A DNA stretch of 64,000 nt from assembly GCA_017569285.1 (NCBI GenBank), contig CP069419.1:2666001-2730000 (forward strand), in the 5' to 3' direction. This stretch comes from Clostridiales bacterium (GTDB lineage: Bacteria > Bacillota > Clostridia > Christensenellales > Aristaeellaceae). The position numbers and the translations under genes are program-made. Positions 1 through 64,000 of the stretch are shown piece by piece (the first letter of the stretch is position 1; the number at the start of each line of letters is the position of its first letter). The notes under the pieces were generated by a model that saw only the letters and a list, made by a program, of their open reading frames with translations, ran no database searches and was not told where the DNA came from.

Positions 1-106
1 CGTTGACATCGGTGGAGTGCTTGCGACAGTAGAAGCCGACATAGATCATGACACCGAAGAAGACCAGGAGCATGCCGAGTTTGAGCGCGAGTTCACCGAA
101 AGACAC
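1..106 (-). CDS. Sodium:solute symporter, N-terminal fragment
   Basis: Only the first 35 codons lie in the window; the rest is beyond the left edge. The translation starts with a short amphipathic stretch and one hydrophobic segment (GMLLVFFGVMIYVGFY) followed by CRKHSTDVN. This is the usual first membrane helix and loop of the SSS (PutP/PanF-like) sodium-coupled transporters. I chose a GTG start at 106 because AGAAGGG ends 6 bases upstream; an in-frame TTG at 112 abuts that site too closely. The gene sits directly behind a T-box terminator/antiterminator, so its expression should respond to an uncharged tRNA, which suggests that the substrate is an amino acid. The family call rests on a short segment; the substrate cannot be read from it. 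Confidence 0.6.
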   Translation of the reverse strand, partial: MSFGELALKLGMLLVFFGVMIYVGFYCRKHSTDVN

Positions 107-136
107 AGACAACCCTTCTTTCCGGGTCCGCGTATG

Positions 137-170
137 AAAAAAGCCCCTGTGTTCCATGAACACAGAGGGC
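137..170 (-). terminator. T-box intrinsic terminator
   Basis: An 11-bp stem with a short ATG loop is followed by six U on the minus strand. It is mutually exclusive with the T-box antiterminator just upstream. Confidence 0.85.
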
Positions 171-394
171 GAATTTCTCGCGGTACCACCTCAGTTTTAC
201 TGCCGTGAAGGCAGCCTCAGGATACAAACATATCCGTAACGCGGTAACGGGCGAACCCGGCGTTCCTACTACCCGCGGGGCGGGATTGGGATTGCAGCTC
301 CGGAGGGTAATTCGGCAAGACGGCCCGGCCGCCTTGCACCCACCGGCGGCTCTCTGAACAGGCTGATATCTTCCTACTGGGACTCCTTCATCGC
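137..394 (-). ncRNA. T-box leader (tRNA-sensing riboswitch)
   Basis: The leader reads on the minus strand. It contains the T-box core GGTGGTACCGCG (190-179), which would pair with the tRNA acceptor end. A strong terminator hairpin follows, with CCTCTGTGTTC pairing with GAACACAGGGG and then a U run. Upstream are typical Stem I motifs: AGTAGG opposite GAATTACC (loop E and specifier loop) and AGAGAGCC..GGTG in the distal part. The specifier lies in GAATTACCC. The exact codon is ambiguous by eye (ATT, TTA and TAC are all possible), so I do not name the amino acid. It controls the symporter that starts at 106. Confidence 0.88.
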
Positions 395-400
395 ACCGCA

Positions 401-429
401 ATGATAAACCAGCGGGTTTTCGGCGTCAA
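401..429 (-). promoter_or_regulatory. Promoter of the T-box/symporter unit
   Basis: On the minus strand, TTGACG (429-424), a 17-base spacer and TATCAT (406-401). Transcription would start near 394, just before T-box Stem I. Confidence 0.6.
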
Positions 430-484
430 TAGCCTGAACAATGAAAAAACAGAGGCCGGCCGGACGCGGCTGGGGGAAGGAATA

Positions 485-512
485 TTGACAGGATTTCCGG
501 ACGTGATATAAT
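485..512 (+). promoter_or_regulatory. Promoter of the TPP riboswitch/thiT unit
   Basis: Consensus TTGACA (485-490), a 16-base spacer and TATAAT (507-512). It lies about 25 bases before the riboswitch. Confidence 0.8.
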
Positions 513-535
513 AACCGCGTTCCGTCGGAACAAAG

Positions 536-625
536 ACGCTGGGGGCGCCCCGCAAGGGGCTGAGAGGGGCTGGAGCCCGACCCTTGGAACCTGTGTAGGT
601 CATCCTACCGTAGGGAAGCGGCTTG
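536..625 (+). ncRNA. TPP riboswitch (THI element)
   Basis: The aptamer carries the diagnostic blocks GGGGCTGAGAGG, ACCCTTGGAACCTG and CCGTAGGGAAGCGG in the right order and spacing. It precedes an intrinsic terminator and then the thiamin transporter gene. This fits a transcriptional OFF switch: bound thiamin pyrophosphate favours termination before thiT. Confidence 0.93.
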
Positions 626-634
626 CGTCGTTTC

Positions 635-663
635 CCCACGTGCGAAAGCATGTGGGTTTTTTG
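635..663 (+). terminator. Riboswitch-controlled intrinsic terminator
   Basis: Stem CCCACGTGC / GCATGTGGG with a GAAA loop and six T. It lies between the TPP aptamer and the thiT ribosome-binding site. Confidence 0.85.
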
Positions 664-703
664 TATGGCGGAAACGACCGGATATAAAAGGAGAGGAAAC
701 AAA

Positions 704-1291
704 ATGCAGAACAAAACAGTACGGAAACTTGTGGAGAGCGCCCTGTTCATTGCGATCGCAACGGTGCTGAGCATGCTGAAGATCGACCTGCCCTTCGGCG
801 GCGGTGTCACCATCGTGAGCATGCTGCCCCTGGTACTGGTCAGCCACCGCTGGGGATGGAAGTGGGGCGTGCTGACCGCTTTCGCCTACAGCCTGATCCA
901 GCTGCTGCTGGGCCTGGACAACGTCGGCTACGCAACCACTTTCGCGACGGCACTGGGTGTCATTTTCCTGGATTATGTGATTGCCTATACCGTGATCGGC
1001 TTCTCCGGCGCGCTGGAGAAGCCTTTCGGCAAGACCCTGAAGGCCGTGCTGATCGGAATTGCGGTGGTGTTTGTGGGACGGTTCCTGTGCCACTTCATCA
1101 CGGGCGTATGGATCTGGGGCGGCTGGATGCCCGAATCCTTCATGAACATGACGATGACCAGCCCCTGGATGTATTCCCTGCTGTACAACGGCTGGTACAT
1201 GCTGGCGGAGCTTGTGGTTACCGAGGTGGCGGCTGCACTGCTCTACAAGCCCCTGAAACGGTACATTCACCGGGAAGACATCGCCGCCTGA
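704..1291 (+). CDS. thiT: Energy-coupling thiamin transporter S component ThiT
   Basis: A 195-residue, highly hydrophobic protein with about six membrane helices, matching the ThiT/YuaJ family. It is the substrate-binding S subunit that works with a shared ECF ATPase/T module to import thiamin. A conserved aromatic motif (GVWIWGGWMP) sits near residues 130-140, where ThiT places its thiamin-binding aromatics. The ATG at 704 has AAGGAGAGGAA 6 bases upstream. The TPP riboswitch upstream independently supports the substrate. It is a single-gene unit closed by a terminator. The ECF module genes are not nearby, as is usual for group II ECF systems. Confidence 0.92.
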   Translation: MQNKTVRKLVESALFIAIATVLSMLKIDLPFGGGVTIVSMLPLVLVSHRWGWKWGVLTAFAYSLIQLLLGLDNVGYATTFATALGVIFLDYVIAYTVIGFSGALEKPFGKTLKAVLIGIAVVFVGRFLCHFITGVWIWGGWMPESFMNMTMTSPWMYSLLYNGWYMLAELVVTEVAAALLYKPLKRYIHREDIAA

Positions 1292-1305
1292 CAACAGAGG
1301 GAAGC

Positions 1306-1338
1306 TCCGGTCCGGATTCATTCCGGACCGGACTTTTT
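1306..1338 (+). terminator. Intrinsic terminator after thiT
   Basis: Stem TCCGGTCCGGA / TCCGGACCGGA followed by five T. Confidence 0.85.
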
Positions 1339-1367
1339 GCGCCTGTATTCAGGGCTGCACAGCGAAT

Positions 1368-1396
1368 TTGACAAAGTATTTTGGCTGTGATAGGAT
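1368..1396 (+). promoter_or_regulatory. Promoter of the DUF3048 gene
   Basis: TTGACA (1368-1373), a 17-base spacer and TAGGAT (1391-1396), 45 bases before the chosen start codon. Confidence 0.65.
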
Positions 1397-1440
1397 ACGA
1401 ACGGCTATGCGGGTATGCAGGCCGGAAAGGAGTGTATGAC

Positions 1441-2703
1441 TTGAAGAAAGCAGTAAGCATCCTGCTGACAATCGTGATGGTATTCGCGTTAACGGCTGCG
1501 ATGGCAGAACCAACGAAGATCGATGGACTGGCGCAGAGAAATATTACAATCAACAAAGCGGGGGAGAACACGGTACCTGCCGGTATCAGCCCCACGACCG
1601 GACGCGACCTTGCTGAAGCCGGCAAGGACGTGAAGGATGGTTTTGTGGGAATGGCTGTGACCGGCCAGTATATGCCCCTGATGGTGCAGGTGACGAACAG
1701 CGGTTCCGGGATCGGCAACCGCGCTCCCCTTTTCGCGAGCTATGCGGACGTGATTTATGAAGCTCCCAAGGACTACAAGGGTGTTACCCGGCTGACAATG
1801 GTATATTCCGATACCATCCCCGAGTGGGTCGGATGCACGCGCAGCATGCGGGTGATGCATGTGTGGCTCCGTGAGGAGTGGAATGCTCCGATCGTATACC
1901 ACGGACACCAGGCTGCCGGCGGCGGCGATACGGATGTTTCCACGGCAATCCGCGCGCTGGGATGGCATGTGCCGGAAGCGCCGGGTTCCCCCGGAGCCAG
2001 CGTGTTCTATGACGGTATGTACCCGAAGGAATGGGGTGCGCACCACTACCGCGTGAAGACCATGGGCGATATCGCTGACAACGTGGTGTACTACGCGCCG
2101 GGCATCATGACGGACGTGGTGGCCAAGGAGGATATCCAGCCCCGCAACCATACCTACCTGTTCACGGATACCGCGCCGGAAGGCGGCGACGACGCGACGA
2201 ACGTCTACGTATCCTGGAACAACACGGCCAACAAGACCAGCGAGGAGAAATTCCCCTTCTACTTCAACTCCATGTTTGAGTATGACGAGGCAGAGGGAAT
2301 CTATTACCGGTACATCCTGAAGGATGCTGCGAACATCAACGCGGGCACCGCGGTGCTGTATGACGAGCTGGCGCCTGTGAGCGTGAAGAAGGCCGGCAAT
2401 GCTGAGGTGACGATCGACTTCACCCACGGCAACCCGATCACCTTCAGCAATGTGATTATCCAGAGCGTCAACATCGACTGGAGCCAGGGCGCCGAGATGC
2501 CGGTGATCACCGAGCTCGGAACCGGAAATGCCGATATCTTCATGGGCGGAAAACACTATGCCGGCGTGTGGAACCGGGACACCCTGACGGACCGCACCGT
2601 GTTCTACGATGAGAACGGCAATGAGATGCCCCTGATGCGCGGCAAGACGATGATCATCCTGATGGATTACAACAAGGAAATCCGCCAGGTCACCTACGAA
2701 TAA
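1441..2703 (+). CDS. Secreted DUF3048 domain protein (YerB-like)
   Basis: A 420-residue exported protein. The N-terminus is a classic signal peptide (KK, then a hydrophobic stretch ending TAAMAEP), with no lipobox cysteine, unlike B. subtilis YerB. The central part has the DUF3048 signature (PLMVQVTNS, ADVIYEAPKDYKGVTRLTMVY, CTRSMRV), and the end has the DUF3048 C-terminal block (GGKHYAGVWNRDTLTDRTVF). I prefer a TTG start at 1441 because AAAGGAG lies 8 bases upstream and it begins exactly at the signal peptide. The ATG at 1436 hits a stop after two codons. The biochemical function of DUF3048 is unknown; extracellular or cell-wall location is inferred from the signal peptide. It is a single-gene unit. 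Confidence 0.85.
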   Translation: MKKAVSILLTIVMVFALTAAMAEPTKIDGLAQRNITINKAGENTVPAGISPTTGRDLAEAGKDVKDGFVGMAVTGQYMPLMVQVTNSGSGIGNRAPLFASYADVIYEAPKDYKGVTRLTMVYSDTIPEWVGCTRSMRVMHVWLREEWNAPIVYHGHQAAGGGDTDVSTAIRALGWHVPEAPGSPGASVFYDGMYPKEWGAHHYRVKTMGDIADNVVYYAPGIMTDVVAKEDIQPRNHTYLFTDTAPEGGDDATNVYVSWNNTANKTSEEKFPFYFNSMFEYDEAEGIYYRYILKDAANINAGTAVLYDELAPVSVKKAGNAEVTIDFTHGNPITFSNVIIQSVNIDWSQGAEMPVITELGTGNADIFMGGKHYAGVWNRDTLTDRTVFYDENGNEMPLMRGKTMIILMDYNKEIRQVTYE

Positions 2704-2720
2704 TCCGGACGTATCAATCC

Positions 2721-2750
2721 AAAGGACAGCCTGCGGGCTGTCCTTTTTTT
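2721..2750 (+). terminator. Intrinsic terminator after the DUF3048 gene
   Basis: Stem AAGGACAGCC / GGGCTGTCCTT with a short loop, followed by seven T. Confidence 0.9.
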
Positions 2751-2823
2751 GCGTCAACGGGAACAAAAAATGCGATAAATATGAACCTTTTGCCCAAAAA
2801 CGTACTATTTTTGTAACAAATAC

Positions 2824-2852
2824 TTGCATTTCCGGAAAAAATAGTTTAAGAT
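2824..2852 (+). promoter_or_regulatory. Promoter of the two-component / GerMN operon
   Basis: TTGCAT (2824-2829), a 17-base spacer and TAAGAT (2847-2852), 33 bases before the regulator start. The region just upstream (2755-2820) is AT-rich. It holds one inverted TTCATA half-site (TATGAA at 2780), the same hexamer that is tandemly repeated at the htrA promoter. Confidence 0.65.
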
Positions 2853-2885
2853 TTAGAAGATATTGGGTACGAAAGGGTGTTTTCA

Positions 2886-3578
2886 GTGGGCAAACGGATC
2901 CTGTTGGTCGACGACGAGCCTCTGATCCTGAAAGGTCTGAAATACACGCTGGAACAGGAAGGATACGAAACGGAGAGCGCCATGGACGGCGAGGAAGCGC
3001 TGGCCATGTTCGAATCCGGCGGATTTGACCTGATCCTGCTGGACGTGATGCTGCCGAAGCTGGACGGGATCGCTGTATGCCAGCGGATCCGGGAGCGCAG
3101 CGACGTTCCGATCATCATGCTGACGGCCAAGGGAGACGACATGGACAAGATCCTGGGCCTGGAATACGGCGCGGATGATTATATGACCAAGCCCTTCAAC
3201 ATCCTGGAAGTCAAAGCCAGGATCAAGACGATCCTGCGCCGGGTTTCCGGCAGCGTACAGCAGCAGGAGCACCGCCTGATCCGGGTTCATGACATGGAAA
3301 TCAACCTGGTCAAGCGCAGCGTGACCCTGGGCGGGAAGGACATCAAGCTGACCGCCAAGGAATTTGACCTGCTGCAGATGTTTGTGACGAACCGCGGCAT
3401 GGTGTTCAGCCGGGAGCAGATGCTGGAGACCGTGTGGAAGTATGACTACGCCGGGGACGCACGCACTGTGGACGTTCATATCCGCCGCCTGCGGGAAAAG
3501 ATTGAACGGGATACGACAAAGCCTGAATTCATCTTTACCAAGTGGGGGGTTGGTTACTATTTCACGGATCAGGACTAA
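2886..3578 (+). CDS. OmpR/PhoB-family response regulator (WalR/MtrA-like)
   Basis: A 230-residue regulator. The receiver domain (about 2-115) has the acidic pair DD at 9-10, phospho-acceptor Asp53 (LLDVMLPKLDG), the conserved Thr in MLTAK, and the Lys in TKPF. A winged-helix DNA-binding domain follows (about 130-228, ending KWGVGYYF). The GTG at 2886 has GAAAGGG 8 bases upstream, while the GTG at 2877 overlaps that site. It overlaps the partner kinase start by about 29 bases. The set with a GerMN lipoprotein and HtrA downstream resembles both WalRK-HtrA of low-GC Gram-positives and MtrAB-LpqB of actinobacteria. I therefore expect a cell-envelope regulon, but its exact orthology is unresolved. 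Confidence 0.9.
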   Translation: MGKRILLVDDEPLILKGLKYTLEQEGYETESAMDGEEALAMFESGGFDLILLDVMLPKLDGIAVCQRIRERSDVPIIMLTAKGDDMDKILGLEYGADDYMTKPFNILEVKARIKTILRRVSGSVQQQEHRLIRVHDMEINLVKRSVTLGGKDIKLTAKEFDLLQMFVTNRGMVFSREQMLETVWKYDYAGDARTVDVHIRRLREKIERDTTKPEFIFTKWGVGYYFTDQD

Positions 3579-5031
3579 AAAGTACGGATTCGGAGCCAGC
3601 ATCAGGTGGAAAATCCTGCTGGCTTTTTTTGTCATTGTCGGACTTTCATTCGGCGTGGCAGCCACCAACCTGACCGGCATGGTCAGCGGATATATGTTCG
3701 ACCAGCGGGAACGGGAGGACAGCCTGCTGACGGAAAAGGCCGCGGCCTCCGCGGCGGACCTGTTTGAGAACGGCATGCCGGAGGAGCTGAACCGGGTGCT
3801 GGCGGAGAACGCCCAGTCCATGAACGGGCGGCTGATGGTGATTGATAACGACGGCAAGGTCCAGTTTGATACGTTCGGCGCGATGTGCGGCCGGCGGATC
3901 CAGCTGGAGGAAGTGCTGCAGGTGCTGACGGCGGGGGAGACTGCGGCCTACGGCCGGTATACGCCCGGCCGGGATACCGTGCGGGAGATGAGCGGCGAGG
4001 AAAACGCCGAATATGTGGCATACAGCGTGCATGAGATGACCGGCGGGAACGGACGGATCGGCGCGCTGCTTTTTGTGAGCCGGATCCAGAGCCTGATGGA
4101 CTCGCTGGGGACGGTGCAGCTGCAGCTGATCCGCGTGTTTGCGGTGATTGTGCTGGCGGCCCTGCTGCTGGCGCTGTTCCTGAGCCAGGTGCTGACCAAG
4201 CCGATTACCGACCTGAGCCGGACGATGAGAAAGATGGGGAAGGGCGACCTGAGCGTCCGCGCCCCGGTGCGCGGCAGCGGCGAGCTGCGGGAACTGGCCG
4301 AAAACTACAACACCATGGCGGAACAGCTGGAACGGCTGGACCAGTCCAGGAGCCAGTTCGTTTCCAATGCCAGCCATGAGCTGCGGACACCGCTGACGAC
4401 CATGAAGATCATGCTGGAAACGGTGATGTATGAGCCGGACATGCCGCAGGACCTGCGCACGGAGTTCATGCAGGACATGAACCACGAGATTGACCGGCTG
4501 ACCGGCATCGTGAACGACCTGCTGACCCTGTCGCGGATCGACAGCGAAAGCATGGAAATGAAGACCGAACCGGTGGACATGAGCGCGCTGACATGGGAGA
4601 CTATCCGGATGCTGACACCGGCGGCCGAGAAGCGGCAGCAGCACCTGATCGGCAATGTGCAGCCGGACCTGACCATGCAGGGCGACCGGCTGAAGCTGAA
4701 CCAGATCCTGTACAACCTGACGGACAACGCGATCAAGTATACGCCGGAAGGCGGGCATATCGGCATCATGCTGACCGAGGAGAACGGAAGCCTGGTCTGG
4801 CGGGTGCGGGATGACGGCATCGGCATTCCGGAGGAAGACCAGAAGCATATCTTCGAACGGTTCTACCGGGTGGACAAGGCCCGGAGCCGGGAAACGGGCG
4901 GAACCGGCCTGGGCCTGAGCATCGTGAAACAGCTGGTGGCCGCGCACGGCGGAACGATCTCCGTATACAGCGAAACAGGGAAAGGCACTGAGTTCACGGT
5001 GGTCCTGCCCCGGGAAGGAGTGCCGCAATGA
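3550..5031 (+). CDS. Membrane sensor histidine kinase (WalK/MtrB/PhoR type)
   Basis: About 493 residues. A first membrane helix (about 20-40) is followed by a ~155-residue extracellular sensor region, a second helix (about 197-218), a HAMP linker, a HisKA domain with His276 in SHELRTPLTT, and a HATPase domain with N, G1, F and G2 boxes (DNAIKYT, DDGIGIPEED, FERFYR, GGTGLGLSIV). No PAS domain is evident, unlike canonical WalK. The start is uncertain. TTG 3550 is the first plausible codon clear of the regulator frame, but its ribosome-binding site is weak (a G-run right beside it), so coupled translation from the overlapping regulator gene is likely. It phosphorylates the regulator encoded just upstream. 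Confidence 0.9.
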   Translation: MVTISRIRTKKYGFGASIRWKILLAFFVIVGLSFGVAATNLTGMVSGYMFDQREREDSLLTEKAAASAADLFENGMPEELNRVLAENAQSMNGRLMVIDNDGKVQFDTFGAMCGRRIQLEEVLQVLTAGETAAYGRYTPGRDTVREMSGEENAEYVAYSVHEMTGGNGRIGALLFVSRIQSLMDSLGTVQLQLIRVFAVIVLAALLLALFLSQVLTKPITDLSRTMRKMGKGDLSVRAPVRGSGELRELAENYNTMAEQLERLDQSRSQFVSNASHELRTPLTTMKIMLETVMYEPDMPQDLRTEFMQDMNHEIDRLTGIVNDLLTLSRIDSESMEMKTEPVDMSALTWETIRMLTPAAEKRQQHLIGNVQPDLTMQGDRLKLNQILYNLTDNAIKYTPEGGHIGIMLTEENGSLVWRVRDDGIGIPEEDQKHIFERFYRVDKARSRETGGTGLGLSIVKQLVAAHGGTISVYSETGKGTEFTVVLPREGVPQ

Positions 5032-6551
5032 ACAGAGGAATCGGAAAACGGATGCTGTGCCTGGCACTGGCCCTCTGCGCGGGACTCGTGATGAGCGGAT
5101 GCGCCGGGAGAAGCGGCGAGGAGAAGGCACCGAGTCCGACGCTGGCTCCCGCGGTGGTGGACCTGAAGGCGCCGGACGGGGACCGGGCCGTGCGCAAGGC
5201 CGGGGACTACACGATTTACATGGCCGGCCCGAACGAACTGCAGCTGCGGACGCAGACCGTCCACCTGGAGGAAACCAACCTGAAGGATACGGCGGAAACG
5301 CTGGTCCGCATGCTGCTGGAATCCGAAAGCGAAAGTACCATGATGGGACAGCCGCTGGCACTGTACCGAGGACAGCCGCCGGAAATCAGCGGCGGTATCT
5401 GCACGGTGAACCTGGAGCCTTCCGCACTCCGGATGGATTACAGCAATTACTACAAGCTGAGCGTGGCGCTGGCGACCACACTGTGCGCGCTGGATGAGAT
5501 CAGCGGCGTGAACGTGCTGACAGCCAGCCAGAGCGTGGCGCTGGACGTGAATGGCAGCCTGCCGATGGGCACGCTTTCCGGGCATCCGGGTGAGAACCTG
5601 CCGGTGCTGTGGGAGCAGATGGGCTCGAAACGGACGCCGGTGGGCGCCGACAGCGGCAAGACCCCGCTGAGCGCGGCGGCAACGGTATACTACCCGCTGA
5701 AGGACGGGCGGGGAATCGGCTGTGAAAGCCGGATGATGAATTTCCCCGGGCAGAAGCCGGACCAGCTGGCTGCCGTACTGGTGGAAGCGGTGAATGAGGC
5801 AGTGCACCGGAAGGACGGAAACACCGGGCTGCCGAACCTGACGGATTACATGCTGCATATGCCGGTGACCAGCGTGCTGGATGACGGCGGGAAGCTGATC
5901 ACCGTGAGCTTCCGGGACAATATCCGGGAGCTGGCGGAGGAGTGGAACACAGACCGGTCCTGCCTGATCGCCGCGGTGGCGTGCACCCTGTCGACCTTTG
6001 TGCCGGGGGTGACGGCCGTGTGCGTGCGGGTCGGGGATACGCTGATGACGGAGCTGGACAGTACCCGGTACAGCGTCGGAACGATCCTGGGCGGCCTGGT
6101 CCGCCGCGAAACGTCGGAAATGTTCCTGACCGGAAGCGCAAATGTTTTCTATGAAAAGAACGGCCGGCTGGCCATGTGCGAAAAGCCGGTGGAACGGGAC
6201 ATGACCGACAGCCCGCGGGCGGTGCTGGAGGCCATCCTGGAAGGACCGGACCGGCGGGAGCGGGAAGCCGGCATCCTGCCGACCATTCCGGACGGGGTCA
6301 GCGGGGATGATATCCTGGGAATCGCCGCGGAAGGCGATATGCTGCTGGTGAACCTGAGCGAGGCGTTCCGCAGGGCAATTGAGAACGCGGGACCGGATAA
6401 GGAAACGCTGCTGTGCTACAGCATTGTGAATTCGCTGTGCCTGAATTCCGGCATGAAGCGGGTATGCTTCTTCTTTGAGGGGAAACAGGCTGAAACGATT
6501 GCCGGCAGCCTCTACTGGGGCGGCGAATTCATGTACAACCCGGGCATGTGA
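5028..6551 (+). CDS. GerMN-domain lipoprotein (LpqB-like position)
   Basis: A 507-residue exported protein with a hydrophobic leader and a lipobox-like end (VMSGC, Cys25), so it is probably anchored in the outer face of the membrane. After a low-complexity linker come two GerMN-like modules (about 60-190 and 220-350, e.g. VNLEPSALR, ALCALDEISGV, VSFRDNIREL), and a third, weaker one near 390-500 (VNLSEAFRRAIENA, IVNSLCLNSGMKRVCFFFEG). Its ATG overlaps the kinase stop (ATGA), so the pair is translationally coupled. LpqB in actinobacteria sits in the same place after MtrAB and modulates the kinase. A similar sensor-accessory role here is an inference. The number of GerMN repeats is estimated by eye. 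Confidence 0.75.
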   Translation: MNRGIGKRMLCLALALCAGLVMSGCAGRSGEEKAPSPTLAPAVVDLKAPDGDRAVRKAGDYTIYMAGPNELQLRTQTVHLEETNLKDTAETLVRMLLESESESTMMGQPLALYRGQPPEISGGICTVNLEPSALRMDYSNYYKLSVALATTLCALDEISGVNVLTASQSVALDVNGSLPMGTLSGHPGENLPVLWEQMGSKRTPVGADSGKTPLSAAATVYYPLKDGRGIGCESRMMNFPGQKPDQLAAVLVEAVNEAVHRKDGNTGLPNLTDYMLHMPVTSVLDDGGKLITVSFRDNIRELAEEWNTDRSCLIAAVACTLSTFVPGVTAVCVRVGDTLMTELDSTRYSVGTILGGLVRRETSEMFLTGSANVFYEKNGRLAMCEKPVERDMTDSPRAVLEAILEGPDRREREAGILPTIPDGVSGDDILGIAAEGDMLLVNLSEAFRRAIENAGPDKETLLCYSIVNSLCLNSGMKRVCFFFEGKQAETIAGSLYWGGEFMYNPGM

Positions 6552-6577
6552 CAAAAAAAGCGGGATCCGGCGAAATG

Positions 6578-6620
6578 TTCATATTCCGTTCATATTCCGG
6601 ACAAAAAGACCGGATATAAT
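6578..6620 (+). promoter_or_regulatory. htrA promoter with tandem TTCATA operator
   Basis: A perfect TATAAT (6615-6620) lies where the -35 position (about 6592-6597, ATATTC) is poor. Covering that -35 is a perfect tandem 11-bp repeat, TTCATATTCCG at 6578-6588 and again at 6589-6599. An 11-bp direct repeat at the -35 is the usual arrangement for OmpR/PhoB-type activators. The regulator encoded at 2886 is the obvious candidate; the link is inferred. Confidence 0.6.
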
Positions 6621-6652
6621 GACACCGAAAACCGGAAAGGAGGTTTCCACCC

Positions 6653-7963
6653 ATGAAGAAAATGATGAGTAAGAAAGTACTGGGCGTCATCGCCCTTGCG
6701 CTGGTCTGCGTGATGGCCGGCACCGTGCTCGGGATGAACCGGCCGGCGGCCCAGGCGGAGACCGTTGTACTGACCTCCCCCTTTACCGCGGCGATTGCCC
6801 AGGTGCGGGACAGTGTGGTCGGCGTGAACAATTACCAGATCGTGAACAACTACAGCAACGGCTACGGTAACGGCGGCTACGGCAACGGCGGCAGCTACGG
6901 GTTCCCGTGGGACTACTTCTTCGGCTACGGCAACGGCGGCTACGGAAACGGCTACGGCAACGGCGGCGGCTACCAGCAGCCGGAAGCCCGCGAGGAAAAG
7001 TACGGCAGCGGCAGCGGCGTGGTGATTGAGAAGGAATACGTGCTGACCAACTACCACGTGATTGACGGGGCGCACAGCCTGAAGATTTCCGTCGGCGACA
7101 ACGATGAGAAACTGTATGACGCGACTGTGGCCGCGAGCGACGAGAACAAGGACGTCGCGGTGCTGTATGTGCCCGGCCTGGAGCTGGAGCCCGTGAAGCT
7201 GGGCGACAGCGACAGCCTGATGGTCGGCGACTGGGCCATCGCTATCGGCAACCCGATCGGATTTACCCGGACGGCTACCGCGGGCATCATTTCCGCCCTG
7301 GACCGTGAGATCGAAAGCGACACGACCACGACCGACCGTTTCGGCCGGAAGCAGGCGGTTACCAACACGATGATCCAGACGGACGCGGCCATCAACAGCG
7401 GCAACAGCGGCGGCGGCCTGTTCAACACCGCCGGCGAACTGATCGGCATCCCGACGCTGAAGTACAGCGGCACCCGGTATTCCGGCGCGGCGGTGGAAAG
7501 CATCGGCATGTGCATCCCGATCAATGAGGCGAAGCCCGTGATCGAGCAGGCGCTGAGCGCGGATAAGCCTGAAGTGAAAACGGGCGAAGCGACCGTGAAC
7601 AATGACCGGCTGGGCAAGCCCCGCCTGGGCGTGACCATCCGGACCCTGCGCGGCGCAGAACTGACTGACGGCCAGATCCCGAACGGCGCGTATATCGTGG
7701 AAGTGGATGAGAACGGCCCGGCGGCCAAGGCCGGACTGCAGCCCGGGGACATCCTGGTGGAGGTCAACGGCAATGTGATCGGCTCCAATGAGGACCTGAT
7801 GGCGCAGCTGGAAGGCACCAAGGCCGGCGACGTGATGAAGGTGACCGTATGGCGGCCGGACACGGTGGAAGACGTCGAGAAGATCCAGATCAGCTATGAC
7901 GGCGACTACATCGAGAACATCGAAGTGACGCTGGAAGTGCTTGAGGAAGCGAACAATACCTGA
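6653..7963 (+). CDS. htrA: HtrA/DegP-family membrane-anchored serine protease with PDZ domain
   Basis: A 436-residue envelope quality-control protease. A hydrophobic N-terminal segment (about 9-28) is a signal anchor. Next comes a striking Gly/Tyr/Asn-rich linker (residues 66-108, repeats of GYGNGG), then a trypsin-like domain with the catalytic triad His135 (TNYHVID), Asp167 (NKDVAVL) and Ser252 (NSGNSGGGLF). A C-terminal PDZ domain covers about 315-415 (LGVTIRTL, GPAAKAGLQPGDILVEVNG). The ATG has AAAGGAGG upstream. Its position after a two-component system mirrors HtrC in wal loci. It has its own promoter with a tandem operator and is closed by a terminator. Confidence 0.93.
   Translation: MKKMMSKKVLGVIALALVCVMAGTVLGMNRPAAQAETVVLTSPFTAAIAQVRDSVVGVNNYQIVNNYSNGYGNGGYGNGGSYGFPWDYFFGYGNGGYGNGYGNGGGYQQPEAREEKYGSGSGVVIEKEYVLTNYHVIDGAHSLKISVGDNDEKLYDATVAASDENKDVAVLYVPGLELEPVKLGDSDSLMVGDWAIAIGNPIGFTRTATAGIISALDREIESDTTTTDRFGRKQAVTNTMIQTDAAINSGNSGGGLFNTAGELIGIPTLKYSGTRYSGAAVESIGMCIPINEAKPVIEQALSADKPEVKTGEATVNNDRLGKPRLGVTIRTLRGAELTDGQIPNGAYIVEVDENGPAAKAGLQPGDILVEVNGNVIGSNEDLMAQLEGTKAGDVMKVTVWRPDTVEDVEKIQISYDGDYIENIEVTLEVLEEANNT
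6860..6973 (+). repeat. In-frame GYGNGG repeat tract within htrA
   Basis: Near-identical 18-bp units (ggctacggcaacggcggc type) encode Gly-Tyr-Gly-Asn-Gly-Gly repeats. One interruption (SYGFPWDYFF) splits two blocks of repeats. The tract lies between the membrane anchor and the protease domain. Confidence 0.85.
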
Positions 7964-7977
7964 CCGGAAAACATCCG

Positions 7978-8010
7978 GAGGTCCCGGGGAGAAATCCCCG
8001 GGACCTTTTT
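7978..8010 (+). terminator. Intrinsic terminator after htrA
   Basis: Stem GGTCCCGGGGA / TCCCCGGGACC with a GAAA loop, followed by five T. Confidence 0.92.
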
Positions 8011-8087
8011 CCGTAAAAGGGGTTGCCGCTCCGGAAGACTTTCCGGAAACATGGCAAAAAATGGACAGGAAAAGACCAGATAATAAC

Positions 8088-8116
8088 TTTTCAGAGCAAA
8101 CGAACCGGAGTATAAT
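8088..8116 (+). promoter_or_regulatory. Probable prs promoter
   Basis: TTTTCA (8088-8093), a 17-base spacer and a perfect TATAAT (8111-8116). The -35 is weak. Confidence 0.5.
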
Positions 8117-8170
8117 ACGTAATGTGAGGTAGTATCCCTGAGTAGCCCTGATGTGGAGTGGAGGATCGCC

Positions 8171-9388
8171 ATGACTGATTTTGTCAGTGACTGGAACACG
8201 GATTCTTTTCTGACTTATCCTGTTGGGCCGCTGGGACTGATCGCGATGCCGGGCACGGAGGAGCTCGGCGCCAAGATCAACGCCTGGCTGAAGAAGTGGC
8301 GTGACCATGCGGAGGAAACCGAGCCCGGCGATATGCGGACTACGCCCGGCGCAGAACGGCAGGACTTCCTGATCAGTGTGACCTGTCCCCGTTTCGGAAA
8401 CGGAGAGGCCAAGGGCATGATCAAGGAGAGCATCCGCGGATACGACATGTACATCCTGTCGGATCCGGGTGCCTACAACGTAACCTATGATATGTTCGGC
8501 CAGAAGGTTCCCATGAGCCCGGACGAGCATTTCGCCAACCTGAAGCGGATTATCGCCGCGATGGGCGGCAAAGCAAAGCGCGTGACGGTGATTATGCCGA
8601 TGCTGTACGAAGGCCGGCAGCACCGCCGCGCTTCCCGCGAGAGCCTGGACTGCGCCATGGCGCTGCAGGAACTCGAAAACATGGGTGTCAGCAACATCGT
8701 GACGTTTGACGCGCATGACCCGCGCGTGCAGAACGCGATTCCGACCACCGGATTCGAGAGCGTGATGCCCAGCTACCAGATTTTCAAAGCCCTGCTGAAA
8801 CGGGACAAGACCCTGCGCATTGACCGGGAACACATGATGATCGTCTCCCCGGATGAAGGCGCGATCGACCGGAACATCTTCTACGCCTCCGTGCTCGGGC
8901 TGGACCTGGGCCTGTTCTACAAGCGGCGGGACTACACCCGCATCGTGAACGGCCGCAACCCGATCGTGGCCCATGAATACCTGGGCGACAGCGTGGAAGG
9001 CAAGGACATCTTCGTGGCGGACGATATGATCTCCAGCGGCGAGAGCATCATCGACCTGGCCCGCGAGCTGAAAAAGCGCAAGGCCAACCGCATTTTCGCG
9101 GGCGCGACCTTCGCCCTGTTCACCAACGGCCTGGAGAATTACGAAAAAGCCTACCGCGACGGCCTGATCGACCGCGTGATCTCCACCAACCTGACCTACC
9201 GGAATCCCGAGCTGGCGAAGACGGAATGGTTTGTGGAAGCGGACATGAGCAAGTATATCTCCTACATCATCGCAACGCTGAACCATGACCGCAGCCTCAG
9301 CAAGCTGCTGAATCCCTACGACCGGATCCACGGACTGCTCAAGCGCTACAACGCCGAGCAGAAGGAAGCCGGACTGCGCCTGGTGTAA
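8171..9388 (+). CDS. prs: Ribose-phosphate pyrophosphokinase, long form
   Basis: A 405-residue PRPP synthetase that makes phosphoribosyl pyrophosphate from ribose 5-phosphate and ATP. It has the N-terminal catalytic half (RGYDMYILSDPG, YEGRQHRRASRESLDCAMALQEL, TFDAHDPRVQNAIP) and the C-terminal phosphoribosyltransferase motif (DIFVADDMISSGES). The usual bacterial enzyme has about 315 residues. The extra length (an extended N-terminus and an insertion) is typical of a long clostridial type. The start at 8171 has GTGGAGG 6 bases upstream. The convergent neighbour rpiB makes ribose-5-phosphate available, so the pair sits on one metabolic node. Confidence 0.9.
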   Translation: MTDFVSDWNTDSFLTYPVGPLGLIAMPGTEELGAKINAWLKKWRDHAEETEPGDMRTTPGAERQDFLISVTCPRFGNGEAKGMIKESIRGYDMYILSDPGAYNVTYDMFGQKVPMSPDEHFANLKRIIAAMGGKAKRVTVIMPMLYEGRQHRRASRESLDCAMALQELENMGVSNIVTFDAHDPRVQNAIPTTGFESVMPSYQIFKALLKRDKTLRIDREHMMIVSPDEGAIDRNIFYASVLGLDLGLFYKRRDYTRIVNGRNPIVAHEYLGDSVEGKDIFVADDMISSGESIIDLARELKKRKANRIFAGATFALFTNGLENYEKAYRDGLIDRVISTNLTYRNPELAKTEWFVEADMSKYISYIIATLNHDRSLSKLLNPYDRIHGLLKRYNAEQKEAGLRLV

Positions 9389-9401
9389 TCCCGGCGCACG
9401 C

Positions 9402-9433
9402 AAAAACCGGAGCCCGCGGGCTCCGGTTTTTTT
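9402..9433. terminator. Bidirectional terminator between prs and rpiB
   Basis: A perfect 10-bp stem (ACCGGAGCCC / GGGCTCCGGT) is flanked by A5 on the left and T7 on the right, so it can terminate both converging genes. Confidence 0.9.
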
Positions 9434-9449
9434 CTCTGCTTTTTTCGGA

Positions 9450-9908
9450 TCAGGCTTCCGGGTCAAGCCCGTTTTCGATCCGTTCGATCATATCGATGCG
9501 GCGCTGGTGCCGGCCGCCCTCGAACTCGGCGGTCAGCCAGTGGCGGGCGATCATCTTGGCCAGCTCGGTGCCGACCACGCGGGCCCCCATCGTGAGGATG
9601 TTGCTGTTGTTGTGGCGCTTGCTCAGCTCGGCGCTGTAGACGTCGCTGCAGGTGCAGACGCGGATGCCCTTCACCTTGCCGGCGGCGATGCCGATGCCGA
9701 TGCCGGTGCCGCAGATCAGGATGCCGCGGTCGCACTCGCCGGAGGCAACTGCCTTCGCGGCACGGTAACCGAAGACGGGATAGTCATCATCCCGGTTTGC
9801 GGCGTCGTAATTGCCGAAATCCTTCCATTCGAGCCCCATTTCATCGAGCATTTTGGCGAGCTCACCCTTCAGGGCAACCCCGGTATGGTCACAGGCTAGA
9901 GCGATCAT
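9450..9908 (-). CDS. rpiB: Ribose-5-phosphate isomerase B
   Basis: A 152-residue RpiB/LacAB-family enzyme that interconverts ribulose 5-phosphate and ribose 5-phosphate. It has the N-terminal ACDHTG motif, the anion-hole loop CGTGIGIGIAA with the catalytic Cys, and the conserved RHNNSNILTMGAR block. Two ATGs are possible. The one at 9908 is preferred because GGGAGG is 8 bases upstream, while the ATG at 9914 is only 2 bases from it. RpiB relatives can also act on allose 6-phosphate, but the context beside prs favours the pentose role. Confidence 0.93.
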   Translation of the reverse strand: MIALACDHTGVALKGELAKMLDEMGLEWKDFGNYDAANRDDDYPVFGYRAAKAVASGECDRGILICGTGIGIGIAAGKVKGIRVCTCSDVYSAELSKRHNNSNILTMGARVVGTELAKMIARHWLTAEFEGGRHQRRIDMIERIENGLDPEA

Positions 9909-9936
9909 AGACATTACCTCCCTTTTTTGCTATAAT
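9908..9936 (+). promoter_or_regulatory. azlCD promoter, overlapping the rpiB promoter
   Basis: TAGACA (9908-9913), a 17-base spacer and TATAAT (9931-9936) on the plus strand. Its -10 shares five bases with the -10 of the divergent rpiB promoter. Confidence 0.5.
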
Positions 9937-9960
9937 ACGCCAATGTGCGGGGTTTGGCAA
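9932..9960 (-). promoter_or_regulatory. rpiB promoter
   Basis: On the minus strand, TTGCCA (9960-9955), a 17-base spacer and TATTAT (9937-9932), 23 bases from the start codon. Confidence 0.6.
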
Positions 9961-10013
9961 GGACCGGCCCCGCGGAAAAACGCCGGCGGCGGGAGAGAAA
10001 GAGGGGAGTGCGG

Positions 10014-10733
10014 ATGCGCAGGCTGATCCTTCGGGGACTGCGGGACGGGCTTCCCATCGGCGTGGGCTACTTCGCGGTGGCGTTCTCCCTGGGAATCGTC
10101 GCGCGGCAGACGGGGCTGACCCCGCTGCAGGGTTTTGTGGCCAGCCTGCTGAACCACGCCTCGGCGGGCGAGTACGCCCTCTATTCCCTGATCGCCGCGC
10201 GCGCGGCTTTCTGGGAAATCGCGCTGGTGATCATGATCACCAATATGCGGTACCTGCTGATGAGCACCGCGCTCAGCCAGCGGATTCCGACGGAGACGGG
10301 CATGGCCGGGCGCATTGCCACCGGCTTCTGCATTACGGATGAAATTTTTGCGCTGGTCATCGGCTATGCCGGGAAGCTTTCCCTGGCGTACCTGGGCAGC
10401 GCGTTTATCCTGGCGGACCTGATGTGGTCGGCCGGGACCATGGCGGGTATCATTGCCGGGAATATCCTGCCGGCCAACGTCGTGAGCGCGCTGAGCGTGG
10501 CGATCTACGGCATGTTCCTGGCGATCATCATGCCGCCGGCCCGGGAAAACAAGGTGATCGCCGGACTGGTCGCGGCGGCCTTCGCGTGCAGCTTCGCGCT
10601 GAACCGGCTGGTTTCCCCGGAAACCATGTCGGACGGCATGAAGGTGATCGTGCTGACGGTGGCGCTTTCCGCGATTGCGGCGGTGCTGTTCCCTGTGCCC
10701 GAGGAGAAGGAAGGGGGGACGGCGCATGAGTAA
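10014..10733 (+). CDS. azlC: AzlC-family branched-chain amino acid exporter, large subunit
   Basis: A 239-residue integral membrane protein with six or more helices and the AzlC hallmarks (GLPIGVGYFAVAFSLG near the start, NMRYLLMSTALS, AGTMAGIIAG). With AzlD it forms the LIV-E/BrnFE-type exporter of leucine, isoleucine, valine and related amino acids. The ATG at 10014 follows GAGGGGAG by 6 bases; longer in-frame upstream codons are Arg-rich and unlikely. The gene overlaps azlD by 8 bases. No Lrp-type regulator is adjacent. Confidence 0.9.
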   Translation: MRRLILRGLRDGLPIGVGYFAVAFSLGIVARQTGLTPLQGFVASLLNHASAGEYALYSLIAARAAFWEIALVIMITNMRYLLMSTALSQRIPTETGMAGRIATGFCITDEIFALVIGYAGKLSLAYLGSAFILADLMWSAGTMAGIIAGNILPANVVSALSVAIYGMFLAIIMPPARENKVIAGLVAAAFACSFALNRLVSPETMSDGMKVIVLTVALSAIAAVLFPVPEEKEGGTAHE

Positions 10734-11043
10734 CGGACAGATCTGGATCGCGATTCTGGTCGCGGCGGGTGTGAGCCTGCTGGTGCGCGTGCTTCCGCTG
10801 ACCCTGATCCGGAGGAAAATCACCAACCGCTTCCTGCGGTCGTTCCTGTACTATGTGCCCTACGCCACACTGGCGGTGATGACGTTCCCGGCGATCATTG
10901 ACGCGGCCGGAAATCCCGTGGCAGGCATTGCGGCGCTGGCGGTGGGCGGGGTCCTCGCATGGCTCCGGGCTGGGCTGTTCCCGGTGGCGCTGGCCAGCTG
11001 CGTGACCGTGTTCCTGACCGAATGGCTGATGCGGATCGGCTGA
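10726..11043 (+). CDS. azlD: AzlD-family branched-chain amino acid exporter, small subunit
   Basis: A 105-residue protein with four predicted membrane helices and the AzlD/BrnE-like core (RVLPLTLIRRKI, FLRSFLYYVPYATLAVMTFPAI). It is the partner of AzlC. The start codon lies inside the end of azlC after AAGGGGGG, so translation is coupled. The next gene, parA, has its own promoter after a terminator. Confidence 0.9.
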   Translation: MSNGQIWIAILVAAGVSLLVRVLPLTLIRRKITNRFLRSFLYYVPYATLAVMTFPAIIDAAGNPVAGIAALAVGGVLAWLRAGLFPVALASCVTVFLTEWLMRIG

Positions 11044-11052
11044 TCCGTTTTT

Positions 11053-11089
11053 CCCCGTTCCGGACCTCGTTCCGGGCGGGGCTTTTTCT
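11053..11089 (+). terminator. Intrinsic terminator after azlCD
   Basis: Imperfect stem CCCCGttCCGG / CCGGgCGGGG followed by five T. Confidence 0.75.
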
Positions 11090-11117
11090 TTACAATGAAC
11101 GGATTTACGGGTATAAT
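11089..11117 (+). promoter_or_regulatory. Promoter of the parA-to-DHHW unit
   Basis: TTTACA (11089-11094), a 17-base spacer and a perfect TATAAT (11112-11117). This is the last clear promoter before 22.7 kb on the plus strand. Confidence 0.7.
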
Positions 11118-11165
11118 AGATTGGTTTTATATGAACCGATATCGGGCACGGGAAGTGAACGGAAT

Positions 11166-11936
11166 ATGGGCAAAATCATTGCAATTGCGAATCAGAAGGG
11201 CGGTGTCGGGAAAACCACAACCGCCGTGAATTTATCCGCCTGCCTGGCGGAAGCCGGCAAAAAGGTGCTGATGGTGGACCTGGACCCGCAGGGGAATACG
11301 ACCAGCGGCCTCGGGTGCACCGTGAACGAACGGAATACCGTGTATGACGCGATGATGGGCCGCGCGAAGCTGGATGACTGCATCCAGCCGACCGCCCAGA
11401 AGAAGCTGAAGCTGGCGGGCAGCGATATCCGGCTGGCCGCGGCCGAGGTGGAGCTGGTTTCGGTGAACGAGCGGGAGTTCTACATGAAAAAGCTGCTGGC
11501 GCCGTGCCGGAGTGATTTCGACTTCGTGATCATCGACTGCCCGCCGAGCCTGAGCCTGCTGACGCTGAACGCGCTGGCTGCGGCGGATACGGTGCTGATT
11601 CCGATCCAGTGCGAATACTACGCGCTGGAGGGCGTCCGCAGCCTGATGGACACCGTGAACCGGGTGAAGCGGACATTCAACCCGCACCTGGAGATCGAGG
11701 GCATCCTGCTGACCATGCTGGACGGGCGGACAAACCTCGGCCTGCAGGTGGTGGACCAGGTGAAGAAGCACTTCAAGAAGACGGTGTTTGCCACGATGAT
11801 CCCGCGGAATGTGCGGCTGGGTGAGGCGCCCAGCCACGGGGAACCGATCAATATCTACGATCCGAGAAGCACAGGCGCGATTGCCTACCGCGCGCTGGCG
11901 AAGGAAGTCATCTCCCGGAACCGGGGCAAGAAGTAA
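11166..11936 (+). CDS. parA: ParA/Soj chromosome-partitioning ATPase
   Basis: A 256-residue deviant-Walker ATPase that binds DNA as an ATP dimer and drives segregation of ParB-parS complexes. The deviant Walker A (KGGVGKTTTA, residues 11-20), the switch motif MVDLDPQGNTTSG and Walker B (VIIDCPPSLSLLT) are intact. There is no N-terminal helix-turn-helix, so this is a small chromosomal-type Soj. parB follows after 20 bases. It is not next to mnmG/rsmG, the usual origin-proximal neighbours. I searched the window by eye for a parS palindrome and saw none. Confidence 0.95.
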   Translation: MGKIIAIANQKGGVGKTTTAVNLSACLAEAGKKVLMVDLDPQGNTTSGLGCTVNERNTVYDAMMGRAKLDDCIQPTAQKKLKLAGSDIRLAAAEVELVSVNEREFYMKKLLAPCRSDFDFVIIDCPPSLSLLTLNALAAADTVLIPIQCEYYALEGVRSLMDTVNRVKRTFNPHLEIEGILLTMLDGRTNLGLQVVDQVKKHFKKTVFATMIPRNVRLGEAPSHGEPINIYDPRSTGAIAYRALAKEVISRNRGKK

Positions 11937-11956
11937 GAGACAGGAGCGCTGACAAA

Positions 11957-12811
11957 ATGGCCAAGAAATCTCACGGACTCGGACGGGGACTGGATTCCCT
12001 GTTCCCCGGCGCGGAAGAGTGGGGAACCAGTATCCAGGAAATTCCCGTGGGCGAACTGGATCCGAACCCGGACCAGCCCCGGCAGTCATTTGACCAGGAA
12101 AGCATCGGACAGCTGGCGGACAGCATCCGCGACCAGGGCGTGCTGCAGCCGCTGCTGGTGGTTCCCGCCAGCGGCGGGCGCTACCGGATTATCGCCGGTG
12201 AGCGCCGGTACCGTGCGTCCCGCATCGCGGGGCTGGAGACGGTGCCGTGCATTGTGAAGGATATTGACGTGATCCGGCAGATGGAAATCGCGCTGATCGA
12301 GAACCTGCAGCGCGAGGACCTGAACCCGATGGAAGCGGCGCGCGGTATCCAGGCGCTGATGAAGCAGTGCGGCTATACGCAGGAGAAGGTCAGCACACGG
12401 CTGGGCAAGAGCCGGCCGGCGGTGGCGAACCTGCTGCGCCTGCTTTCCCTGCCGGAGGAAGTGACCGAGATGGTGCGCGACGGACTGATCAGCGCGGGCC
12501 ATGCCCGGGTGCTGGCCGGAATCAGGGACCCGGAGGAGCAGATCCGCCTGGCGCACCGCGCGGCAGATGAAGGCATGAGCGTGCGCCGGCTGGAGCAGCT
12601 GGCCTCCGCAGCGAAGGAAAAACCTGCGAAGAAGCGCCGCCCGGCGCCGATGCCGGCGGAGCTCGGCGAGCTGCAGGAGAAGATCCGGCTGAAGACCGGT
12701 CTGAAGAGCGCGCTGACCGGCAGCATTACCAAGGGACGGATTGTGCTGCAGTACAGCTCGCGGGATGAGCTGGAACGGCTGAACGAACTGCTGGACCAGA
12801 TTCAGGAGTAA
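11957..12811 (+). CDS. parB: ParB/Spo0J centromere-binding CTPase
   Basis: A 284-residue partition protein. The N-terminal ParA-binding peptide (GLGRGLDSLF) leads into the ParB/CTPase domain (NPDQPRQSF, GVLQPLLVV, IIAGERRYRAS, ALIENLQREDLNPMEAA). The central helix-turn-helix (about 130-200: GYTQEKVSTRLGKSRPAVANLLRLL) and the C-terminal dimer domain follow. GERRYR is the arginine patch used for CTP-dependent clamp closing. The stop lies only 6 bases before the sugar-transferase gene, so co-transcription with surface-glycan genes is likely. Confidence 0.95.
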   Translation: MAKKSHGLGRGLDSLFPGAEEWGTSIQEIPVGELDPNPDQPRQSFDQESIGQLADSIRDQGVLQPLLVVPASGGRYRIIAGERRYRASRIAGLETVPCIVKDIDVIRQMEIALIENLQREDLNPMEAARGIQALMKQCGYTQEKVSTRLGKSRPAVANLLRLLSLPEEVTEMVRDGLISAGHARVLAGIRDPEEQIRLAHRAADEGMSVRRLEQLASAAKEKPAKKRRPAPMPAELGELQEKIRLKTGLKSALTGSITKGRIVLQYSSRDELERLNELLDQIQE

Positions 12812-12817
12812 CGAAGC

Positions 12818-13486
12818 ATGAGCAAGAAAGAACTGCCGGAGATGCCTTACTGGGACGGTCCGCTTTCGCACCCGTTCTACAGCAAGGTGGTCAAGCGGCT
12901 GCTGGACCTGGTGCTGGCGCTGATCCTGCTGGTGCCCGGCCTGATCCTGATGATCCCGCTGGCCGTGTGGGTGAAGCTGGACTCGGAAGGCCCGGTGATC
13001 TACAAGGCGGTGCGGGGCGGGTACCATAACCAGCCCTTCATGATCTACAAGTTCCGCAGCATGGTGGTGGACGCGGACAAGTCCGGCGGGTGCACGGCGA
13101 AGAACGACGACCGGGTGACCCGGGCCGGGCGCGTGATGCGCCGGCTGAAGATGGACGAGCTGCCCCAGCTGTTCAACATCATCAAAGGGGACATGAGCTT
13201 TGTCGGCCCGCGGCCGGAGCTGCTGCTGTACACGACGCAGTATACGGAGGAGCAGCAGTGCATCATGTGGGTGCGCCCGGGTGTGACCGACCGGAGCAGC
13301 ATCGTATACATCGCCCAGGATGAGATCGTCGGGGAAGAAGACCCGGTGGCGAACTTTGAGCGGCTGATCCTGCCGGAGAAAAACCGGCTGCGGGTGGAAT
13401 ACGCGAAAACCCAGAGCTTCGGACTGGATGCCCGGCTGATGCTGGAAACCATCCGGGGCGTGTTCGGAAAGGTGAAGCATGGATAA
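12818..13486 (+). CDS. Membrane phosphoglycosyl transferase (bacterial sugar transferase)
   Basis: A 222-residue protein of the WcaJ/PglC-like PF02397 family. It transfers a sugar phosphate from a nucleotide sugar to undecaprenyl phosphate to begin a surface glycan. A re-entrant hydrophobic helix (about 25-52) leads into the catalytic domain with GPVIYKAVRGG, MIYKFRSM, RRLKMDELPQLFNIIKGD and MSFVGPRPE. It is the short, single-helix (PglC-like) form. It overlaps the following transketolase gene by 8 bases. The sugar it uses cannot be told from the sequence. Its partners here are a split transketolase and LicD rather than ordinary glycosyltransferases. Confidence 0.88.
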   Translation: MSKKELPEMPYWDGPLSHPFYSKVVKRLLDLVLALILLVPGLILMIPLAVWVKLDSEGPVIYKAVRGGYHNQPFMIYKFRSMVVDADKSGGCTAKNDDRVTRAGRVMRRLKMDELPQLFNIIKGDMSFVGPRPELLLYTTQYTEEQQCIMWVRPGVTDRSSIVYIAQDEIVGEEDPVANFERLILPEKNRLRVEYAKTQSFGLDARLMLETIRGVFGKVKHG

Positions 13487-14354
13487 TTATGAGGCGCTTG
13501 TTCACAGCGCGTTCGGGGGACAGAAGCCGGATACATCGGATCCGGAAGTGCTGGCATGGCTGATCCGCCGGAACGGGCTGGAAATGAGCCACATCAGCCG
13601 CGGAAGCCATATCGGCAGCGTGTTCAGCGTTGCGGAGATCATCGCCGTGCTGTATACGGGCGTGCTGAATGTGGATCCCTCGGACCCGAAGAAGCCGGAC
13701 CGTGACCGCATGATCCTGAGCAAGGGGCACGCGGGCAGCGCGGTTTACGCCGCCCTGGCGGAGACGGGCTTCTTCCCGGTGGAACAGCTGAAGACGCACT
13801 ATGGCAACGGGTCGATCCTGAGCGGGCATGTGAGCCACAAGGGTATTCCCGGCGTGGAGGTATCCACCGGATCCCTCGGCCACGGGCTGGGCATCGGGAC
13901 GGGCATGGCGCTGGGCGCGAAGATGGACGGGGAAACCTGGCGGACCTGGGTGGTGCTCGGCGACGGGGAATGCGACGAAGGCTCCGTGTGGGAAGCGGCG
14001 CTGCAGGCGGCGCAGTTCGGCCTGGACCGGCTGTGCGCCATCGTGGACTACAACCATATGCAGAGCCTTTTCACGGTGGAGGAAACGCTGCGGCTGGAAC
14101 CATTTGAACAGAAGTGGAAGGACTTCGGATGGAACGCTGAGAGCGTGGACGGCCACGACGTGCGCGCCCTGCGCGCCGCGTGTGAGCGGGCGAAGGCCAA
14201 CGCGGGCAGTGGAAAGCCCAGCGTGATCCTGGCCCATACCGTGAAGGGCAAGGGCGTATCCTTTATGGAGAACGACATCCTGTGGCATTACCGGACGCCG
14301 CAGGGAGAGGAATATGAGGCAGCGCTGAAGGAACTGGAGGCGCATCGGCCATGA
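13479..14354 (+). CDS. Transketolase-like protein, N-terminal (TPP-binding) subunit
   Basis: A 291-residue stand-alone N-terminal half of transketolase. It has the conserved SKGHAG, the Gly-rich GSLGHGLGIGTGMALG and the thiamin-pyrophosphate/metal motif GDGECDEGSVWEAA. The C-terminal half is encoded next with a 4-base overlap, so the two form one heteromeric enzyme. Split transketolases occur in many Firmicutes and archaea. Here the pair is coupled by overlaps to a sugar transferase and licD, which points to making or remodelling a sugar for a surface polymer rather than general pentose metabolism. The true substrate is unknown. Confidence 0.88.
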   Translation: MDNYEALVHSAFGGQKPDTSDPEVLAWLIRRNGLEMSHISRGSHIGSVFSVAEIIAVLYTGVLNVDPSDPKKPDRDRMILSKGHAGSAVYAALAETGFFPVEQLKTHYGNGSILSGHVSHKGIPGVEVSTGSLGHGLGIGTGMALGAKMDGETWRTWVVLGDGECDEGSVWEAALQAAQFGLDRLCAIVDYNHMQSLFTVEETLRLEPFEQKWKDFGWNAESVDGHDVRALRAACERAKANAGSGKPSVILAHTVKGKGVSFMENDILWHYRTPQGEEYEAALKELEAHRP

Positions 14355-15277
14355 GAGACGCTTTCGTACGGGCCCTGCTGGAGGAAATGGAAGCCGACAG
14401 CCGGATTGTGCTGATTACGGGCGACCTGGGATTTGGCGTGCTGAAACCTATGTGGGAACGGTTCCCGGACCGGATCATCGACGCGGGCATCGCGGAACAG
14501 GGCATGGTGAGCATGGCCGCCGGGCTTGCGGCGACCGGCCGGACGGTTTTTGTGTATTCGATCGGGAATTTCCCGACGCTGCGGCCGCTGGAGCAGATCC
14601 GGAATGACTGCGCGTACCCGGGCGCGAACGTGAAAATCGTCTGCGTCGGGGGCGGCTTCGTATACGGAAGCCTCGGCATGAGCCACCACGCGACGGAGGA
14701 CATCGCGGCCCTGCGGGCTTTGCCGGGAGTGACGTGCTTTACCCCCGGGGATCCGGCGGAGGCCGAGGCGGTGACGCACCGGGCGGTGCGGACCCCGGGC
14801 ACCTGCTACCTGCGGCTGGGCCGCGGCAATGAGCCGAAAATCCATCCCGGCCCGGTGACCGGCTGGGAAATGCCCGCGCCGCTGACGCTGCGGGAGGGAA
14901 CGGACACCGCGCTGCTGAGCGCGGGCGGCATCCTGACCCAGACGGTGGAAGCCGCGAAGCTGCTGGAAGCGAAAGGCATCTCCGCGGAGGTGGTGAGCTT
15001 CCCGTGCATCAAACCGATGGACGGAGAGGCTGTGCGGAAGCTGACGGAACGGTTCCGGCACATTGTGACGGTGGAAGAGCACAACATTATGGGCGGATTC
15101 GGAAGCGCGGTGTGCGAAATCGCCGCGGAAACCGGGAACGGATGCCGGATCCACCGGATCGGCCTGCAGGACTGCTACACATCCGTGGTGGGCAGCCAGC
15201 AGTACCTGCGGGAAATCTACGGGATGGATGCGAAAGCGATCGCGGAAAAGACGGAGGCCTGGCTGAATGAAGCATGA
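14351..15277 (+). CDS. Transketolase-like protein, C-terminal subunit
   Basis: A 308-residue partner of the preceding subunit. It has the pyrimidine-binding domain (residues 1-165) with the cofactor-activating Glu in DAGIAEQGM and the MSHHATEDIA block, then the transketolase C-terminal domain (about 175-300, VTVEEHNIMGGFGSAV). DXS and pyruvate dehydrogenase E1-beta share this layout, so a DXS-like or acyloin-type reaction is possible. It overlaps licD by 11 bases. Confidence 0.88.
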   Translation: MRDAFVRALLEEMEADSRIVLITGDLGFGVLKPMWERFPDRIIDAGIAEQGMVSMAAGLAATGRTVFVYSIGNFPTLRPLEQIRNDCAYPGANVKIVCVGGGFVYGSLGMSHHATEDIAALRALPGVTCFTPGDPAEAEAVTHRAVRTPGTCYLRLGRGNEPKIHPGPVTGWEMPAPLTLREGTDTALLSAGGILTQTVEAAKLLEAKGISAEVVSFPCIKPMDGEAVRKLTERFRHIVTVEEHNIMGGFGSAVCEIAAETGNGCRIHRIGLQDCYTSVVGSQQYLREIYGMDAKAIAEKTEAWLNEA

Positions 15278-16010
15278 ACTGACGCTGGAGGAAATCCACG
15301 AGGAGCTGCTGGAGCAGCTGCGGGATATCACCGCCATCTGCGACCGGTACGGAATTGAGTATAACCTGATGTGCGGGACGCTGCTGGGCTGCGTGCGCCA
15401 CCACGGCTTTATCCCGTGGGATGACGACGTGGACCTGCTGATGACCCGGGCGGAATTCAGCCGGTTCCGCACGGTGTATCCCAAGGAATGCGACGCGCGG
15501 TTTGAGCTGACCTACCTGGATACCTGGACACCCCGCGTGATGAACCGGGACCCGGAAAAGGCCGCCGCATTCACGGACTTCTTCATCCTCGACGCGCTGC
15601 CGCCGGAGGGCATCCGCCGGAAGCTGCACCTGCTGCACCTGCACCTGCTGCAGGGTATGATGAAAAAGAACGTCGACTACAGCCGGTTCGGGCTGAAAAA
15701 CCGGATCCTGCTGCGGGCGACCCACCTGCTGGGACTTCCGTTCAGCTACGCCTGGAAGGCGAAACGGTACGAGAAGGTATCCACGAAATACCGGGAAGGG
15801 AACGACCTGCACATGTCCAACGGCGCGTTTGAGCTGATGACGCATGTGTGGCACCCGGAACAGTTTGAGAAGAAAATCCGGGGGCAGTTCGAGGACCTCG
15901 AGTGCCTGATTCCGGAGAAGTATGACGAGGTGCTGATTGTCCTGTTCGGGCCGGACTACATGACGCCGCCGCCGGTGGAGGAGCGCGTTGCCAAGCACCT
16001 GGACCTGTAG
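15267..16010 (+). CDS. LicD-family phosphotransferase
   Basis: A 247-residue LicD/fukutin-related nucleotidyltransferase-fold protein. The family attaches phosphocholine or other phosphodiester groups (for example ribitol- or sugar-phosphate) to cell-surface glycans. The diagnostic motif is present (GTLLGCVRHHGFIPWDDDVD, about residues 38-57), with the DDD metal-binding aspartates. No choline kinase or cytidylyltransferase genes are adjacent, so phosphocholine is not assured. The gene overlaps the transketolase C subunit, which suggests that the modified sugar or alditol comes from the transketolase-linked pathway. Confidence 0.9.
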   Translation: MKHELTLEEIHEELLEQLRDITAICDRYGIEYNLMCGTLLGCVRHHGFIPWDDDVDLLMTRAEFSRFRTVYPKECDARFELTYLDTWTPRVMNRDPEKAAAFTDFFILDALPPEGIRRKLHLLHLHLLQGMMKKNVDYSRFGLKNRILLRATHLLGLPFSYAWKAKRYEKVSTKYREGNDLHMSNGAFELMTHVWHPEQFEKKIRGQFEDLECLIPEKYDEVLIVLFGPDYMTPPPVEERVAKHLDL

Positions 16011-16041
16011 GAAAAATCTCACCTGGAGCGACTGACTTTCG

Positions 16042-16857
16042 ATGGAAATGTATTTCTGCCCGCTGTATTCCGGATCGAGCGGGAACGCCCTGTTTGTGCA
16101 GTACGGAAACACCCGGCTGCTGGTGGATGCCGGGAAGCCCGGCAAGGCGATCGCGGACGCGCTGGCGAAGATCGGCGTGGGAATGGAGACGATCAGCGGT
16201 GTGCTGATTACGCACGAGCATTCAGACCATATTGCCGGCGCCGGCGTGCTGGCACGGCGGTACCACCTGCCGATGTACGCGACGGCGGGCACCTGGCAGG
16301 GAATCGGCAGCAAGATCGGGGAGATCCCGCCGGGACTGACCCGGGTGATCGGGACGGACCGGGAGTTTTACCTGGGGGATATCGGCGTGTCGCCGTTCTC
16401 CATTCCGCATGACGCGGCAGACCCGGTGGGGTTCCGGCTGTGGGGCGGAAACCTGAGCATTTCCACTGCGACCGACCTCGGACATTTTTCCGCCGACGTT
16501 TACCGGCGGATTGCCGGCAGCGACCTGGTGCTGCTGGAAAGCAACCATGATCCGGATATGCTGCGGGCGAACCCGAAGTACGCGCCCGCGCTGAAAAAGC
16601 GGATCCTGGGGGATTACGGCCACCTGAGCAATGAAGCATGCGCGTCGGCGCTGCTGAAGCTGATTGCCGGGGGTACCGGCACGGTGATCCTGGGCCACCT
16701 GAGCGGGGAGAACAATACCCCGGGACTGGCCCGGCGCGTGTCGGAAAAAACGCTCGCACAGGAGGGCATCCGGCCGGGCACGGACGTGCAGCTGCAGATT
16801 GCCCTGCGGGATGAGACGGGCGAAGTTTACTGTATTCAGGAGAATTCAAAGGCATGA
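16042..16857 (+). CDS. WalJ/YycJ-like metallo-beta-lactamase-fold hydrolase
   Basis: A 271-residue metal-dependent hydrolase with the N-terminal SGSSGNALFV of the YycJ family and the zinc motif HEHSDH (residues 58-63), plus later ligands (ATDLGH, LESNHD, LGHLS). In many Firmicutes the homologue is the last or next-to-last gene of the walRKHI operon. Here it is about 11 kb away from the WalRK-like pair, inside the glycan operon. Proposed family roles are a 5'-3' exonuclease-type activity linked to replication and repair. It overlaps the next gene by 4 bases. Confidence 0.88.
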   Translation: MEMYFCPLYSGSSGNALFVQYGNTRLLVDAGKPGKAIADALAKIGVGMETISGVLITHEHSDHIAGAGVLARRYHLPMYATAGTWQGIGSKIGEIPPGLTRVIGTDREFYLGDIGVSPFSIPHDAADPVGFRLWGGNLSISTATDLGHFSADVYRRIAGSDLVLLESNHDPDMLRANPKYAPALKKRILGDYGHLSNEACASALLKLIAGGTGTVILGHLSGENNTPGLARRVSEKTLAQEGIRPGTDVQLQIALRDETGEVYCIQENSKA

Positions 16858-18749
16858 TTATACTGGCCGTGCAGGATATACAGAAAAGCTTCGGCACGCA
16901 TGAGGTGCTGAAGGGCGTTTCGTTTACCCTGCAGGAGCAGGAACGCATGGGCCTGGTGGGTGTGAACGGCAGCGGCAAGAGCACGCTGATGAAGATCATC
17001 GCCGGGATCGAAACCGCGGACAGCGGAACGGTCAGCATCCAGAAGGGGCTGCGGATGGGCTACCTGGCGCAGCAGGGTGAATTCCGGGAAGGGGAGACCG
17101 TCCGGGAAACGCTGGAAAGCGTATTTGAGCCGCTGGTGCAGATGGAAGCCGAAATGCGGGACCTGGAGCAGAAAATGGCCGAGCAGGGGGATGATCCCGA
17201 AGCACTGCGCCGCCTGGGGGGCCGCTATGACGCCCTGATGCATGAGTTTGAGCGGCGGAACGGATACGGATGGCGCAGCCAGGTATCCGGCGTCCTGAAG
17301 GGACTGGACCTGCGGGACCATGCGGATATGCCGGTGAACCGCCTGAGCGGCGGGGAGCGGACACGCCTGTGCCTGGGCCGGATGCTGCTGTCGGAGCCGG
17401 ACCTGCTGCTGCTGGACGAGCCGACCAACCACCTGGACCTGAAGAGCATCGCCTGGCTGGAGGAATACCTCCAGGGCTACCGCGGCGCCGTGCTGGTGAT
17501 CAGCCATGACCGCTATTTTATGGACCATGTGTGCGGGCGGATGGCGGAACTGCTCATGGGCGGCCTGGAGACCTATACCGGCAACTATACGCAGTACCTG
17601 GAGAAACGGACGGAAGTATACGAAATCCGGATGAAGGCCTGGGAACTGCAGCAGAAGGAAATCGCGCGGCAGGAAGCCGTGATCGCGATGTACCGGCGCT
17701 TCAACCGGGAGAAGAGCATCCGACTGGCGGAGAGCCGGGAAAAGCGGCTGGAGAAGATCGAGCGCCTGGAGCGCCCCCAGGAGGAAGGAACCGTCCATTT
17801 CCGGTTTGAAACGCGGCGGCGCACCGGCGACGACGTGCTGCAGACGGACCGGCTGAAGAAAAGCTACGGGGACCGCGTGCTGTTTTCGGACCTGGACATC
17901 CATGTGAAAGCCGGGGACCGGATTGCCCTGATCGGCGACAACGGCACGGGCAAGTCCACCCTGCTGAAGTGCCTGACCGGCGAGGAAAAGCCGGACGCGG
18001 GTGTGATCCGCTGGGGCACCGGCGTGGACATCGGGTATTACGACCAGCACCAGGCCGGGCTGCACGAGAACAAGACGGTGCTCGACGAGGTGTGGGACCG
18101 CTTTCCGCGGATGGAGCAGTATGAGGTGCGCGGCGCGCTGGGCATGTTCCTGTTTACCGGGGACGACGTGTTCGCACCGGTCAGCACGCTGAGCGGCGGC
18201 GAGAAGGGCCGGGTGGCCCTGACTGAGCTGATGCTGCGGAAGGACAACGTGCTGCTGCTGGACGAACCGACCAACCACCTGGACATGGACAGCCGCGAGG
18301 TGCTGGAAAACGCGCTGGCGGATTTCCCGGGAACGATCATCGCGGTGAGCCATGACCGGTATTTCATCAACCGGTTTGCGGAGAAGGTATGCGTGCTGGA
18401 GAACGGCGCGCTGAAGGAATACCTGGGCAACTACGACAGCTACTTTGAAAAGGTTTCGCGCGCGGAAGAACCGGACGGGGAATACGCCGGAATGACCCGC
18501 ACCGCGATTGACAAGGAAAAGAAGAAGAGCCGCGAGGAACAGCAGCGGATCAAGGCGGAGAAGGAACGCATGGCGGCGCTGGAAGCCCGGATCGCCGTGG
18601 CGGAACGGGAAGCCGCGGTGCTGGAGAACGCGCTGGCGGATCCGGAAACGTGGAAGGACGCCGGAAGCGCGGCCGAAAAAACGCGGAAATACAACGCGCT
18701 GAAGGATGAAATTGAGCAGCTGTACGAGGAGTACGCGGAGCTCGGGTAA
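16854..18749 (+). CDS. ABC-F family ATPase (YdiF/Uup-like)
   Basis: A 631-residue soluble ABC-F protein, a ribosome-associated translation factor type and not a transporter. It has two ATPase domains, with Walker A at 36-43 (GVNGSGKS) and near 360 (GDNGTGKS), two intact LSGGE signatures, and two LLLLDEPTNHLD Walker B/D-loop motifs. An Arg/Glu-rich linker joins them (about 240-310). A C-terminal coiled coil (about 545-631) is as in Uup/YdiF. All catalytic residues are intact, in contrast to the second ABC-F at 39854. It probably helps stalled ribosomes; no resistance role is implied. Confidence 0.9.
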   Translation: MIILAVQDIQKSFGTHEVLKGVSFTLQEQERMGLVGVNGSGKSTLMKIIAGIETADSGTVSIQKGLRMGYLAQQGEFREGETVRETLESVFEPLVQMEAEMRDLEQKMAEQGDDPEALRRLGGRYDALMHEFERRNGYGWRSQVSGVLKGLDLRDHADMPVNRLSGGERTRLCLGRMLLSEPDLLLLDEPTNHLDLKSIAWLEEYLQGYRGAVLVISHDRYFMDHVCGRMAELLMGGLETYTGNYTQYLEKRTEVYEIRMKAWELQQKEIARQEAVIAMYRRFNREKSIRLAESREKRLEKIERLERPQEEGTVHFRFETRRRTGDDVLQTDRLKKSYGDRVLFSDLDIHVKAGDRIALIGDNGTGKSTLLKCLTGEEKPDAGVIRWGTGVDIGYYDQHQAGLHENKTVLDEVWDRFPRMEQYEVRGALGMFLFTGDDVFAPVSTLSGGEKGRVALTELMLRKDNVLLLDEPTNHLDMDSREVLENALADFPGTIIAVSHDRYFINRFAEKVCVLENGALKEYLGNYDSYFEKVSRAEEPDGEYAGMTRTAIDKEKKKSREEQQRIKAEKERMAALEARIAVAEREAAVLENALADPETWKDAGSAAEKTRKYNALKDEIEQLYEEYAELG

Positions 18750-18763
18750 GAAGGGATGGTTCA

Positions 18764-19555
18764 GTGATGGGAAACAGAAGGTGGATGGCCAGGCTGCTCT
18801 GCCTGCTGCTGAGCCTGTTGTTCTGCCTTGAATGGAACGCCTGCGCAGATACACCTGAACGGCTGCCGGACAAGGTGCTGATGTCGTTTTATGACCAGTC
18901 ACTGATCATCGGGGATTCCCAGATGCGCAACCTGGGGAACTATATGCGCAGGATGCGGAACAAGGATCCGGAATTTTTCCCCGGCGTGAAGTGCTACGGG
19001 GAATACAGCCTGCAGATGCGCAGGCTGGCCCAGAAAAACCCGGATTCGGATCCGGACGCGATCCAGCTGACCTATAAGGGACGGGCAGCTACGCTGACCG
19101 GGATTGCCATGAAGGAAAAACCGCGGAACGTGTTTATCCTGATCGGCCTGAACGACCGGATTTACCAGCATACAGACCGGGCAGACGGATATATCGACCG
19201 GATTACCGCACTGCGGGATGAGTATTTTCCGGAGACCAGGCTGGTTTTTATGGCGCTGACCCCGGTGACAGCGAAATGGAAACAGTCCACAAGGGAAGCG
19301 ATTGCCGCCTACAATGAATGGCTGGAAGACAAATGCAGACAGACCGGCGCGGATTACCTGGATGCCAATGCCGGACTGACCGATGAAACCGGGTGCCTGC
19401 GGCGGGAAATTACAACCGATAATGAAAGCCACCTGAATGCGGACGGATTTGATATTTTTGTGAGGAACCTGCTGGATTACGCACAGGCCCGGTATGAACA
19501 GGGCCTGTGGGTGCCCGATCCGGCGCTGATGAAGGAAGGAGAGACTCCGCAATGA
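18764..19555 (+). CDS. Exported SGNH/GDSL-family hydrolase
   Basis: A 263-residue secreted protein. The N-terminal hydrophobic leader (about 9-27, ending near NACAD) precedes an SGNH fold with the nucleophile Ser52 in LIIGDSQM, the Gly/Asn block FILIGLND and a catalytic His near 223 (ESHLNADG). The GTG at 18764 has AAGGGA 7 bases upstream; an ATG follows immediately at 18767. Such enzymes add or remove acyl groups on carbohydrates. Downstream are a DUF4358 lipoprotein, an MBOAT acyltransferase and a DHHW protein, so I read this as part of an extracellular glycan O-acylation set. Confidence 0.8.
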   Translation: MMGNRRWMARLLCLLLSLLFCLEWNACADTPERLPDKVLMSFYDQSLIIGDSQMRNLGNYMRRMRNKDPEFFPGVKCYGEYSLQMRRLAQKNPDSDPDAIQLTYKGRAATLTGIAMKEKPRNVFILIGLNDRIYQHTDRADGYIDRITALRDEYFPETRLVFMALTPVTAKWKQSTREAIAAYNEWLEDKCRQTGADYLDANAGLTDETGCLRREITTDNESHLNADGFDIFVRNLLDYAQARYEQGLWVPDPALMKEGETPQ

Positions 19556-20019
19556 AAAGGATAATGCTGCTCCTGCTGGCCGCAATGCTCCTGGTGCTGG
19601 ACGCCTGCAGCGCACCGGAAAAAGGCGCGCCGGCAAGCGATGCGCCGGCCTCCCTGGCAGAGAAAGTAAATATGATTGCCGAGGACGCCGGGAACCTGGC
19701 GGCCCTGACTGCGGAGGACCTTGAAGACGTGCTGGGCGCGGTGCCCGCGGATTACACGGAGTTTGTGTTTCTCCAGAGCGAGGGAATGGACGGACGGGAG
19801 CTTCTGGCAGTCCGGGCCGCTGACCGGGATGCGGCCGGGCGGGTGGCCGGAATGGCGGAAGCATACCTGGAACGCCGCCTGAAGGAGACCCGGAATTATG
19901 CCCCGGAGGCATACAAACTGCTTTCGGAGGCCAAAGTCCGGACGAAAAACCTGACGGTTGTCCTGGCCGTCGGGCCGAATGGCACTCAAGAGGCGGATTT
20001 TATCCTGGCAGGAGAATAA
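19552..20019 (+). CDS. DUF4358-type lipoprotein
   Basis: A 155-residue exported lipoprotein with a lipobox ending LVLDAC (Cys19). The mature part (LTAEDLEDVLGAVPADYTEF, RAADRDAAGRVAGMAEAYLERRL) matches the pattern of DUF4358 proteins, which are usually found beside MBOAT and DHHW genes in Clostridia. The start codon overlaps the stop of the SGNH gene (ATGA). Function is unknown. Its place suggests an accessory subunit of the acyl-transfer complex on the outer membrane face. Confidence 0.78.
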   Translation: MKRIMLLLLAAMLLVLDACSAPEKGAPASDAPASLAEKVNMIAEDAGNLAALTAEDLEDVLGAVPADYTEFVFLQSEGMDGRELLAVRAADRDAAGRVAGMAEAYLERRLKETRNYAPEAYKLLSEAKVRTKNLTVVLAVGPNGTQEADFILAGE

Positions 20020-20022
20020 GCC

Positions 20023-21369
20023 ATGGTTTTCTGTTCATTTACATTTCTGCTGTTTTTCATGCCGTTGGTTTTGCTCGGATACCGGTTCCTGCCGCACCGG
20101 GCAAAGCAGCCTTTCCTGCTGTGCGCTTCCCTGGTGTTTTACGGATGGGGAATGCCGGCATGGCTGATCCTGCTGCTGTATGTGATGATCCTGGATTATG
20201 CCGGCGCCCTGCTGATGGACCGGTTCCATGCCCAAAAGAAAATAATCCTGGCGGTGCTGATCGTGCTCAACCTGCTGCCGCTGGGCTGGTTCAAGTATGC
20301 CGCGTTTCTGAATGACACGCTGGCGGCGGTGACCGGAGTCAGCCTGATGAAGGACTCACCGCTGCTTCCGGCCGGCATTTCTTTTTTTACATTCCAGGGA
20401 ATGTCCTACCTGATTGATGTGTACCGGGGAAATGCCAGGGTACAGCGGAGCTTTGTGCGGTTCGGTGTATACCTGAGCATGTTTCCACAGCTGGTTGCCG
20501 GCCCGATTGTACGGTATATCGACCTGGAAGCCCAGCTGGAAAACCCGGCGGAGATCAGTACGGCAGCGATGCGGGACGGGCTGAACCGGTTTGCGGTAGG
20601 CCTGGCCAAGAAGGTGCTGCTTGCGGATGCCATGGGCCGGTTCTGGGGCCGGATCAGCGGAGGACTTCCGGAGGCCGGGCTGGTCGGCGCGTGGATGGGA
20701 CTGATGGCTTTTTCCTTCCAGATATTCTTCGATTTCTCCGGTTATTCGGATATGGCGCTGGGCCTGGGCAAAGCGATGGGCTTCACATTCCCGGAAAACT
20801 TTGACCGGCCGTACCGCGCGAAAAGCCTGACGGAATTCTGGCGGAAATGGCATATGAGCCTGACCACCTGGTTCCGTGAATATGTGTATATTCCGCTGGG
20901 CGGAAACCGGAAGGGAAGGACACGGAGGAACCTGAACATCCTGATCGTCTGGGCACTGACCGGACTCTGGCACGGAGCAGGATGGAATTTTGTGCTGTGG
21001 GGGCTCTGGTTCGGTGTGCTGCTGATCGCGGAAAAGAAATGGGTGCTTGGGCGTGAATGGGCAGAGCGGATGCCGGGATGGCTTCGGCGGATCCTGACCT
21101 ACCTGCCCGTACTGCTGGGATGGGGAATGTTTACCGGAAAATGGCAGGTATTCCCTGCTATGGCCGGGGTTTACGGACTGGCGCCGGCAGCCGGGCCGGC
21201 GCTGGAGTGCGCGGCGTTCCTGCCGGTGCTGCTGGTGTGCATGGCGGTTTCCTTCCTGCCGGAAGTGAAGATGCCAAAGCTGAAAAAAGCCGCGCCGCTG
21301 CTGCTGGTCCTGTGCCTGGCGGCGCTGGCCGCGCAGGGATATGCGCCGTTTGTATATTTCCAGTTCTGA
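20023..21369 (+). CDS. MBOAT-family membrane O-acyltransferase (AlgI/DltB-like)
   Basis: A 448-residue polytopic protein (about ten or more helices) that moves acyl groups, typically acetyl, across the membrane to extracellular glycans. It has the family blocks PAGISFFTFQGMSYLIDVYRG, FFDFSGYSDMALGLGKAMGF, WRKWHMSLTTWFREYVYIPL and the catalytic histidine region TGLWHGAGWNFVLWG. It starts 3 bases after the lipoprotein gene. The absence of dltA/dltC genes argues against teichoic-acid D-alanylation. The DHHW partner downstream fits the AlgI-AlgX or PatA-type arrangement. Confidence 0.92.
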   Translation: MVFCSFTFLLFFMPLVLLGYRFLPHRAKQPFLLCASLVFYGWGMPAWLILLLYVMILDYAGALLMDRFHAQKKIILAVLIVLNLLPLGWFKYAAFLNDTLAAVTGVSLMKDSPLLPAGISFFTFQGMSYLIDVYRGNARVQRSFVRFGVYLSMFPQLVAGPIVRYIDLEAQLENPAEISTAAMRDGLNRFAVGLAKKVLLADAMGRFWGRISGGLPEAGLVGAWMGLMAFSFQIFFDFSGYSDMALGLGKAMGFTFPENFDRPYRAKSLTEFWRKWHMSLTTWFREYVYIPLGGNRKGRTRRNLNILIVWALTGLWHGAGWNFVLWGLWFGVLLIAEKKWVLGREWAERMPGWLRRILTYLPVLLGWGMFTGKWQVFPAMAGVYGLAPAAGPALECAAFLPVLLVCMAVSFLPEVKMPKLKKAAPLLLVLCLAALAAQGYAPFVYFQF

Positions 21370-21385
21370 GAAAGGAGGGGGACCG

Positions 21386-22498
21386 ATGGACGGAAAAAAC
21401 AGAATCTCGGACCGGATTGCGGTTTACGGCATCCTGATCCTGCTGCTGGCCGGCGGGATTGCCGCGTTTGTTTTCTCCCGGGATTTCTCCGGAACGGAAA
21501 AACGATACCTGGCGGAGGCGCCTTCCCGGTTCTCCCTGACCGAATGGACGCTGAATAATGACCTGGAAACCTATCTGTCTGACCAGATTCCCTTCAGGGA
21601 ACAACTGGTCGGGCTGGATTCCCGGATGCAGGTCTGGACCGGGAGGGCGACCCAGCTGGAAGCGTGGCCGACCGGGGACGCGATTGTGGAACAGCCGGTG
21701 AAGGCGGATATCAGGCTCCTGACAGACCGGACTGGCCGGATGCGGGAGATTGCCGGCATGATTCCCTGCAGGTTCCTGGTACCGCCGACCGCCGGAATGC
21801 TCCGGATGGATGAGATGACACCGCTGCGGAAGGCCCTGTACGAGGAAGAGGCGACGGTATATGACAAACTGACCGGGGAGGAAGGCTTTATCCCGCTGCG
21901 GGAAGCGTTTGCGGCCGCCGGGACGGAAGTGTTCTACCGGACCGACCATCACTGGAATGACAGCGGAGTACAGCTGGCTTACCGGGCTTTCTGCGGGGCT
22001 GCGGGCCTGGAACCGGCCGACCCGGCCATGTTTACGCGGACGGAATATACACCGTTCAGCGGGACAACCCAGGCGCGCGCGGGACTTCCGGCAGCCCGGG
22101 CGGACACGCTGGTATGCATGGAGCCCGTTTTCCCGGTGACGATGGACGTGCAGGGGGAGAGCGAAACATATGACCACCTGGTGTTCCCTGAGAAAGCGGA
22201 TACCTGGGACGGATATGAGGTTTACCTGAACGGGAACCACGGAATGCTGATGGTCCGGCATCCGGGGGCTGAAGGCGGGAAACTGCTGGTGTTCCGGGAC
22301 TCCTTTGCCAGCAGCATCATTCCGTATCTTTCCGCGAATTACGGGGAAATCACAGCAGTGGATGTGCGCTATTATCCCGGGACCTTCCGGGACGCGCTGG
22401 AAGAGGCGGGAGAACCGGATGAAATCCTGTTCCTGTATTCGCTGGACAGCCTGGCAAATGACACATCGATTGCCCGAAAGCTTCGGGGAAAGGAATAG
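21386..22498 (+). CDS. DHHW/AlgX-like O-acetyltransferase-associated protein
   Basis: A 370-residue protein with one N-terminal membrane anchor (about 11-30) and an extracellular SGNH-like domain. It has the diagnostic TDHHW motif (residues 186-190) and a second block VFRDSFASSIIPYL that carries the presumed nucleophile Ser. The family (DHHW, related to AlgX/AlgJ) receives acyl groups from an MBOAT partner and puts them on the glycan. The ATG at 21386 follows AAAGGAGGGGG. It is the last gene of the long unit. I see no U-run terminator before the S10 promoter. Confidence 0.85.
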   Translation: MDGKNRISDRIAVYGILILLLAGGIAAFVFSRDFSGTEKRYLAEAPSRFSLTEWTLNNDLETYLSDQIPFREQLVGLDSRMQVWTGRATQLEAWPTGDAIVEQPVKADIRLLTDRTGRMREIAGMIPCRFLVPPTAGMLRMDEMTPLRKALYEEEATVYDKLTGEEGFIPLREAFAAAGTEVFYRTDHHWNDSGVQLAYRAFCGAAGLEPADPAMFTRTEYTPFSGTTQARAGLPAARADTLVCMEPVFPVTMDVQGESETYDHLVFPEKADTWDGYEVYLNGNHGMLMVRHPGAEGGKLLVFRDSFASSIIPYLSANYGEITAVDVRYYPGTFRDALEEAGEPDEILFLYSLDSLANDTSIARKLRGKE

Positions 22499-22738
22499 AT
22501 ACACACGAACACGTGTGACAAAATCAGCGGGTTAAACCGCGTGGCGAGTGGGTTTTCAGGGGCGGTTTTCCGAAAGTCGGAAGATGAAAAACGGAAAATC
22601 GCCTTTTTTCGGGCAAAAGAGGACACACCAGATAGCGTGTTAAATAGTTTTGACGGGAAGGCGCGGAAAATCAAGCTTAAAAAGTCTGTATCGGGTCAAA
22701 AATATCAAAAAAAATATCAAAAAATCGTGTTTACCCTA
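22499..22738. other. Non-coding stretch before the S10 operon promoter
   Basis: No coding sequence is supported here. The end near the promoter (22675-22735) is A-rich, with repeated AAAATATCAAAA-type runs, and could act as an upstream element for the ribosomal promoter. A small palindrome (CACAC/GTGTG at about 22502-22517) follows the DHHW gene but lacks a T run. Confidence 0.5.
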
Positions 22739-22767
22739 TTGAAATCAAAAAAAGGATCATGTATAAT
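22739..22767 (+). promoter_or_regulatory. S10 ribosomal operon promoter
   Basis: TTGAAA (22739-22744), a 17-base spacer and TATAAT (22762-22767), with A/T-rich DNA just upstream. It is the only strong promoter seen for the whole S10-spc cluster. Confidence 0.75.
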
Positions 22768-22774
22768 TCGAGTG

Positions 22775-22938
22775 TTGTCTGTTCAGGGATGAAGTGGTAA
22801 GTTGCCGTCAGGCCAGACGGGTAATTATCATGGACCAGCCCGCTAATCGGGCGACGGACTCGAAGGCGCCGAGAGGATCTGCACCTGCAGTGGATTCCGG
22901 GAGCGCACAAGAGAACGAAATTGAGGAGGTTACAAGGA
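22775..22938 (+). promoter_or_regulatory. rpsJ leader: 5' leader of the S10 operon
   Basis: About 165 untranslated bases precede rpsJ. They contain GC-rich complementary segments (e.g. CCCGCTAATCGGG at 22839-22851 and a GGCGCC palindrome near 22865). L4-binding S10 leaders exist in other Firmicutes. I can see structure potential but cannot assign this one to a known leader class. Confidence 0.4.
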
Positions 22939-23247
22939 ATGGCCAACCAGAAAATCCGTATCAAGCTGAAGAGCTACGAGCACAAACTGATCGACCAGAG
23001 CGCAGAGCGGATCGTTGAAACCGCAAAGCGCACCGGCGCTCGTGTCTCCGGACCGATCCCGCTCCCCACGGAGAGAGAGATCGTCACCATCCTTCGCGCT
23101 GTGCATAAGTACAAGGACAGCCGCGAACAGTTCGAACGCCGCACCCACAAGCGGTTGATCGACATCAACAATCCGAACCCGAAGACGGTGGACGCCATGA
23201 TGAAGCTCGATCTTCCTGCTGGTGTCGAAATCGAAATGAAACTGTAA
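22939..23247 (+). CDS. rpsJ: Ribosomal protein S10
   Basis: 102 residues, full length, with the classic start ([18 protein letters not shown]) and the conserved loop [12 protein letters not shown]. It is a 30S head protein that doubles as NusE in antitermination. The ATG follows GAGGAGG by 8 bases; it is the first gene of the S10-spc cluster. Confidence 0.98.
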
Positions 23248-23266
23248 GGCAGGAGGAACGAAGAAC

Positions 23267-23908
23267 ATGAAGAAAGCGATCGTTGGTAAAAAGATCGGCA
23301 TGACGCAGGTCTTCACCGAAGACGGCCGTCTCGTTCCGGTCACCGTGATTGAAGCGGGCCCCTGCACGGTAGTGCAGACCAAAACCAAGGAATCCGACGG
23401 TTACGAAGCCGTTCAGGTCGGTTTCGGCGACCTGGCCGAGAACCGCGCCAAGAAGCTGCTGACCAAGCCGGAACTCGGACATTTCAAGAAGGCCGGTGTG
23501 GAAGCGAAGCGGACCCTGCGGGAGTTCCGGTTCGATGACTGCAGCGGATACAAAGTCGGCGACGTTCTCAAGTGCGATCAGTTCGCCAGCGGCGACAAGA
23601 TCGACATCACCGGCACCAGCAAGGGTCACGGCTATACCGGCGCCATCCAGCGCTGGAATCAGCACACCGGCCCCATGGCCCATGGTTCCAAGTATCACCG
23701 CGGCGTGGGTTCCCTGAGCGCGAACTCCGACCCCTCCCGCGTGTTCAAGAACAAGCATATGGCGGGCCATTACGGTGTGGACCGGGTGACGGTTCAGAAT
23801 CTGGAAGTCGTCCAGGTGGACGCGGAACGCAACCTGCTGCTGGTCAAGGGCGCTGTGCCCGGCCCCAACGAAGGTCTGCTGATCATCCGTGACACCTGCA
23901 AGGCCTGA
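23267..23908 (+). CDS. rplC: Ribosomal protein L3
   Basis: 213 residues; early 50S assembly protein near the peptidyl-transferase centre. The start ([19 protein letters not shown]) and the central loop ([17 protein letters not shown]) are canonical. It is preceded by GGCAGGAGG and follows rpsJ by 19 bases. Confidence 0.98.
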
Positions 23909-23933
23909 AGCTGAGTAAGGGGGATAATGAAAG

Positions 23934-24557
23934 ATGCCTAAGACTGCATTATATAATATGGAAGGAAAGGCCATCGGAGAGATCGAGCTGAGCGAGGAAA
24001 TCTTCGCCGCGCCGATCAACGAAGCTGCGATGCACCTGATGGTCCGTTCCTACCTGGCCGCGCAGCGGCAGGGAACCCAGAGCGCCCTCTCCCGCGGCGA
24101 AGTCCGCGGAGGCGGCCGGAAGATCTACCGCCAGAAGGGCACCGGCAATGCCCGGCACCATGGCAACCGCGCACCCCAGTTCCGCCACGGCGGCGTGGTG
24201 TTCGCGCCGAAGCCCCGTGATTACGACCTGGCCGTGAACAAGAAGGTTCGCCGCCTGGCCTTCAAGAGCGCCCTGACCTCCAAGCTGAACGCCGGTGAGA
24301 TCGTGGTGGTCGACAGCCTGGAGCTGAAGGAAGCCAAGACGAAGCTGATGGCCGGTGTGCTGAAGGCACTGGATGCCGAGAAGAAGGCGCTGGTGGTCCT
24401 GCCGGAGCGGGATGAAACCGTGATCCGCGCGACCAACAACCTGCCCGAGGCGAAGATCAGCTACGTGAACACCCTGAATGTGTATGACATCCTGAACGCG
24501 GGCAAGGTCGTGCTGACCAAGGCCGCCAAGGAGTCCGTCGAGGAGGTGTACGCATAA
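23934..24557 (+). CDS. rplD: Ribosomal protein L4
   Basis: 207 residues with the long exit-tunnel loop (TQSALSRGEVRGGGRKIYRQ, then KGTGNARHG-like KGTGNARHHGNRAPQF). In several bacteria L4 is also the feedback regulator of this operon. Its stop shares one base with the rplW start. Confidence 0.98.
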   Translation: MPKTALYNMEGKAIGEIELSEEIFAAPINEAAMHLMVRSYLAAQRQGTQSALSRGEVRGGGRKIYRQKGTGNARHHGNRAPQFRHGGVVFAPKPRDYDLAVNKKVRRLAFKSALTSKLNAGEIVVVDSLELKEAKTKLMAGVLKALDAEKKALVVLPERDETVIRATNNLPEAKISYVNTLNVYDILNAGKVVLTKAAKESVEEVYA

Positions 24558-24862
24558 TGAAGGATCCTCATGATATCATCAAGCGCCCCGTACTGACGGA
24601 AAAGGCGTATGAAGGCATCGAAGACAAGCGTTACGTCTTCGAAGTGGACATCCGGGCCAACAAGGCCGAGATCAAGAGCGCCATTGAAGCGGTTTTCGCG
24701 GATGACGGCGTGAAGGTGGCCAAGGTGAACACCGTCCGGACCATCGGTAAGATGAAGCGGCAGGGCCGCACCCAGGGTATGACCCCGGAGACCAAGAAGG
24801 CTTACGTGATCCTGAAGAAGGATTCCAAGCCGATCAAGTTCTTCGAAGGCATGGCCCAGTAA
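24557..24862 (+). CDS. rplW: Ribosomal protein L23
   Basis: 101 residues; forms the rim of the exit tunnel and the docking site for trigger factor and SRP. Typical motifs are IIKRPVLTEKAYE and FEVDIRANKAEIKSAIEAVF. It is coupled to rplD by a one-base overlap. Confidence 0.97.
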   Translation: MKDPHDIIKRPVLTEKAYEGIEDKRYVFEVDIRANKAEIKSAIEAVFADDGVKVAKVNTVRTIGKMKRQGRTQGMTPETKKAYVILKKDSKPIKFFEGMAQ

Positions 24863-24883
24863 CGATAGGGAGGAGACGAAAAC

Positions 24884-25717
24884 ATGGCTATTCGAGTTTA
24901 CAAGCCGACTTCGCCCGCCCGCCGGTTCATGTCGGTTCTGACTTATGAGGAGATCACCAAGAAGACTCCTGAAAAGAGCCTGGTGGAGAACCTGAAGAAG
25001 CACTCCGGCCGGAACAAGCAGGGCAAGATCACGGTTCGCCATCAGGGCGGCGGCAACAAGCAGAAGTACCGCATTATTGATTTCAAGCGTGACAAGGTGG
25101 ACATCCCCGCGAAGGTGAATGCCATCGAGTACGATCCCAACCGCAGCGCCTTCATCGCCCTGCTGTTCTACGCGGACGGCGAGAAGCGCTACATCCTGGC
25201 TCCTCTGGGGCTGAAAGTCGGGGACACCGTGATCTCCAGCGAGAACGCGGACATCAAGCCGGGCAATGCGCTGCCCATCGCGAACATCCCCGTCGGTACC
25301 CTGATCCACAACCTGGAGCTGAAGCCCGGCCGCGGCGGCCAGCTGGTCCGTTCCGCCGGCAACAGCGCCCAGCTGATGGCGAAGGAAAACGGTTACGCGC
25401 AGGTGCGTCTTCCCAGCGGTGAAATGCGGAAGCTGCCGCTGAACGCCAAGGCGACCATCGGAACCGTAGGCAACACGGACCATGAGAACGTTCGGATCGG
25501 TAAGGCCGGCCGGACGCGCCACATGGGTATCCGCCCGACCGTCCGCGGCGTGGTCATGAATCCCTGTGATCACCCCCATGGCGGCGGCGAAGGCAAGAGC
25601 CCCGTCGGTATGCCTGCTCCTGTGACTCCCTGGGGTAAGCCCGCGCTGGGCCTGAAGACCCGGAAGCACAAGAAGTATTCCAACAAGATGATCGTCAAGC
25701 GGGCCGGAAGCAAGTAA
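24884..25717 (+). CDS. rplB: Ribosomal protein L2
   Basis: 277 residues; a core 50S protein needed for subunit joining. The start ([14 protein letters not shown]), the internal [12 protein letters not shown] and the conserved C-terminal [13 protein letters not shown] with the functionally important His are all present. Confidence 0.98.
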
Positions 25718-25767
25718 GCGCTGAGGCTTCCGGAACAGGAGTTACAGAAAGGAGGACGCTCTGAACA

Positions 25768-26046
25768 ATGAGTCGTTCCATTAAAAAGGGCCCTTATGTA
25801 GAGGGCGCGCTGATGAAGCGCATTCAGGACATGAACGCGAGCGGCAAGAAAGCGGTCGTCAAGACCTGGAGCCGTTCCAGCACGATTTTCCCCGAGTTTG
25901 TGGGTCACACCGTGGCCGTTCATGACGGGCGCAAGCATGTGCCGGTCTATGTGACGGAAGATATGGTGGGCCACAAGCTGGGTGAGTTTGCCCCGACCCG
26001 GACCTTCCGTGGACACGCGGGCGACAAGAACAGCAACCGCAAGTAA
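25768..26046 (+). CDS. rpsS: Ribosomal protein S19
   Basis: 92 residues; a 30S head protein in contact with S13 and the inter-subunit bridge. It has [12 protein letters not shown] at the start and [16 protein letters not shown]. The 50-base gap from rplB is the longest within this half of the operon and carries AGAAAGGAGG. Confidence 0.97.
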
Positions 26047-26064
26047 GAGAGAGGAGTGAACCAA

Positions 26065-26448
26065 ATGGCTACCCGTACCAAGGAAAAAGCGGCGGCCCGT
26101 AAGGCGAATGCCGACAAGCGGCCCCAGGCCCATGCCAAATACGTTCGCATCTCTCCCCGGAAGGTGAAGATCGTGATCGATCTGATCCGCGGAAAGAACG
26201 TGGACGAAGCCCTGGCGATCCTGCAGTACACCCCCAAGGCCGCGAGCCCCGTGGTGTCCAAGGTCCTGGAAAGCGCGATCGCAAACGCGGTGAACAACCA
26301 GGAACTGAACCGCCAGAATCTCTATGTCGCCGAGGTTTACGCGAACCCCGGTCCCACGCTGAAGCGCTATGTAGCCCGCAGCCGCGGCAGCGCGTCCCCG
26401 ATGCTCAAGCGCACCAGCCACATCAGCGTGGTGCTGGACCAGAAGTAA
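26065..26448 (+). CDS. rplV: Ribosomal protein L22
   Basis: 127 residues; its hairpin lines the nascent-chain tunnel. The conserved segments [23 protein letters not shown] and [14 protein letters not shown] are intact. The ATG at 26065 follows GAGAGGAG. A slightly longer Lys/Ala-rich N-terminus precedes the domain. Confidence 0.97.
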
Positions 26449-26466
26449 GGCGAAGGAGGAGAACAC

Positions 26467-27135
26467 ATGGGTCAGAAAGTTAATCCCCATGGCGCCCGGG
26501 TCGGAGTGATCTACGACTGGAGCACCCGCTGGTACGCCGGGAAAAAGGATTTTGCGAGCAACCTGGTGGAAGATTTCAAACTCCGGAAGATGCTGAAGGA
26601 GAAGTACTACTCCACCGGTATCAGCCACATCGATATCGAGCGCACGGCTCAGACCATGACGGTGAACATCTTCACTGCGAAGCCCGGCATGATCATCGGC
26701 CGCGGCGGTGCCGGCATCGAAGAGCTGAAGAAGAACATTACGGAGTTCCTGGGCCGTCCCTGCCACATCAACGTGATGGAGATCAAGCAGCCCGACGCGG
26801 ACGCCCAGCTGGTGGCCGAGAACATCGCCCAGCAGCTCGAGAAGCGCATCAGCTTCCGCCGCGCGATGAAGCAGGCACAGCAGCGCTCCATGAAGATTCC
26901 CGGCGTGAAGGGAATCAAGACCTCGGTCAGCGGCCGCCTCGGCGGCGCGGATATCGCCCGCAGTGAGCACTATCACGAAGGCTCCATTCCGCTGCAGACC
27001 CTGAGAGCCAACATCGACTACGGTTTCGCGGAAGCGAAAACCACCTACGGCCGGCTGGGCATCAAGGTCTGGATCTACAAGGGACAGATCCTGCCCCGGG
27101 CCAAGAAAGCCCCTGCCCAGAAGGAGGTAAAGTAA
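26467..27135 (+). CDS. rpsC: Ribosomal protein S3
   Basis: 222 residues; shapes the mRNA entry channel and helicase activity of the 30[15 protein letters not shown] at the start, the KH domain GXXG loop ([14 protein letters not shown]) and the C-terminal [13 protein letters not shown] are typical. Confidence 0.98.
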
Positions 27136-27138
27136 GCT

Positions 27139-27582
27139 ATGTTGATGCCCAAGAGAGTGAAGCACCGGAAGCAGTTCCGCGGCCGCATGAAGGGCAAAGC
27201 CCATCGCGGTAACTTCCTTGCTTACGGTGAGTACGGCCTGCAGGCTATGGAGCCCCACTGGGTGACCAGCCAGCAGATTGAAGCCGCCCGTATCGCCCTG
27301 ACCCGTTACACCAAGCGTGGCGGTCAGGTGTGGATCAAGATTTTCCCCGACAAGCCGGTAACGGCGAAGCCCGCTGAAACCCGCATGGGTTCCGGTAAGG
27401 GTGCTCCCGAATACTGGGTAGCGGTGGTCAAGCCCGGCCGCGTGCTGTTTGAAATCGCCGGCGTCTCCGAAGAGATCGCCCGTGAAGCACTCCGTCTGGC
27501 GAGCCACAAGCTCCCCCTGAAGACCAAGTTCATCATGAAACAGGATGAACCGACAACTGAAGCGGGTGGTGAAGAAGCATGA
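27139..27582 (+). CDS. rplP: Ribosomal protein L16
   Basis: 147 residues; organises the A-site region of the 50S. The start [19 protein letters not shown] is chosen over the next in-frame Met because the family begins ML-PKR. It starts 3 bases after rpsC and overlaps rpmC by 4 bases. Confidence 0.97.
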
Positions 27583-27770
27583 AGGCTAGCGAATTGAACG
27601 CCATGAACAAGGAACAGCTGGAGGCCAAAGTGAAGGAACTGAAAAGCGAGCTGTTCGGCCTTCGCTTCCAGCTCGCCACAGGCCAGCTGCAGAACACCAT
27701 GCGCCTGGGAGAAGTCCGGAAGGACATCGCCCGGTGCAAGACGATCCTTCGCCAGAAGGAAGAGGCCTGA
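27579..27770 (+). CDS. rpmC: Ribosomal protein L29
   Basis: 63 residues; a two-helix protein near the tunnel exit, with the family pattern [20 protein letters not shown] and [13 protein letters not shown]. Coupled to rplP by ATGA overlap. Confidence 0.96.
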
Positions 27771-27795
27771 GTAAGGAAAGGAGGCAGCTGGAAAC

Positions 27796-28053
27796 ATGGA
27801 AGAAAGAGGACTTAGAAAGACAAGGATCGGCGTTGTGGTCAGCGACAAGATGGACAAGACCTGTGTCATCCAGATCAAGACCCGCGTCCGTCATCCCCTG
27901 TACGGCAAAATCATGAACCAGACCAGCAAGCTGAAGGTTCATGACGAAAACAACGAATGCGGAGTCGGCGACACCATCAAGGTGATGGAAACCCGTCCGC
28001 TGAGCAAAGACAAGCGCTGGCGTCTCGTCGAGATTATCGAGAAAGCCAAGTAA
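27796..28053 (+). CDS. rpsQ: Ribosomal protein S17
   Basis: 85 residues; primary 16S-binding OB-fold protein. It has [19 protein letters not shown] and a C-terminal [15 protein letters not shown]. The start has AAAGGAGG upstream. Confidence 0.97.
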
Positions 28054-28068
28054 TAGGAGGAAATCGCT

Positions 28069-28437
28069 ATGATTCAGCCGCAAACCCGGCTTAAGGTAGC
28101 CGACAATTCCGGCGCCAAAGAAATCATGTGCATCCGTGTGCTGGGCGGTTCGTTCCGGCGGGATGGCAGCATCGGCGATGTAATCGTCGCCAGCGTCAAG
28201 ACCGCGACCCCCGGCGGCACCGTGAAGAAGGGCGAAGTGGTGAAGGCCGTTATCGTCCGGATGCGCAAGAACAAGCGCCGCCCCGATGGCAGCTACATCA
28301 AGTTCGATGATAACGCCGCCGTCATCATAAACGACCAGAAAATGCCCCGCGGCACCCGTATCTTTGGGCCCGTGGCTCGCGAGCTGCGTGAGAAGGACTT
28401 CATGAAGATCGTCTCCCTGGCTCCGGAAGTACTGTAA
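28069..28437 (+). CDS. rplN: Ribosomal protein L14
   Basis: 122 residues, fully canonical ([41 protein letters not shown] at the end). A 50S interface protein; also the docking site of silencing factor RsfS in the family. Confidence 0.98.
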
Positions 28438-28453
28438 GGAGGGCGACGGTAAG

Positions 28454-28789
28454 ATGCACGTTAAGACAAAGGATACCGTGATCGTCATCAGCGGCAAGGA
28501 CAAGGGCAAGAAGGGCAAGATCGTTGCCGCTTTCCCGAAGATGAACCGCGTGACTGTTGAAGGCGTAAATACGGTTACCAAGCACCAGAAGGCGCGGAGT
28601 GCCGCGCAGCCCGGTGGAATCATCCACAAGGATATGCCCATTGACGCGAGCAACGTCATGCTGGTCTGCCCCAAGTGCGGCAAGGCGACCCGGGTGACCC
28701 GCAAGGTCGAAAAGGTTGCCGGCGAAGACGGCAAGATGAACCGCAGCATGATCCGCGTTTGCAAGAAGTGCGGCGCCGAAATTGACTGA
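28454..28789 (+). CDS. rplX: Ribosomal protein L24
   Basis: 111 residues; initiates 50S assembly. It has the KOW motif ([20 protein letters not shown]) and a C-terminal zinc-ribbon-like pair, CPKCGK and CKKCGAE. Such cysteines occur in a subset of bacterial L24 proteins and suggest a zinc-loaded form. Confidence 0.97.
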
Positions 28790-28807
28790 TAAAGGAGGAA
28801 GAGCCAC

Positions 28808-29353
28808 ATGGCAACCCGTATTAAGGAAAAATACCTGGCCGAGGCGATTCCTGCTTTGAAGCAGAAGTTCGGCTACAAGAACGTAATGGAAATCCCGAAA
28901 CTGAGCAAGATCGTGATCAACATGGGTCTGGGCGACTGCAAGGACAACGCCAAGGCCATGGAGATGGCTGTGAACGAGCTCACCACGATTGCGGGCCAGA
29001 AGCCCCTGGTCACCAAGGCCAAGAAGTCCATCGCGAACTTCAAGGTCCGTGAAGGCATGAACGTCGGCGCGAAGGTCACCCTGCGCGGTGCCCGGATGGA
29101 AGAGTTCATGGACAAGCTGGTTTCTGTCGCCCTGCCCCGCGTGCGCGACTTCCGCGGCGTGAGCGCCAAGGCCTTCGACGGCCGCGGCAACTACGCCCTG
29201 GGAATCCGTGAACAGCTGCTGTTCCCGGAAATCGAGTACGACAAGGTCGAAAAGATCCGCGGCATGGAAATCATTTTCGTGACGACGGCCAAGACGGACG
29301 AAGAATGCAAAGAGCTCCTGAGCGCTCTGGGCATGCCCTTCGAACAGGCATAA
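28808..29353 (+). CDS. rplE: Ribosomal protein L5
   Basis: 181 residues; binds 5S rRNA in the central protuberance. [37 protein letters not shown] and the C-terminal [20 protein letters not shown] are the family blocks. Confidence 0.98.
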
Positions 29354-29368
29354 GGAGGAGGAAGAAAA

Positions 29369-29554
29369 ATGGCGAAACTGAGCATGAAACTCAAGCAGCA
29401 GAGAGCCCCGAAGTTCTCCACCCGTGCCTACACCCGGTGCCGCATCTGCGGCCGGCCGCACAGCGTGCTGCGGAAGTACGGCGTTTGCCGTATCTGTTTC
29501 AGAGAGCTGGCCTACAAGGGACAAATCCCCGGCGTCCGCAAGGCCAGCTGGTAA
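29369..29554 (+). CDS. rpsZ: Ribosomal protein S14, zinc-binding type
   Basis: 61 residues; the short zinc form (S14 type Z) with four ligands Cys24, Cys27, Cys40 and Cys43 (CRIC..CRIC). A cysteine-less S14 paralogue, if the genome has one, is not in this window. Confidence 0.97.
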
Positions 29555-29585
29555 GCGGGGGAACAATGGAAGGAGGTTTACAACC

Positions 29586-29987
29586 ATGGTAGTGAACGAT
29601 CCCATCGCCGATATGCTCACCCGCATCCGTAACGGACAGGTTGCGCGGCACGACGCCGTGACCATGCCCGCCAGCAATACCAAGAAGGCCATCGCCAAGA
29701 TCCTGCTGAACGAAGGATACGTCAAAGCGGTGGACTACATTGACGACGGACTGCAGGGAGAGATCAAAATCACCCTGAAATATCTGGACGGGAAGCAGAC
29801 GCCGGTTATCGCCGGACTGAAGCGGATCTCCAAGCCCGGACTGCGTGTGTATGCCCGCAGCGAGGAACTCCCCAAGGTGCTGGGCGGTCTTGGCATCGCC
29901 ATCATCTCCACCAGCAAGGGGCTTATGACCGATAAGGAAGCGCGGAAGAACGCCATCGGCGGCGAAGTGCTGGCCTATATCTGGTAA
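29586..29987 (+). CDS. rpsH: Ribosomal protein S8
   Basis: 133 residues; a 16S central-domain organiser, and in other bacteria the translational repressor of the spc operon. [15 protein letters not shown] and [26 protein letters not shown] are canonical. The ATG at 29586 follows GAAGGAGG; longer in-frame extensions overlap rpsZ and are not used. Confidence 0.97.
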
Positions 29988-30017
29988 TCACCGACACGTT
30001 AGAGGAGGAATGAGAAA

Positions 30018-30557
30018 ATGTCTCGAATCGGAAAGCTTCCGATCACAGTACCCGCAGGCGTGACGGTGACGGTGGACGAGAACAACCTGGTGACCGTGAA
30101 GGGCCCCAAGGGCACCCTGACCCAGCAGGTGAATCCCGATATCACCATCAAGCAGGAAGGCAATGTCCTGACCCTGGAACGTCCTACGGACAACAAGAAC
30201 CATCGGGCCATGCACGGTCTGTACCGCGCGCTGGTGCACAACATGGTCGTCGGCGTGACTGACGGCTTCACCAAGACCCTCGAGATGGTTGGTACCGGTT
30301 ACCGGGCGAACGCGGAAGGCAAGACGCTGACGATCAACATCGGCTTCTCCCATCCCGTGATCCTGGAAGCGCCGGAAGGAATCACCTATGAGACCCCGAA
30401 CCAGACCACCATTCTGGTAAAGGGCAGCAACAAGCAGCAGGTTGGCAGCCTTGCCGCGGACATTCGCGCGATCCGGAAGCCGGAACCCTACCTGGGCAAG
30501 GGCATCAAGTATCAGAACGAACATATCCGCCGCAAGGAAGGCAAGACCGGCAAGTAA
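30018..30557 (+). CDS. rplF: Ribosomal protein L6
   Basis: 179 residues with two similar domains; sits near the sarcin-ricin loop. SRIGKLPITVPAGV at the start and the RNA-binding end RKPEPYLGKGIKYQNEHIRRK are typical. Confidence 0.98.
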   Translation: MSRIGKLPITVPAGVTVTVDENNLVTVKGPKGTLTQQVNPDITIKQEGNVLTLERPTDNKNHRAMHGLYRALVHNMVVGVTDGFTKTLEMVGTGYRANAEGKTLTINIGFSHPVILEAPEGITYETPNQTTILVKGSNKQQVGSLAADIRAIRKPEPYLGKGIKYQNEHIRRKEGKTGK

Positions 30558-30576
30558 TGAGAGGGAGTGACTGCAA

Positions 30577-30945
30577 ATGTTCAAAAAACGTGACCGGAAT
30601 GAAATTCGCGTGATTCGTCACGAACGGGTACGGAAAAAGATCAGCGGCACCCCCGAGGTACCGCGCCTGAGCGTCTACCGTTCCAACAAGCACATCCAGG
30701 CCCAGATTATCGATGATACGAAGGGCATTACGCTGGTGAGCGCCTCCACGATGGATCCCGCGCTGAAGGGCCAGCTGGAGGAAGTGGACAAGAAGGGTGC
30801 CGCGAAGCTCGTTGGCAAGCTGATCGCGGAACGCGCCGCCGAAAAGGGCGTGAAGACCGTGGTCTTTGACCGGGGCGGTTACATGTATACCGGCCGTGTG
30901 GCGAGTGTCGCCGACGGCGCCCGGGAAGCCGGACTCGAATTCTGA
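30577..30945 (+). CDS. rplR: Ribosomal protein L18
   Basis: 122 residues; carries 5S rRNA to the 50S with L5. [24 protein letters not shown] and the end [19 protein letters not shown] match the family. Confidence 0.97.
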
Positions 30946-30964
30946 TTGAGGAGGAAAGCGCAAG

Positions 30965-31462
30965 ATGCAACGGTTTGAACAGGCGAGCGAATTCAAAGAA
31001 CGGCTGGTTGCCGTCAACCGTGTCAGCAAGACCGTTAAGGGCGGCCGCAACATGCGGTTCAGCGCGCTGGTCGTCGTTGGCGACGAGAACGGCCGTGTCG
31101 GCGCCGGTATGGGCAAGGCTGCGGAAATTCCGGAAGCCATCCGTAAGGCGAACGAAGACGCGAAAAAGCACCTGGTAAATGTGCCGCTCGACGGCACCAC
31201 GATTCCCCATGAAATGACCGGATACTACTCCACGGCCAAGTCCGTGCTGATCCCCGCGCCGGAAGGCACGGGCGTGATCGCCGGCGGTGCCGCCCGTGCC
31301 GTACTGGAACTGGCGGGCGTGAAGGACATCCGGACGAAGAGCTTCGGAACTAACAATCCCATCAACATGGTCAAGGCCACGCTGGAAGCCCTGAAGCAGG
31401 TGCGCAGCGCCGAGCAGGTCGCCAAGATGCGCGGCAAGACCGTGGAAGAGATTCTTGGATAA
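30965..31462 (+). CDS. rpsE: Ribosomal protein S5
   Basis: 165 residues; affects decoding fidelity and mRNA entry. It has the dsRNA-like N-terminal domain ([41 protein letters not shown]) and the C-terminal [19 protein letters not shown]. Confidence 0.98.
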
Positions 31463-31476
31463 GGAGGAGCGACGAG

Positions 31477-31659
31477 ATGAGCCTGAAGATTACCCTGATT
31501 AAGTCTCCTATCGCCAGCCTCCCGAAGCATAAGGCGACGGTTGCGGCCCTGGGCCTGCGCAAGGTTGGCCAGAGCGTAACGCAGCCGGACAACCCCGCCA
31601 CGCGGGGACAGATCTTTGCCGTGAAGCACATGGTGAAGGTCGAGGAAGTCGACGAATAA
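31477..31659 (+). CDS. rpmD: Ribosomal protein L30
   Basis: 60 residues; the small, single-domain L30 present in many but not all bacteria (LKITLIKSPIASLPKHKATV, LGLRKVGQSV). Its position between rpsE and rplO is the standard one. Confidence 0.97.
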   Translation: MSLKITLIKSPIASLPKHKATVAALGLRKVGQSVTQPDNPATRGQIFAVKHMVKVEEVDE

Positions 31660-31674
31660 AGGAGGGAATCCCCT

Positions 31675-32115
31675 ATGAAACTCCATGAACTGCATCCCGC
31701 TGAAGGGTCCACCGCCGCTCAGAAGCGGCTGGGCCGCGGCAACGGGTCCGGTCTGGGCAAGACCTCCGGTAAAGGTCACAAGGGCGCCAAGGCCCGCAGC
31801 GGCGGCGGCAAGCGGCCCGGATTTGAAGGCGGCCAGATGCCTCTGTACCGCCGGGTTCCGAAGCGCGGTTTCAACAACGTGTTCGGAACGGAATATGCTG
31901 AAGTGAATGTGGAACGGCTCGAAGTGTTCAATGACGGCGACGTCGTGAACGCCCAGGCGCTCCTCGAGAAGAAGATCATCCGCAAGGAACTGGACGGCAT
32001 CAAGGTACTGGGCGGCGGCGAGCTGACCAAGAAACTGACGGTCCAGGCGGCGAAGTTCTCCGGCTCCGCGAAGGAAAAGATCGAGGCGGTCGGCGGAAAG
32101 GCCGAGGTGATCTGA
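31675..32115 (+). CDS. rplO: Ribosomal protein L15
   Basis: 146 residues; late 50S assembly protein with the Gly-rich N-terminal arm ([37 protein letters not shown]). One base separates it from secY. Confidence 0.98.
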
Positions 32116-32116
32116 C

Positions 32117-33403
32117 ATGATCGAAAGTATCCGGAAAATGTGGAAGATCCCCGAGCTCAGAAGGAAAATCGTCTACACCTTCCTGATGCTGCTTCTGTTC
32201 CGGCTGGTCAGTGTGGTTCCGGCGCCCGGTGTTGACCTGGCTGCTGTGAAGGAACTGATTGCAAAGGGAACGGCCAGTACCGGCGTATTCGGCCTGTTCA
32301 GCATGATGACCGGTAACGCTTTCGAACAGATGTCCATCATGGCGATGGGTATTACACCCTACATCAACGCCAGCATTATCATGCAGCTGCTGACCATCGC
32401 GATTCCCGCGCTGGAGCGGCTGAGCAAGGAAGAGGACGGCCGCCAGAAGATCAACCGGATCACCCGGTATGTGACGGTTGTCCTGGCTGCGCTGCAGGCC
32501 ATCGGCCTGGTCCGTGCCCTGGAGGTTCTGGACCGCAGCAGCTGGCTGAACTACGCGCTGGTCGGCATCACGATGGCAGGCGGTACCGCCCTGGCCATGT
32601 GGATCGGCGAGCGGATTACCGAGAAGGGAATCGGCAACGGTATCTCCCTGCTGATTTTCGTTGGTATCATTTCCAACATCACCAACGGCCTGTACCGCGC
32701 ATTCATGAACGGTATTCTGAACGGCGGTCTGAGCGGATGGGTTGAACTCGTTGTGATCATCATCACCTGCATCCTGATGACAGTTGTGGTGACGTTCGTT
32801 GAGCTGGGCGAGCGCAGGATTCCCCTGCAGATTGCCAAGCAGGTGAAGGGCCGCCGCGTATACGGCGGACAGAACACCCACATGAGCCTGAAAGTGGTTG
32901 CTGTCGGTGTGCTGCCCCTGATCTTCGCTTACAGCTTCATGTCCTTCCCGGGCACGATCGCGAACATGATCAACAGCAAGAGCGGTTTTGCCATGTGGTG
33001 GGAAGCCAACATGACCCGCGGAACCCAGCCCATGTACCTGATTGTTTCCGCACTGCTGATCATCGCCTTTACGTTCTTCTACTCCTCCATCAGCTTCGAT
33101 CCGAAGCAGCAGGCGGAGCAGCTGCAGCAGCAGGGCGCGGTGATCCCCGGACAGCGGGGCAAGAATATCCGGCAGTACCTGCAGACCACAGTGACCCGGC
33201 TGAACCTGTTCGCCGCACTGTTCCTGGCAGTCCTGTCCGTGATTCCGTCCCTGCTCCTGGCCTGGGCCGGCGTGCAGATCCCCTTCGCGGCCAGCTCCAT
33301 CCTGATCGCTGTGAGCGTATCGCTTGAAACCATCCGGACCATCCAGGGCGAGATGGGCGTACGCGGCATCGACATGGATATGGACAACGTTGGGTTTATG
33401 TAA
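32117..33403 (+). CDS. secY: Protein translocase channel subunit SecY
   Basis: 428 residues, ten membrane helices. It forms the SecYEG channel for export and membrane insertion. The plug/helix-2 segment (NAFEQMSIMAMGITPYINASI), the cytoplasmic loop GERRIPLQIAKQVKGRRVYGGQ and the C-terminal MGVRGIDMDMDNVGFM region are normal. It is one base after rplO and so coupled to ribosomal protein synthesis. A 158-base gap with a long hairpin separates it from adk. Confidence 0.98.
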   Translation: MIESIRKMWKIPELRRKIVYTFLMLLLFRLVSVVPAPGVDLAAVKELIAKGTASTGVFGLFSMMTGNAFEQMSIMAMGITPYINASIIMQLLTIAIPALERLSKEEDGRQKINRITRYVTVVLAALQAIGLVRALEVLDRSSWLNYALVGITMAGGTALAMWIGERITEKGIGNGISLLIFVGIISNITNGLYRAFMNGILNGGLSGWVELVVIIITCILMTVVVTFVELGERRIPLQIAKQVKGRRVYGGQNTHMSLKVVAVGVLPLIFAYSFMSFPGTIANMINSKSGFAMWWEANMTRGTQPMYLIVSALLIIAFTFFYSSISFDPKQQAEQLQQQGAVIPGQRGKNIRQYLQTTVTRLNLFAALFLAVLSVIPSLLLAWAGVQIPFAASSILIAVSVSLETIRTIQGEMGVRGIDMDMDNVGFM

Positions 33404-33406
33404 TGA

Positions 33407-33441
33407 GGAAGCATCCGCGCTTCAGCGCGGCGAATGCTTCC
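33407..33441 (+). repeat. Long hairpin in the secY-adk spacer
   Basis: GGAAGCAT (33407-33414) pairs with ATGCTTCC (33434-33441), and the inner CCGCGCT pairs with AGCGCGG around a two-base loop; only a three-base bulge interrupts. No T run follows, so it is not a standard terminator. It could be an RNA processing, stability or attenuation element. The rest of the spacer (33442-33541) shows no coding capacity. Confidence 0.7.
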
Positions 33442-33561
33442 CATGCTACAGCTGTCCATTACCGCGAGCTGAAAGCGAAGCGGGAATGGGTAACAGCGAT
33501 CGCATGAGGATATGCAAATATCTTCTACAGACTGTATGAGACTTCAAGAGGAGGAAATCCT

Positions 33562-34185
33562 ATGAATATCATCTTTCTGGGACCTCCCGGAGCGGGCAAG
33601 GGAACCCAGGCGCAGCGCATCTGCGACGCGCTGAAGATCCCCCAGATCTCCACGGGAGATATTCTCCGCCGCGCCATGAAGGAAGGCACGGAAACCGGAC
33701 TGAAGGCGAAGAGATTCATCGACGCCGGACAGCTGGTTCCCGATGACGTCATCATCGACATTGTCAAGGAACGCCTCCAGATGGATGACTGCAAAAACGG
33801 CTACATCCTGGACGGCTTCCCGCGGACGGTTCCCCAGGCGGAAGCCCTGGACACCTTCGCGACGATTGACAGCGTGATCGACCTGGACGTGGCCGACCAG
33901 GTGCTGGTGGACCGGCTGAGCGGACGGCGCGTCTGCCTGAAGTGCGGCGCGACCTACCATATCAGCATGCTGAACGGTGAGACCAAGTGCGCCAAATGCG
34001 GCGACGATCTCGTCCAGCGGAATGATGACAAGGCAGAAACCGTGCTGAACCGGCTGAAGGTATACCACGCCCAGACAGCGCCCCTGATCGGATATTACGA
34101 GCAGAAGGGCCTGCTGAAGAAGGTAGACGGAGCCCAGGGCCTGGAAAACACTTTTTCCGCGATTATGAAGGAACTGGGAGCTTAA
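33562..34185 (+). CDS. adk: Adenylate kinase, zinc-LID form
   Basis: 207 residues; converts AMP and ATP to two ADP. P-loop GPPGAGKGT (residues 8-16), TGDILRRAMKEGTETG and DGFPRTVPQAEAL are canonical. The LID carries four Cys (125, 128, 143, 146), the structural zinc site common in Gram-positives. At 207 residues it is slightly shorter than the ~215 usual. It lies in the standard secY-adk-map-infA order and is 2 bases from map. Confidence 0.97.
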   Translation: MNIIFLGPPGAGKGTQAQRICDALKIPQISTGDILRRAMKEGTETGLKAKRFIDAGQLVPDDVIIDIVKERLQMDDCKNGYILDGFPRTVPQAEALDTFATIDSVIDLDVADQVLVDRLSGRRVCLKCGATYHISMLNGETKCAKCGDDLVQRNDDKAETVLNRLKVYHAQTAPLIGYYEQKGLLKKVDGAQGLENTFSAIMKELGA

Positions 34186-34187
34186 GC

Positions 34188-34964
34188 ATGATCAGTCTGA
34201 AAAACCCGGGGCAGATTGCCAAAATGCGGGAAGCCGGAAAGATCCTGCGGGAAGTGGAAGACGAGGTGCGGGAACATATCCGCCCCGGCGTATCCACGGC
34301 CGAGCTGGACATCCTGGCGGAAAAGCTGATCCGGAAGAACGGTGCGATTCCGTCCTCCCTGCACTATGAGGGTTATCCGTGCTCCAACTGCGCCAGCATC
34401 AATGACGAGGTGGTGCACGGGATCCCCAGTGAACGGCGGATCCTGAAGGACGGCGACGTAGTCAGCATCGACTGCACGCTGGTGAAGGACGGCTGGCAGG
34501 CAGACTCCGCGTTTACCGCTGGGGTCGGTCCGATCAGCGAGGAAGCACAGAAGCTGATCCGGGTAACCGAGGAATGCTTCTGGGAAGGCATCCGGCAGTG
34601 CATTGCCGGAAACCGGCTGGGAGACGTCGGGCACGCGATTGACGCGCACGCCCGGAAAAACGGATTCAGCGTAATCCGGGAGTTTACCGGCCACGGAATC
34701 GGCAGGGAAATGCACGAAGACCCATCGGTATTCAACTTCGGGGACCCCGGCAGGGGACTCCGGCTCAGGCGCGGCATGACGATCGCGGTGGAGCCGATGA
34801 TTGCGATGGGCGACTGGCACCTGAGCATTGACGATGACGGATGGTGCGCCAGAACCGTGGACCACAGCATCTGTGCCCATTACGAGCACACGATCGCGAT
34901 CACGGAAGACGGCCTCCCCGAAATCCTGACGCTGCCCGGATTCAGCTGGGAGGCGGAAGCATGA
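34188..34964 (+). CDS. map: Methionine aminopeptidase type I
   Basis: 258 residues; removes the initiator Met from nascent proteins. The metal-binding set of the pita-bread fold is visible: Asp in SIDCTLVKDGWQADSAFTA (two Asp), His in FTGHGIGREMHE, Glu in IAVEPMIAMG and Glu in HYEHTIAITEDG. There is no N-terminal extension (type Ia). It overlaps the KOW gene by 4 bases. Confidence 0.97.
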   Translation: MISLKNPGQIAKMREAGKILREVEDEVREHIRPGVSTAELDILAEKLIRKNGAIPSSLHYEGYPCSNCASINDEVVHGIPSERRILKDGDVVSIDCTLVKDGWQADSAFTAGVGPISEEAQKLIRVTEECFWEGIRQCIAGNRLGDVGHAIDAHARKNGFSVIREFTGHGIGREMHEDPSVFNFGDPGRGLRLRRGMTIAVEPMIAMGDWHLSIDDDGWCARTVDHSICAHYEHTIAITEDGLPEILTLPGFSWEAEA

Positions 34965-35263
34965 AAGAACCGCTGAGCTTTGAAAAGGGCCGGGTGGTTC
35001 AGAGCACTCAGGGCCGCGACCGGGGAAACTTTTTCCTGGTAACGGAAGAAGCCGGAGAAGGACTGGTGATGATTGCCGACGGGGATTTACACCGCCTGGA
35101 TCATCCAAAGAGGAAGAAGACGAAACATCTTCGCGCGAAACCCGTTCTGATTGATTTCGGAACGATCCGCCCGGAAGGCGGAAAGGTGCAGGACAGCGAT
35201 ATCCGAAAGGCGCTGGAAGCACACGGATTCACGCGGGAACGCTCGCTGCGCAAGGAGGGCTGA
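34961..35263 (+). CDS. KOW-domain RNA-binding protein (L14e-like)
   Basis: A 100-residue basic protein. The N-terminal half has a KOW-like motif ([21 protein letters not shown]), as in the small L14e/L6e/L27e-like proteins that Clostridia carry between map and infA. A Lys/Arg-rich middle ([13 protein letters not shown]) fits RNA binding. It overlaps map (ATGA) and ends 4 bases before infA. The ribosomal or translation role is inferred from location; direct evidence for this family is thin. Confidence 0.8.
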
Positions 35264-35267
35264 TCTT

Positions 35268-35626
<359 letters not shown>

Positions 35627-35640
35627 GCAACACTGTACGG

Positions 35641-35672
35641 AAAGCGCCGGGACTTTGATCCCGGCGCTTTGC
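35641..35672 (+). terminator. Terminator of the S10-spc cluster
   Basis: Perfect stem AAAGCGCCGGGA / TCCCGGCGCTTT with a six-base loop; the 3' T content is modest (TTTGCTTT). Confidence 0.8.
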
Positions 35673-35701
35673 TTTACGAAAAAGCGGGTGTGTGGTAAAA
35701 T
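35673..35701 (+). promoter_or_regulatory. Promoter of the membrane protein-uvrC pair
   Basis: TTTACG (35673-35678), a 17-base spacer and TAAAAT (35696-35701), 25 bases before the start codon. Confidence 0.6.
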
Positions 35702-35725
35702 ATGTCCTGAACGGAGGTACAGGAG

Positions 35726-36205
35726 ATGTACAGGCGATACTCCCAGCGGAACGGCGACGGCCTTTCCCTGACGCAGATGAAACGGAACCGGATCAAGGAT
35801 ATTGTGATCCTGCTCCTGGCCGCAGCGGTGATCGCAATGGCGGTATTTATGATCCCCACCATCAAGGGGCAGAACGAGGAACGGGAAACCTACATCCACC
35901 GGTTCCAGATGGAAGCGGAGGAGGCCTCCCGGCAGACGAACAGCCTCAGCCGTACGGCCGGTGCGGATTCCGCATCGATCCTGGCGAAAATCCGGAGCAA
36001 CATATACGCGGTCAAAAAGCTGAACGAGCATTACGGCAGCCAGCACGGAGCCCCGCTGCTGGCCGAAGCGGACCTCCAGGAAATGGTCAACATGATCGAC
36101 CGGTACCTGGCCGCCCTGACGACCGGGACGACCACGGGTACCTACCAGACCGACCTGCAGGCCACGATTGACCAGATGATCGAAGTACTGGGCACGCTGG
36201 AATAA
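35726..36205 (+). CDS. Single-pass membrane protein of unknown function
   Basis: A 159-residue protein I do not recognise. A basic cytoplasmic head (MYRRYSQRNG.. KRNRIKD) precedes one hydrophobic helix (about 26-46: VILLLAAAVIAMAVFMI). An outside domain rich in Glu, Gln and Ala follows, with helix-forming heptad-like character (ETYIHRFQMEAEEASRQTNS) and a Thr/Gly stretch (TTGTTTGTYQ). The ATG follows GGAGG. It ends 2 bases before uvrC, so the two are co-transcribed; no functional link is evident. The topology suggests a small envelope-associated coiled-coil protein. Confidence 0.7.
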   Translation: MYRRYSQRNGDGLSLTQMKRNRIKDIVILLLAAAVIAMAVFMIPTIKGQNEERETYIHRFQMEAEEASRQTNSLSRTAGADSASILAKIRSNIYAVKKLNEHYGSQHGAPLLAEADLQEMVNMIDRYLAALTTGTTTGTYQTDLQATIDQMIEVLGTLE

Positions 36206-36207
36206 GC

Positions 36208-38055
36208 ATGAAAAACTGGGGAGAAAAGCTGGAAGAAAAAATACGGATGCTGCCGGATTCACCGGGCTGCTACCTGATGAAAAACCGGGAAGGCACCATC
36301 ATATACGTCGGAAAAGCTGTGAACCTGAAGAACCGGGTCCGCAGTTATTTTCGTGATACCGTCCATACGCCGAAGGTGGATGCGATGATCGCCCACATCG
36401 ACGATTTTGACATCCTGCTGTGCGAAACCAACCTCGAGGCGCTGATCCTCGAGTGCAACCTGATCAAACTGCATAAGCCCTACTACAACATCCTGCTGAA
36501 GGACGACAAGCATTATCCGTACCTGAAGGTGGATATGCGCCAGCCTTTTCCGCGGCTGGAGCTGTGCCGGAAGCTGGAACAGGACGGGGCGCGGTATTTC
36601 GGGCCGTACATCGGCGCCGGCGCGGTGCTCCAGGTGCTGGAGGCGGTCCGTGACGTTTTTCCGCTGCGATCCTGCCGGCAGGTTCTTCCGCCGAAGACGG
36701 AGAAGCGCCCCTGCGTGAACTATGATATCGGCCGTTGCATGGCGCCCTGCGCCGGGAAGTGCACGGAGGAACAGTACCGCACAATGATGGAGGGCGTGCT
36801 CCGCTTCCTGAACGGCGATTACGAGAGCGTGATCCGCAGCCTGCGGAAGGACATGGAAGGGGCGGCGGCCGCAATGCGCTATGAAAAGGCCGCGCGGATC
36901 CGCGACAAGATCAAAGACGTCGAAGGCATGATGGAACGCCAGATTGCCCTGCGGACCGACCGGAGCGAGCAGGACCTGATCGCGATTGCCCAGGACGGGC
37001 TGGATGCGATGATCCAGATCCTGTATATCCGGGGCGGGCGGATGATCGGCGGCGACCATTTTGCCCTGCCAAGGGAAGGCGGCGAAAAACCCGGCGACGT
37101 GATCGCATCCTTCATGACGCAGTATTATGAAGCCGCGGGCCTGATCCCGCGGAACGTGCTGTGCCAGGAGCTTCCGGAGGACGCCGCGGAACAGCTGGAA
37201 CAGTGGCTGCGGCAGAAGAAGGGCAGCGCCGTGACGGTGGCCACCCCGCAGCGCGGGGAAAAGCACGAGCTGGTGCTGCTGGCCGCCAAGAACGCGAAGG
37301 ACGCCCTGGAAAAGCGCAACGCGCGCCGGACGATCCGCGAGGAGCGGACGGTGGGAGCGGCGGAAAACCTTGGGAAGATCCTGGGGATGGACCGGTTCCC
37401 GCGGCGGATCGAGGGCTACGATATTTCCAACACCCAGGGCGAGCAGAGCGTTGCCGCCATGGTGGTGTTTATCGACGGCGAACCGGCGAAGAAGGAATAC
37501 CGCCATTTCCGCATCAAAACCGTGGAAGGCGCGAACGACTTTGAATCCCTGTACGAAACGCTGAGCCGCCGCTACGCGCACGCCGCGAAGGAGGTGCGGG
37601 AAGGAACGGAGGACGGGAAGTTTACCGACCTGCCGGACCTGATCCTGATCGACGGCGGCCCGCAGCAGCTGCGGTTTGCACGGCAGGCCATCCTGGACCA
37701 GGGACTGGAGCCGCCGGCCATGTTCGGCCTGGCGGAAAAGCGCGAGGAAATCTGGCTGCCGGACGCGCAGGAACCGATCCTGCTGGACCATCGGACACCG
37801 GAGCTGCAGCTGGTGCAGCGGGTGCGCGACGAGGCGCACCGGTTCGGCATCATCCACCACCGGACGCTGCGCGGCAAGGCCTCCATCCACTCCCAGCTGG
37901 AGGACATTCCGGGCATCGGCCCGGCCCGGCGGAAGGCGCTGCTGAAGGCCTTCGGCAGCCTGAAGGCCATCCGGCAGGCGAGCCGGGAGGAACTGCTGGC
38001 GGTGAAGGGAATGAACGCGGCGGCCGCGGACGCGGTGCTGAATGCCGGGAAGTGA
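36208..38055 (+). CDS. uvrC: Excinuclease ABC subunit C
   Basis: 615 residues. UvrC makes both incisions in nucleotide excision repair. The N-terminal GIY-YIG nuclease (GCYLMKNREGTIIYVGKAVNLKNRVRSYF, about 20-48), the Cys-rich region (PCVNYDIGRCMAPCAGKC), the UVR domain (about 205-240), the RNase-H-like C-terminal nuclease (IEGYDISNTQGEQSVAAMVVF; LILIDGGPQQL) and the final helix-hairpin-helix pair (IPGIGPARRKALLKAFGS) are all intact. uvrA and uvrB are elsewhere. Confidence 0.97.
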   Translation: MKNWGEKLEEKIRMLPDSPGCYLMKNREGTIIYVGKAVNLKNRVRSYFRDTVHTPKVDAMIAHIDDFDILLCETNLEALILECNLIKLHKPYYNILLKDDKHYPYLKVDMRQPFPRLELCRKLEQDGARYFGPYIGAGAVLQVLEAVRDVFPLRSCRQVLPPKTEKRPCVNYDIGRCMAPCAGKCTEEQYRTMMEGVLRFLNGDYESVIRSLRKDMEGAAAAMRYEKAARIRDKIKDVEGMMERQIALRTDRSEQDLIAIAQDGLDAMIQILYIRGGRMIGGDHFALPREGGEKPGDVIASFMTQYYEAAGLIPRNVLCQELPEDAAEQLEQWLRQKKGSAVTVATPQRGEKHELVLLAAKNAKDALEKRNARRTIREERTVGAAENLGKILGMDRFPRRIEGYDISNTQGEQSVAAMVVFIDGEPAKKEYRHFRIKTVEGANDFESLYETLSRRYAHAAKEVREGTEDGKFTDLPDLILIDGGPQQLRFARQAILDQGLEPPAMFGLAEKREEIWLPDAQEPILLDHRTPELQLVQRVRDEAHRFGIIHHRTLRGKASIHSQLEDIPGIGPARRKALLKAFGSLKAIRQASREELLAVKGMNAAAADAVLNAGK

Positions 38056-38066
38056 AAAACTCAGGC

Positions 38067-38095
38067 TTGCCACCGCTTCCTGTTCATGCGATAAT
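38067..38095 (+). promoter_or_regulatory. Promoter of the 38.1-kb gene pair
   Basis: TTGCCA (38067-38072), a 17-base spacer and GATAAT (38090-38095). Confidence 0.65.
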
Positions 38096-38151
38096 ATATT
38101 GTTGGCCCGGATTCAGCAGGAAACCGGGCGGACAGGAAGGACGGAGAACGT

Positions 38152-38445
38152 ATGGCGACCGCGCTTTGGGTGAAGACCATCCGGCACCACCGGACCGACA
38201 GGCAGGCGACCGTTCCGTGCACCCGGGGCGACGCGCACGGGGCGCTGCGGGAGGCCTGCCACGAACTGGACCTGCCGGAACCGATCTGGCTGGACAAGAA
38301 CGAGCGGGAATGGGAAGAATTCGGCATGACGCGGTTCCTGCCGGACGCCTTCTTTGAGACCGTACCGTTTGAGCGCATCGAGATTGAGTTTATCGATCCG
38401 GACGCGCCGAAAAAGAAGAACCGCGACCCGAGAAACGCATTCTGA
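38152..38445 (+). CDS. Small conserved-looking protein of unknown function
   Basis: A 97-residue protein without membrane segments or a recognised domain. It starts MATALWVKTIRHHRTDRQAT, has an aromatic/acidic middle (LPEPIWLDKNEREWEEF) and ends with a basic tail after acidic residues (IEFIDPDAPKKKNRDPRN). The codon use and the AAGGACGGAG ribosome-binding site are like those of its neighbours, so it is probably real. It lies 11 bases before the dipeptidase gene and shares its promoter. I cannot assign a function. Confidence 0.7.
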   Translation: MATALWVKTIRHHRTDRQATVPCTRGDAHGALREACHELDLPEPIWLDKNEREWEEFGMTRFLPDAFFETVPFERIEIEFIDPDAPKKKNRDPRNAF

Positions 38446-38456
38446 GGGAGATACGT

Positions 38457-39821
38457 ATGAATGAGACTGTGAGCCGCCTGCTGGACGCGTACCGGGCGGA
38501 ATTTACCGAAAAGCTGCGGGAATGGGTCCGGATCCCGTCGGTACAGGGAGAGGCAGAGGACGGAGCGCCCTTCGGGAAGGAAGTCCGCCATATGCTGGAC
38601 GCCGCCGAGGCGGACGCGAAGGCGATGGGCTTCCCGGTGCGGGATTTTGACGGATATGCCTGCGATATCACGCTGGGGGACCGGCCAGAGATGATCGCCG
38701 TGCTGGGCCACCTGGACGTGGTGCCGGCCGGGGACGGCTGGAATTATCCGCCCTTCGGCGCGGAAATGGACGGGACGCGGATCTACGGGCGGGGAACCAG
38801 CGATGACAAGGGCCCCGCGCTGGCGTCGCTGTACGCGATGCGCGCGATCCGCGAGGCGGGAATCCCGCTGAAGAAGAGCATCCGCCTGATCCTGGGCTGC
38901 AATGAGGAAACCGACTGGAAGGACATGGAGTGGTATTCCGCCCACGCGGAGATCCCCGCGGTCGGGTTCAGCCCGGACGCCTCCTTCCCGGTAATCAATA
39001 CGGAAAAGGCGATTATCCACCTGCGCTTTACCGCGCCGGAGACCGGCAGCGGCCTGCAGGTGGTCGAAATGTCCACGGGCGAACGCCCGAACGTCATCCC
39101 CGGGGAATGCACCGCCGTGGTGCGGGGCGGGGAGGAGCTGGCCGGGAAGGTCCGGACCTGGGGCCTGGAGAAGAACCTGCCGGTGAACGCAGAAGTAGTG
39201 CCGGAAGGCGTCCGCATCACCGCGGAAGGCATCCCGGGACACTCCGCTTATCCGGAAGGCCGGCGCAACGCGATCGGCATGATGATCTGCCTGCTGCGTG
39301 ACCTGGGGGCGGAAGGCCCGCTGAAGGTGCTGGCGGACGCCGTGGGGATGACCCATGACGGAAGCGGCCTCGGATGTGCCTGCAGCGACGAGGTCTCCGG
39401 ACCGCTGACCTGCAACATGGGCATCCTGCACCTGAAGGACGGCGCATGGACGGGCACGCTGGACATGCGCTGCCCGGTGAACGCGGACCTGCCCGCGCTG
39501 CGGGACGCTGCGAAGGCGCACCTGCCCGGGTTTGAGGTGGAAACGCTGGAGATGAAGCCGGCCCACCATGTGCCCGCGGACAGCGAGCTGGTGACCCAGC
39601 TGCTGGCAGCCTACGAGGAGGAGACCGGCCTGCCGGGCGAGACGATCGCCACCGGCGGCGGCACCTACGCGAAGGTGCTGAGCCAGGGCGTCGCCTTCGG
39701 CGCGACGTTCCCGGACGACGAGGACCTGGCGCACCAGGCCAATGAATACGCGGACATGGACCGCCTGGTCACCGCCGCGAAGATTTACGCGAATGCCCTG
39801 ATCCGGCTGGCCGGGGATTAA
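38457..39821 (+). CDS. PepV/Sapep-type M20 dipeptidase
   Basis: A 454-residue metal-dependent peptidase of the M20 family that cleaves dipeptides, typically with a broad N-terminal preference. The metal site is visible: His in VLGHLDVVPAGDGW, bridging Asp in GRGTSDDKGP, then the catalytic Glu region EETDWKDMEWY, and the C-terminal His in GGGTYAKVL..AHQANEY context. A lid domain (about 190-330) is inserted as usual. The length fits PepV (about 465). There is no signal peptide, so it is cytoplasmic. It is a probable peptide-nitrogen recycling enzyme. Confidence 0.9.
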   Translation: MNETVSRLLDAYRAEFTEKLREWVRIPSVQGEAEDGAPFGKEVRHMLDAAEADAKAMGFPVRDFDGYACDITLGDRPEMIAVLGHLDVVPAGDGWNYPPFGAEMDGTRIYGRGTSDDKGPALASLYAMRAIREAGIPLKKSIRLILGCNEETDWKDMEWYSAHAEIPAVGFSPDASFPVINTEKAIIHLRFTAPETGSGLQVVEMSTGERPNVIPGECTAVVRGGEELAGKVRTWGLEKNLPVNAEVVPEGVRITAEGIPGHSAYPEGRRNAIGMMICLLRDLGAEGPLKVLADAVGMTHDGSGLGCACSDEVSGPLTCNMGILHLKDGAWTGTLDMRCPVNADLPALRDAAKAHLPGFEVETLEMKPAHHVPADSELVTQLLAAYEEETGLPGETIATGGGTYAKVLSQGVAFGATFPDDEDLAHQANEYADMDRLVTAAKIYANALIRLAGD

Positions 39822-39853
39822 GAACGAACGAATCGGAATGAGGTAGACAGACC

Positions 39854-41461
39854 ATGATCACAGTAAGCAACGTATCCCTGACATTTGGCGGGCAGAAGCT
39901 TTTCTCCGGCGCCGACCTGAAGTTCCTGCCGGGCAACTGCTACGGCATCATCGGCGCGAACGGAGCCGGGAAATCCACGTTCCTGAAGATCCTGAGCGGC
40001 GAGCTGGAGCCGACCACCGGCTCGGTGACCATTCCGCCGAACGAGCGGATGAGCACCCTGAAGCAGGACCAGTTCATGTATGACGAGTATCCGGTGATGG
40101 ATACGGTGATCATGGGCAACCAGCGGCTGTACGACATCATGAAGGAAAAGGACGCGCTGTACGCCAAGCCGGATTTCAGCGAAGCGGACGGCGAGAAAGC
40201 CGCGGAGCTGGAAGGCGAGTTCGCCGAAATGGACGGCTGGAACGCGGAAAGCGACGCCGCGACGCTGCTGACCGGCCTGGGAATCCCCGCGGACGAGCAC
40301 TACACGCAGATGGCGGACCTGCAGGCGGGCGACAAGTTCAAGGTGCTGCTGGCGCAGGCGCTGTTCGGCAACCCGGACATCCTGCTGCTGGACGAACCGA
40401 CGAACAACCTGGACAACCGCTCCGTGGCGTGGCTGGAGGAGTTCCTGATGGATTTCCCCGGCACCCTGATCGTGGTGAGCCATGACCGGTGGTTCCTGAA
40501 CAACATCTGCACCCACATCGTGGATATCGACTACAACCAGGTGAAGCTGTACGTCGGCAACTATGACTTCTGGTATGAATCCAGCAAGATCATGCAGGCG
40601 CTGATGAACGACCAGAAAAAGCGCCGCGAGGACAAGATCCGCGAGCTGCAGGCCTTCATCCAGCGGTTCTCCAGCAACAAGTCGAAGGCGAAGCAGGCCA
40701 CCAGCCGCCGCAAGCTGCTGGACCAGCTGACCATCGAGCAGATGCCGGCTTCCAGCCGGCGGTATCCCTGGGTGAGCTTCACGCCCGACCGGGAAGCCGG
40801 CAAGGACATCCTGCAGGTGACCGGCCTGAACTACACACAGGACGGCGTGCAGCTGCTGAAGGACGTTTCCTTCCTGGTGACGAAGGGGCAGAAGATCGCC
40901 CTGGTCGGCAACGAGCAGGCGCAGACCGCGCTGTTCCGCATCCTGGCGGAGGAAATCCAGCCGGACAGCGGCACCGTGAAGTGGGGCGTGACGATCAGCA
41001 CCAGCTATTTCCCGAAGGACAACAGCAAGTACTTCGACGGCTGCGACATGACGATGATGCAGTGGTTTGCCCAGTACTCCCCGGAACAGCTGGAGACCTA
41101 CATGCGCGGCTTCCTTGGCCGGATGCTCTTCAGCGGAGACGACGTGTACAAGCCCGTGAACGTGCTGTCCGGCGGTGAGAAGGTCCGCTGCATGCTGAGC
41201 CGCATGATGCTCTCCGGTGCGAACTTCCTGATGCTGGACCAGCCGACCAACCACCTGGACCTGGAATCCATCACCGCCGTGAACAACGGCTTGATCAACT
41301 TCCCCGGCAACGTGATTTTCACGAGCCAGGACCACCAGTTCATCAGCACGGTGGCGGACCGGATCATCGAAATCCGGGATGACGGAACCATCGCCGACTA
41401 CCTGTGCAACTATGAGGAATACCTGGAGAAAGTCAAGGAAACGTTTGCGCCCATTAAGTAA
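39854..41461 (+). CDS. ABC-F protein (YbiT/YkpA-like) with one degenerate ATP site
   Basis: A 535-residue ribosome-associated ABC-F ATPase. The first domain has a good Walker A (GANGAGKS, 34-41) and DEPTNNLD, but its signature is LQAGD (156-160) instead of LSGGE. The second domain has a good signature LSGGE (438-442), but its Walker A reads GNEQAQTAL (near 351-359, without the Gly-Lys-Ser/Thr) and its Walker B Glu is Gln463 (MLDQPTNHLD). Because each ATP site pairs the Walker motifs of one domain with the signature of the other, one site is canonical and the other is degenerate in all three elements. A similar asymmetry may be family-wide, so this may be specialised rather than decayed. Confidence 0.85.
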   Translation: MITVSNVSLTFGGQKLFSGADLKFLPGNCYGIIGANGAGKSTFLKILSGELEPTTGSVTIPPNERMSTLKQDQFMYDEYPVMDTVIMGNQRLYDIMKEKDALYAKPDFSEADGEKAAELEGEFAEMDGWNAESDAATLLTGLGIPADEHYTQMADLQAGDKFKVLLAQALFGNPDILLLDEPTNNLDNRSVAWLEEFLMDFPGTLIVVSHDRWFLNNICTHIVDIDYNQVKLYVGNYDFWYESSKIMQALMNDQKKRREDKIRELQAFIQRFSSNKSKAKQATSRRKLLDQLTIEQMPASSRRYPWVSFTPDREAGKDILQVTGLNYTQDGVQLLKDVSFLVTKGQKIALVGNEQAQTALFRILAEEIQPDSGTVKWGVTISTSYFPKDNSKYFDGCDMTMMQWFAQYSPEQLETYMRGFLGRMLFSGDDVYKPVNVLSGGEKVRCMLSRMMLSGANFLMLDQPTNHLDLESITAVNNGLINFPGNVIFTSQDHQFISTVADRIIEIRDDGTIADYLCNYEEYLEKVKETFAPIK

Positions 41462-41473
41462 GTATGCTATACT
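41444..41473 (+). promoter_or_regulatory. Possible promoter of the cellobiose phosphorylase gene
   Basis: TTTGCG (41444-41449), an 18-base spacer and TATACT (41468-41473). Confidence 0.45.
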
Positions 41474-41539
41474 GCCCACATATGGCCGCCCGGTTGTCCG
41501 GTGCGTGCCGGACGAATGCATGGATGGAGGTAATTGCCC

Positions 41540-43984
41540 ATGAAGTTCGGTCATTTTGACGACAAAGCGCGGGAGTACGTGATTGAAACGCCCCGGACAC
41601 CGTATCCCTGGATCAACTACCTGGGATGTGAGAAGTTCTTCGGAATCATCAGCAACACCGCCGGCGGCTACTGCTTCTACCGCGACGCCCGCCTGCGCCG
41701 GATTACCCGGTACCGCTACAACAATATGCCGGTGGACAACGGCGGACGCTATTTCTACATCAATGACAACGGCACCGTCTGGAATCCCGGATGGAAGCCT
41801 GTGAAGACCGAGCTGGATGAGTATTCCTGCCGCCACGGCATGGGCTATACGATCATCACCGGCAAAAAGAACGGCCTGAAGGCGAGCCAGAAGAGCTTTG
41901 TTCCGATGGGCTTTGACGCGGAAGTGCACCAGGTTTCCCTGGCGAACGAAAGCGACAGCGCGAAGGACGTCATCCTGACCAGCTTTGTGGAGTTCTGCCT
42001 GTGGAACGCGCAGGACGACATGCTGAACTTCCAGCGCAACTTCTCCACCGGCGAGGTGGAGGTGGAGGACGGCGTGGTCTACCACAAGACCGAGTACCGC
42101 GAGCGCCGGAACCACTATTCCTTCTATGCCGTGAACGTGCCGGTGGACGGCTTCGACACGGACATGGAAACCTTCCTGGGCATGTACAACGGGTTTGACG
42201 CCCCTCAGGCCGTTTTCAGCGGAAAGATGGGCAATTCCGTCGCGTCCGGCTGGCAGCCCATGGCGGCGCACCAGATCAGGGTGCACCTGGAAAAGGGCGA
42301 GGAAAAGAAATTCAACTTCGTGCTGGGCTATGTGGAGCTCCCGGTCGAAGAGAAATGGGAAAAGAAGGGCATCATCAACAAGAAGCCCGCGAAGGCCATG
42401 CTGGCCCAGCTGTCTACGGACGAGCAGATCGACAAGGCCTTCAATGACCTGAAGGCGCACTGGGACAACCTGCTGAGCGCGTATGTGCTGAAGGCGTCCG
42501 AGGAGAAGCTGAACCGGATGGTGAACATCTGGAATCCCTACCAGTGCATGGTGACCTTCAACATGAGCCGGAGCACCTCCATGTTCGAGAGCGGCATCGG
42601 CCGCGGCATGGGCTTCCGCGATTCCAGCCAGGACCTGCTGGGCTTTGTGCACCAGATTCCGGAGCGCGCCCGCGAACGGATCCTGGACATCGCTGCGACC
42701 CAGTTCCGGGACGGCGGATGCTACCACCAGTACCAGCCCCTGACCAAGAAGGGCAACAACGACATCGGCGGCGGCTTCAACGATGACCCGCTGTGGCTGA
42801 TTGCCGGCACGGCTGCCTACATCAAGGAGACGGGCGATTTCGCCATCCTGGATGAGCCGACCCCCTATGACTGCAATCCGGATGACTGCGGCACGCTGCT
42901 GGAGCACCTGGAAGCGAGCTTCATGCACGTGGTGAACAACCGCGGACCGCACAAGCTGCCCCTGATCGGCCGCGCCGACTGGAACGACTGCCTGAACCTG
43001 AACTGCTATTCCGATACGCCGGATGAAAGCTTCCAGACCTTCTCGAACCCGAACGCGCCGGACGAGCGCGTGGCGGAATCCGTGCTGATTGCCGGCATGT
43101 TCGTCTCCATCGGGCCGGAGCTGGTGGCCATCGAGCGTATGAAGGGTGACAACGCCAAGGCCGATAAGTACCAGGCGGACATCAACGAGATGATCCAGGC
43201 CGTGGAAAAGGACGGCTGGGACGGCGAATGGTTCGTCCGCGCGTACGACGCCATGGGCCATAAGGTCGGCAGCAATGAGTGCGAGGAAGGCAAGATCTTC
43301 ATCGAATCCCAGGGCTACTGCGTGATGGCCGGTATCGGTGTGGAGAACGGCAAGGCGGAGAAGGCGCTGCAGAGCGTCCACGAGCGGCTGGAAACGAAGC
43401 ACGGCATCGTGCTGCAGCAGCCTGCCTACAGCGAGTACCACATCGAGCTGGGCGAAGTGAGCTCCTACCCGCCGGGATACAAGGAAAACGCCGGTATTTT
43501 CTGCCACAACAACCCGTGGATCATCGCCGCGGAGACTGTGGTGGGACACGGTGACCGGGCCTTCGATCTGTACAGCCGCATCGCTCCCGCCTGGCGCGAG
43601 GAGATTTCCGAGCTGCACAAGGTGGAGCCCTATGTGTACAGCCAGATGATCGCCGGCAAGGACGCGAAGAACTTCGGCCAGGCCAAGAACAGCTGGCTGA
43701 CCGGTACGGCCGCGTGGAACTTCTACGTGATCAGCAACTACATCCTGGGCATCAAGCCCGACTGGAACGGCCTGAAGATCGATCCGTGCATCCCGCACAC
43801 CTGGGACGGATATACGGTCAGCCGCCGGTTCCGCGGCGCGGTCTACGACGTGGAGATCAAAAACCCGAAGCACGTGTGCCGCGGCGTGAAGGAAGTCACC
43901 GTGGACGGAAAGAAGACGGAAGGCAATGTGCTGCCGGTCTTCGCCGACGGAAAGAACCACAAGGTGGAAGTCATCCTCGGATAA
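41540..43984 (+). CDS. cbpA: Cellobiose phosphorylase, GH94
   Basis: An 814-residue enzyme that splits cellobiose with phosphate into glucose 1-phosphate and glucose, saving one ATP per disaccharide. It resembles clostridial cellobiose phosphorylases from end to end ([72 protein letters not shown]). The general acid is Asp483 in [10 protein letters not shown]. There is no signal peptide, so it acts in the cytoplasm on imported disaccharide. The start at 41540 follows GGAGG by 9 bases. The convergent ABC sugar importer could supply its substrate; a terminator separates them. Confidence 0.94.
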
Positions 43985-44011
43985 GTGGAAAACCAACCCC
44001 GAACCATCATC

Positions 44012-44044
44012 AGCGCCCGCCGCAGACCGCGGCGGGCGCTTTTG
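44012..44044 (+). terminator. Terminator after cellobiose phosphorylase
   Basis: 12-bp stem AGCGCCCGCCGC / GCGGCGGGCGCT followed by four T. Confidence 0.88.
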
Positions 44045-44070
44045 GACGGATTCCCGCACAATGACATGAA

Positions 44071-44097
44071 GAAAGCCCCGGCAGAACTGCCGGGGCC
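44071..44097 (-). terminator. Terminator of the ABC importer operon
   Basis: On the minus strand, stem GCCCCGGCAG / CTGCCGGGGC followed by TTTCTTC, 37 bases past the binding-protein stop. Confidence 0.8.
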
Positions 44098-44133
44098 CCT
44101 TTATATAGGAGGTTGACTCTGGATGGCTTGGGA

Positions 44134-45654
44134 TTATTCGCCGAGGAAGGCCTTCAGCTGGGCGTTGGCTTCGTCCACGACCTTCTGCATTCCGGCACCT
44201 TCCAGCTTGGAGAGGAGCTCGGGCAGCTTTTCGTCCACGTCCACCGCGCCGGTGCACAGGCTCAGGGAGTAGGCTTCCTTGATGTTGGCGATCTGGGCGA
44301 TTTCGGTTTCAACGGGCTTGCTGTCGAAGGTGAAGCCGTAGATCGGAAGCTTCTTGGAGCCGGCATAGAACTCAGCGAACCGCTGCTGGAAGTCAGCGCC
44401 CTGACCCTTCTGCGGGGGCAGCAGGGTGACGTTGCCCAGGCCGTTGGTCCAGGGGGAGTAGGTGGAACGGGCATCGGTGAATTCAACTTCACCCGCGTCG
44501 TTCAGGTTGTAGTGGATGCCTTCCACGCCGTAGTTCATCAGGGTCATGACATAGGGATCGGTGTTCAGCAGGTTCAGGAACTTCATGGCCTCGACCGGAT
44601 GCTCGCTGTTGGCGGAAATCGCCATCATGGCGCCCTGGACGGAGGTGTTGTCGATGTAGGGGGCATCGGTGGTCATCACGTAGGCGACCTGGATGCCGCG
44701 CTGCTCGGAAGTGGTGAACTCATAGCCGTAGAGGGAAACTTCGGAAGAGATCAGGTAGTTCGCGGTGTTCTGGGCATTGCGCCAGGTATCGGTCGCGGTT
44801 TCGCCGATGGCGATGGCGGGATCGATGTAGCCGGCCAGGTAGTATTCACGCATCTGCTTGGCGAACTTCTCGAACTCGGGGGTCGCGAACTTGTTGAAGA
44901 TCACGTTGCCGTAGGCACCGGGGGTGGAAACGTCTTCGGTGTTCATGTAGTAGCTCAGCAGGCCGTTGGCATCGCCGGTGACGATGGGCGTTCCGGTGAC
45001 ATAGCGTTCCACGACAGCGCCTTCAAAGATGAAGGGGTAGAAGACCTTTCCGTCTTTTTCCTCGCCGGCCTTCACGGTCGCGAAGATGTCATTCCAGCCG
45101 TAGAAGCCGGCCTTTTCCACGTCTTCCAGGGTGTAGCCGTATTTCTCGAGCAGGGTGACGTTGACGTCCCAGGTGTTCATGGTGGCAAAATCCTTGAAGC
45201 CGGGAACCGCGTAGATGCCCTTTTCTCCATCGGGACCTTCGGTCAAGGCGCCTTCAAACAGCAGCTCGGGCAGGACGGTCTTCAGCTCCGCACCGTACTC
45301 GGCGAGCAGGTCGTCTTCCGGGTCATCCAGGCGGACGTAGGCGCCCTTCTTGGCGTAGGGAGCATACTCGTTCGCGGTCCAGGAGCAGGTGAACAGGATG
45401 TCGTATTCGGAACTTCCGGAGTTCACCGCGTTCTGGGCGGTCTGGTCAAAGTTGCCCCAGGTTCCCCAGGTGGGAACGATGGAGACGCCGATCTTTTCGT
45501 TCAGGTAAGCATTCAGCTTTTCGAGGACGGCGGCGTCATCAGTGACGTTGTTGCCTTCCAGCAGGATGGTGATTTCCACGGGGGAATCCGCCATTGCCGG
45601 GACCAGGGAGAGCAGCATCATGGCTGCCAGGATGAGGGCCAGGAACTTCTTCAT
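44134..45654 (-). CDS. ABC sugar importer, substrate-binding protein (LplA-like)
   Basis: A 506-residue exported solute-binding protein. The signal peptide ends AMADSPVE and lacks a lipobox cysteine, which is odd for a monoderm binding protein. The mature part has the cluster-1 extracellular sugar-binding fold (TWGTWGNFDQTAQNAVNSG, DILFTCSWTANEYAPYAKKG, MAISANSEHPVEAMKFLNLL) and an LplA-type C-terminal domain (IYGFTFDSKPVETEIAQIANI; DUF3502-like). The ATG at 45654 has TTGGAGG 7 bases upstream; in-frame codons further upstream are not signal-like. It is the third gene of a minus-strand operon after two permeases. The substrate is likely an oligosaccharide, with cellobiose or chito-oligomers suggested by the flanking phosphorylases. 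Confidence 0.88.
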   Translation of the reverse strand: MKKFLALILAAMMLLSLVPAMADSPVEITILLEGNNVTDDAAVLEKLNAYLNEKIGVSIVPTWGTWGNFDQTAQNAVNSGSSEYDILFTCSWTANEYAPYAKKGAYVRLDDPEDDLLAEYGAELKTVLPELLFEGALTEGPDGEKGIYAVPGFKDFATMNTWDVNVTLLEKYGYTLEDVEKAGFYGWNDIFATVKAGEEKDGKVFYPFIFEGAVVERYVTGTPIVTGDANGLLSYYMNTEDVSTPGAYGNVIFNKFATPEFEKFAKQMREYYLAGYIDPAIAIGETATDTWRNAQNTANYLISSEVSLYGYEFTTSEQRGIQVAYVMTTDAPYIDNTSVQGAMMAISANSEHPVEAMKFLNLLNTDPYVMTLMNYGVEGIHYNLNDAGEVEFTDARSTYSPWTNGLGNVTLLPPQKGQGADFQQRFAEFYAGSKKLPIYGFTFDSKPVETEIAQIANIKEAYSLSLCTGAVDVDEKLPELLSKLEGAGMQKVVDEANAQLKAFLGE

Positions 45655-45824
45655 AACAGTACCTCCAAATAAGATTTTGTATTTGCAAGCAGCGGCAGGA
45701 CCACCGCTGTTCTTACCGGGGATTAATCGCAACCTCAATCGGCGCAACTCCGCACTGCGGAGATTGCTTGTTTCGGTTGAATTCAGAACCGATGAAATAT
45801 CCGCCACAGGCGGTCATCGGTTCT

Positions 45825-46754
45825 TCATCCCTTGACCGATCCTATCGTCAGTCCGGCCACCACATAGCGCTGGAAGAAGGGGTAGGCGCAGGCGATGGGC
45901 AGGACGATGAACACGACGACGGCCATCCGCATGGTCTGGCTCGGGAGCGCCGCGATGGCGGACGCGCCGGAGGCGCCGATCATCGAGGAGTTGCGGGCCA
46001 GGAACTCGGCGTTGCGCTGCATCTCCATCAGCAGGTACTGCAGGGGATACAGGTCGCGCTTGGTGACATACAGCAGGCACAGGAACCATTCGTTCCAGTA
46101 GGCCAGGGCGGTCAGCAGGGCCACGGTGGCGATGCCGGGTTTGACGATCGGCAGGATGATGCGCACCAGGGTGGTGTATTCGCCGCTTCCGTCGATTGTG
46201 GACGCTTCGATCAGGTCGAAGGGAACCGACGTCTGGAAGAAGGTGCGCATGATGATGATATTGAACGGGCTCACCAGCATCGGGACGATCAGGGCCGCGT
46301 AGTTGTTGCCCATGCCCAGCAGGTTGCGGCAGATGATGTAGGTGGGGATCAGGCCGCCGCCGAAGATCATCGTGAAGAAGCTGAGGAAGCTGAAGAACCC
46401 GCGGAGCTTGTAGTCCTTCCGGAACAGGGGGTAGGCGTACAGGACGCACATGCTGACGCTGAGCACCGTACCGACGATCGTGATAAAGAAGCTGTTGAAA
46501 TAGCTGCGCCAGAGCGCGTCACCCAGGTTGAACACCTGTTTGTAGGCATCCAGGGACAGGGCGGCGGGAGTGAAGGAATAACCGATCTGCCGGATGCTGT
46601 CCTCCGAGGAGAAGGAAATGATGATGACGAAGATGAACGGGATGATACAGGCCAGGGCAAAAACGCCCAGGATCAGGTGAAAAACGCTTTCGGTTTTCCG
46701 GCTGATCATGTTCAGGCGGAAGGCGCCGGCTTTTTTCTTCACTGCGGTCGTCAT
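45825..46754 (-). CDS. ABC sugar importer, permease (LplC/MalG-like)
   Basis: A 309-residue permease with six helices. The cytoplasmic coupling motif is clear (EASTIDGSGEYTTLVRIILP, the EAA loop). It pairs with the permease at 46784. No ATPase gene is present; such importers usually share an MsmX-type ATPase encoded elsewhere. About 170 untranslated bases lie between it and the binding-protein gene (45655-45824), where I see only a small inverted repeat near 45740-45790. Confidence 0.92.
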   Translation of the reverse strand: MTTAVKKKAGAFRLNMISRKTESVFHLILGVFALACIIPFIFVIIISFSSEDSIRQIGYSFTPAALSLDAYKQVFNLGDALWRSYFNSFFITIVGTVLSVSMCVLYAYPLFRKDYKLRGFFSFLSFFTMIFGGGLIPTYIICRNLLGMGNNYAALIVPMLVSPFNIIIMRTFFQTSVPFDLIEASTIDGSGEYTTLVRIILPIVKPGIATVALLTALAYWNEWFLCLLYVTKRDLYPLQYLLMEMQRNAEFLARNSSMIGASGASAIAALPSQTMRMAVVVFIVLPIACAYPFFQRYVVAGLTIGSVKG

Positions 46755-46783
46755 GACGTTTCCTCCTTCCTTTATTACAGTGT

Positions 46784-47761
46784 TTAAAACAAGCTGCTAT
46801 CCGAATCCAGTTTCCGGACAATCCCGTTGGCGGCCATGATGCATACGAAGCCGACCAGGTTCTGCAGGAAGCCGGCCGCGGTACTCATGCCGACGTTGCC
46901 GGTGGAAGTGTAGGCGCGGTATACGTAGGTATCGACCACCTGGGTGACCGGGAACAGCGGCGCGGAGTTCATTGGGACGGACCAGAAGAGGCCGAAGTCT
47001 GCGTTGAAGATCTTGCCGACGTTCATGATCAGCAGGATGATGATCATGGGCTTCAGGTGGGGCAGGGTGACATGGATCACCTGCTGCCACTTGGTGGCAC
47101 CGTCCACGGAGGCCGCCTCATACTGCGTGCGGTCGATGCCCGTGATCGCGCTGAGGTAGAGCACGGTGGAATAACCGGTGTTCTTCCAGATGGAGCAGAT
47201 GGTGAGGATGTACGGCCAGTAGCCCGGTGAGTTGTACCAGTCGACCACGTCGCCCCCGGCGGCCCGCTGCGCGCGGACGATCATGCCGTTGGTCGGATCC
47301 AGGAAGGCGAACAGGAAGTAGGAAACAACGACCCAGCTGAGGAAGTAGGGGAAGAACATCATGGTCTGGTAGGTCTTGGCCAGGAATTTCCGCGTCAGCT
47401 CGCTCATCATGATGGCGAAGGCGACGGAGATCAGCAGGCCCAGTACGATCCACAGGGCGTTGTAGCCGATGGTGTTGCGGATCATGGTGACGCTCTCGCT
47501 GGTGAAAAGGAACTGGAAGTTTTTCAGCCCGACCCAGGGACTCTTCAGCAGGTTCATCGGGAACGGGATCTTCCGCGTCGGCAGCTTGTAGTCCAGGAAG
47601 GACATCATGATGCCGAACATGGGAAGGTACCGGATCAGCAGCAGCCAGATGGTGGCCGGCAGCATCATCGTGGTGAGCCAGAATGTTTTCTTCCGGGAAG
47701 CGGAAGGGGTGCGGCGCATGCGGAGATCGGCCTGGCGGGCTTTTGTTTGCAGCGTGGACAT
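46784..47761 (-). CDS. ABC sugar importer, permease (LplB/MalF-like)
   Basis: A 325-residue permease. A positively charged N-terminal tail is followed by six helices and the EAA loop (YEAASVDGATKWQQVIHVTLP). It is the first gene of the minus-strand importer operon, with GGAGAGGAGG before the ATG. It is divergent from nagA across a 211-base control region in which I could not find a convincing promoter for this side. Confidence 0.92.
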   Translation of the reverse strand: MSTLQTKARQADLRMRRTPSASRKKTFWLTTMMLPATIWLLLIRYLPMFGIMMSFLDYKLPTRKIPFPMNLLKSPWVGLKNFQFLFTSESVTMIRNTIGYNALWIVLGLLISVAFAIMMSELTRKFLAKTYQTMMFFPYFLSWVVVSYFLFAFLDPTNGMIVRAQRAAGGDVVDWYNSPGYWPYILTICSIWKNTGYSTVLYLSAITGIDRTQYEAASVDGATKWQQVIHVTLPHLKPMIIILLIMNVGKIFNADFGLFWSVPMNSAPLFPVTQVVDTYVYRAYTSTGNVGMSTAAGFLQNLVGFVCIMAANGIVRKLDSDSSLF

Positions 47762-47972
47762 GGAACCATTTGCCTCCTCTCCGTAGTGCCTGGTTTTGCT
47801 TTGTCCTATCTGGTACCTGAATTCTACAAAAAAGACAGGAGCCGTGTCATTATCTCCGTTTGTGAATTCTTGCCTCCGGTTGTTGTGTTGGCAAAACCGG
47901 ACAATTGGGTATTGAAAACCGCCGGAATCTGCGATACCCTAACATCAGAAAACAGAACAGGAGTGTGGGAAT
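47762..47972. promoter_or_regulatory. Divergent control region between the sugar importer and nagA
   Basis: A 211-base intergenic region with a weak plus-strand match (TTGAAA 47912-47917, a 17-base spacer, TACCCT 47935-47940) for nagA. It is a sensible place for an operator of the AraC-type regulator at 56034, but no clear repeat stands out by eye. Confidence 0.35.
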
Positions 47973-49103
47973 ATGCTGATCCGGAATGCCCGGCTTTATA
48001 TAGGAAATGATTTCGAAAACGGTTCGGTCCGCCTGCGGGACGGAAGGATCGCGGAGGTCGGGAAGGACCTGCGCGCGGAAGCCGGGGAACGTGAGACTGA
48101 CCTGGGCGGGGACTTCCTGCTGCCGGGATTTGTGGACGTGCATATCCACGCGTTCGGCGGAAGGGACACCATGGAGGGCGAGGACGCGGTGCGGGCGATG
48201 AGCCGGGAACTGCGGAAGCTGGGTGTCGCGGCATTCTGCCCGACCACCATGAGCGCGGGCCCGGAGGACACAAAGAACGCCGTCGCGGGCATCCGCGCGG
48301 TGATGGAGAAGCCGGAGAAGGACGGAGCCCTGGTCCTCGGCGCGCACATGGAGGCGCCTTTCCTGCAGGAGAGCAAGGCCGGCGCCCAGCGGAAGGAATT
48401 CTTCCTCAATCCTTCATTTGAAAGACTGGAAGAAATGACCGGGGGAGATCCCGGAATCGTGAGGCTGATCACCATGGCCCCGGAAAAGGACGGCAGCGAG
48501 GCATTCATCCGCCGCGCAGCGGAGGCCGGGATCCATGTGTCCATCGGCCATACGGCGGCCACGGCGGAGGAGACCCACCGGGCGGCGGAATGGGGCGCGG
48601 ACCATGTGACCCATACGTTCAACGCGCAGACGCCGCTGACGCACCGGGCGCCGGGAGTCCCCGGCGCGGCGCTGACGGATGACCGGCTGTACTGCGAAAT
48701 GATCTGCGACGGAATCCACCTCCACCGGGACACCGTGCGCCTGCTGGCAAAGTGCAAGGGACCGGAGCGGGCGGTGGCAATCACCGACGCGATGGAAGCT
48801 GCCGGCCTGCCGGACGGGGAGTACGCCCTGGGCGGGCAGAAGGTGTTCGTGAAGGACGGGGCCGCCCGGCTGGCGGACGGAACGCTGGCCGGATCCGTGC
48901 TGACGATGCCGCAGGCGCTGGAGAATCTGATCCACCGGTTCGGTATCCGCCCGGAGGACGCGTGCGCCATGTGCACCTGCACCCCCGCGGATTCCATCGG
49001 GGAGAAGCGGACCGGCCGGATCACGGCGGGCGCGCCGGCGGTGCTGACCCGCTGGAGCCCGGACTGGCACATGGCCGGGGTGATCACCGGAGACGCGGAA
49101 TAA
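47973..49103 (+). CDS. nagA: N-acetylglucosamine-6-phosphate deacetylase
   Basis: A 376-residue amidohydrolase that converts GlcNAc-6-phosphate to glucosamine-6-phosphate and acetate. The metal/catalytic set is present: His57 and His59 (VDVHIHAFGG), Glu127 (HMEAPF, where most homologues have HLEGPF), His193 (IGHTAAT), His214 (THTFNAQ) and the catalytic Asp272 (ITDAMEAAGLPDG). It stands just upstream of chitobiose phosphorylase and a sugar-phosphate mutase, completing a GlcNAc catabolic route. nagB is not in the window. Confidence 0.94.
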   Translation: MLIRNARLYIGNDFENGSVRLRDGRIAEVGKDLRAEAGERETDLGGDFLLPGFVDVHIHAFGGRDTMEGEDAVRAMSRELRKLGVAAFCPTTMSAGPEDTKNAVAGIRAVMEKPEKDGALVLGAHMEAPFLQESKAGAQRKEFFLNPSFERLEEMTGGDPGIVRLITMAPEKDGSEAFIRRAAEAGIHVSIGHTAATAEETHRAAEWGADHVTHTFNAQTPLTHRAPGVPGAALTDDRLYCEMICDGIHLHRDTVRLLAKCKGPERAVAITDAMEAAGLPDGEYALGGQKVFVKDGAARLADGTLAGSVLTMPQALENLIHRFGIRPEDACAMCTCTPADSIGEKRTGRITAGAPAVLTRWSPDWHMAGVITGDAE

Positions 49104-49145
49104 ACAAGGACGCCAAAGAGAGACAATAAAGCACAACCCCATTCC

Positions 49146-49173
49146 TTGAACCGGATTTTGCGGAAGGTATAAT
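49146..49173 (+). promoter_or_regulatory. Promoter of the chbP operon
   Basis: TTGAAC (49146-49151), a 16-base spacer and a perfect TATAAT (49168-49173), 46 bases before chbP. The chbP-mutase-sensor set can therefore be expressed apart from nagA. Confidence 0.65.
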
Positions 49174-49219
49174 AAAATCAGGAAAACCTGAATTTTATAT
49201 ACAGAACGGGGATGTGAAT

Positions 49220-51625
49220 ATGCGCTACGGTTTTTTTGACGATCAGGCGCGGGAATACGTGATTGACCGCCTGGATACCCCCCAGTCCATGACCAACTAC
49301 CTGGGCACCCAGCGGATGGGCACCGTGATCTCCCACAATGCGGGCGGGTACTCCTGGCTGGACAGCCCCCAGCACCACCGGATTACGCGGTTCCGGCCGA
49401 ACGGCGTGCCGATGGACTGGCCGGGGCACTACGTCTACCTGCGGGATGACGAGAGCGGAAAGTACTGGTCGCTGAGCTGGCAGCCGACAGGGCTTCCGGA
49501 GGGCGAAGCGAAGTATGAGGCCCGCCACGGGCTGAGCTATTCCCGCTTCCGGTGCGAGGCGCAGGAAATCGCCGGGGAGCAGGTGCTGTTTATTCCCCGG
49601 GAGGACGGGGACGACGATCCCGTGGAGATCTTTGACGTGAAGGTCCGGAACCTGTCGGACCGGCCCCGGAAGATCAGCGTTTACGGATATGTGGAATTCT
49701 CTTTCCATGAAATCGATATGGACAACCAGAACTTCCAGATGAGCCTGTATGCCGCCGGCTCCCACTACGAGGACGGCGCGGCGCTGTGCGAGCTGCACTA
49801 TGAACAGGACGCCTGGCAGTTTTTTGCGGGCAATTTTGAGCCGGACAGCTTTGACGGTGTCCGGGAAGCCTTTATCGGGCCGTACCGCACGGAGCGGAAT
49901 CCGCTGGGCGTGGAAGCTGGAAAACTGACCGGCTCCACGGAACTGGGCGGCAACCCCTGCGGCGCGCTGCAGAAGAAGCTGGAGCTTGCGCCCGGGGAGG
50001 AAGCGCGCGTGCTCTTCTACCTGGGAACCGGCCGGGGAAAGGCGGTCCGGCAGGCGAGGGAGAAGTATGACGAAGCCGGGACTGACAGGGCGTTCGCGGA
50101 GCTGAAGCAGTTCTGGGACGAAAAACTGGGACAGCTGCAGGTCTCCACACCCCATGAAAACATGAACCGGTCCCTGAACATCTGGAACCTGTACCAGAGC
50201 GAGATCAACGTGCTGTTTTCCCGCTTCTCCTCCTTTATCGAGGTGGGCGGGCGGACCGGGCTGGGCTACCGGGATACGGCGCAGGACGCCATGTGCATTC
50301 CGCACGCCGAACCGGACATGTGCATGAAGCGGATCCGCCAGCTGCTGCACGGGCAGATGCGCATGGGCTACGGCCTGCACCTGTTCGATCCCGCGGTGCT
50401 GGAGCAGGGAGAGGAGGACGGGTTCAAATCCCCGACGGTGATTCCCGAAACGGATAAGAAGAGCATGTTGCACGGGATCAAGGACGCCTGCGCGGACGAC
50501 GCGCTGTGGCTGATTCCCGCCATTGTGGAGAATGTGCGGGAAAGCGGCGACGCATCCTTTCTGGATGAGGTAATCCCCTTCGCGGATGAAGGCGAGGGCA
50601 CCGTATGGGAGCATATGAAGGCTGCGCTGGACTTCTCCTACAGCCAGATCGGCGCCCACGGCATCACCAAAGGCCTGCGGGCGGACTGGAACGACTGCCT
50701 GAACCTGGGCGGCGGCGAGAGCGCGATGGTCGCGTTCCTGCTGGTGTGGGCCACGAACCACTTCCTCGATGCGGCAAAGGCGCTGGGCCGGACGGAGGAC
50801 GAAAAACGGTACACGGAGCTGAAGGCGGGCATGGAGGAAACCTGCCGGAAGACGCTGTGGAACGGGGAGTGGTTCCTGCGCGGGTTCACGGCGGACGGCC
50901 GGGAAATCGGTTCCCGGGAGGCCGCAGAGGGCAAGGTCCACATGGAGAGCAATACCTGGGCGGTGGTGAGCGGAACGGCCACGCAGGAGCAGGGCCTGTC
51001 CTGCATGGACGCGGTGGACGAGTGGCTGTACACGCCCTGGGGCCTGATGCTGAACGCGCCGTCCTTTGTGACGCTGGACGACAGCATCGGGTTTGTGACC
51101 CGGGTATATCCCGGCGTGAAGGAAAACGGGGCGATCTTCAGCCATCCGAATCCCTGGGCCTGGGTGGCGGAATGCATGCTGGGCCGCGGAAGCCGTGCCA
51201 TGAAGTTCTACGACGCGCTGCTGCCGGAAAACCAGAACGACAAGATGGAAATCCGCCAGGCGGAGCCCTACAGTTACTGCCAGTTCATCATGGGACGGGA
51301 CCACACGGCCCACGGCCGGGCCCGGCATCCCTTCATGACCGGCTCCTCCGGCTGGGCATACTACGCGGCGACCCGCTATATGCTCGGTATCCGCCCCGGC
51401 TTCGACACGCTGACGGTGGATCCGTGCATTCCCGCGGACTGGGACGGCTTTGAGGCCGTGCGCCGGTGGCGGGGCGCGGAATACCGCATCACCGTGCGGA
51501 ACCCCTGGCATGTGGAAAAGGGCGTGCGGTCCATCCGGGTGGACGGCGTGGAAGTGGCGGATATTCCTGCCTTCGAAAGCGGCACCCATCAGGTGGAGAT
51601 TGAGATGGGAGGCGCGGCCGTATGA
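49220..51625 (+). CDS. chbP: N,N'-diacetylchitobiose phosphorylase, GH94
   Basis: An 801-residue enzyme, the same length as Vibrio ChBP. It uses phosphate to split (GlcNAc)2 into GlcNAc-1-phosphate and GlcNAc. The features that separate this branch from cellobiose phosphorylase are present ([66 protein letters not shown]). The general acid is Asp492, the same number as in the characterised enzyme. There is no signal peptide. It overlaps the mutase gene by 4 bases. nagA upstream and the mutase downstream support the GlcNAc substrate. Confidence 0.92.
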   Translation: MRYGFFDDQAREYVIDRLDTPQSMTNYLGTQRMGTVISHNAGGYSWLDSPQHHRITRFRPNGVPMDWPGHYVYLRDDESGKYWSLSWQPTGLPEGEAKYEARHGLSYSRFRCEAQEIAGEQVLFIPREDGDDDPVEIFDVKVRNLSDRPRKISVYGYVEFSFHEIDMDNQNFQMSLYAAGSHYEDGAALCELHYEQDAWQFFAGNFEPDSFDGVREAFIGPYRTERNPLGVEAGKLTGSTELGGNPCGALQKKLELAPGEEARVLFYLGTGRGKAVRQAREKYDEAGTDRAFAELKQFWDEKLGQLQVSTPHENMNRSLNIWNLYQSEINVLFSRFSSFIEVGGRTGLGYRDTAQDAMCIPHAEPDMCMKRIRQLLHGQMRMGYGLHLFDPAVLEQGEEDGFKSPTVIPETDKKSMLHGIKDACADDALWLIPAIVENVRESGDASFLDEVIPFADEGEGTVWEHMKAALDFSYSQIGAHGITKGLRADWNDCLNLGGGESAMVAFLLVWATNHFLDAAKALGRTEDEKRYTELKAGMEETCRKTLWNGEWFLRGFTADGREIGSREAAEGKVHMESNTWAVVSGTATQEQGLSCMDAVDEWLYTPWGLMLNAPSFVTLDDSIGFVTRVYPGVKENGAIFSHPNPWAWVAECMLGRGSRAMKFYDALLPENQNDKMEIRQAEPYSYCQFIMGRDHTAHGRARHPFMTGSSGWAYYAATRYMLGIRPGFDTLTVDPCIPADWDGFEAVRRWRGAEYRITVRNPWHVEKGVRSIRVDGVEVADIPAFESGTHQVEIEMGGAAV

Positions 51626-53043
51626 TTCAGTTCGGTACAGGCGGCTGGCGGGCCGTGATCGGCGACGGGTTTACCCGGGACAATATCCGGCGGATCGCGG
51701 CGGCACTCGCCCGGCGGATGGTGCGCGAAGGCTGCGCGGGGCAGGGAATCTGCGCCGGGTATGACCGGCGCTTCCTGAGCCGCGAGGCGCTGATCTGGTT
51801 CTGCGAGGTGCTGGCGGGGGAAGGCGTGAAGGTGCGCTTCGTCAACATGTCCTGCCCGACACCGCTGGTGATGTTCACCGTGAAGCGGATGGGCCTGCCC
51901 TACGGCGCCATGGTGACGGCCAGCCACAACCCGGCCATCTGGAACGGCATCAAGCTGTTTACCGAAGGCGGCCGGGACGCGGCGGAAAACTATACGCGGG
52001 AGATTCAGGAGGAGGCCAACGCCCTGGACGAGGCCGGGATCCGGTCCGTTCCCTTTGAGCAGGCAAAGGCGGAAGGAAAGATTGAACTTGTGGACCCGCG
52101 GGACGAATACCTGGATTCCATCCTGCGGCAGGTGGACACGGACGCCATCCGGAAACGGCGGCTCCGCATCGTGCTGGACCCGATGTTCGGCGTGAGCCTG
52201 ACCGGGCTGCAGACCATCCTGTACACGGCCCGGTGCGACGTGGACGTGATCAACGACCGGCATGACGCCTTTTTCGGACGCCACCTGCCGGCCCCGAACC
52301 CGGAGACGCTGGTGGACCTGCAGTACGCGGTGAAGGAACACCGGGCGGACGTGGGCATCGCCACGGACGGCGACGCGGACCGGCTCGGCATCATCGACGA
52401 GAACGGCCGGTATGTGACCGCCAACGAAACACTGGCGCTCATGTACTATTATCTGTTAGAATATAAGGGATGGCGCGGGGCGGTGGCCCGCAACATCGCC
52501 ACCACCCACCTGCTGGACCGGATCGCGGAAGCCTACGGGCAGGTGTGCGCGGAGGTGCCGGTGGGCTTCAAGTACATCTCGGCCGGCATGGACGAGCATG
52601 ATGCCCTGATCGGCGGGGAATCCTCCGGCGGCCTGACCGTCCGCGGGCATATCTCCGGCAAGGACGGCCTGTACGCGGCCAGCCTGCTGGTGGAGATGAT
52701 CAGCGTGACCGGGAAGAAGCTGAGCGAGCTGGTGAACGACCTGTTCGCCCGCTTCGGGGAGCTGCATACGGCGGAGTATGACTGGCCGCTGACGCAGGAG
52801 CTGAAGGACCGCATCTTCCGGATGATCATGGAGGAGAAACGGGTTCCGGACCTGGGCCGGAAGGTTGAAAAAATCAGCTATATGGACGGATGCAAGGTTT
52901 ACCTGGACGGCGGATGGGTGATCGTCCGCTTCTCCGGAACGGAACCGAGGGTCCGGATTTTCGCGGAGGCGGAAACGGAAAAGGCGGCGCGGAACCTGGT
53001 GGAGATCATGGCGCGCCATACCGGACTGCCCTGGACGGAATAA
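51622..53043 (+). CDS. Phosphohexomutase, probable GlcNAc-1-P to GlcNAc-6-P mutase
   Basis: A 473-residue alpha-D-phosphohexomutase. The active-site phosphoserine is Ser101 (TASHNP), the metal loop is DGDADR (249-254), the sugar-binding loop is GGESSGG and the phosphate-binding loop is RFSGTEPRVRIF. The family cannot be split by eye into glucose-, mannose- or GlcNAc-specific types. Translational coupling to chbP implies that it turns the GlcNAc-1-phosphate product into GlcNAc-6-phosphate for NagA. It differs from the anabolic GlmM, whose usual neighbours are absent. Confidence 0.88.
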   Translation: MIQFGTGGWRAVIGDGFTRDNIRRIAAALARRMVREGCAGQGICAGYDRRFLSREALIWFCEVLAGEGVKVRFVNMSCPTPLVMFTVKRMGLPYGAMVTASHNPAIWNGIKLFTEGGRDAAENYTREIQEEANALDEAGIRSVPFEQAKAEGKIELVDPRDEYLDSILRQVDTDAIRKRRLRIVLDPMFGVSLTGLQTILYTARCDVDVINDRHDAFFGRHLPAPNPETLVDLQYAVKEHRADVGIATDGDADRLGIIDENGRYVTANETLALMYYYLLEYKGWRGAVARNIATTHLLDRIAEAYGQVCAEVPVGFKYISAGMDEHDALIGGESSGGLTVRGHISGKDGLYAASLLVEMISVTGKKLSELVNDLFARFGELHTAEYDWPLTQELKDRIFRMIMEEKRVPDLGRKVEKISYMDGCKVYLDGGWVIVRFSGTEPRVRIFAEAETEKAARNLVEIMARHTGLPWTE

Positions 53044-53073
53044 GAAACAAACCGGGAAGGAACGAAGGATACC

Positions 53074-54822
53074 ATGGCAAAGGCAAAGGAAGGGAAGAAA
53101 GCATCCGGCGGATGGTTCCGGCGGCTGAATTCCCTGCGGAACCAGGTGGGCGCCATCGTGGTGCTCAGCTACCTGATTCCGGCACTGCTGCTGGGAACAT
53201 TCACCGGCACCATCCTGCTGCGCGGGCTGGAGGAGAAAACGCGTTCGGCGGTTTCCTCCAGCGCCGAGCATGCCTTTACCATGATCCAGCAGAACGTGAC
53301 CCGGGCGGTGGAGCTGGCCCGGGGCGCCACCTATGATGGGGAACTGACCTCCGCCTGGCAGAGATGGCAGGACGGCAGCGCCGCCCATACGGAGTTCCTC
53401 CAGATGTGCCGCCGGTACCTCGAGCGGAAATACAGCCGGGAGCCCCTGTTCAATTTTGCCGGGTTCTTCCCGGCGGGCCGGCCGGACCTGCTGAGCTATA
53501 TCCGCAGCAGCGAGAGCCATACCCAGGAATACCTGAACAACCTCCTGGCGGAGGTGGCGCGGGCCGGGGAAACGCTGGATACCCGCAGCCGGTTTATCAG
53601 CTTCGGGAACCGGATGTTCCTGATCCGGAACCTGCTGGACCTGAAGATGGAACGCTACGGAATGCTGATCCTGGGGGTGAATCCGGACCGGATGTTCGAG
53701 CCCCTGAACGGCCTGCAGGAATCCTGGCAGGCGGAGGTGTCCGTGCGCCTGGATGACTACGCGCGCGGGGAGCCGGTCACGGACTGGAATACCCTCCGGG
53801 ACGGGCTGACGGATGACGCGAAGGCAGGGAGGCTGCTGTACACGCAGCTGTCCGGCGGGGAGGAAAACATCGCGGACCTGATGCTCTCGGTGGACCGGCG
53901 GCAGCAGTTCAGCGACATGTATGCCTTCCGGCGGCTGACGATCGGCATGTTCCTGGCGCTGATTCCCTTCCTGATCCTGATCGCGGTCTACCTGCACCGG
54001 CGGATTACGAAGCCGATCAAGATCCTGTCGGACGCGAGCCGGCGGATCGAGGAGGGGGAGCTGGGCGTGACGGTTCCCATGCACGGCAGCGATGAGCTGG
54101 GCCGGCTGGGTGAAACCTTCTCCCACATGTCCCTGCGGCTGAAGGAGCAGATTGACAAGACCTACAAGGAAGAAATTGAACTGAAGAACGCACAGATCCT
54201 GGCCCTCCAGAGCCGGATCAACCCGCATTTCATGAACAACGCGCTGGAGGCGATCAACTGGGAGGCCCGCATGGAGGGATCGGAGACGATCTCCTCGATG
54301 GTCGGATCCCTTTCCATCCTGATGAACGCCACCATGGGCCGGAAGGAACGGCGCCTGGTGACGCTGCGGGAAGAGATGGAGGTTGCCGATGCGTATATCT
54401 ATTTCGTCCAGCAGCGCTTCGGGCCGGAGCTGACCATCCGGCAGGAGATTGACGAGCCGGCGTATGACGGCATCCTTCCGCTGCTGACGGTGCAGCCCCT
54501 GCTGGAGAACGCCGTGGAGCACGGGATCGCCCCGGCGGGCGGCGGCGAGATCAACATCAAGTGCACCCGGGGCGGGGAATGCCTGCACCTGGGCATCATC
54601 AATACCGGAAAGACCGCGGACCCGGCCGACCGGGCGCGGATCGAGGCCGCGCTGCAGGGAAGGGCAGAGGAGCACCACCTGGGCCTGGCCAATATCGTGA
54701 ACCGGCTCCACCTGATCTACGGGGAGCAGGTGCAGATCCGCGTGGATACGGACACGCCCGGGGAAACGGGCGTTTACCTGGATATTCCGCAGGACGTGAC
54801 CGTAAGGGAGGGAAGGGAATGA
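53074..54822 (+). CDS. YesM-type sensor histidine kinase
   Basis: 582 residues. Two membrane helices (about 25-47 and 288-312) enclose a ~240-residue extracellular sensor domain (dCache/YesM-like). Then come HAMP (about 313-365) and a His_kinase/HATPase module with His385 in SRINPHFMNNALEAINWE and the ATP-binding LLTVQPLLENAVEHGI. The stop overlaps the start of a binding-protein gene, which overlaps or abuts a YesN-type regulator. It probably senses a sugar through that binding protein. Confidence 0.92.
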   Translation: MAKAKEGKKASGGWFRRLNSLRNQVGAIVVLSYLIPALLLGTFTGTILLRGLEEKTRSAVSSSAEHAFTMIQQNVTRAVELARGATYDGELTSAWQRWQDGSAAHTEFLQMCRRYLERKYSREPLFNFAGFFPAGRPDLLSYIRSSESHTQEYLNNLLAEVARAGETLDTRSRFISFGNRMFLIRNLLDLKMERYGMLILGVNPDRMFEPLNGLQESWQAEVSVRLDDYARGEPVTDWNTLRDGLTDDAKAGRLLYTQLSGGEENIADLMLSVDRRQQFSDMYAFRRLTIGMFLALIPFLILIAVYLHRRITKPIKILSDASRRIEEGELGVTVPMHGSDELGRLGETFSHMSLRLKEQIDKTYKEEIELKNAQILALQSRINPHFMNNALEAINWEARMEGSETISSMVGSLSILMNATMGRKERRLVTLREEMEVADAYIYFVQQRFGPELTIRQEIDEPAYDGILPLLTVQPLLENAVEHGIAPAGGGEINIKCTRGGECLHLGIINTGKTADPADRARIEAALQGRAEEHHLGLANIVNRLHLIYGEQVQIRVDTDTPGETGVYLDIPQDVTVREGRE

Positions 54823-56024
54823 ACCTGAAGAAATGCCTGGCCGCGCTGCTTACGGCGGTGCTGCTGCTTTCCGCGGCGGGCGCCGCGGCCCAGGGGATTA
54901 CCCTGCACACGATCAGCTGCTTTGCCGGCCCGGATGCCTCCGATGAGATTTACGTGGATATCCTCCGCCGCTATGAGGCGGAAACCGGCAATACGGTCCT
55001 GGACTCCTCGTCCGCCAGCGATGAGGCATGGAAAACCTCCGTGCTGAACGAATTCGCGGTGGGCAATGAGCCGGACGTGCTCTTCTTCTTCGCCGCCGGG
55101 GCGGACTCCCGGCCGATCCTTTCCCGGGTGGTCCCGCTGGAGGAGATTAACCGGGAATACCCGGAGATCCGCCTGCCGGAAACGGAAGCCCTGCGGGAAG
55201 AGGACGGCTCGGTCTACGCGGTTCCGGTGCGCGGCTACTGGGAAGGGCTGTATGTGCATACGGACCTTTTTGAGCAGTACGGCGCGCCGCTGCCCCGGGA
55301 CTGGGATTCCCTGCTGGAAGCCATCCGGATTTTCCGGGAGAATGAGATCATCCCGATCGCCATCTCCCTGTCGGATATCCCGCACTACGTGGCGGAGCTC
55401 GCCATCCTCGCGTGCGCGGAACAGGAGGACCAGCAGGCCCGGCCGAAGACCCTGGAGGAAGTGCCGGCATCCTGGGTGGAGGCCATGCGGGTGATCCGGG
55501 AGCTGGCGGAGGCAGGCGCCTTCGCGGACAACGCCTGGGCGACCTATGACAGCGCAGCCACGGACGTGTTCCTGACCAAGAAGGCCGCCATGCGGCTGGA
55601 CGGCAGCTGGTTTGCGACGTCCATCTCGCCGGCCTGGATGGATACGATGGAAGTGCTTCCCATGCCCCGCCGGAACGGGGACGGCGTATCCGACTGCTAT
55701 ATCGGCGGCGTTTCCATGGGATTTTACCTGACCCGCCGGGCATGGAATTCCACGCGGCGGGATGCCGCGGTGCAGCTGCTTTCCGTGCTGACGGCGCCGG
55801 AAAATGTCGCCCGGCTGGGGGATACGACCCTGACCGGCCACCTGCAGGCGTCCGCGGAGGAGATGCAGGAGGGAAGGACGATGCTCAGCCCGCTGCAGGA
55901 CTCCATGAGCAAGAACGCCCGGGAGGTCTGGCTGCTGGAATGCATTCCGGCGGTGGCGGACGGCAGCATGACGGCGGAGCAGTGCTGGGAGAAAGTGATG
56001 GCGCTGGCTCCCTTCGGAAAGTAA
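54819..56024 (+). CDS. Extracellular solute-binding protein within a sensor operon
   Basis: A 401-residue exported cluster-1 binding protein. The signal peptide ends GAAAQG with no lipobox cysteine. The mature fold is typical (RYEAETGNTVLDSSSASDEAWKT, GNEPDVLFFFAAGADSRPI, VYAVPVRGYWEGLYVHTDLF, FLTKKAAMRLDGSWFA). It has no permease partners next to it. Instead it is locked by a 4-base overlap behind the kinase and lies 9 bases before the regulator, so it looks like a dedicated ligand-presenting partner of the sensor (a three-component system) rather than an importer subunit. That role is inferred. Confidence 0.85.
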   Translation: MNLKKCLAALLTAVLLLSAAGAAAQGITLHTISCFAGPDASDEIYVDILRRYEAETGNTVLDSSSASDEAWKTSVLNEFAVGNEPDVLFFFAAGADSRPILSRVVPLEEINREYPEIRLPETEALREEDGSVYAVPVRGYWEGLYVHTDLFEQYGAPLPRDWDSLLEAIRIFRENEIIPIAISLSDIPHYVAELAILACAEQEDQQARPKTLEEVPASWVEAMRVIRELAEAGAFADNAWATYDSAATDVFLTKKAAMRLDGSWFATSISPAWMDTMEVLPMPRRNGDGVSDCYIGGVSMGFYLTRRAWNSTRRDAAVQLLSVLTAPENVARLGDTTLTGHLQASAEEMQEGRTMLSPLQDSMSKNAREVWLLECIPAVADGSMTAEQCWEKVMALAPFGK

Positions 56025-56033
56025 GGTGAAGGA

Positions 56034-56783
56034 ATGTACCGCGTAGTTCTGGTGGATGACGAACGCCTGATTATCCGGGGCCTTTCCAGCGTGGTGCCGT
56101 GGAAGGAGCTCGGGTGCGAGGTATGCGGCACCGCCTATGACGGGAAAACCGGGCTGGACCTGATCCGCAGCCTGCGGCCGGATATGGTGATTACCGATAT
56201 CCGGATGCCGAACATGGACGGACTGACCATGCTCGCGGCGCTGCACAGCGAATATCCGGATATCCAGACCACGGTGCTGACCGCGTACCGGGACTTCGAG
56301 TATGCCCGGCAGGCCATCACCCTGGGCGTCTGCCGGTACCTGCTGAAGCCCAGCGACCTGGAGGAGCTGAAGGAAACCATCCGCCTGATGGCGTCCCGGC
56401 TGGACGCCCTGCCGGTCCGGAAGGAAGAGGGACCGGAGGAGGAAACTGTCCAGGCGGCCGGGAACCACCTGGTGCGGGCGGCACTGGCCTATATGAAGGA
56501 GCACTGCGCGGAGCAGCACCTGTCCCTGAATGAGGTGGCGGACCATGTGTACGTCAGCCAGTGGCATTTGTCCAAGCTGCTGAACCGGGAAACGGGGCAG
56601 AGCTTTTTCGACCTGCTGGGCTCGCTGCGGATTGCCCGGGCCAAGGAACTGCTGGGGAGTTCCCAGATGCGGGTCCATGAAATCGCGGAGGCCACGGGCT
56701 TCTCCGACGTGGCCCATTTTTCCCGCAGCTTCAAGCGGATTGCGGGCTGTACGCCCGGGGAATACCGCAACCAGCGGGACTGA
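56034..56783 (+). CDS. YesN-type response regulator, AraC-family DNA-binding
   Basis: 249 residues. The receiver domain has phospho-acceptor Asp55 (MVITDIRMPNMDGL), and the C-terminal AraC/XylS domain has two helix-turn-helix units (LSLNEVADHVYVSQWHLSKLL and VHEIAEATGFSDVAHFSRSF, about 150-246). It is the cognate regulator of the kinase at 53074. Likely targets are its own operon, nagA and possibly the ABC importer, because carbohydrate YesN-type regulators normally act on linked genes. No terminator is evident after it. Confidence 0.92.
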   Translation: MYRVVLVDDERLIIRGLSSVVPWKELGCEVCGTAYDGKTGLDLIRSLRPDMVITDIRMPNMDGLTMLAALHSEYPDIQTTVLTAYRDFEYARQAITLGVCRYLLKPSDLEELKETIRLMASRLDALPVRKEEGPEEETVQAAGNHLVRAALAYMKEHCAEQHLSLNEVADHVYVSQWHLSKLLNRETGQSFFDLLGSLRIARAKELLGSSQMRVHEIAEATGFSDVAHFSRSFKRIAGCTPGEYRNQRD

Positions 56784-56842
56784 CCGGCCGGATGTGGCAA
56801 ATGGTCAAATTTTTTTTCAAAAAGAACAAAATCCGGAAGGAA

Positions 56843-56870
56843 TTGCCGCAAATCTATCGAAATATATAAA
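56843..56870 (+). promoter_or_regulatory. hpf promoter
   Basis: TTGCCG (56843-56848), a 16-base spacer and TATAAA (56865-56870). A ~125-base leader follows with a GTGCC/GGCAC palindrome around 56894; I see no coding region in it. Confidence 0.5.
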
Positions 56871-56998
56871 CAGAAAGACAACGGAAGGATGTGGTGCCCA
56901 TGGCACACACAGGATTACGGGCCGGCAGTCTGAGATGACAGCGCGGGCACCGTAATAGTTTGGCTACCCATCAATATTGAAAGGAGCCCGTTGGCAAT

Positions 56999-57538
56999 AT
57001 GAGACTGACGATTACAGCGCGCAACATGTCGGTAACCCCGGCGATCACCAAGAGGATCGAGAAGAAGACCGAAACGATGGGCCGTTACCTCTGGCCGGAA
57101 ACGGAAATGCAGATCAAGATGCGGAAGGAAAAGAACGACCGCCGCATCGTGGAAATAACGGTTCCGATGGGAAAGAACGTGATCCTGCGCAGCGAGTCCT
57201 CCGCGGACGACAACCTGTTCCTGGCGATTGACAACGCCCTGGCCAAGATGGAACGGCAGATCCGCAAGCACCGGACGAAGCTGGGCAAGAACCTGAGGGA
57301 CGAAGCCTTTGCCGAGGTGCCCGAATACATTGAGGAAGATCTGGCGGAAGAAGAAGAGCGGAAGGTGGTCAGACGGAAGACCTTCCCGGTGCGCCCGATG
57401 AGCGTCGAGGACGCCGCGATCGAAATGGAACTGCTGGGACACAGCTTCTTCGCCTTTATCAATATTGACACGGACCGGACGAACGTCCTGTACCTCCGGA
57501 AGGACGGGAACCTGGGTCTGCTGGAGCCGGAAGCGTAA
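56999..57538 (+). CDS. hpf: Ribosome hibernation promoting factor, long form
   Basis: 179 residues. The N-terminal S30AE domain (about 1-100, MRLTITARNMSVTPAITKRIEKK) occupies the 30S decoding channel. The C-terminal dimerisation domain (about 122-176, RRKTFPVRPMSVEDAAIEMELLGHSFFAFIN) joins two 70S ribosomes into 100S particles. The ATG follows GAAAGGAG. It is a single-gene unit with its own promoter and terminator. Confidence 0.95.
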   Translation: MRLTITARNMSVTPAITKRIEKKTETMGRYLWPETEMQIKMRKEKNDRRIVEITVPMGKNVILRSESSADDNLFLAIDNALAKMERQIRKHRTKLGKNLRDEAFAEVPEYIEEDLAEEEERKVVRRKTFPVRPMSVEDAAIEMELLGHSFFAFINIDTDRTNVLYLRKDGNLGLLEPEA

Positions 57539-57691
57539 TAAGACATCAACGTTCGGAATGAATGATCAGGAAAAGCTGTCAAACGACCTGGGCCAATGAA
57601 ATGATTCAGCCAGCAGAGAAAACACCTTTTGTGTAACCGGACAGCTGAACCGAAATCCTGAAATCCGGACGGACAAAGTACCCCCATCCCC

Positions 57692-57717
57692 GGGGCCGCA
57701 GGTGCGGCCCCATTTTT
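57692..57717 (+). terminator. Terminator downstream of hpf
   Basis: Stem GGGGCCGCA / TGCGGCCCC followed by ATTTTT. It lies 150 bases past the hpf stop; the stretch between has no supported gene. Confidence 0.85.
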
Positions 57718-57723
57718 CATGTC

Positions 57724-57752
57724 TTGCCCTAAATGAAGCGGGATGGTATAAT
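57724..57752 (+). promoter_or_regulatory. Promoter of the Cys-rich protein / COG2426 / popT unit
   Basis: TTGCCC (57724-57729), a 17-base spacer and a perfect TATAAT (57747-57752). Confidence 0.7.
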
Positions 57753-57784
57753 TTTCCTGTTATGGACTTCGGGGAGGTGCGGGA

Positions 57785-58027
57785 ATGCGCTGCAGCTGCA
57801 AGGAATGCGGAACGTATATGATCCAGGCGGAAAGCGACCACCTGGGCTGTGTATGCCCGGACTGCGGGTACCGGTGCAATGACTGCCTCGGAACCGATAC
57901 GGTCGTGAGCCGGGACCAGCTGAAGAACCTGGCGTTCGATCCGCGGTTTTCCCCGGAAAGCCTGGCGGCTTCCTTTGAGAAGGAAGACGACGAAGAATGG
58001 TTTGACGACAGGCCGGATGGGCGGTAA
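57785..58027 (+). CDS. Small cysteine-rich, probably zinc-binding protein
   Basis: An 80-residue protein with eight cysteines in its first 34 residues (3, 5, 8, 22, 24, 27, 31, 34; CSCKEC, CVCPDC, CNDC). These could hold one or two zinc ions in a ribbon or treble-clef fold. The tail is acidic (FEKEDDEEWFDD). The ATG follows GGGGAGG. The arrangement is like that of small zinc-ribbon proteins seen in Clostridia; no function is known to me. It is the first gene of a unit with two membrane proteins. Confidence 0.75.
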   Translation: MRCSCKECGTYMIQAESDHLGCVCPDCGYRCNDCLGTDTVVSRDQLKNLAFDPRFSPESLAASFEKEDDEEWFDDRPDGR

Positions 58028-58088
58028 GCCCGGGCAAGGCCGGATCCGCACGGACGGAAAACCCGCGCGGATGATTTCGGAGGAATAT

Positions 58089-58568
58089 ATGCTGAAACAT
58101 TATGTGATCTCATTCCTGATTTCCATGGTTCCCCTGATCGAGCTCCGGGGCGCCCTGCCCTATGCGCTGGCCAACGGAATTCCCACCCTGCCGGCGTACA
58201 TCGTGTGCATGGTGGCGAACATGCTGCCGGTGCCGATTATCTTCTTCTTCGCCCGCAAGGTGCTGGAATGGGGCGCGGACAAGAAATACATCGGCCGCTT
58301 CTTTACCTTCTGCCTGGAGAAGGGTCACAAGGCGGGCAAGAAGCTGCAGGAGAAAGCCGGAACGAAGGGGCTTTTTATCGCGCTGCTGCTGTTCGTCGGC
58401 ATTCCGCTGCCCGGCACCGGCGCCTGGACGGGCACCCTGGCGGCGAGCATCCTGGATATGGATTTCAAGTCCAGCATCACCGCGGTCCTGCTGGGCGTCC
58501 TGCTGGCGGCCATCATCATGGGCGTGGGCAGCCTGATTGTGATCAACGGCGTACAACTGTTCGCCTGA
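58089..58568 (+). CDS. COG2426-family small membrane protein
   Basis: A 159-residue membrane protein of the family often labelled putative small multidrug export protein. It has about four helices and the hallmark N-terminal ISMVPLIELRGALPYAL, plus LFVGIPLPGTGAWTGTLAAS. The ATG at 58089 has GGAGG 5 bases upstream. The P-L-I-E-R-G and P-x-P-G-T-G motifs recall the re-entrant hairpins of DedA-like lipid transporters, so the efflux label may mislead. It lies 16 bases before a DUF368 translocase gene. Confidence 0.82.
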   Translation: MLKHYVISFLISMVPLIELRGALPYALANGIPTLPAYIVCMVANMLPVPIIFFFARKVLEWGADKKYIGRFFTFCLEKGHKAGKKLQEKAGTKGLFIALLLFVGIPLPGTGAWTGTLAASILDMDFKSSITAVLLGVLLAAIIMGVGSLIVINGVQLFA

Positions 58569-58584
58569 AGGGAAGGTTAATTCA

Positions 58585-59469
58585 ATGCTGCAGTGGTTTC
58601 TGGATATCCTGCGCGGTGCAGTGATCGGTGTTTCCAATATCATCCCCGGCGTATCCGGCGGGACCATGGCGGTATCCATGGGCATCTATGACCGTGTGAT
58701 CTATGCGGTGAATAACCTTTTCAAGCAGTTCAAAAAGAACTTTAAGGACCTCCTGCCGATTATCATTGGCGTGCTGGTGGGCCTGTTCGCTTTTGCCGCG
58801 CTGATCGGCACCCTGCTGGGCACGAAGAGCGAGGAGATCCCGATCACCCGCCTTCCCACCAATTTTGCGTTCATCGGCCTGATCCTCGGCGGCCTTCCCG
58901 CCATCTACAAGCGGGTGAATATGAAGAGCGCCGGAATCCCCGGCATTCTCCTGTTCCTGGTTTTCCTGGCGCTGGTGGTGGTCCTGCCCCTGCTGAATCC
59001 CCCGGAAGCCCGGACGGTGGATCATTCCATCGGCACCATCCTCCTGATGATCCCGCTGGGCGCGATCGCCTCTTCCACCATGGTCATTCCCGGCGTATCG
59101 GGCTCCATGATCATGATGCTGCTGGGATACTACAATTCCGTGATCAATGCCATGAATGACCTGCGGGGCGGAGACTGGTCCAGCCTGGCAATCCTGCTGC
59201 CCTATGTGATCGGCCTGCTGGTGGGCATCGTGTTCATCGCGAAGCTGATGAACTTCCTGCTGAAGAAGTTTGGCGCGCTGACCTTCAGCGCGATCTTCGG
59301 CCTGGTGATCGGGTCCCCGGTGGCATTGCTCATGCAGAACCGGGAATGCTTCGAACTGGCGAATACCGGCAACTGGATTGCCAGCATCGTCTGCCTGGTG
59401 GTCGGTTTCGCAATCGCCTGGTTTATGTCCACGCTGGACAGGAAACAGGAGCTGGAAAAGCAGGCGTAA
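58585..59469 (+). CDS. popT: DUF368 (PopT-type) undecaprenyl-phosphate translocase
   Basis: A 294-residue polytopic protein of the DUF368 family, shown in other bacteria to recycle undecaprenyl phosphate across the membrane for wall-precursor synthesis. It has the paired PGVSGG-type re-entrant motifs (NIIPGVSGGTMAVSMGIYDR near the start and VIPGVSGSMIMMLLGYYNS in the middle), a sign of its inverted repeat. It suits a genome whose glycan genes also depend on the lipid carrier (see the sugar transferase at 12818). Confidence 0.9.
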   Translation: MLQWFLDILRGAVIGVSNIIPGVSGGTMAVSMGIYDRVIYAVNNLFKQFKKNFKDLLPIIIGVLVGLFAFAALIGTLLGTKSEEIPITRLPTNFAFIGLILGGLPAIYKRVNMKSAGIPGILLFLVFLALVVVLPLLNPPEARTVDHSIGTILLMIPLGAIASSTMVIPGVSGSMIMMLLGYYNSVINAMNDLRGGDWSSLAILLPYVIGLLVGIVFIAKLMNFLLKKFGALTFSAIFGLVIGSPVALLMQNRECFELANTGNWIASIVCLVVGFAIAWFMSTLDRKQELEKQA

Positions 59470-59578
59470 ACCGGCCGGTACACAGCGGTTCAGGGAGCCT
59501 TTCCGGGGGAAGGATCGGTGGGGAATACAGACGGATTCCGCACGGTGATTTTTTCTTCCTGAATCGAAAAAAAAGTGA

Positions 59579-59607
59579 TTGACAAACCCTGAATTATTGT
59601 GTATATT
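59579..59607 (+). promoter_or_regulatory. tRNA array promoter
   Basis: TTGACA (59579-59584), a 17-base spacer and TATATT (59602-59607), 40 bases before the first tRNA. Confidence 0.75.
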
Positions 59608-59647
59608 ATCAAAGTCGCCTGCGGGAACAACCGCGGGAAGGATGCAC

Positions 59648-59721
59648 CGGGGTGTAGCGCAGTCTGGTAGCGCACGTGCTTTGGGAGCATGGGGCCGGGG
59701 GTTCGAATCCCTTCACCCCGA
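59648..59721 (+). tRNA. tRNA-Pro (TGG)
   Basis: Full cloverleaf with acceptor CGGGGTG / CACCCCG, loop TTTGGGA giving anticodon TGG, and the T-arm GTTCGAATC. CCA is not encoded. Confidence 0.95.
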
Positions 59722-59742
59722 CTCGTCAAAAACCCTGTACGT

Positions 59743-59815
59743 GGCTCCGTGGTCAAGAGGCCTAAGACACCGCCCTTTCACGGCGGCTACCCGGGTTCGA
59801 ATCCCGGCGGAGTCA
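59743..59815 (+). tRNA. tRNA-Glu (TTC)
   Basis: Acceptor GGCTCCG / CGGAGTC, anticodon stem CCGCC / GGCGG with loop CTTTCAC (TTC). CCA is not encoded. Confidence 0.95.
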
Positions 59816-59835
59816 CTTTTCTTCCTTTCCGATAT

Positions 59836-59909
59836 GGGCCTTTAGCTCAGTTGGTCAGAGCGGCCGGCTCATAACCGGTTGGTCCGGGGTTCAAGTCCCT
59901 GAAGGCCCA
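59836..59909 (+). tRNA. tRNA with CAT anticodon, probably tRNA-Ile2
   Basis: Acceptor GGGCCTT / AAGGCCC and anticodon loop CTCATAA. CAT can mean Met, initiator Met or Ile2 (lysidine-modified). The C4-G69 and C5-G68 pairs are the ones lysidine synthetase prefers, and the stem resembles Ile2 of other Firmicutes. The lack of the GGG/CCC anticodon stem excludes an initiator. CCA is not encoded. Confidence 0.85.
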
Positions 59910-59921
59910 CAGCCTTTCAAT

Positions 59922-59998
59922 GGCCCGGTAGCTCAGTTGGTTAGAGCGCCAGCCTGTCACGCTGGAGGTCGAGGGTTCGAGCCCCTTCCGGGTCGCCA
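59922..59998 (+). tRNA. tRNA-Asp (GTC)
   Basis: Acceptor GGCCCGG / CCGGGTC, discriminator G, anticodon loop around CTGTCAC (GTC). The 3' CCA is encoded. Confidence 0.95.
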
Positions 59999-60041
59999 CT
60001 TTTCGGGTGAATCCGCTGGACAATGTCGGGAAGAGCTTCGT

Positions 60042-60117
60042 GCTGGCGTAGCTCAATTGGCAGAGCAGCTGATTTGTAATCAGCAGGTTGCGGGTTCGAG
60101 TCCCATCGCCAGCTCCA
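60042..60117 (+). tRNA. tRNA-Thr (TGT)
   Basis: Acceptor GCTGGCG / CGCCAGC, anticodon stem GCTGA / TCAGC with loop TTTGTAA (TGT). The 3' CCA is encoded. Confidence 0.95.
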
Positions 60118-60143
60118 CCCTTTGGGTCAAGAGGGAAACATAT

Positions 60144-60228
<85 letters not shown>

Positions 60229-60234
60229 TCTTCT

Positions 60235-60321
60235 GCGGGAATGGCGGAATTGGCAGACGCGCATGATTCAGGTTCATGTGTACGTACGTACTTGCAGGTT
60301 CAAGTCCTGTTTCCCGCACCA
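60235..60321 (+). tRNA. tRNA-Leu (CAG), host of an integrated element
   Basis: Class II tRNA; acceptor GCGGGAA / TTCCCGC, loop TTCAGGT (CAG), variable arm GTGTACGTACGTAC. The 3' CCA is encoded. Integrase, excisionase and primase genes begin right after it, so its 3' end is the probable attachment site. Confidence 0.95.
60290..60321. other. attL: Putative attachment site in the tRNA-Leu 3' end
   Basis: Tyrosine integrases of this kind commonly use the T-arm to 3' end of a tRNA. The integrase gene ends 141 bases away, pointing at it. The second copy would lie beyond the right edge, so the exact core cannot be defined. Confidence 0.5.
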
Positions 60322-60322
60322 C

Positions 60323-60357
60323 AGAACCCTTGATTTTTCAAGGGTTCTGCTTCTTTT
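60323..60357 (+). terminator. Terminator of the tRNA array
   Basis: Stem AGAACCCTTGA / TCAAGGGTTCT followed by a T-rich tract (CTTCTTTTT). Confidence 0.85.
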
Positions 60358-60376
60358 TGGCGGCCTTCCACCCCAA

Positions 60377-60409
60377 CCCCACCCCAACGGACCTGAAATT
60401 GGGGTGGGG
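60377..60409 (-). repeat. 11-bp inverted repeat beyond the integrase gene
   Basis: CCCCACCCCAA (60377-60387) and TTGGGGTGGGG (60399-60409) are perfect complements around an 11-base spacer. Another CCACCCCAA copy lies at 60368-60376. It is between tRNA-Leu and the integrase stop and lacks a U run. It may be an integrase arm-site cluster or a weak terminator. Confidence 0.7.
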
Positions 60410-60461
60410 CTATACACCATGGGACATGGTTGGGTGAAATTTTCTATTATTGTTCATCGTT

Positions 60462-61595
60462 TTACAACCCGGCGATGAACTTTTCCATGCGGTTCGCGCT
60501 TTCCTTCTGCATGGTAGCGGTGACGTGTGCGTAGCGATCCAGCGTGAATGCCGAGGAGTAATGCCCGGCGTTCTGCTGGATCGTTTTTACGTCATCCCCC
60601 GCCATAATGGAACTTACCACATAAGTGTGTCTCAGATCATGGAAGCGATGGGCGTCGATGCCCGCTGCCACCAGGATCTTGTGAAGAATCTTCCATGCGG
60701 TCGGCTGGGACAGGTGGCTGCCATCCGGATGCGTGAACACCAGGTTGGGGAAGCCGCCATTGTTCCATGCCGGCCCCAGCGCTTTCCGCTGTGCTTCCTG
60801 TTCTTCCTTGTGCTTCTTCAGCACCTGGAAGACCGTAGGAGCGGGAGCGATCGTGCGGGGCTTGCTGTTCTTCGGTGTCGCAAACCGGAAGACTTCGCCT
60901 TTCTTTCTCGGCTGAGCCAGCTGCTTGGTGACCCGAATCAGACCGTTCTCAAAGTCCACAGAATCCCAGGTCAGCCCCAGCAGCTCGCCGGACCGCAATC
61001 CGGTGAAGATTGCGGTCACGATGAGCGCTTCATGCTCGTGGCCTTTCAGAAAGGCCAGCAGCTTGGACAGTTCCGGCGTATCCAGCGGATGAATCTCCGC
61101 TTGTTCGATCCGGGGCAGGATACAGTTGCTGGATGGATTCTTGCTCAGATAGCCGATCCTCACTGCCACATCCAGTGCCTTATGCAGGCAGCCGTGAATG
61201 TTTTTGATGGATTTCGGACTGAGCCCTTCCTCACGTTTTTTATTGTAGAGACGCTGGATCATGGGCGTCCGGAGTGCCGACAGCTTGACGTCTCCGAGCG
61301 CGGGGATAATGTGTACCCGAATCTGCATTTCGTAAGTATCCGCAGTGCCCAGTTTCACATTCCCCAGGTAGTCGCGGTGCCACATGGTCAGCCATTGGCC
61401 GAGGGTCAGGCCGCTGTCCTCTCTGAAATCACCATGGTCGATGGTGACGGAGACTTCGGTCAGCTTCTTCCGGACTTCCACCTGGGTTCTGCCATAGACC
61501 GAATGCCGTTTTCCATCGGCACAGTATCGGGCTTCCCAGCTTCCGTCAGCCCGTTTTCTGATGGTTCCTTCGCCGTTAGCACGCTTTCTTGCCAT
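60462..61595 (-). CDS. int: Tyrosine-type site-specific integrase
   Basis: A 377-residue phage/ICE integrase. It has an N-terminal AP2-like arm-binding domain (about 1-55, NGEGTIRKRADGSWEARY), a SAM-like core-binding domain (about 64-150) and a catalytic domain with Arg201 (GLRSGELLGL), Lys near 242-244, His319 and Arg322 (HDLRHT), His345 and the nucleophile Tyr355 (LDRYAH). It should recombine the element with the tRNA-Leu site. Its start lies 20 bases inside the excisionase-like gene, so the two are coupled. Confidence 0.95.
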   Translation of the reverse strand: MARKRANGEGTIRKRADGSWEARYCADGKRHSVYGRTQVEVRKKLTEVSVTIDHGDFREDSGLTLGQWLTMWHRDYLGNVKLGTADTYEMQIRVHIIPALGDVKLSALRTPMIQRLYNKKREEGLSPKSIKNIHGCLHKALDVAVRIGYLSKNPSSNCILPRIEQAEIHPLDTPELSKLLAFLKGHEHEALIVTAIFTGLRSGELLGLTWDSVDFENGLIRVTKQLAQPRKKGEVFRFATPKNSKPRTIAPAPTVFQVLKKHKEEQEAQRKALGPAWNNGGFPNLVFTHPDGSHLSQPTAWKILHKILVAAGIDAHRFHDLRHTYVVSSIMAGDDVKTIQQNAGHYSSAFTLDRYAHVTATMQKESANRMEKFIAGL

Positions 61596-61902
61596 TCGTA
61601 TCTCCTTCCGACAGCCAGTCCATGAGCGCCTGGCGGGCGATCACAATCTTCTTTCCCACGTGGATGGATGGAATCTCATTGCTGTGAATGAGCTCATACA
61701 TCTTCGGCTTGCTGATCCCGATCAGCTCGGCGGCTTCCCGGACGGACAATGTCATTTTCGTGCCCGGCGATGATTGCTGAGATGTGCTGTTGTCAAGGTG
61801 CTCCGGCTCCCGAGCGGGAGCGCTTTGATTATTCAGAGCGTTGAGCGCTGCCTCAACGACCTGAATAACCTCATCTTTAGTATAAAGCCTGTTTCTCATC
61901 AT
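61576..61902 (-). CDS. Excisionase-like helix-turn-helix protein
   Basis: A 108-residue DNA-binding protein. After a Ser/Pro-rich N-terminal part, residues about 49-95 form a MerR/excisionase-type winged helix (LSVREAAELIGISKPKMYEL, then IPSIHVGKKIVIARQALMDWL). The ATG at 61902 has GAAAGGA 8 bases upstream; an in-frame GTG at 61920 is less well placed. The 20-base overlap with the integrase gene suits an Xis or recombination-directionality role. A general regulator is also possible. Confidence 0.82.
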   Translation of the reverse strand: MMRNRLYTKDEVIQVVEAALNALNNQSAPAREPEHLDNSTSQQSSPGTKMTLSVREAAELIGISKPKMYELIHSNEIPSIHVGKKIVIARQALMDWLSEGDTNGKKAC

Positions 61903-61970
61903 TTCAATATCCTTTCGCACTTTAAAGTGATAAAAAGTTGTAAACTTTCTTCTGTTTGATTGCTCCTGCC

Positions 61971-62113
61971 GTTTTGTTACCGGTTTAGAACCCCATTTTT
62001 GATGGGGACGATATATTTATCGTTCACCTTCAAAATTGCCCTTTTTCGTGCCCGGAACCCCTTGAAAAATAAGGACTTTTTCTTTCCTAAAGCGTTTCAA
62101 CCGGTAACAAAAC
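61971..62113. repeat. 15-bp inverted repeat pair
   Basis: GTTTTGTTACCGGTT (61971-61985) and its exact complement AACCGGTAACAAAAC (62099-62113) are 113 bases apart. Each contains the palindrome-like AACCGGTT/ACCGGT core. Confidence 0.85.
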
Positions 62114-62170
62114 TTGTTTGATTTCTGTGAAAACTCATAATGCATAGAAGCGCTTTTTCCCCGTTTTGAT

Positions 62171-62239
62171 GCGTCCATGCGTCCGGTGATCGTGGCTCAG
62201 GGGTGGTCTTTCTCCTTTGGCGTCCGGACGCATGGACGC
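62171..62239. repeat. 16-bp inverted repeat pair
   Basis: GCGTCCATGCGTCCGG (62171-62186) and CCGGACGCATGGACGC (62224-62239) are perfect complements with a 37-base spacer. Each arm also contains tandem GCGTCC units. TTTATTT follows on the plus strand. Confidence 0.85.
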
Positions 62240-62261
62240 TTTATTTGGGGCAAAAGTTGCT

Positions 62262-63638
62262 TTATGCATCTTTGAACGAGTTGTCGTCAGGATCAACCTT
62301 CTGCCATCCACCTTGCATGTAACCAGACGGGCTGATGATGGATCCGATCCCCCTGAAGCCTCTCACCTCGCGTCCCGCACTGTTGGTGAGATGGGTGGTG
62401 TACCGGATGTCAAGCTTCTCCTCATTGGCGCTCAGGTATTCCACAAACGTCTTTCGCTTCATAGGCGGGTAGGCGTTTTCATCGCACCAGGTACAGTACA
62501 CGGCATACAGATCCTTGGAGCTGATGGAGCGTTCCGGATCGCGGACAATGTACCCCTTCGACTCCAGGAACAGCTCAATGTTGTTGGCGTCCTTCTTCAC
62601 CATCTCCCGGTTCAGCTTCGCCCGACCGCTCTCTGTGAATTGGAAATTGTTCTTCACCAGCCGCAGCAATCCCGCCATAGCCCAGAGGAAGATGCCCTCC
62701 ATTTCTTCGCAGAGCTTTTCCGAAAGGTTGGGATCATCGATTCTGTCCGGTGGCTTTCGCTTCGTCGTCAGGATCAGCTGCCGGCGGAAGAAACCATCGC
62801 TCCGATCATAGAGGGAAACCAGATCGCCGTTGGAGAAGGCCAGGATGCGGGCATACATGAAGCCCTGATAGCTCTGCTTGCCCTTCCGTTCCAAATCCAT
62901 TTTTCCTTTCGCCGTGACAATCGCTTTGATGTAGTTCGTCTGCTTCAGCGCTTCCAGCCGCATGTCGTCGTCGATCATCAGGTGAATGTGCTCCAGATCG
63001 GCACGGGCGAATGGGTTTTCAGAAATCTTTCCGACGCTTCCGTCCTTCGCGTTGGGGCCGAACATCCGGGACAGCACATGGCCGATCTGACTCTTGCCTT
63101 CACCGCCGCTGCCCTTGATCACCATCATCTTCTGTCCGGCGTTGCTGGGGATCAGGCAGTATCCGATGAACTCCTGAAGCGTGGGAATGTCTTCCGGCCA
63201 GAACAGCTCTGACAGAAATCTCAGCCAACGCTCCGGCTTATTCACTTTCGGATTGAACCGAACAGGGAACCGGCTGCGGACAATTTCATTCTTCGCTTCG
63301 ATGAAGCTGCCGTCCAGAAACACCGTGCCATTCTGGACATGAACCCGATCTGTCTGCGGCAGCAAGCCTGTCACCTGGGCTTTGATGCGAAGATCCTTCA
63401 TGATGTCATCCACCTTTTTGCTCATCCCAGTGACGATGAAAGGCTCCAGCTGCTGATAAATGGTTTGGCGCATGGCGTTCTCATCGGTGACCCTTCCCGC
63501 TGGGGTGAAGAAGGAATTCTCGGTGTAGGCCAGATGGTGCCGCTCCAGAAATTCACGGCAGAAGATGGGCTCATTGATTGTTTTCCCCGTGAACCATTCC
63601 GGCCAGGTATCAAGCCGCTCGATCTTTTTCTGGGCCAT
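62262..63638 (-). CDS. Phage/plasmid primase-helicase, P4/D5 family
   Basis: A 458-residue replication protein with the D5-like N-terminal domain and an SF3 helicase core: Walker A GSGGEGKSQIG (176-186), an acidic Walker B region (HLMIDDDMR) and a sensor region (YARILAFSNGDLVSLYDRSD). It probably opens the element origin. The C-terminal part (about 350-430, SSKDLYAVYCTWCDENAYPP) is the winged-helix tail usual in the family. The ATG has AGGAGGTGA 6 bases upstream. It overlaps the upstream gene by 29 bases. Confidence 0.92.
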   Translation of the reverse strand: MAQKKIERLDTWPEWFTGKTINEPIFCREFLERHHLAYTENSFFTPAGRVTDENAMRQTIYQQLEPFIVTGMSKKVDDIMKDLRIKAQVTGLLPQTDRVHVQNGTVFLDGSFIEAKNEIVRSRFPVRFNPKVNKPERWLRFLSELFWPEDIPTLQEFIGYCLIPSNAGQKMMVIKGSGGEGKSQIGHVLSRMFGPNAKDGSVGKISENPFARADLEHIHLMIDDDMRLEALKQTNYIKAIVTAKGKMDLERKGKQSYQGFMYARILAFSNGDLVSLYDRSDGFFRRQLILTTKRKPPDRIDDPNLSEKLCEEMEGIFLWAMAGLLRLVKNNFQFTESGRAKLNREMVKKDANNIELFLESKGYIVRDPERSISSKDLYAVYCTWCDENAYPPMKRKTFVEYLSANEEKLDIRYTTHLTNSAGREVRGFRGIGSIISPSGYMQGGWQKVDPDDNSFKDA

Positions 63639-64000
63639 CGTTCATCACCTCCTGACATCCTTCGTTGAGGAGCTCTTCAATTTTTGCAACAGCGTCTGTG
63701 CTCCTGATGTGATCCATGACCTCTTTTCGTTCGTCCGGGTCAGATGAAAACAGACGATCAATGGCATCGCTCAGGGGTGGCAAGTGATGAACAGCGTGCA
63801 CGAATCGGTCATCCCAGTTTTCATCTTCGGGATCAGAGGGAACGAACTCTTCCTTCCATTTCTCCAGGAGCCGCTCGTACTCGATCAACACTTTGAGCAC
63901 GCGCTGCTCCTCTTTTCTTTCGATCACGGCTGCAGGCAGCTTCGGGATCGGCGCGCTTTGCACCGGCGGCAACGGCTGAATGTTGAAATCATTCGCCAGC
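63610..64000 (-). CDS. Element protein, C-terminal part (cut by window edge)
   Basis: The reading frame is open to the right edge, so this is the end of a longer protein; about 130 residues are visible. They are helical and charged (RKEEQRVLKVLIEYERLLEK, HHLPPLSDAIDRLFSSDPDE). A TTG at 63972 could start a 120-residue protein but has no good ribosome-binding site. The position just before a primase-helicase, with overlap, suggests the end of a CHC2/toprim-type primase. That is a guess from context and a loose resemblance. Confidence 0.5.
   Translation of the reverse strand, partial: LANDFNIQPLPPVQSAPIPKLPAAVIERKEEQRVLKVLIEYERLLEKWKEEFVPSDPEDENWDDRFVHAVHHLPPLSDAIDRLFSSDPDERKEVMDHIRSTDAVAKIEELLNEGCQEVMNDGPEKDRAA

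Follow-up and report, generated by a model that had tools for sequence, protein, structure and literature searches.

A predicted chitobiose phosphorolysis locus with its own candidate sensor in a relative of ruminant-gut Clostridia

Results

The locus and its genes

The DNA analyzed here (the window; 64,000 nucleotides from a bacterium whose kin are ruminant-gut Clostridia) carries six genes, from nagA to a response-regulator gene, all on the forward strand at positions 47973–56783 (Table 1). A first-pass annotation had delineated these genes, and its boundaries, the 801 residues of the phosphorylase and its Asp492 all stand. The tight or overlapping spacing that it described is found from chbP through the regulator: chbP and the mutase gene overlap by 4 bp, as do the kinase gene and that of the solute-binding protein SBPb (start at 54819), and the mutase–kinase and SBPb–regulator gaps are 30 and 9 bp. 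It does not extend to nagA and chbP, whose 116-bp gap contains an operator and a promoter-like sequence. Likewise, the “AraC-type regulator” does have the HTH_18 domain, but its receiver domain makes it a response regulator. The unit also reaches farther than had been supposed, to a divergent transporter just upstream (44134–47761). To call the six genes a “complete” locus was too strong, because nagB, a GlcNAc kinase and the transporter ATPase are absent from it and the transporter lies beyond the six-gene range. The first-pass annotation had also missed the operator, the transporter, the role of SBPb and what becomes of the second GlcNAc.

Table 1. Features of the chbP–transporter locus (window coordinates).
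Feature	Coordinates	Strand	Remarks
SBPa, DUF3502-type solute-binding protein of presumed (GlcNAc)2 importer	44134..45654	-	SBP_bac_1 and DUF3502 domains
perm2, MalG-like ABC permease	45825..46754	-	BPD_transp_1; adjoins perm1 and SBPa in relatives too
perm1, UgpA/MalF-like ABC permease	46784..47761	-	BPD_transp_1
Presumed perm1 promoter	47821..47850	-	-35 ATGACA 47850-47845, -10 TAGAAT 47826-47821, 18-nt spacer; 9 nt from operator 1
Operator 1, for perm1, sense CAACCGGAGGCAAGAATTCACAA	47860..47882	-	Matrix score 31.0, top of window
nagA, GlcNAc-6-phosphate deacetylase	47973..49103	+	TIGR00221 above cut-off
Operator 2, for chbP, sense CAAAGAGAGACAATAAAGCACAA	49114..49136	+	Matrix score 28.0, second in window
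Presumed chbP promoter	49146..49173	+	-35 TTGAAC 49146-49151, -10 TATAAT 49168-49173; 9 nt from operator 2
chbP, predicted GH94 N,N'-diacetylchitobiose phosphorylase	49220..51625	+	801 aa, Asp492, Val629; both GH94 domains
alpha-D-phosphohexomutase, presumed GlcNAc-1-P mutase	51622..53043	+	Four PGM/PMM domains; 78% paralogue behind nahK
YesM-type sensor histidine kinase	53074..54822	+	HAMP, His_kinase, HATPase
SBPb, solute-binding protein, presumed chitobiose sensor subunit	54819..56024	+	SBP_bac_8/1; NagB2/NagB1 among nearest solved relatives
Short YesN-type response regulator	56034..56783	+	Response_reg and HTH_18 (receiver and AraC HTH), 249 aa

The phosphorylase

Read from the ATG at 49220 (a GTG at 49214 is a possible alternative start), ChbP contains both the catalytic and the supersandwich domain of GH94, and its ADWND motif (488–492) locates the general acid. 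It scores 1038 bits against Vibrio proteolyticus ChBP (1v7v), 523 against 8bou and at most 469 against cellobiose phosphorylases. The neighboring GH94 protein (41534–43984, 5 kb off) has the reverse pattern, with 1324 bits to CBP and 464 to ChBP. Val629 is equivalent to Val631 of the V. proteolyticus enzyme, a position whose role in specificity is stated in a passage of PMC10318527. Valine occupies it in 80 of 80 aligned sequences (the window and 79 relatives); Tyr or Phe does so in all 21 other GH94 proteins and in the neighboring cellobiose phosphorylase (Val in 0 of 22). The active-site residues that we compared are the same as those of the Vibrio enzyme throughout. At the level of sequence, the scores, the valine and the neighbor's reverse pattern lead us to reject cellobiose specificity, and they support the first-pass view of ChbP as a chitobiose phosphorylase.

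The mutase and downstream GlcNAc metabolism

All four alpha-D-phosphohexomutase domains (I–IV) are found in the mutase. It falls below every NCBIfam cut-off, its best curated matches being an archaeal GlmM model and PGM/PMM models. A second copy (78%) lies directly behind an N-acetylhexosamine 1-kinase gene (nahK), and this paralogue immediately follows nahK in all four genomes that have a second copy, which supports GlcNAc-1-P as the substrate. A separate glmM elsewhere in the genome passes its cut-off with 535 bits. From this context, the first-pass assignment as a GlcNAc-1-P mutase can be kept as likely. Two divergent relatives of the mutase adjoin GH94-like genes, one of them also nagB. 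The mutase occurs in 14 of 16 ChbP genomes, chbP being near a contig end in both exceptions (G006 and G214), and in 7 of 380 others, where “others” means genomes with no ChbP of 60% identity (7 of the 21 that bear the mutase). Those seven rule out an exclusive partnership with ChbP. NahK is found in 14/16 ChbP genomes vs. 134/380 others, a difference partly due to kinship; the nahK–mutase pair offers a possible fate for the GlcNAc freed by ChbP. NagA scores 289.5 bits against TIGR00221 (cut-off 225.65), and its gene, the sole nagA match in the genome, is placed between the two operators. The genome further carries one secreted GH18 gene and one GH20 gene.

Operators and promoters

The 23-bp operator was found by comparing relatives; it was first spotted in an alignment of 29 rows, one of them the window, and the scoring matrix was trained without the window. 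The third-best score in the window is 6.0, and ten simulated windows reach 4.3–14.9. The sites preceding the transporter and chbP are the sole two exact matches in the genome. With up to two mismatches, 41 places match, two of them with a single mismatch, vs. 78 for a reversed control, and at the chbP–transporter locus just the two exact sites do; these counts speak against a wide regulon in this genome. No strong site was found in the stretches examined around the nahK–mutase, nagB–glmM, GH18, second GH94 and ROK genes (highest score, 9.6). The operator is thus private to the locus, which supports the first-pass notion of a dedicated sensor.

Exact matches in 13 genomes number seven, all at chbP loci (reversed control pattern, four matches); seven ChbP genomes of the 13 have none, so the exact pattern is strict. 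All 35 usable perm1 genes of relatives have a correctly oriented operator no more than 200 nt away, and in 32 of the 35 a -35/-10-like pair starts 9 nt after it (10 of 1750 shuffles). Other arrangements of the importer have the operator too (L070, L072, L087, L095, L109). perm1 and chbP share the operator and its spacing to the promoter, and the regulator may control both. Operator and regulator co-occur imperfectly: both are present in 47 of 58 loci and both are missing in 3; another 6 have the regulator alone and 2 the operator alone (p = 0.023, a value without correction for relatedness).

Conservation of gene order

Our comparison set comprised 80 relatives whose chbP is 59–98% identical. 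The co-occurrence of chbP, mutase and YesMN genes that the first-pass annotation had proposed to look for is present: in 71 of the 77 relatives having room, a mutase gene is found downstream of chbP at a distance of no more than 400 nt, and where the downstream sequence is 7.5 kb or longer (60 relatives), a kinase match occurs in 52 and a regulator match in 55. The gene order is therefore not due to chance.

SBPb, its kinase and the importer

SBPb is encoded between the kinase and response-regulator genes, without permeases. Its best match by both sequence and fold is the xylan-use binding protein 4g68; the chitobiose-binding proteins NagB1 and NagB2 are among its nearest solved relatives by sequence as well as by fold, and their chains make up six of the top nine fold matches. 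This position and likeness make a three-component sensor, by analogy with CuaDSR, the most likely reading of SBPb, kinase and regulator. The single operon combines a binding protein, a class I kinase and a YesN/AraC response regulator, and the separate importer has its own binding protein, SBPa, which among solved structures is closest to solute-binding proteins that are themselves uncharacterised. For the kinase, the top local fold match is the kinase domain of GanS (TM 0.77 by target length), from the GanPST system of Geobacillus stearothermophilus. The sugars of GanPST are galactan sugars, in contrast to the chitobiose predicted for the window locus.

The window and 31 relatives share this permease-free arrangement, with another importer and its own binding protein nearby. 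In another arrangement, seen in 20 relatives, the SBPb gene has its own pair of permease genes behind it; the ancestor of SBPb was thus probably a transport protein. The importer is missing from the stretch examined in all 20 loci with such permeases and present in 30 of the 31 without them (Fisher, 2.7e-13); on the tree, the link between permease loss and importer comes down to three independent pairs (sign test, p = 0.25). This count used a filter of at least 1800 bases, which left out L063, L071, L074 and L105 (no permeases, little upstream DNA) and L095; in the remaining genomes the importer may sit elsewhere, beyond the stretch examined. Loss of the lipobox was rejected as a sign of a sensor-only SBPb, being the same with and without permeases; a simple lipobox pattern matches 7 of 56 sequences for SBPb and 3 of 31 for SBPa, several N-termini coming from uncertain start codons.

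Discussion

The best explanation of this locus, to which we assign a probability of about 0.78 from its sequence, is a unit for chitobiose phosphorolysis that has its own three-component sensor. Outside the cell, SBPb would bind (GlcNAc)2 and pass the signal to the kinase and, by way of it, to the response regulator. The regulator would then bind the operator 9 nt upstream of each -35 element, activating two divergent units, perm1-perm2-SBPa and chbP-mutase-kinase-SBPb-regulator. The importer would take up (GlcNAc)2 with an ATPase encoded elsewhere, and ChbP would convert it with phosphate to GlcNAc-1-P and GlcNAc. The mutase would form GlcNAc-6-P, which NagA and a distant NagB would take to fructose-6-P. 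Either a ROK kinase or NahK could phosphorylate the free GlcNAc, and the NahK product would return to the mutase route. Relative to hydrolysis with two subsequent kinase steps, a phosphorylase–mutase route spares one ATP for each disaccharide.

Could this be an ordinary cellobiose phosphorylase operon wrongly labelled? Automatic annotation often puts the chitobiose name on GH94 proteins just 36–39% alike, and PDB 8bou bears that name, yet a passage of its own paper makes it a mixed-linkage-glucan enzyme. The bit scores, the valine and the presence of a true cellobiose phosphorylase next door render mislabelling extremely improbable here. We consider it quite unlikely that ChbP acts on a different GlcNAc-beta-1,4 disaccharide, such as one from peptidoglycan or the N-glycan core, and not on chitin-derived (GlcNAc)2. 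ChBP-type active sites hold GlcNAc at the non-reducing side, the sugar source is not readable from sequence and the genome has a single GH18 gene; against this stand the Vibrio-like active site, the proximity of SBPb to (GlcNAc)2/(GlcNAc)3-binding proteins and a GH18 protein that, going by its nearest solved relative, ChiW, is a secreted chitinase. Were the mutase a phosphoglucomutase or phosphoglucosamine mutase of the general kind whose place in the operon is incidental, this would fit the sub-threshold GlmM and PGM/PMM matches and the seven genomes holding a relative of it without a ChbP of 60% identity. We regard this as very unlikely given the organism's own glmM, the nahK-linked paralogue, the widely kept chbP–mutase pair and the two divergent relatives beside GH94-like genes, one of them also beside nagB.

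The sensor raises a different question, namely whether SBPb serves transport, with the permeases of SBPa or distant ones, while the kinase senses sugar unaided. The relatives with SBPb-linked permeases speak for this, as do the kinase's own extracytoplasmic fold and a report, in part of PMC10384115, that CuaSR alone still perceives cellobiose. The many loci that keep SBPb without permeases beside another importer, and passages reporting the same arrangement for CuaDSR and beside nagB1, make it unlikely, and we retain SBPb as the probable sensor subunit. A broader history is possible, although we hold it at somewhat less than even odds: SBPb would once have served a chitobiose ABC transporter as its binding protein and, after the permeases were lost, would have kept only the part of sensor subunit, and an unrelated DUF3502-type importer would have taken over transport and gained the same regulator's operator, the exchange having happened more than once. 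With the same reserve, all GlcNAc may enter metabolism via GlcNAc-1-P, because NahK would bring the liberated GlcNAc back to the step catalyzed by the mutase.

Several of these parts are in print. The coupled mutase, which the first-pass annotation thought little described, is one: in a passage of PMC5209532, the Vibrio phosphorylase gene VC0612 sits beside the GlcNAc-1-P mutase gene VC0611. The Vibrio (GlcNAc)2 operon, under CBP/ChiS control, thus resembles the window locus in this pairing, and also in a binding protein that signals to a two-component system (PMC8233162, PMC10384115, in part). It differs in using one binding protein for transport and signaling (a passage of PMC10384115), whereas the window locus has two, together with a kinase–regulator pair of YesMN type and an operator of its own. 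Ruminiclostridium cellulolyticum CuaDSR, as portrayed in parts of PMC10384115, likewise combines a second binding protein, a kinase and a YesN/AraC regulator, and controls an ABC importer (cuaABC-cbpA) and a GH94 phosphorylase. Its sugar is cellobiose, as against the chitobiose predicted here; CuaR has 538 residues and the window regulator 249; CuaD is a lipoprotein, whereas SBPb lacks a lipobox; and the two operons described there lie apart from mutase or nagA, which are together with the rest here. For Paenibacillus sp. FPU-7, it is already published that nagB1, which encodes a (GlcNAc)2/(GlcNAc)3-binding protein, adjoins kinase and response-regulator genes, with a GlcNAcase gene, called nagA, near by, and the passages on that locus in PMC8233162 mention no phosphorylase. 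What is new is the combination of parts, the operator and the proposed transporter exchange. We found no description of such a locus in Clostridia in the open-licence literature, a restriction that makes this weak evidence of novelty.

With its two operators, two promoters and single regulator, the locus provides a candidate regulon, open to experiment, for the use of chitobiose by phosphorolysis outside Vibrio, in lineages that are common in ruminant guts. A passage of PMC8233162 notes that the targets of nagB1-type sensors are still to be found, and for a related arrangement the window locus proposes a concrete answer. If the exchange is true, the replacement of permeases while SBPb stays with its kinase would show how sensor-only binding proteins originate.

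Identity of the phosphorylase

The chitobiose phosphorylase (ChbP) reaction, established for Vibrio, converts (GlcNAc)2 and Pi to GlcNAc-1-P and GlcNAc, and the energy saving of this phosphorolytic route is established biochemistry. The six genes named in the first-pass annotation (nagA, chbP, a mutase, a kinase, a binding protein and a regulator) were all found as stated by gene calls and family searches. The window spans positions 2666001-2730000 of contig C1. GlcNAc-1-P would be carried to fructose-6-P via the mutase, NagA and NagB, and the freed GlcNAc would be phosphorylated by NahK or a ROK protein. Four ROK protein matches were found; a search for the BcrAD_BadFG family gave just two weak matches, both below cut-off.

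Coordinates of the features discussed
Feature	Coordinates	Strand
Cellobiose phosphorylase (second GH94)	window, 41534-43984	
Importer (perm1, perm2, SBPa)	window, 44134-47761	-
Locus (nagA to response regulator)	window, 47973-56783	+
tRNA-gene region	window, 59648-61920	
Mutase paralogue	window's genome, 2320763	
LacI - nahK - mutase	window's genome, L121:7691-10176	
Secreted GH18 protein	L123:7829-9058	
Divergent GH94-like, 847/848 aa	L190:5938-8481; L191:8735-11281	
ChbP match, Subdoligranulum	OY725836.1:107111-109468	

Against solved structures (phmmer), ChbP scores 1038 bits with V. proteolyticus ChBP (1v7v), 523 bits with 8bou and at most 469 bits with cellobiose phosphorylases. For the second GH94 protein of the window the scores are reversed (1324 bits with CBP, 3qde, versus 464 with ChBP). 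The gene of this cellobiose phosphorylase is convergent with the importer genes, and such a gene also adjoins the locus in L032, L033, L035, L037, L039, L050 and L056. PMC10318527, the paper on 8bou, presents it as a mixed-linkage-glucan enzyme carrying Tyr653, at odds with the PDB molecule name, N,N'-diacetylchitobiose phosphorylase.

We aligned 80 ChbP sequences (the window's and those of 79 relatives, the fragment L063 being excluded by length). The equivalent of Val631, a residue termed crucial for chitobiose specificity in PMC10318527, citing Hidaka 2004, is valine in 80/80; in 21 other GH94 proteins it is Tyr (13) or Phe (8), and it is Tyr in the neighboring GH94. Asp492 is invariant across all aligned GH94 sequences. 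The Arg343 equivalent is Arg in 80/80 ChbP, yet also in 8/21 of the others.

The nearest ChbP relative is L063 (98% identity), from a Clostridia genome from goat omasum, and the closest named relatives are mostly genomes from ruminant-gut metagenomes. A match of 61% identity lies on a 154-kb Subdoligranulum record from a plasmid collection. The secreted GH18 protein of L123, whose closest solved chitinase is ChiW (257 bits), has Gly in place of the first Asp of the usual GH18 signature, DxxDxDxE, and retains the final D, D and E.

The proposed sensor

The gene for the binding protein SBPb overlaps the kinase gene by 4 bp and ends 9 bp before the regulator gene; no permease gene intervenes among the three in the window. 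The top fold match of the predicted SBPb model (mean pLDDT 91.8) is 4g68, a xylan-use binding protein, followed by NagB2 and NagB1, which account for six of the nine top chains; the nearest solved proteins by sequence are the same. NagB2/NagB1 bind (GlcNAc)2/(GlcNAc)3. In the kinase model (mean pLDDT 80.4, pTM 0.52), two long helices flank an alpha/beta fold that is presumably extracellular, and the best local match is the GanS kinase domain; the top-ranked match, 9a5d, was discarded as uninformative (rmsd 29.5).

Sensor binding proteins are already known (PMC10384115, PMC8233162). In R. cellulolyticum, a cellobiose importer and phosphorylase are controlled by CuaS and CuaR together with the binding protein CuaD (PMC10384115), and in Paenibacillus sp. 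FPU-7 nagB1 adjoins kinase and regulator genes, with a signaling role proposed there (PMC8233162). In many relatives, a simple pattern finds no lipobox in most SBPa and SBPb proteins, and their signals end in an AxA-like site, an uncommon feature for binding proteins should the cells lack an outer membrane.

A putative operator shared by importer and phosphorylase

Alignment of 29 divergent perm1/chbP (or perm1/nagA) regions revealed a conserved block, a putative operator for the regulator. Its core, in gene sense, is CAA-N4-AGACAA-N-AAA-NN-ACAA, that is, three CAA triplets at 10-bp spacing. A matrix built from 51 relatives' sites, with the window excluded, finds two sites in the whole window (31.0 and 28.0; all others at most 6.0), and the best scores in 10 simulated windows were 4.3 to 14.9. 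A -35-like hexamer starts 9 nt past the end of both sites.

Sites scoring at least 7, in the same orientation and within 200 nt, precede 62 of 77 relatives' chbP genes, against 9 of 1540 shuffled upstream regions, counted in a slightly different frame. Each of the 35 usable perm1 genes of relatives has one (lowest score, 15.4), with a -35/-10-like pair exactly 9 nt behind it in 32/35, versus 10/1750 shuffles. The importer also has its operator at loci where it and chbP do not diverge (L070, L072, L087, L095 and L109). The only exact pattern matches in the genome are the two window sites; allowing up to two mismatches gives 41, fewer than the reversed control (78). Across 13 genomes, 7/7 exact matches fall at chbP loci (reversed control, 4 matches). 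The link to the regulator is imperfect: of 58 loci, 47 have both, 3 neither, 6 only the regulator and 2 only the operator.

Locus variation and a likely transporter exchange

Two other permeases sit between SBPb and the regulator in 20 relatives, and the perm1/SBPa importer is present in none of these 20 loci within the DNA examined. Where SBPb-side permeases are lacking and enough DNA is available, the importer is found in 30/31 loci (exception, L075). On the ChbP tree, the two states require at least four and at least three changes, respectively; most pairings give three concordant independent pairs, which is not enough to reach significance. An exchange of transporters is thus likely, though it rests on few events.

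The window's nagA, the sole nagA match in its genome (3.27 Mb, 2 contigs, completeness 97.05%), lies between perm1 and chbP, flanked by two operators, as in L032, L033, L034 and L050; nagA stands at the opposite end in L067 and L074, and any nagA match occurs at just 8/80 loci. Downstream, seven consecutive tRNA genes are followed by two opposite-strand genes for integrase-like (phage-type, 377 aa) and excisionase-like (114 aa) proteins, perhaps an element inserted at tRNA genes.

The mutase and the fate of GlcNAc-1-P

A coupled mutase with a dedicated sensor in a Clostridia-type genome had been put forward as little described, but phosphorylase with mutase is already known in Vibrio (PMC5209532) and was inferred earlier in Chitinispirillum and an acidobacterium (PMC4814513, PMC6252331). 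In the open-licence literature searched, we found no description of the joined form, of the operator or of the exchange of transporters.

Among 396 genomes of the order (ChbP at 60% identity or more, mutase at E 1e-100), ChbP occurs in 16, plus one fragment (G331), the mutase in 21 and both in 14. Divergent GH94-like proteins of L190 and L191 (51% alike; best solved relative, just 70 bits) retain DWND and TG-S. Next to each gene lies one for a protein related to the window mutase at 40-42%, and one of the two also adjoins genes for NagB, a ROK repressor and a PIG-L deacetylase. The two proteins may represent an undescribed phosphorylase group releasing GlcNAc-1-P.

The mutase belongs to the phosphohexomutase family and reaches no cut-off in the NCBIfam model search; a separate glmM (535 bits, cut-off 447.55) adjoins nagB. 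A paralogue, 78% identical to the window mutase, overlaps by 4 bp the 3' end of a presumed nahK gene, whose product scores 320 bits with N-acetylhexosamine 1-kinase 4wh1. Further, nahK lies directly upstream of the second mutase copy (at least 78% identity) in 4/4 genomes. Thus, one mutase follows chbP and its paralogue follows nahK, each behind a gene with GlcNAc-1-P as its expected product.
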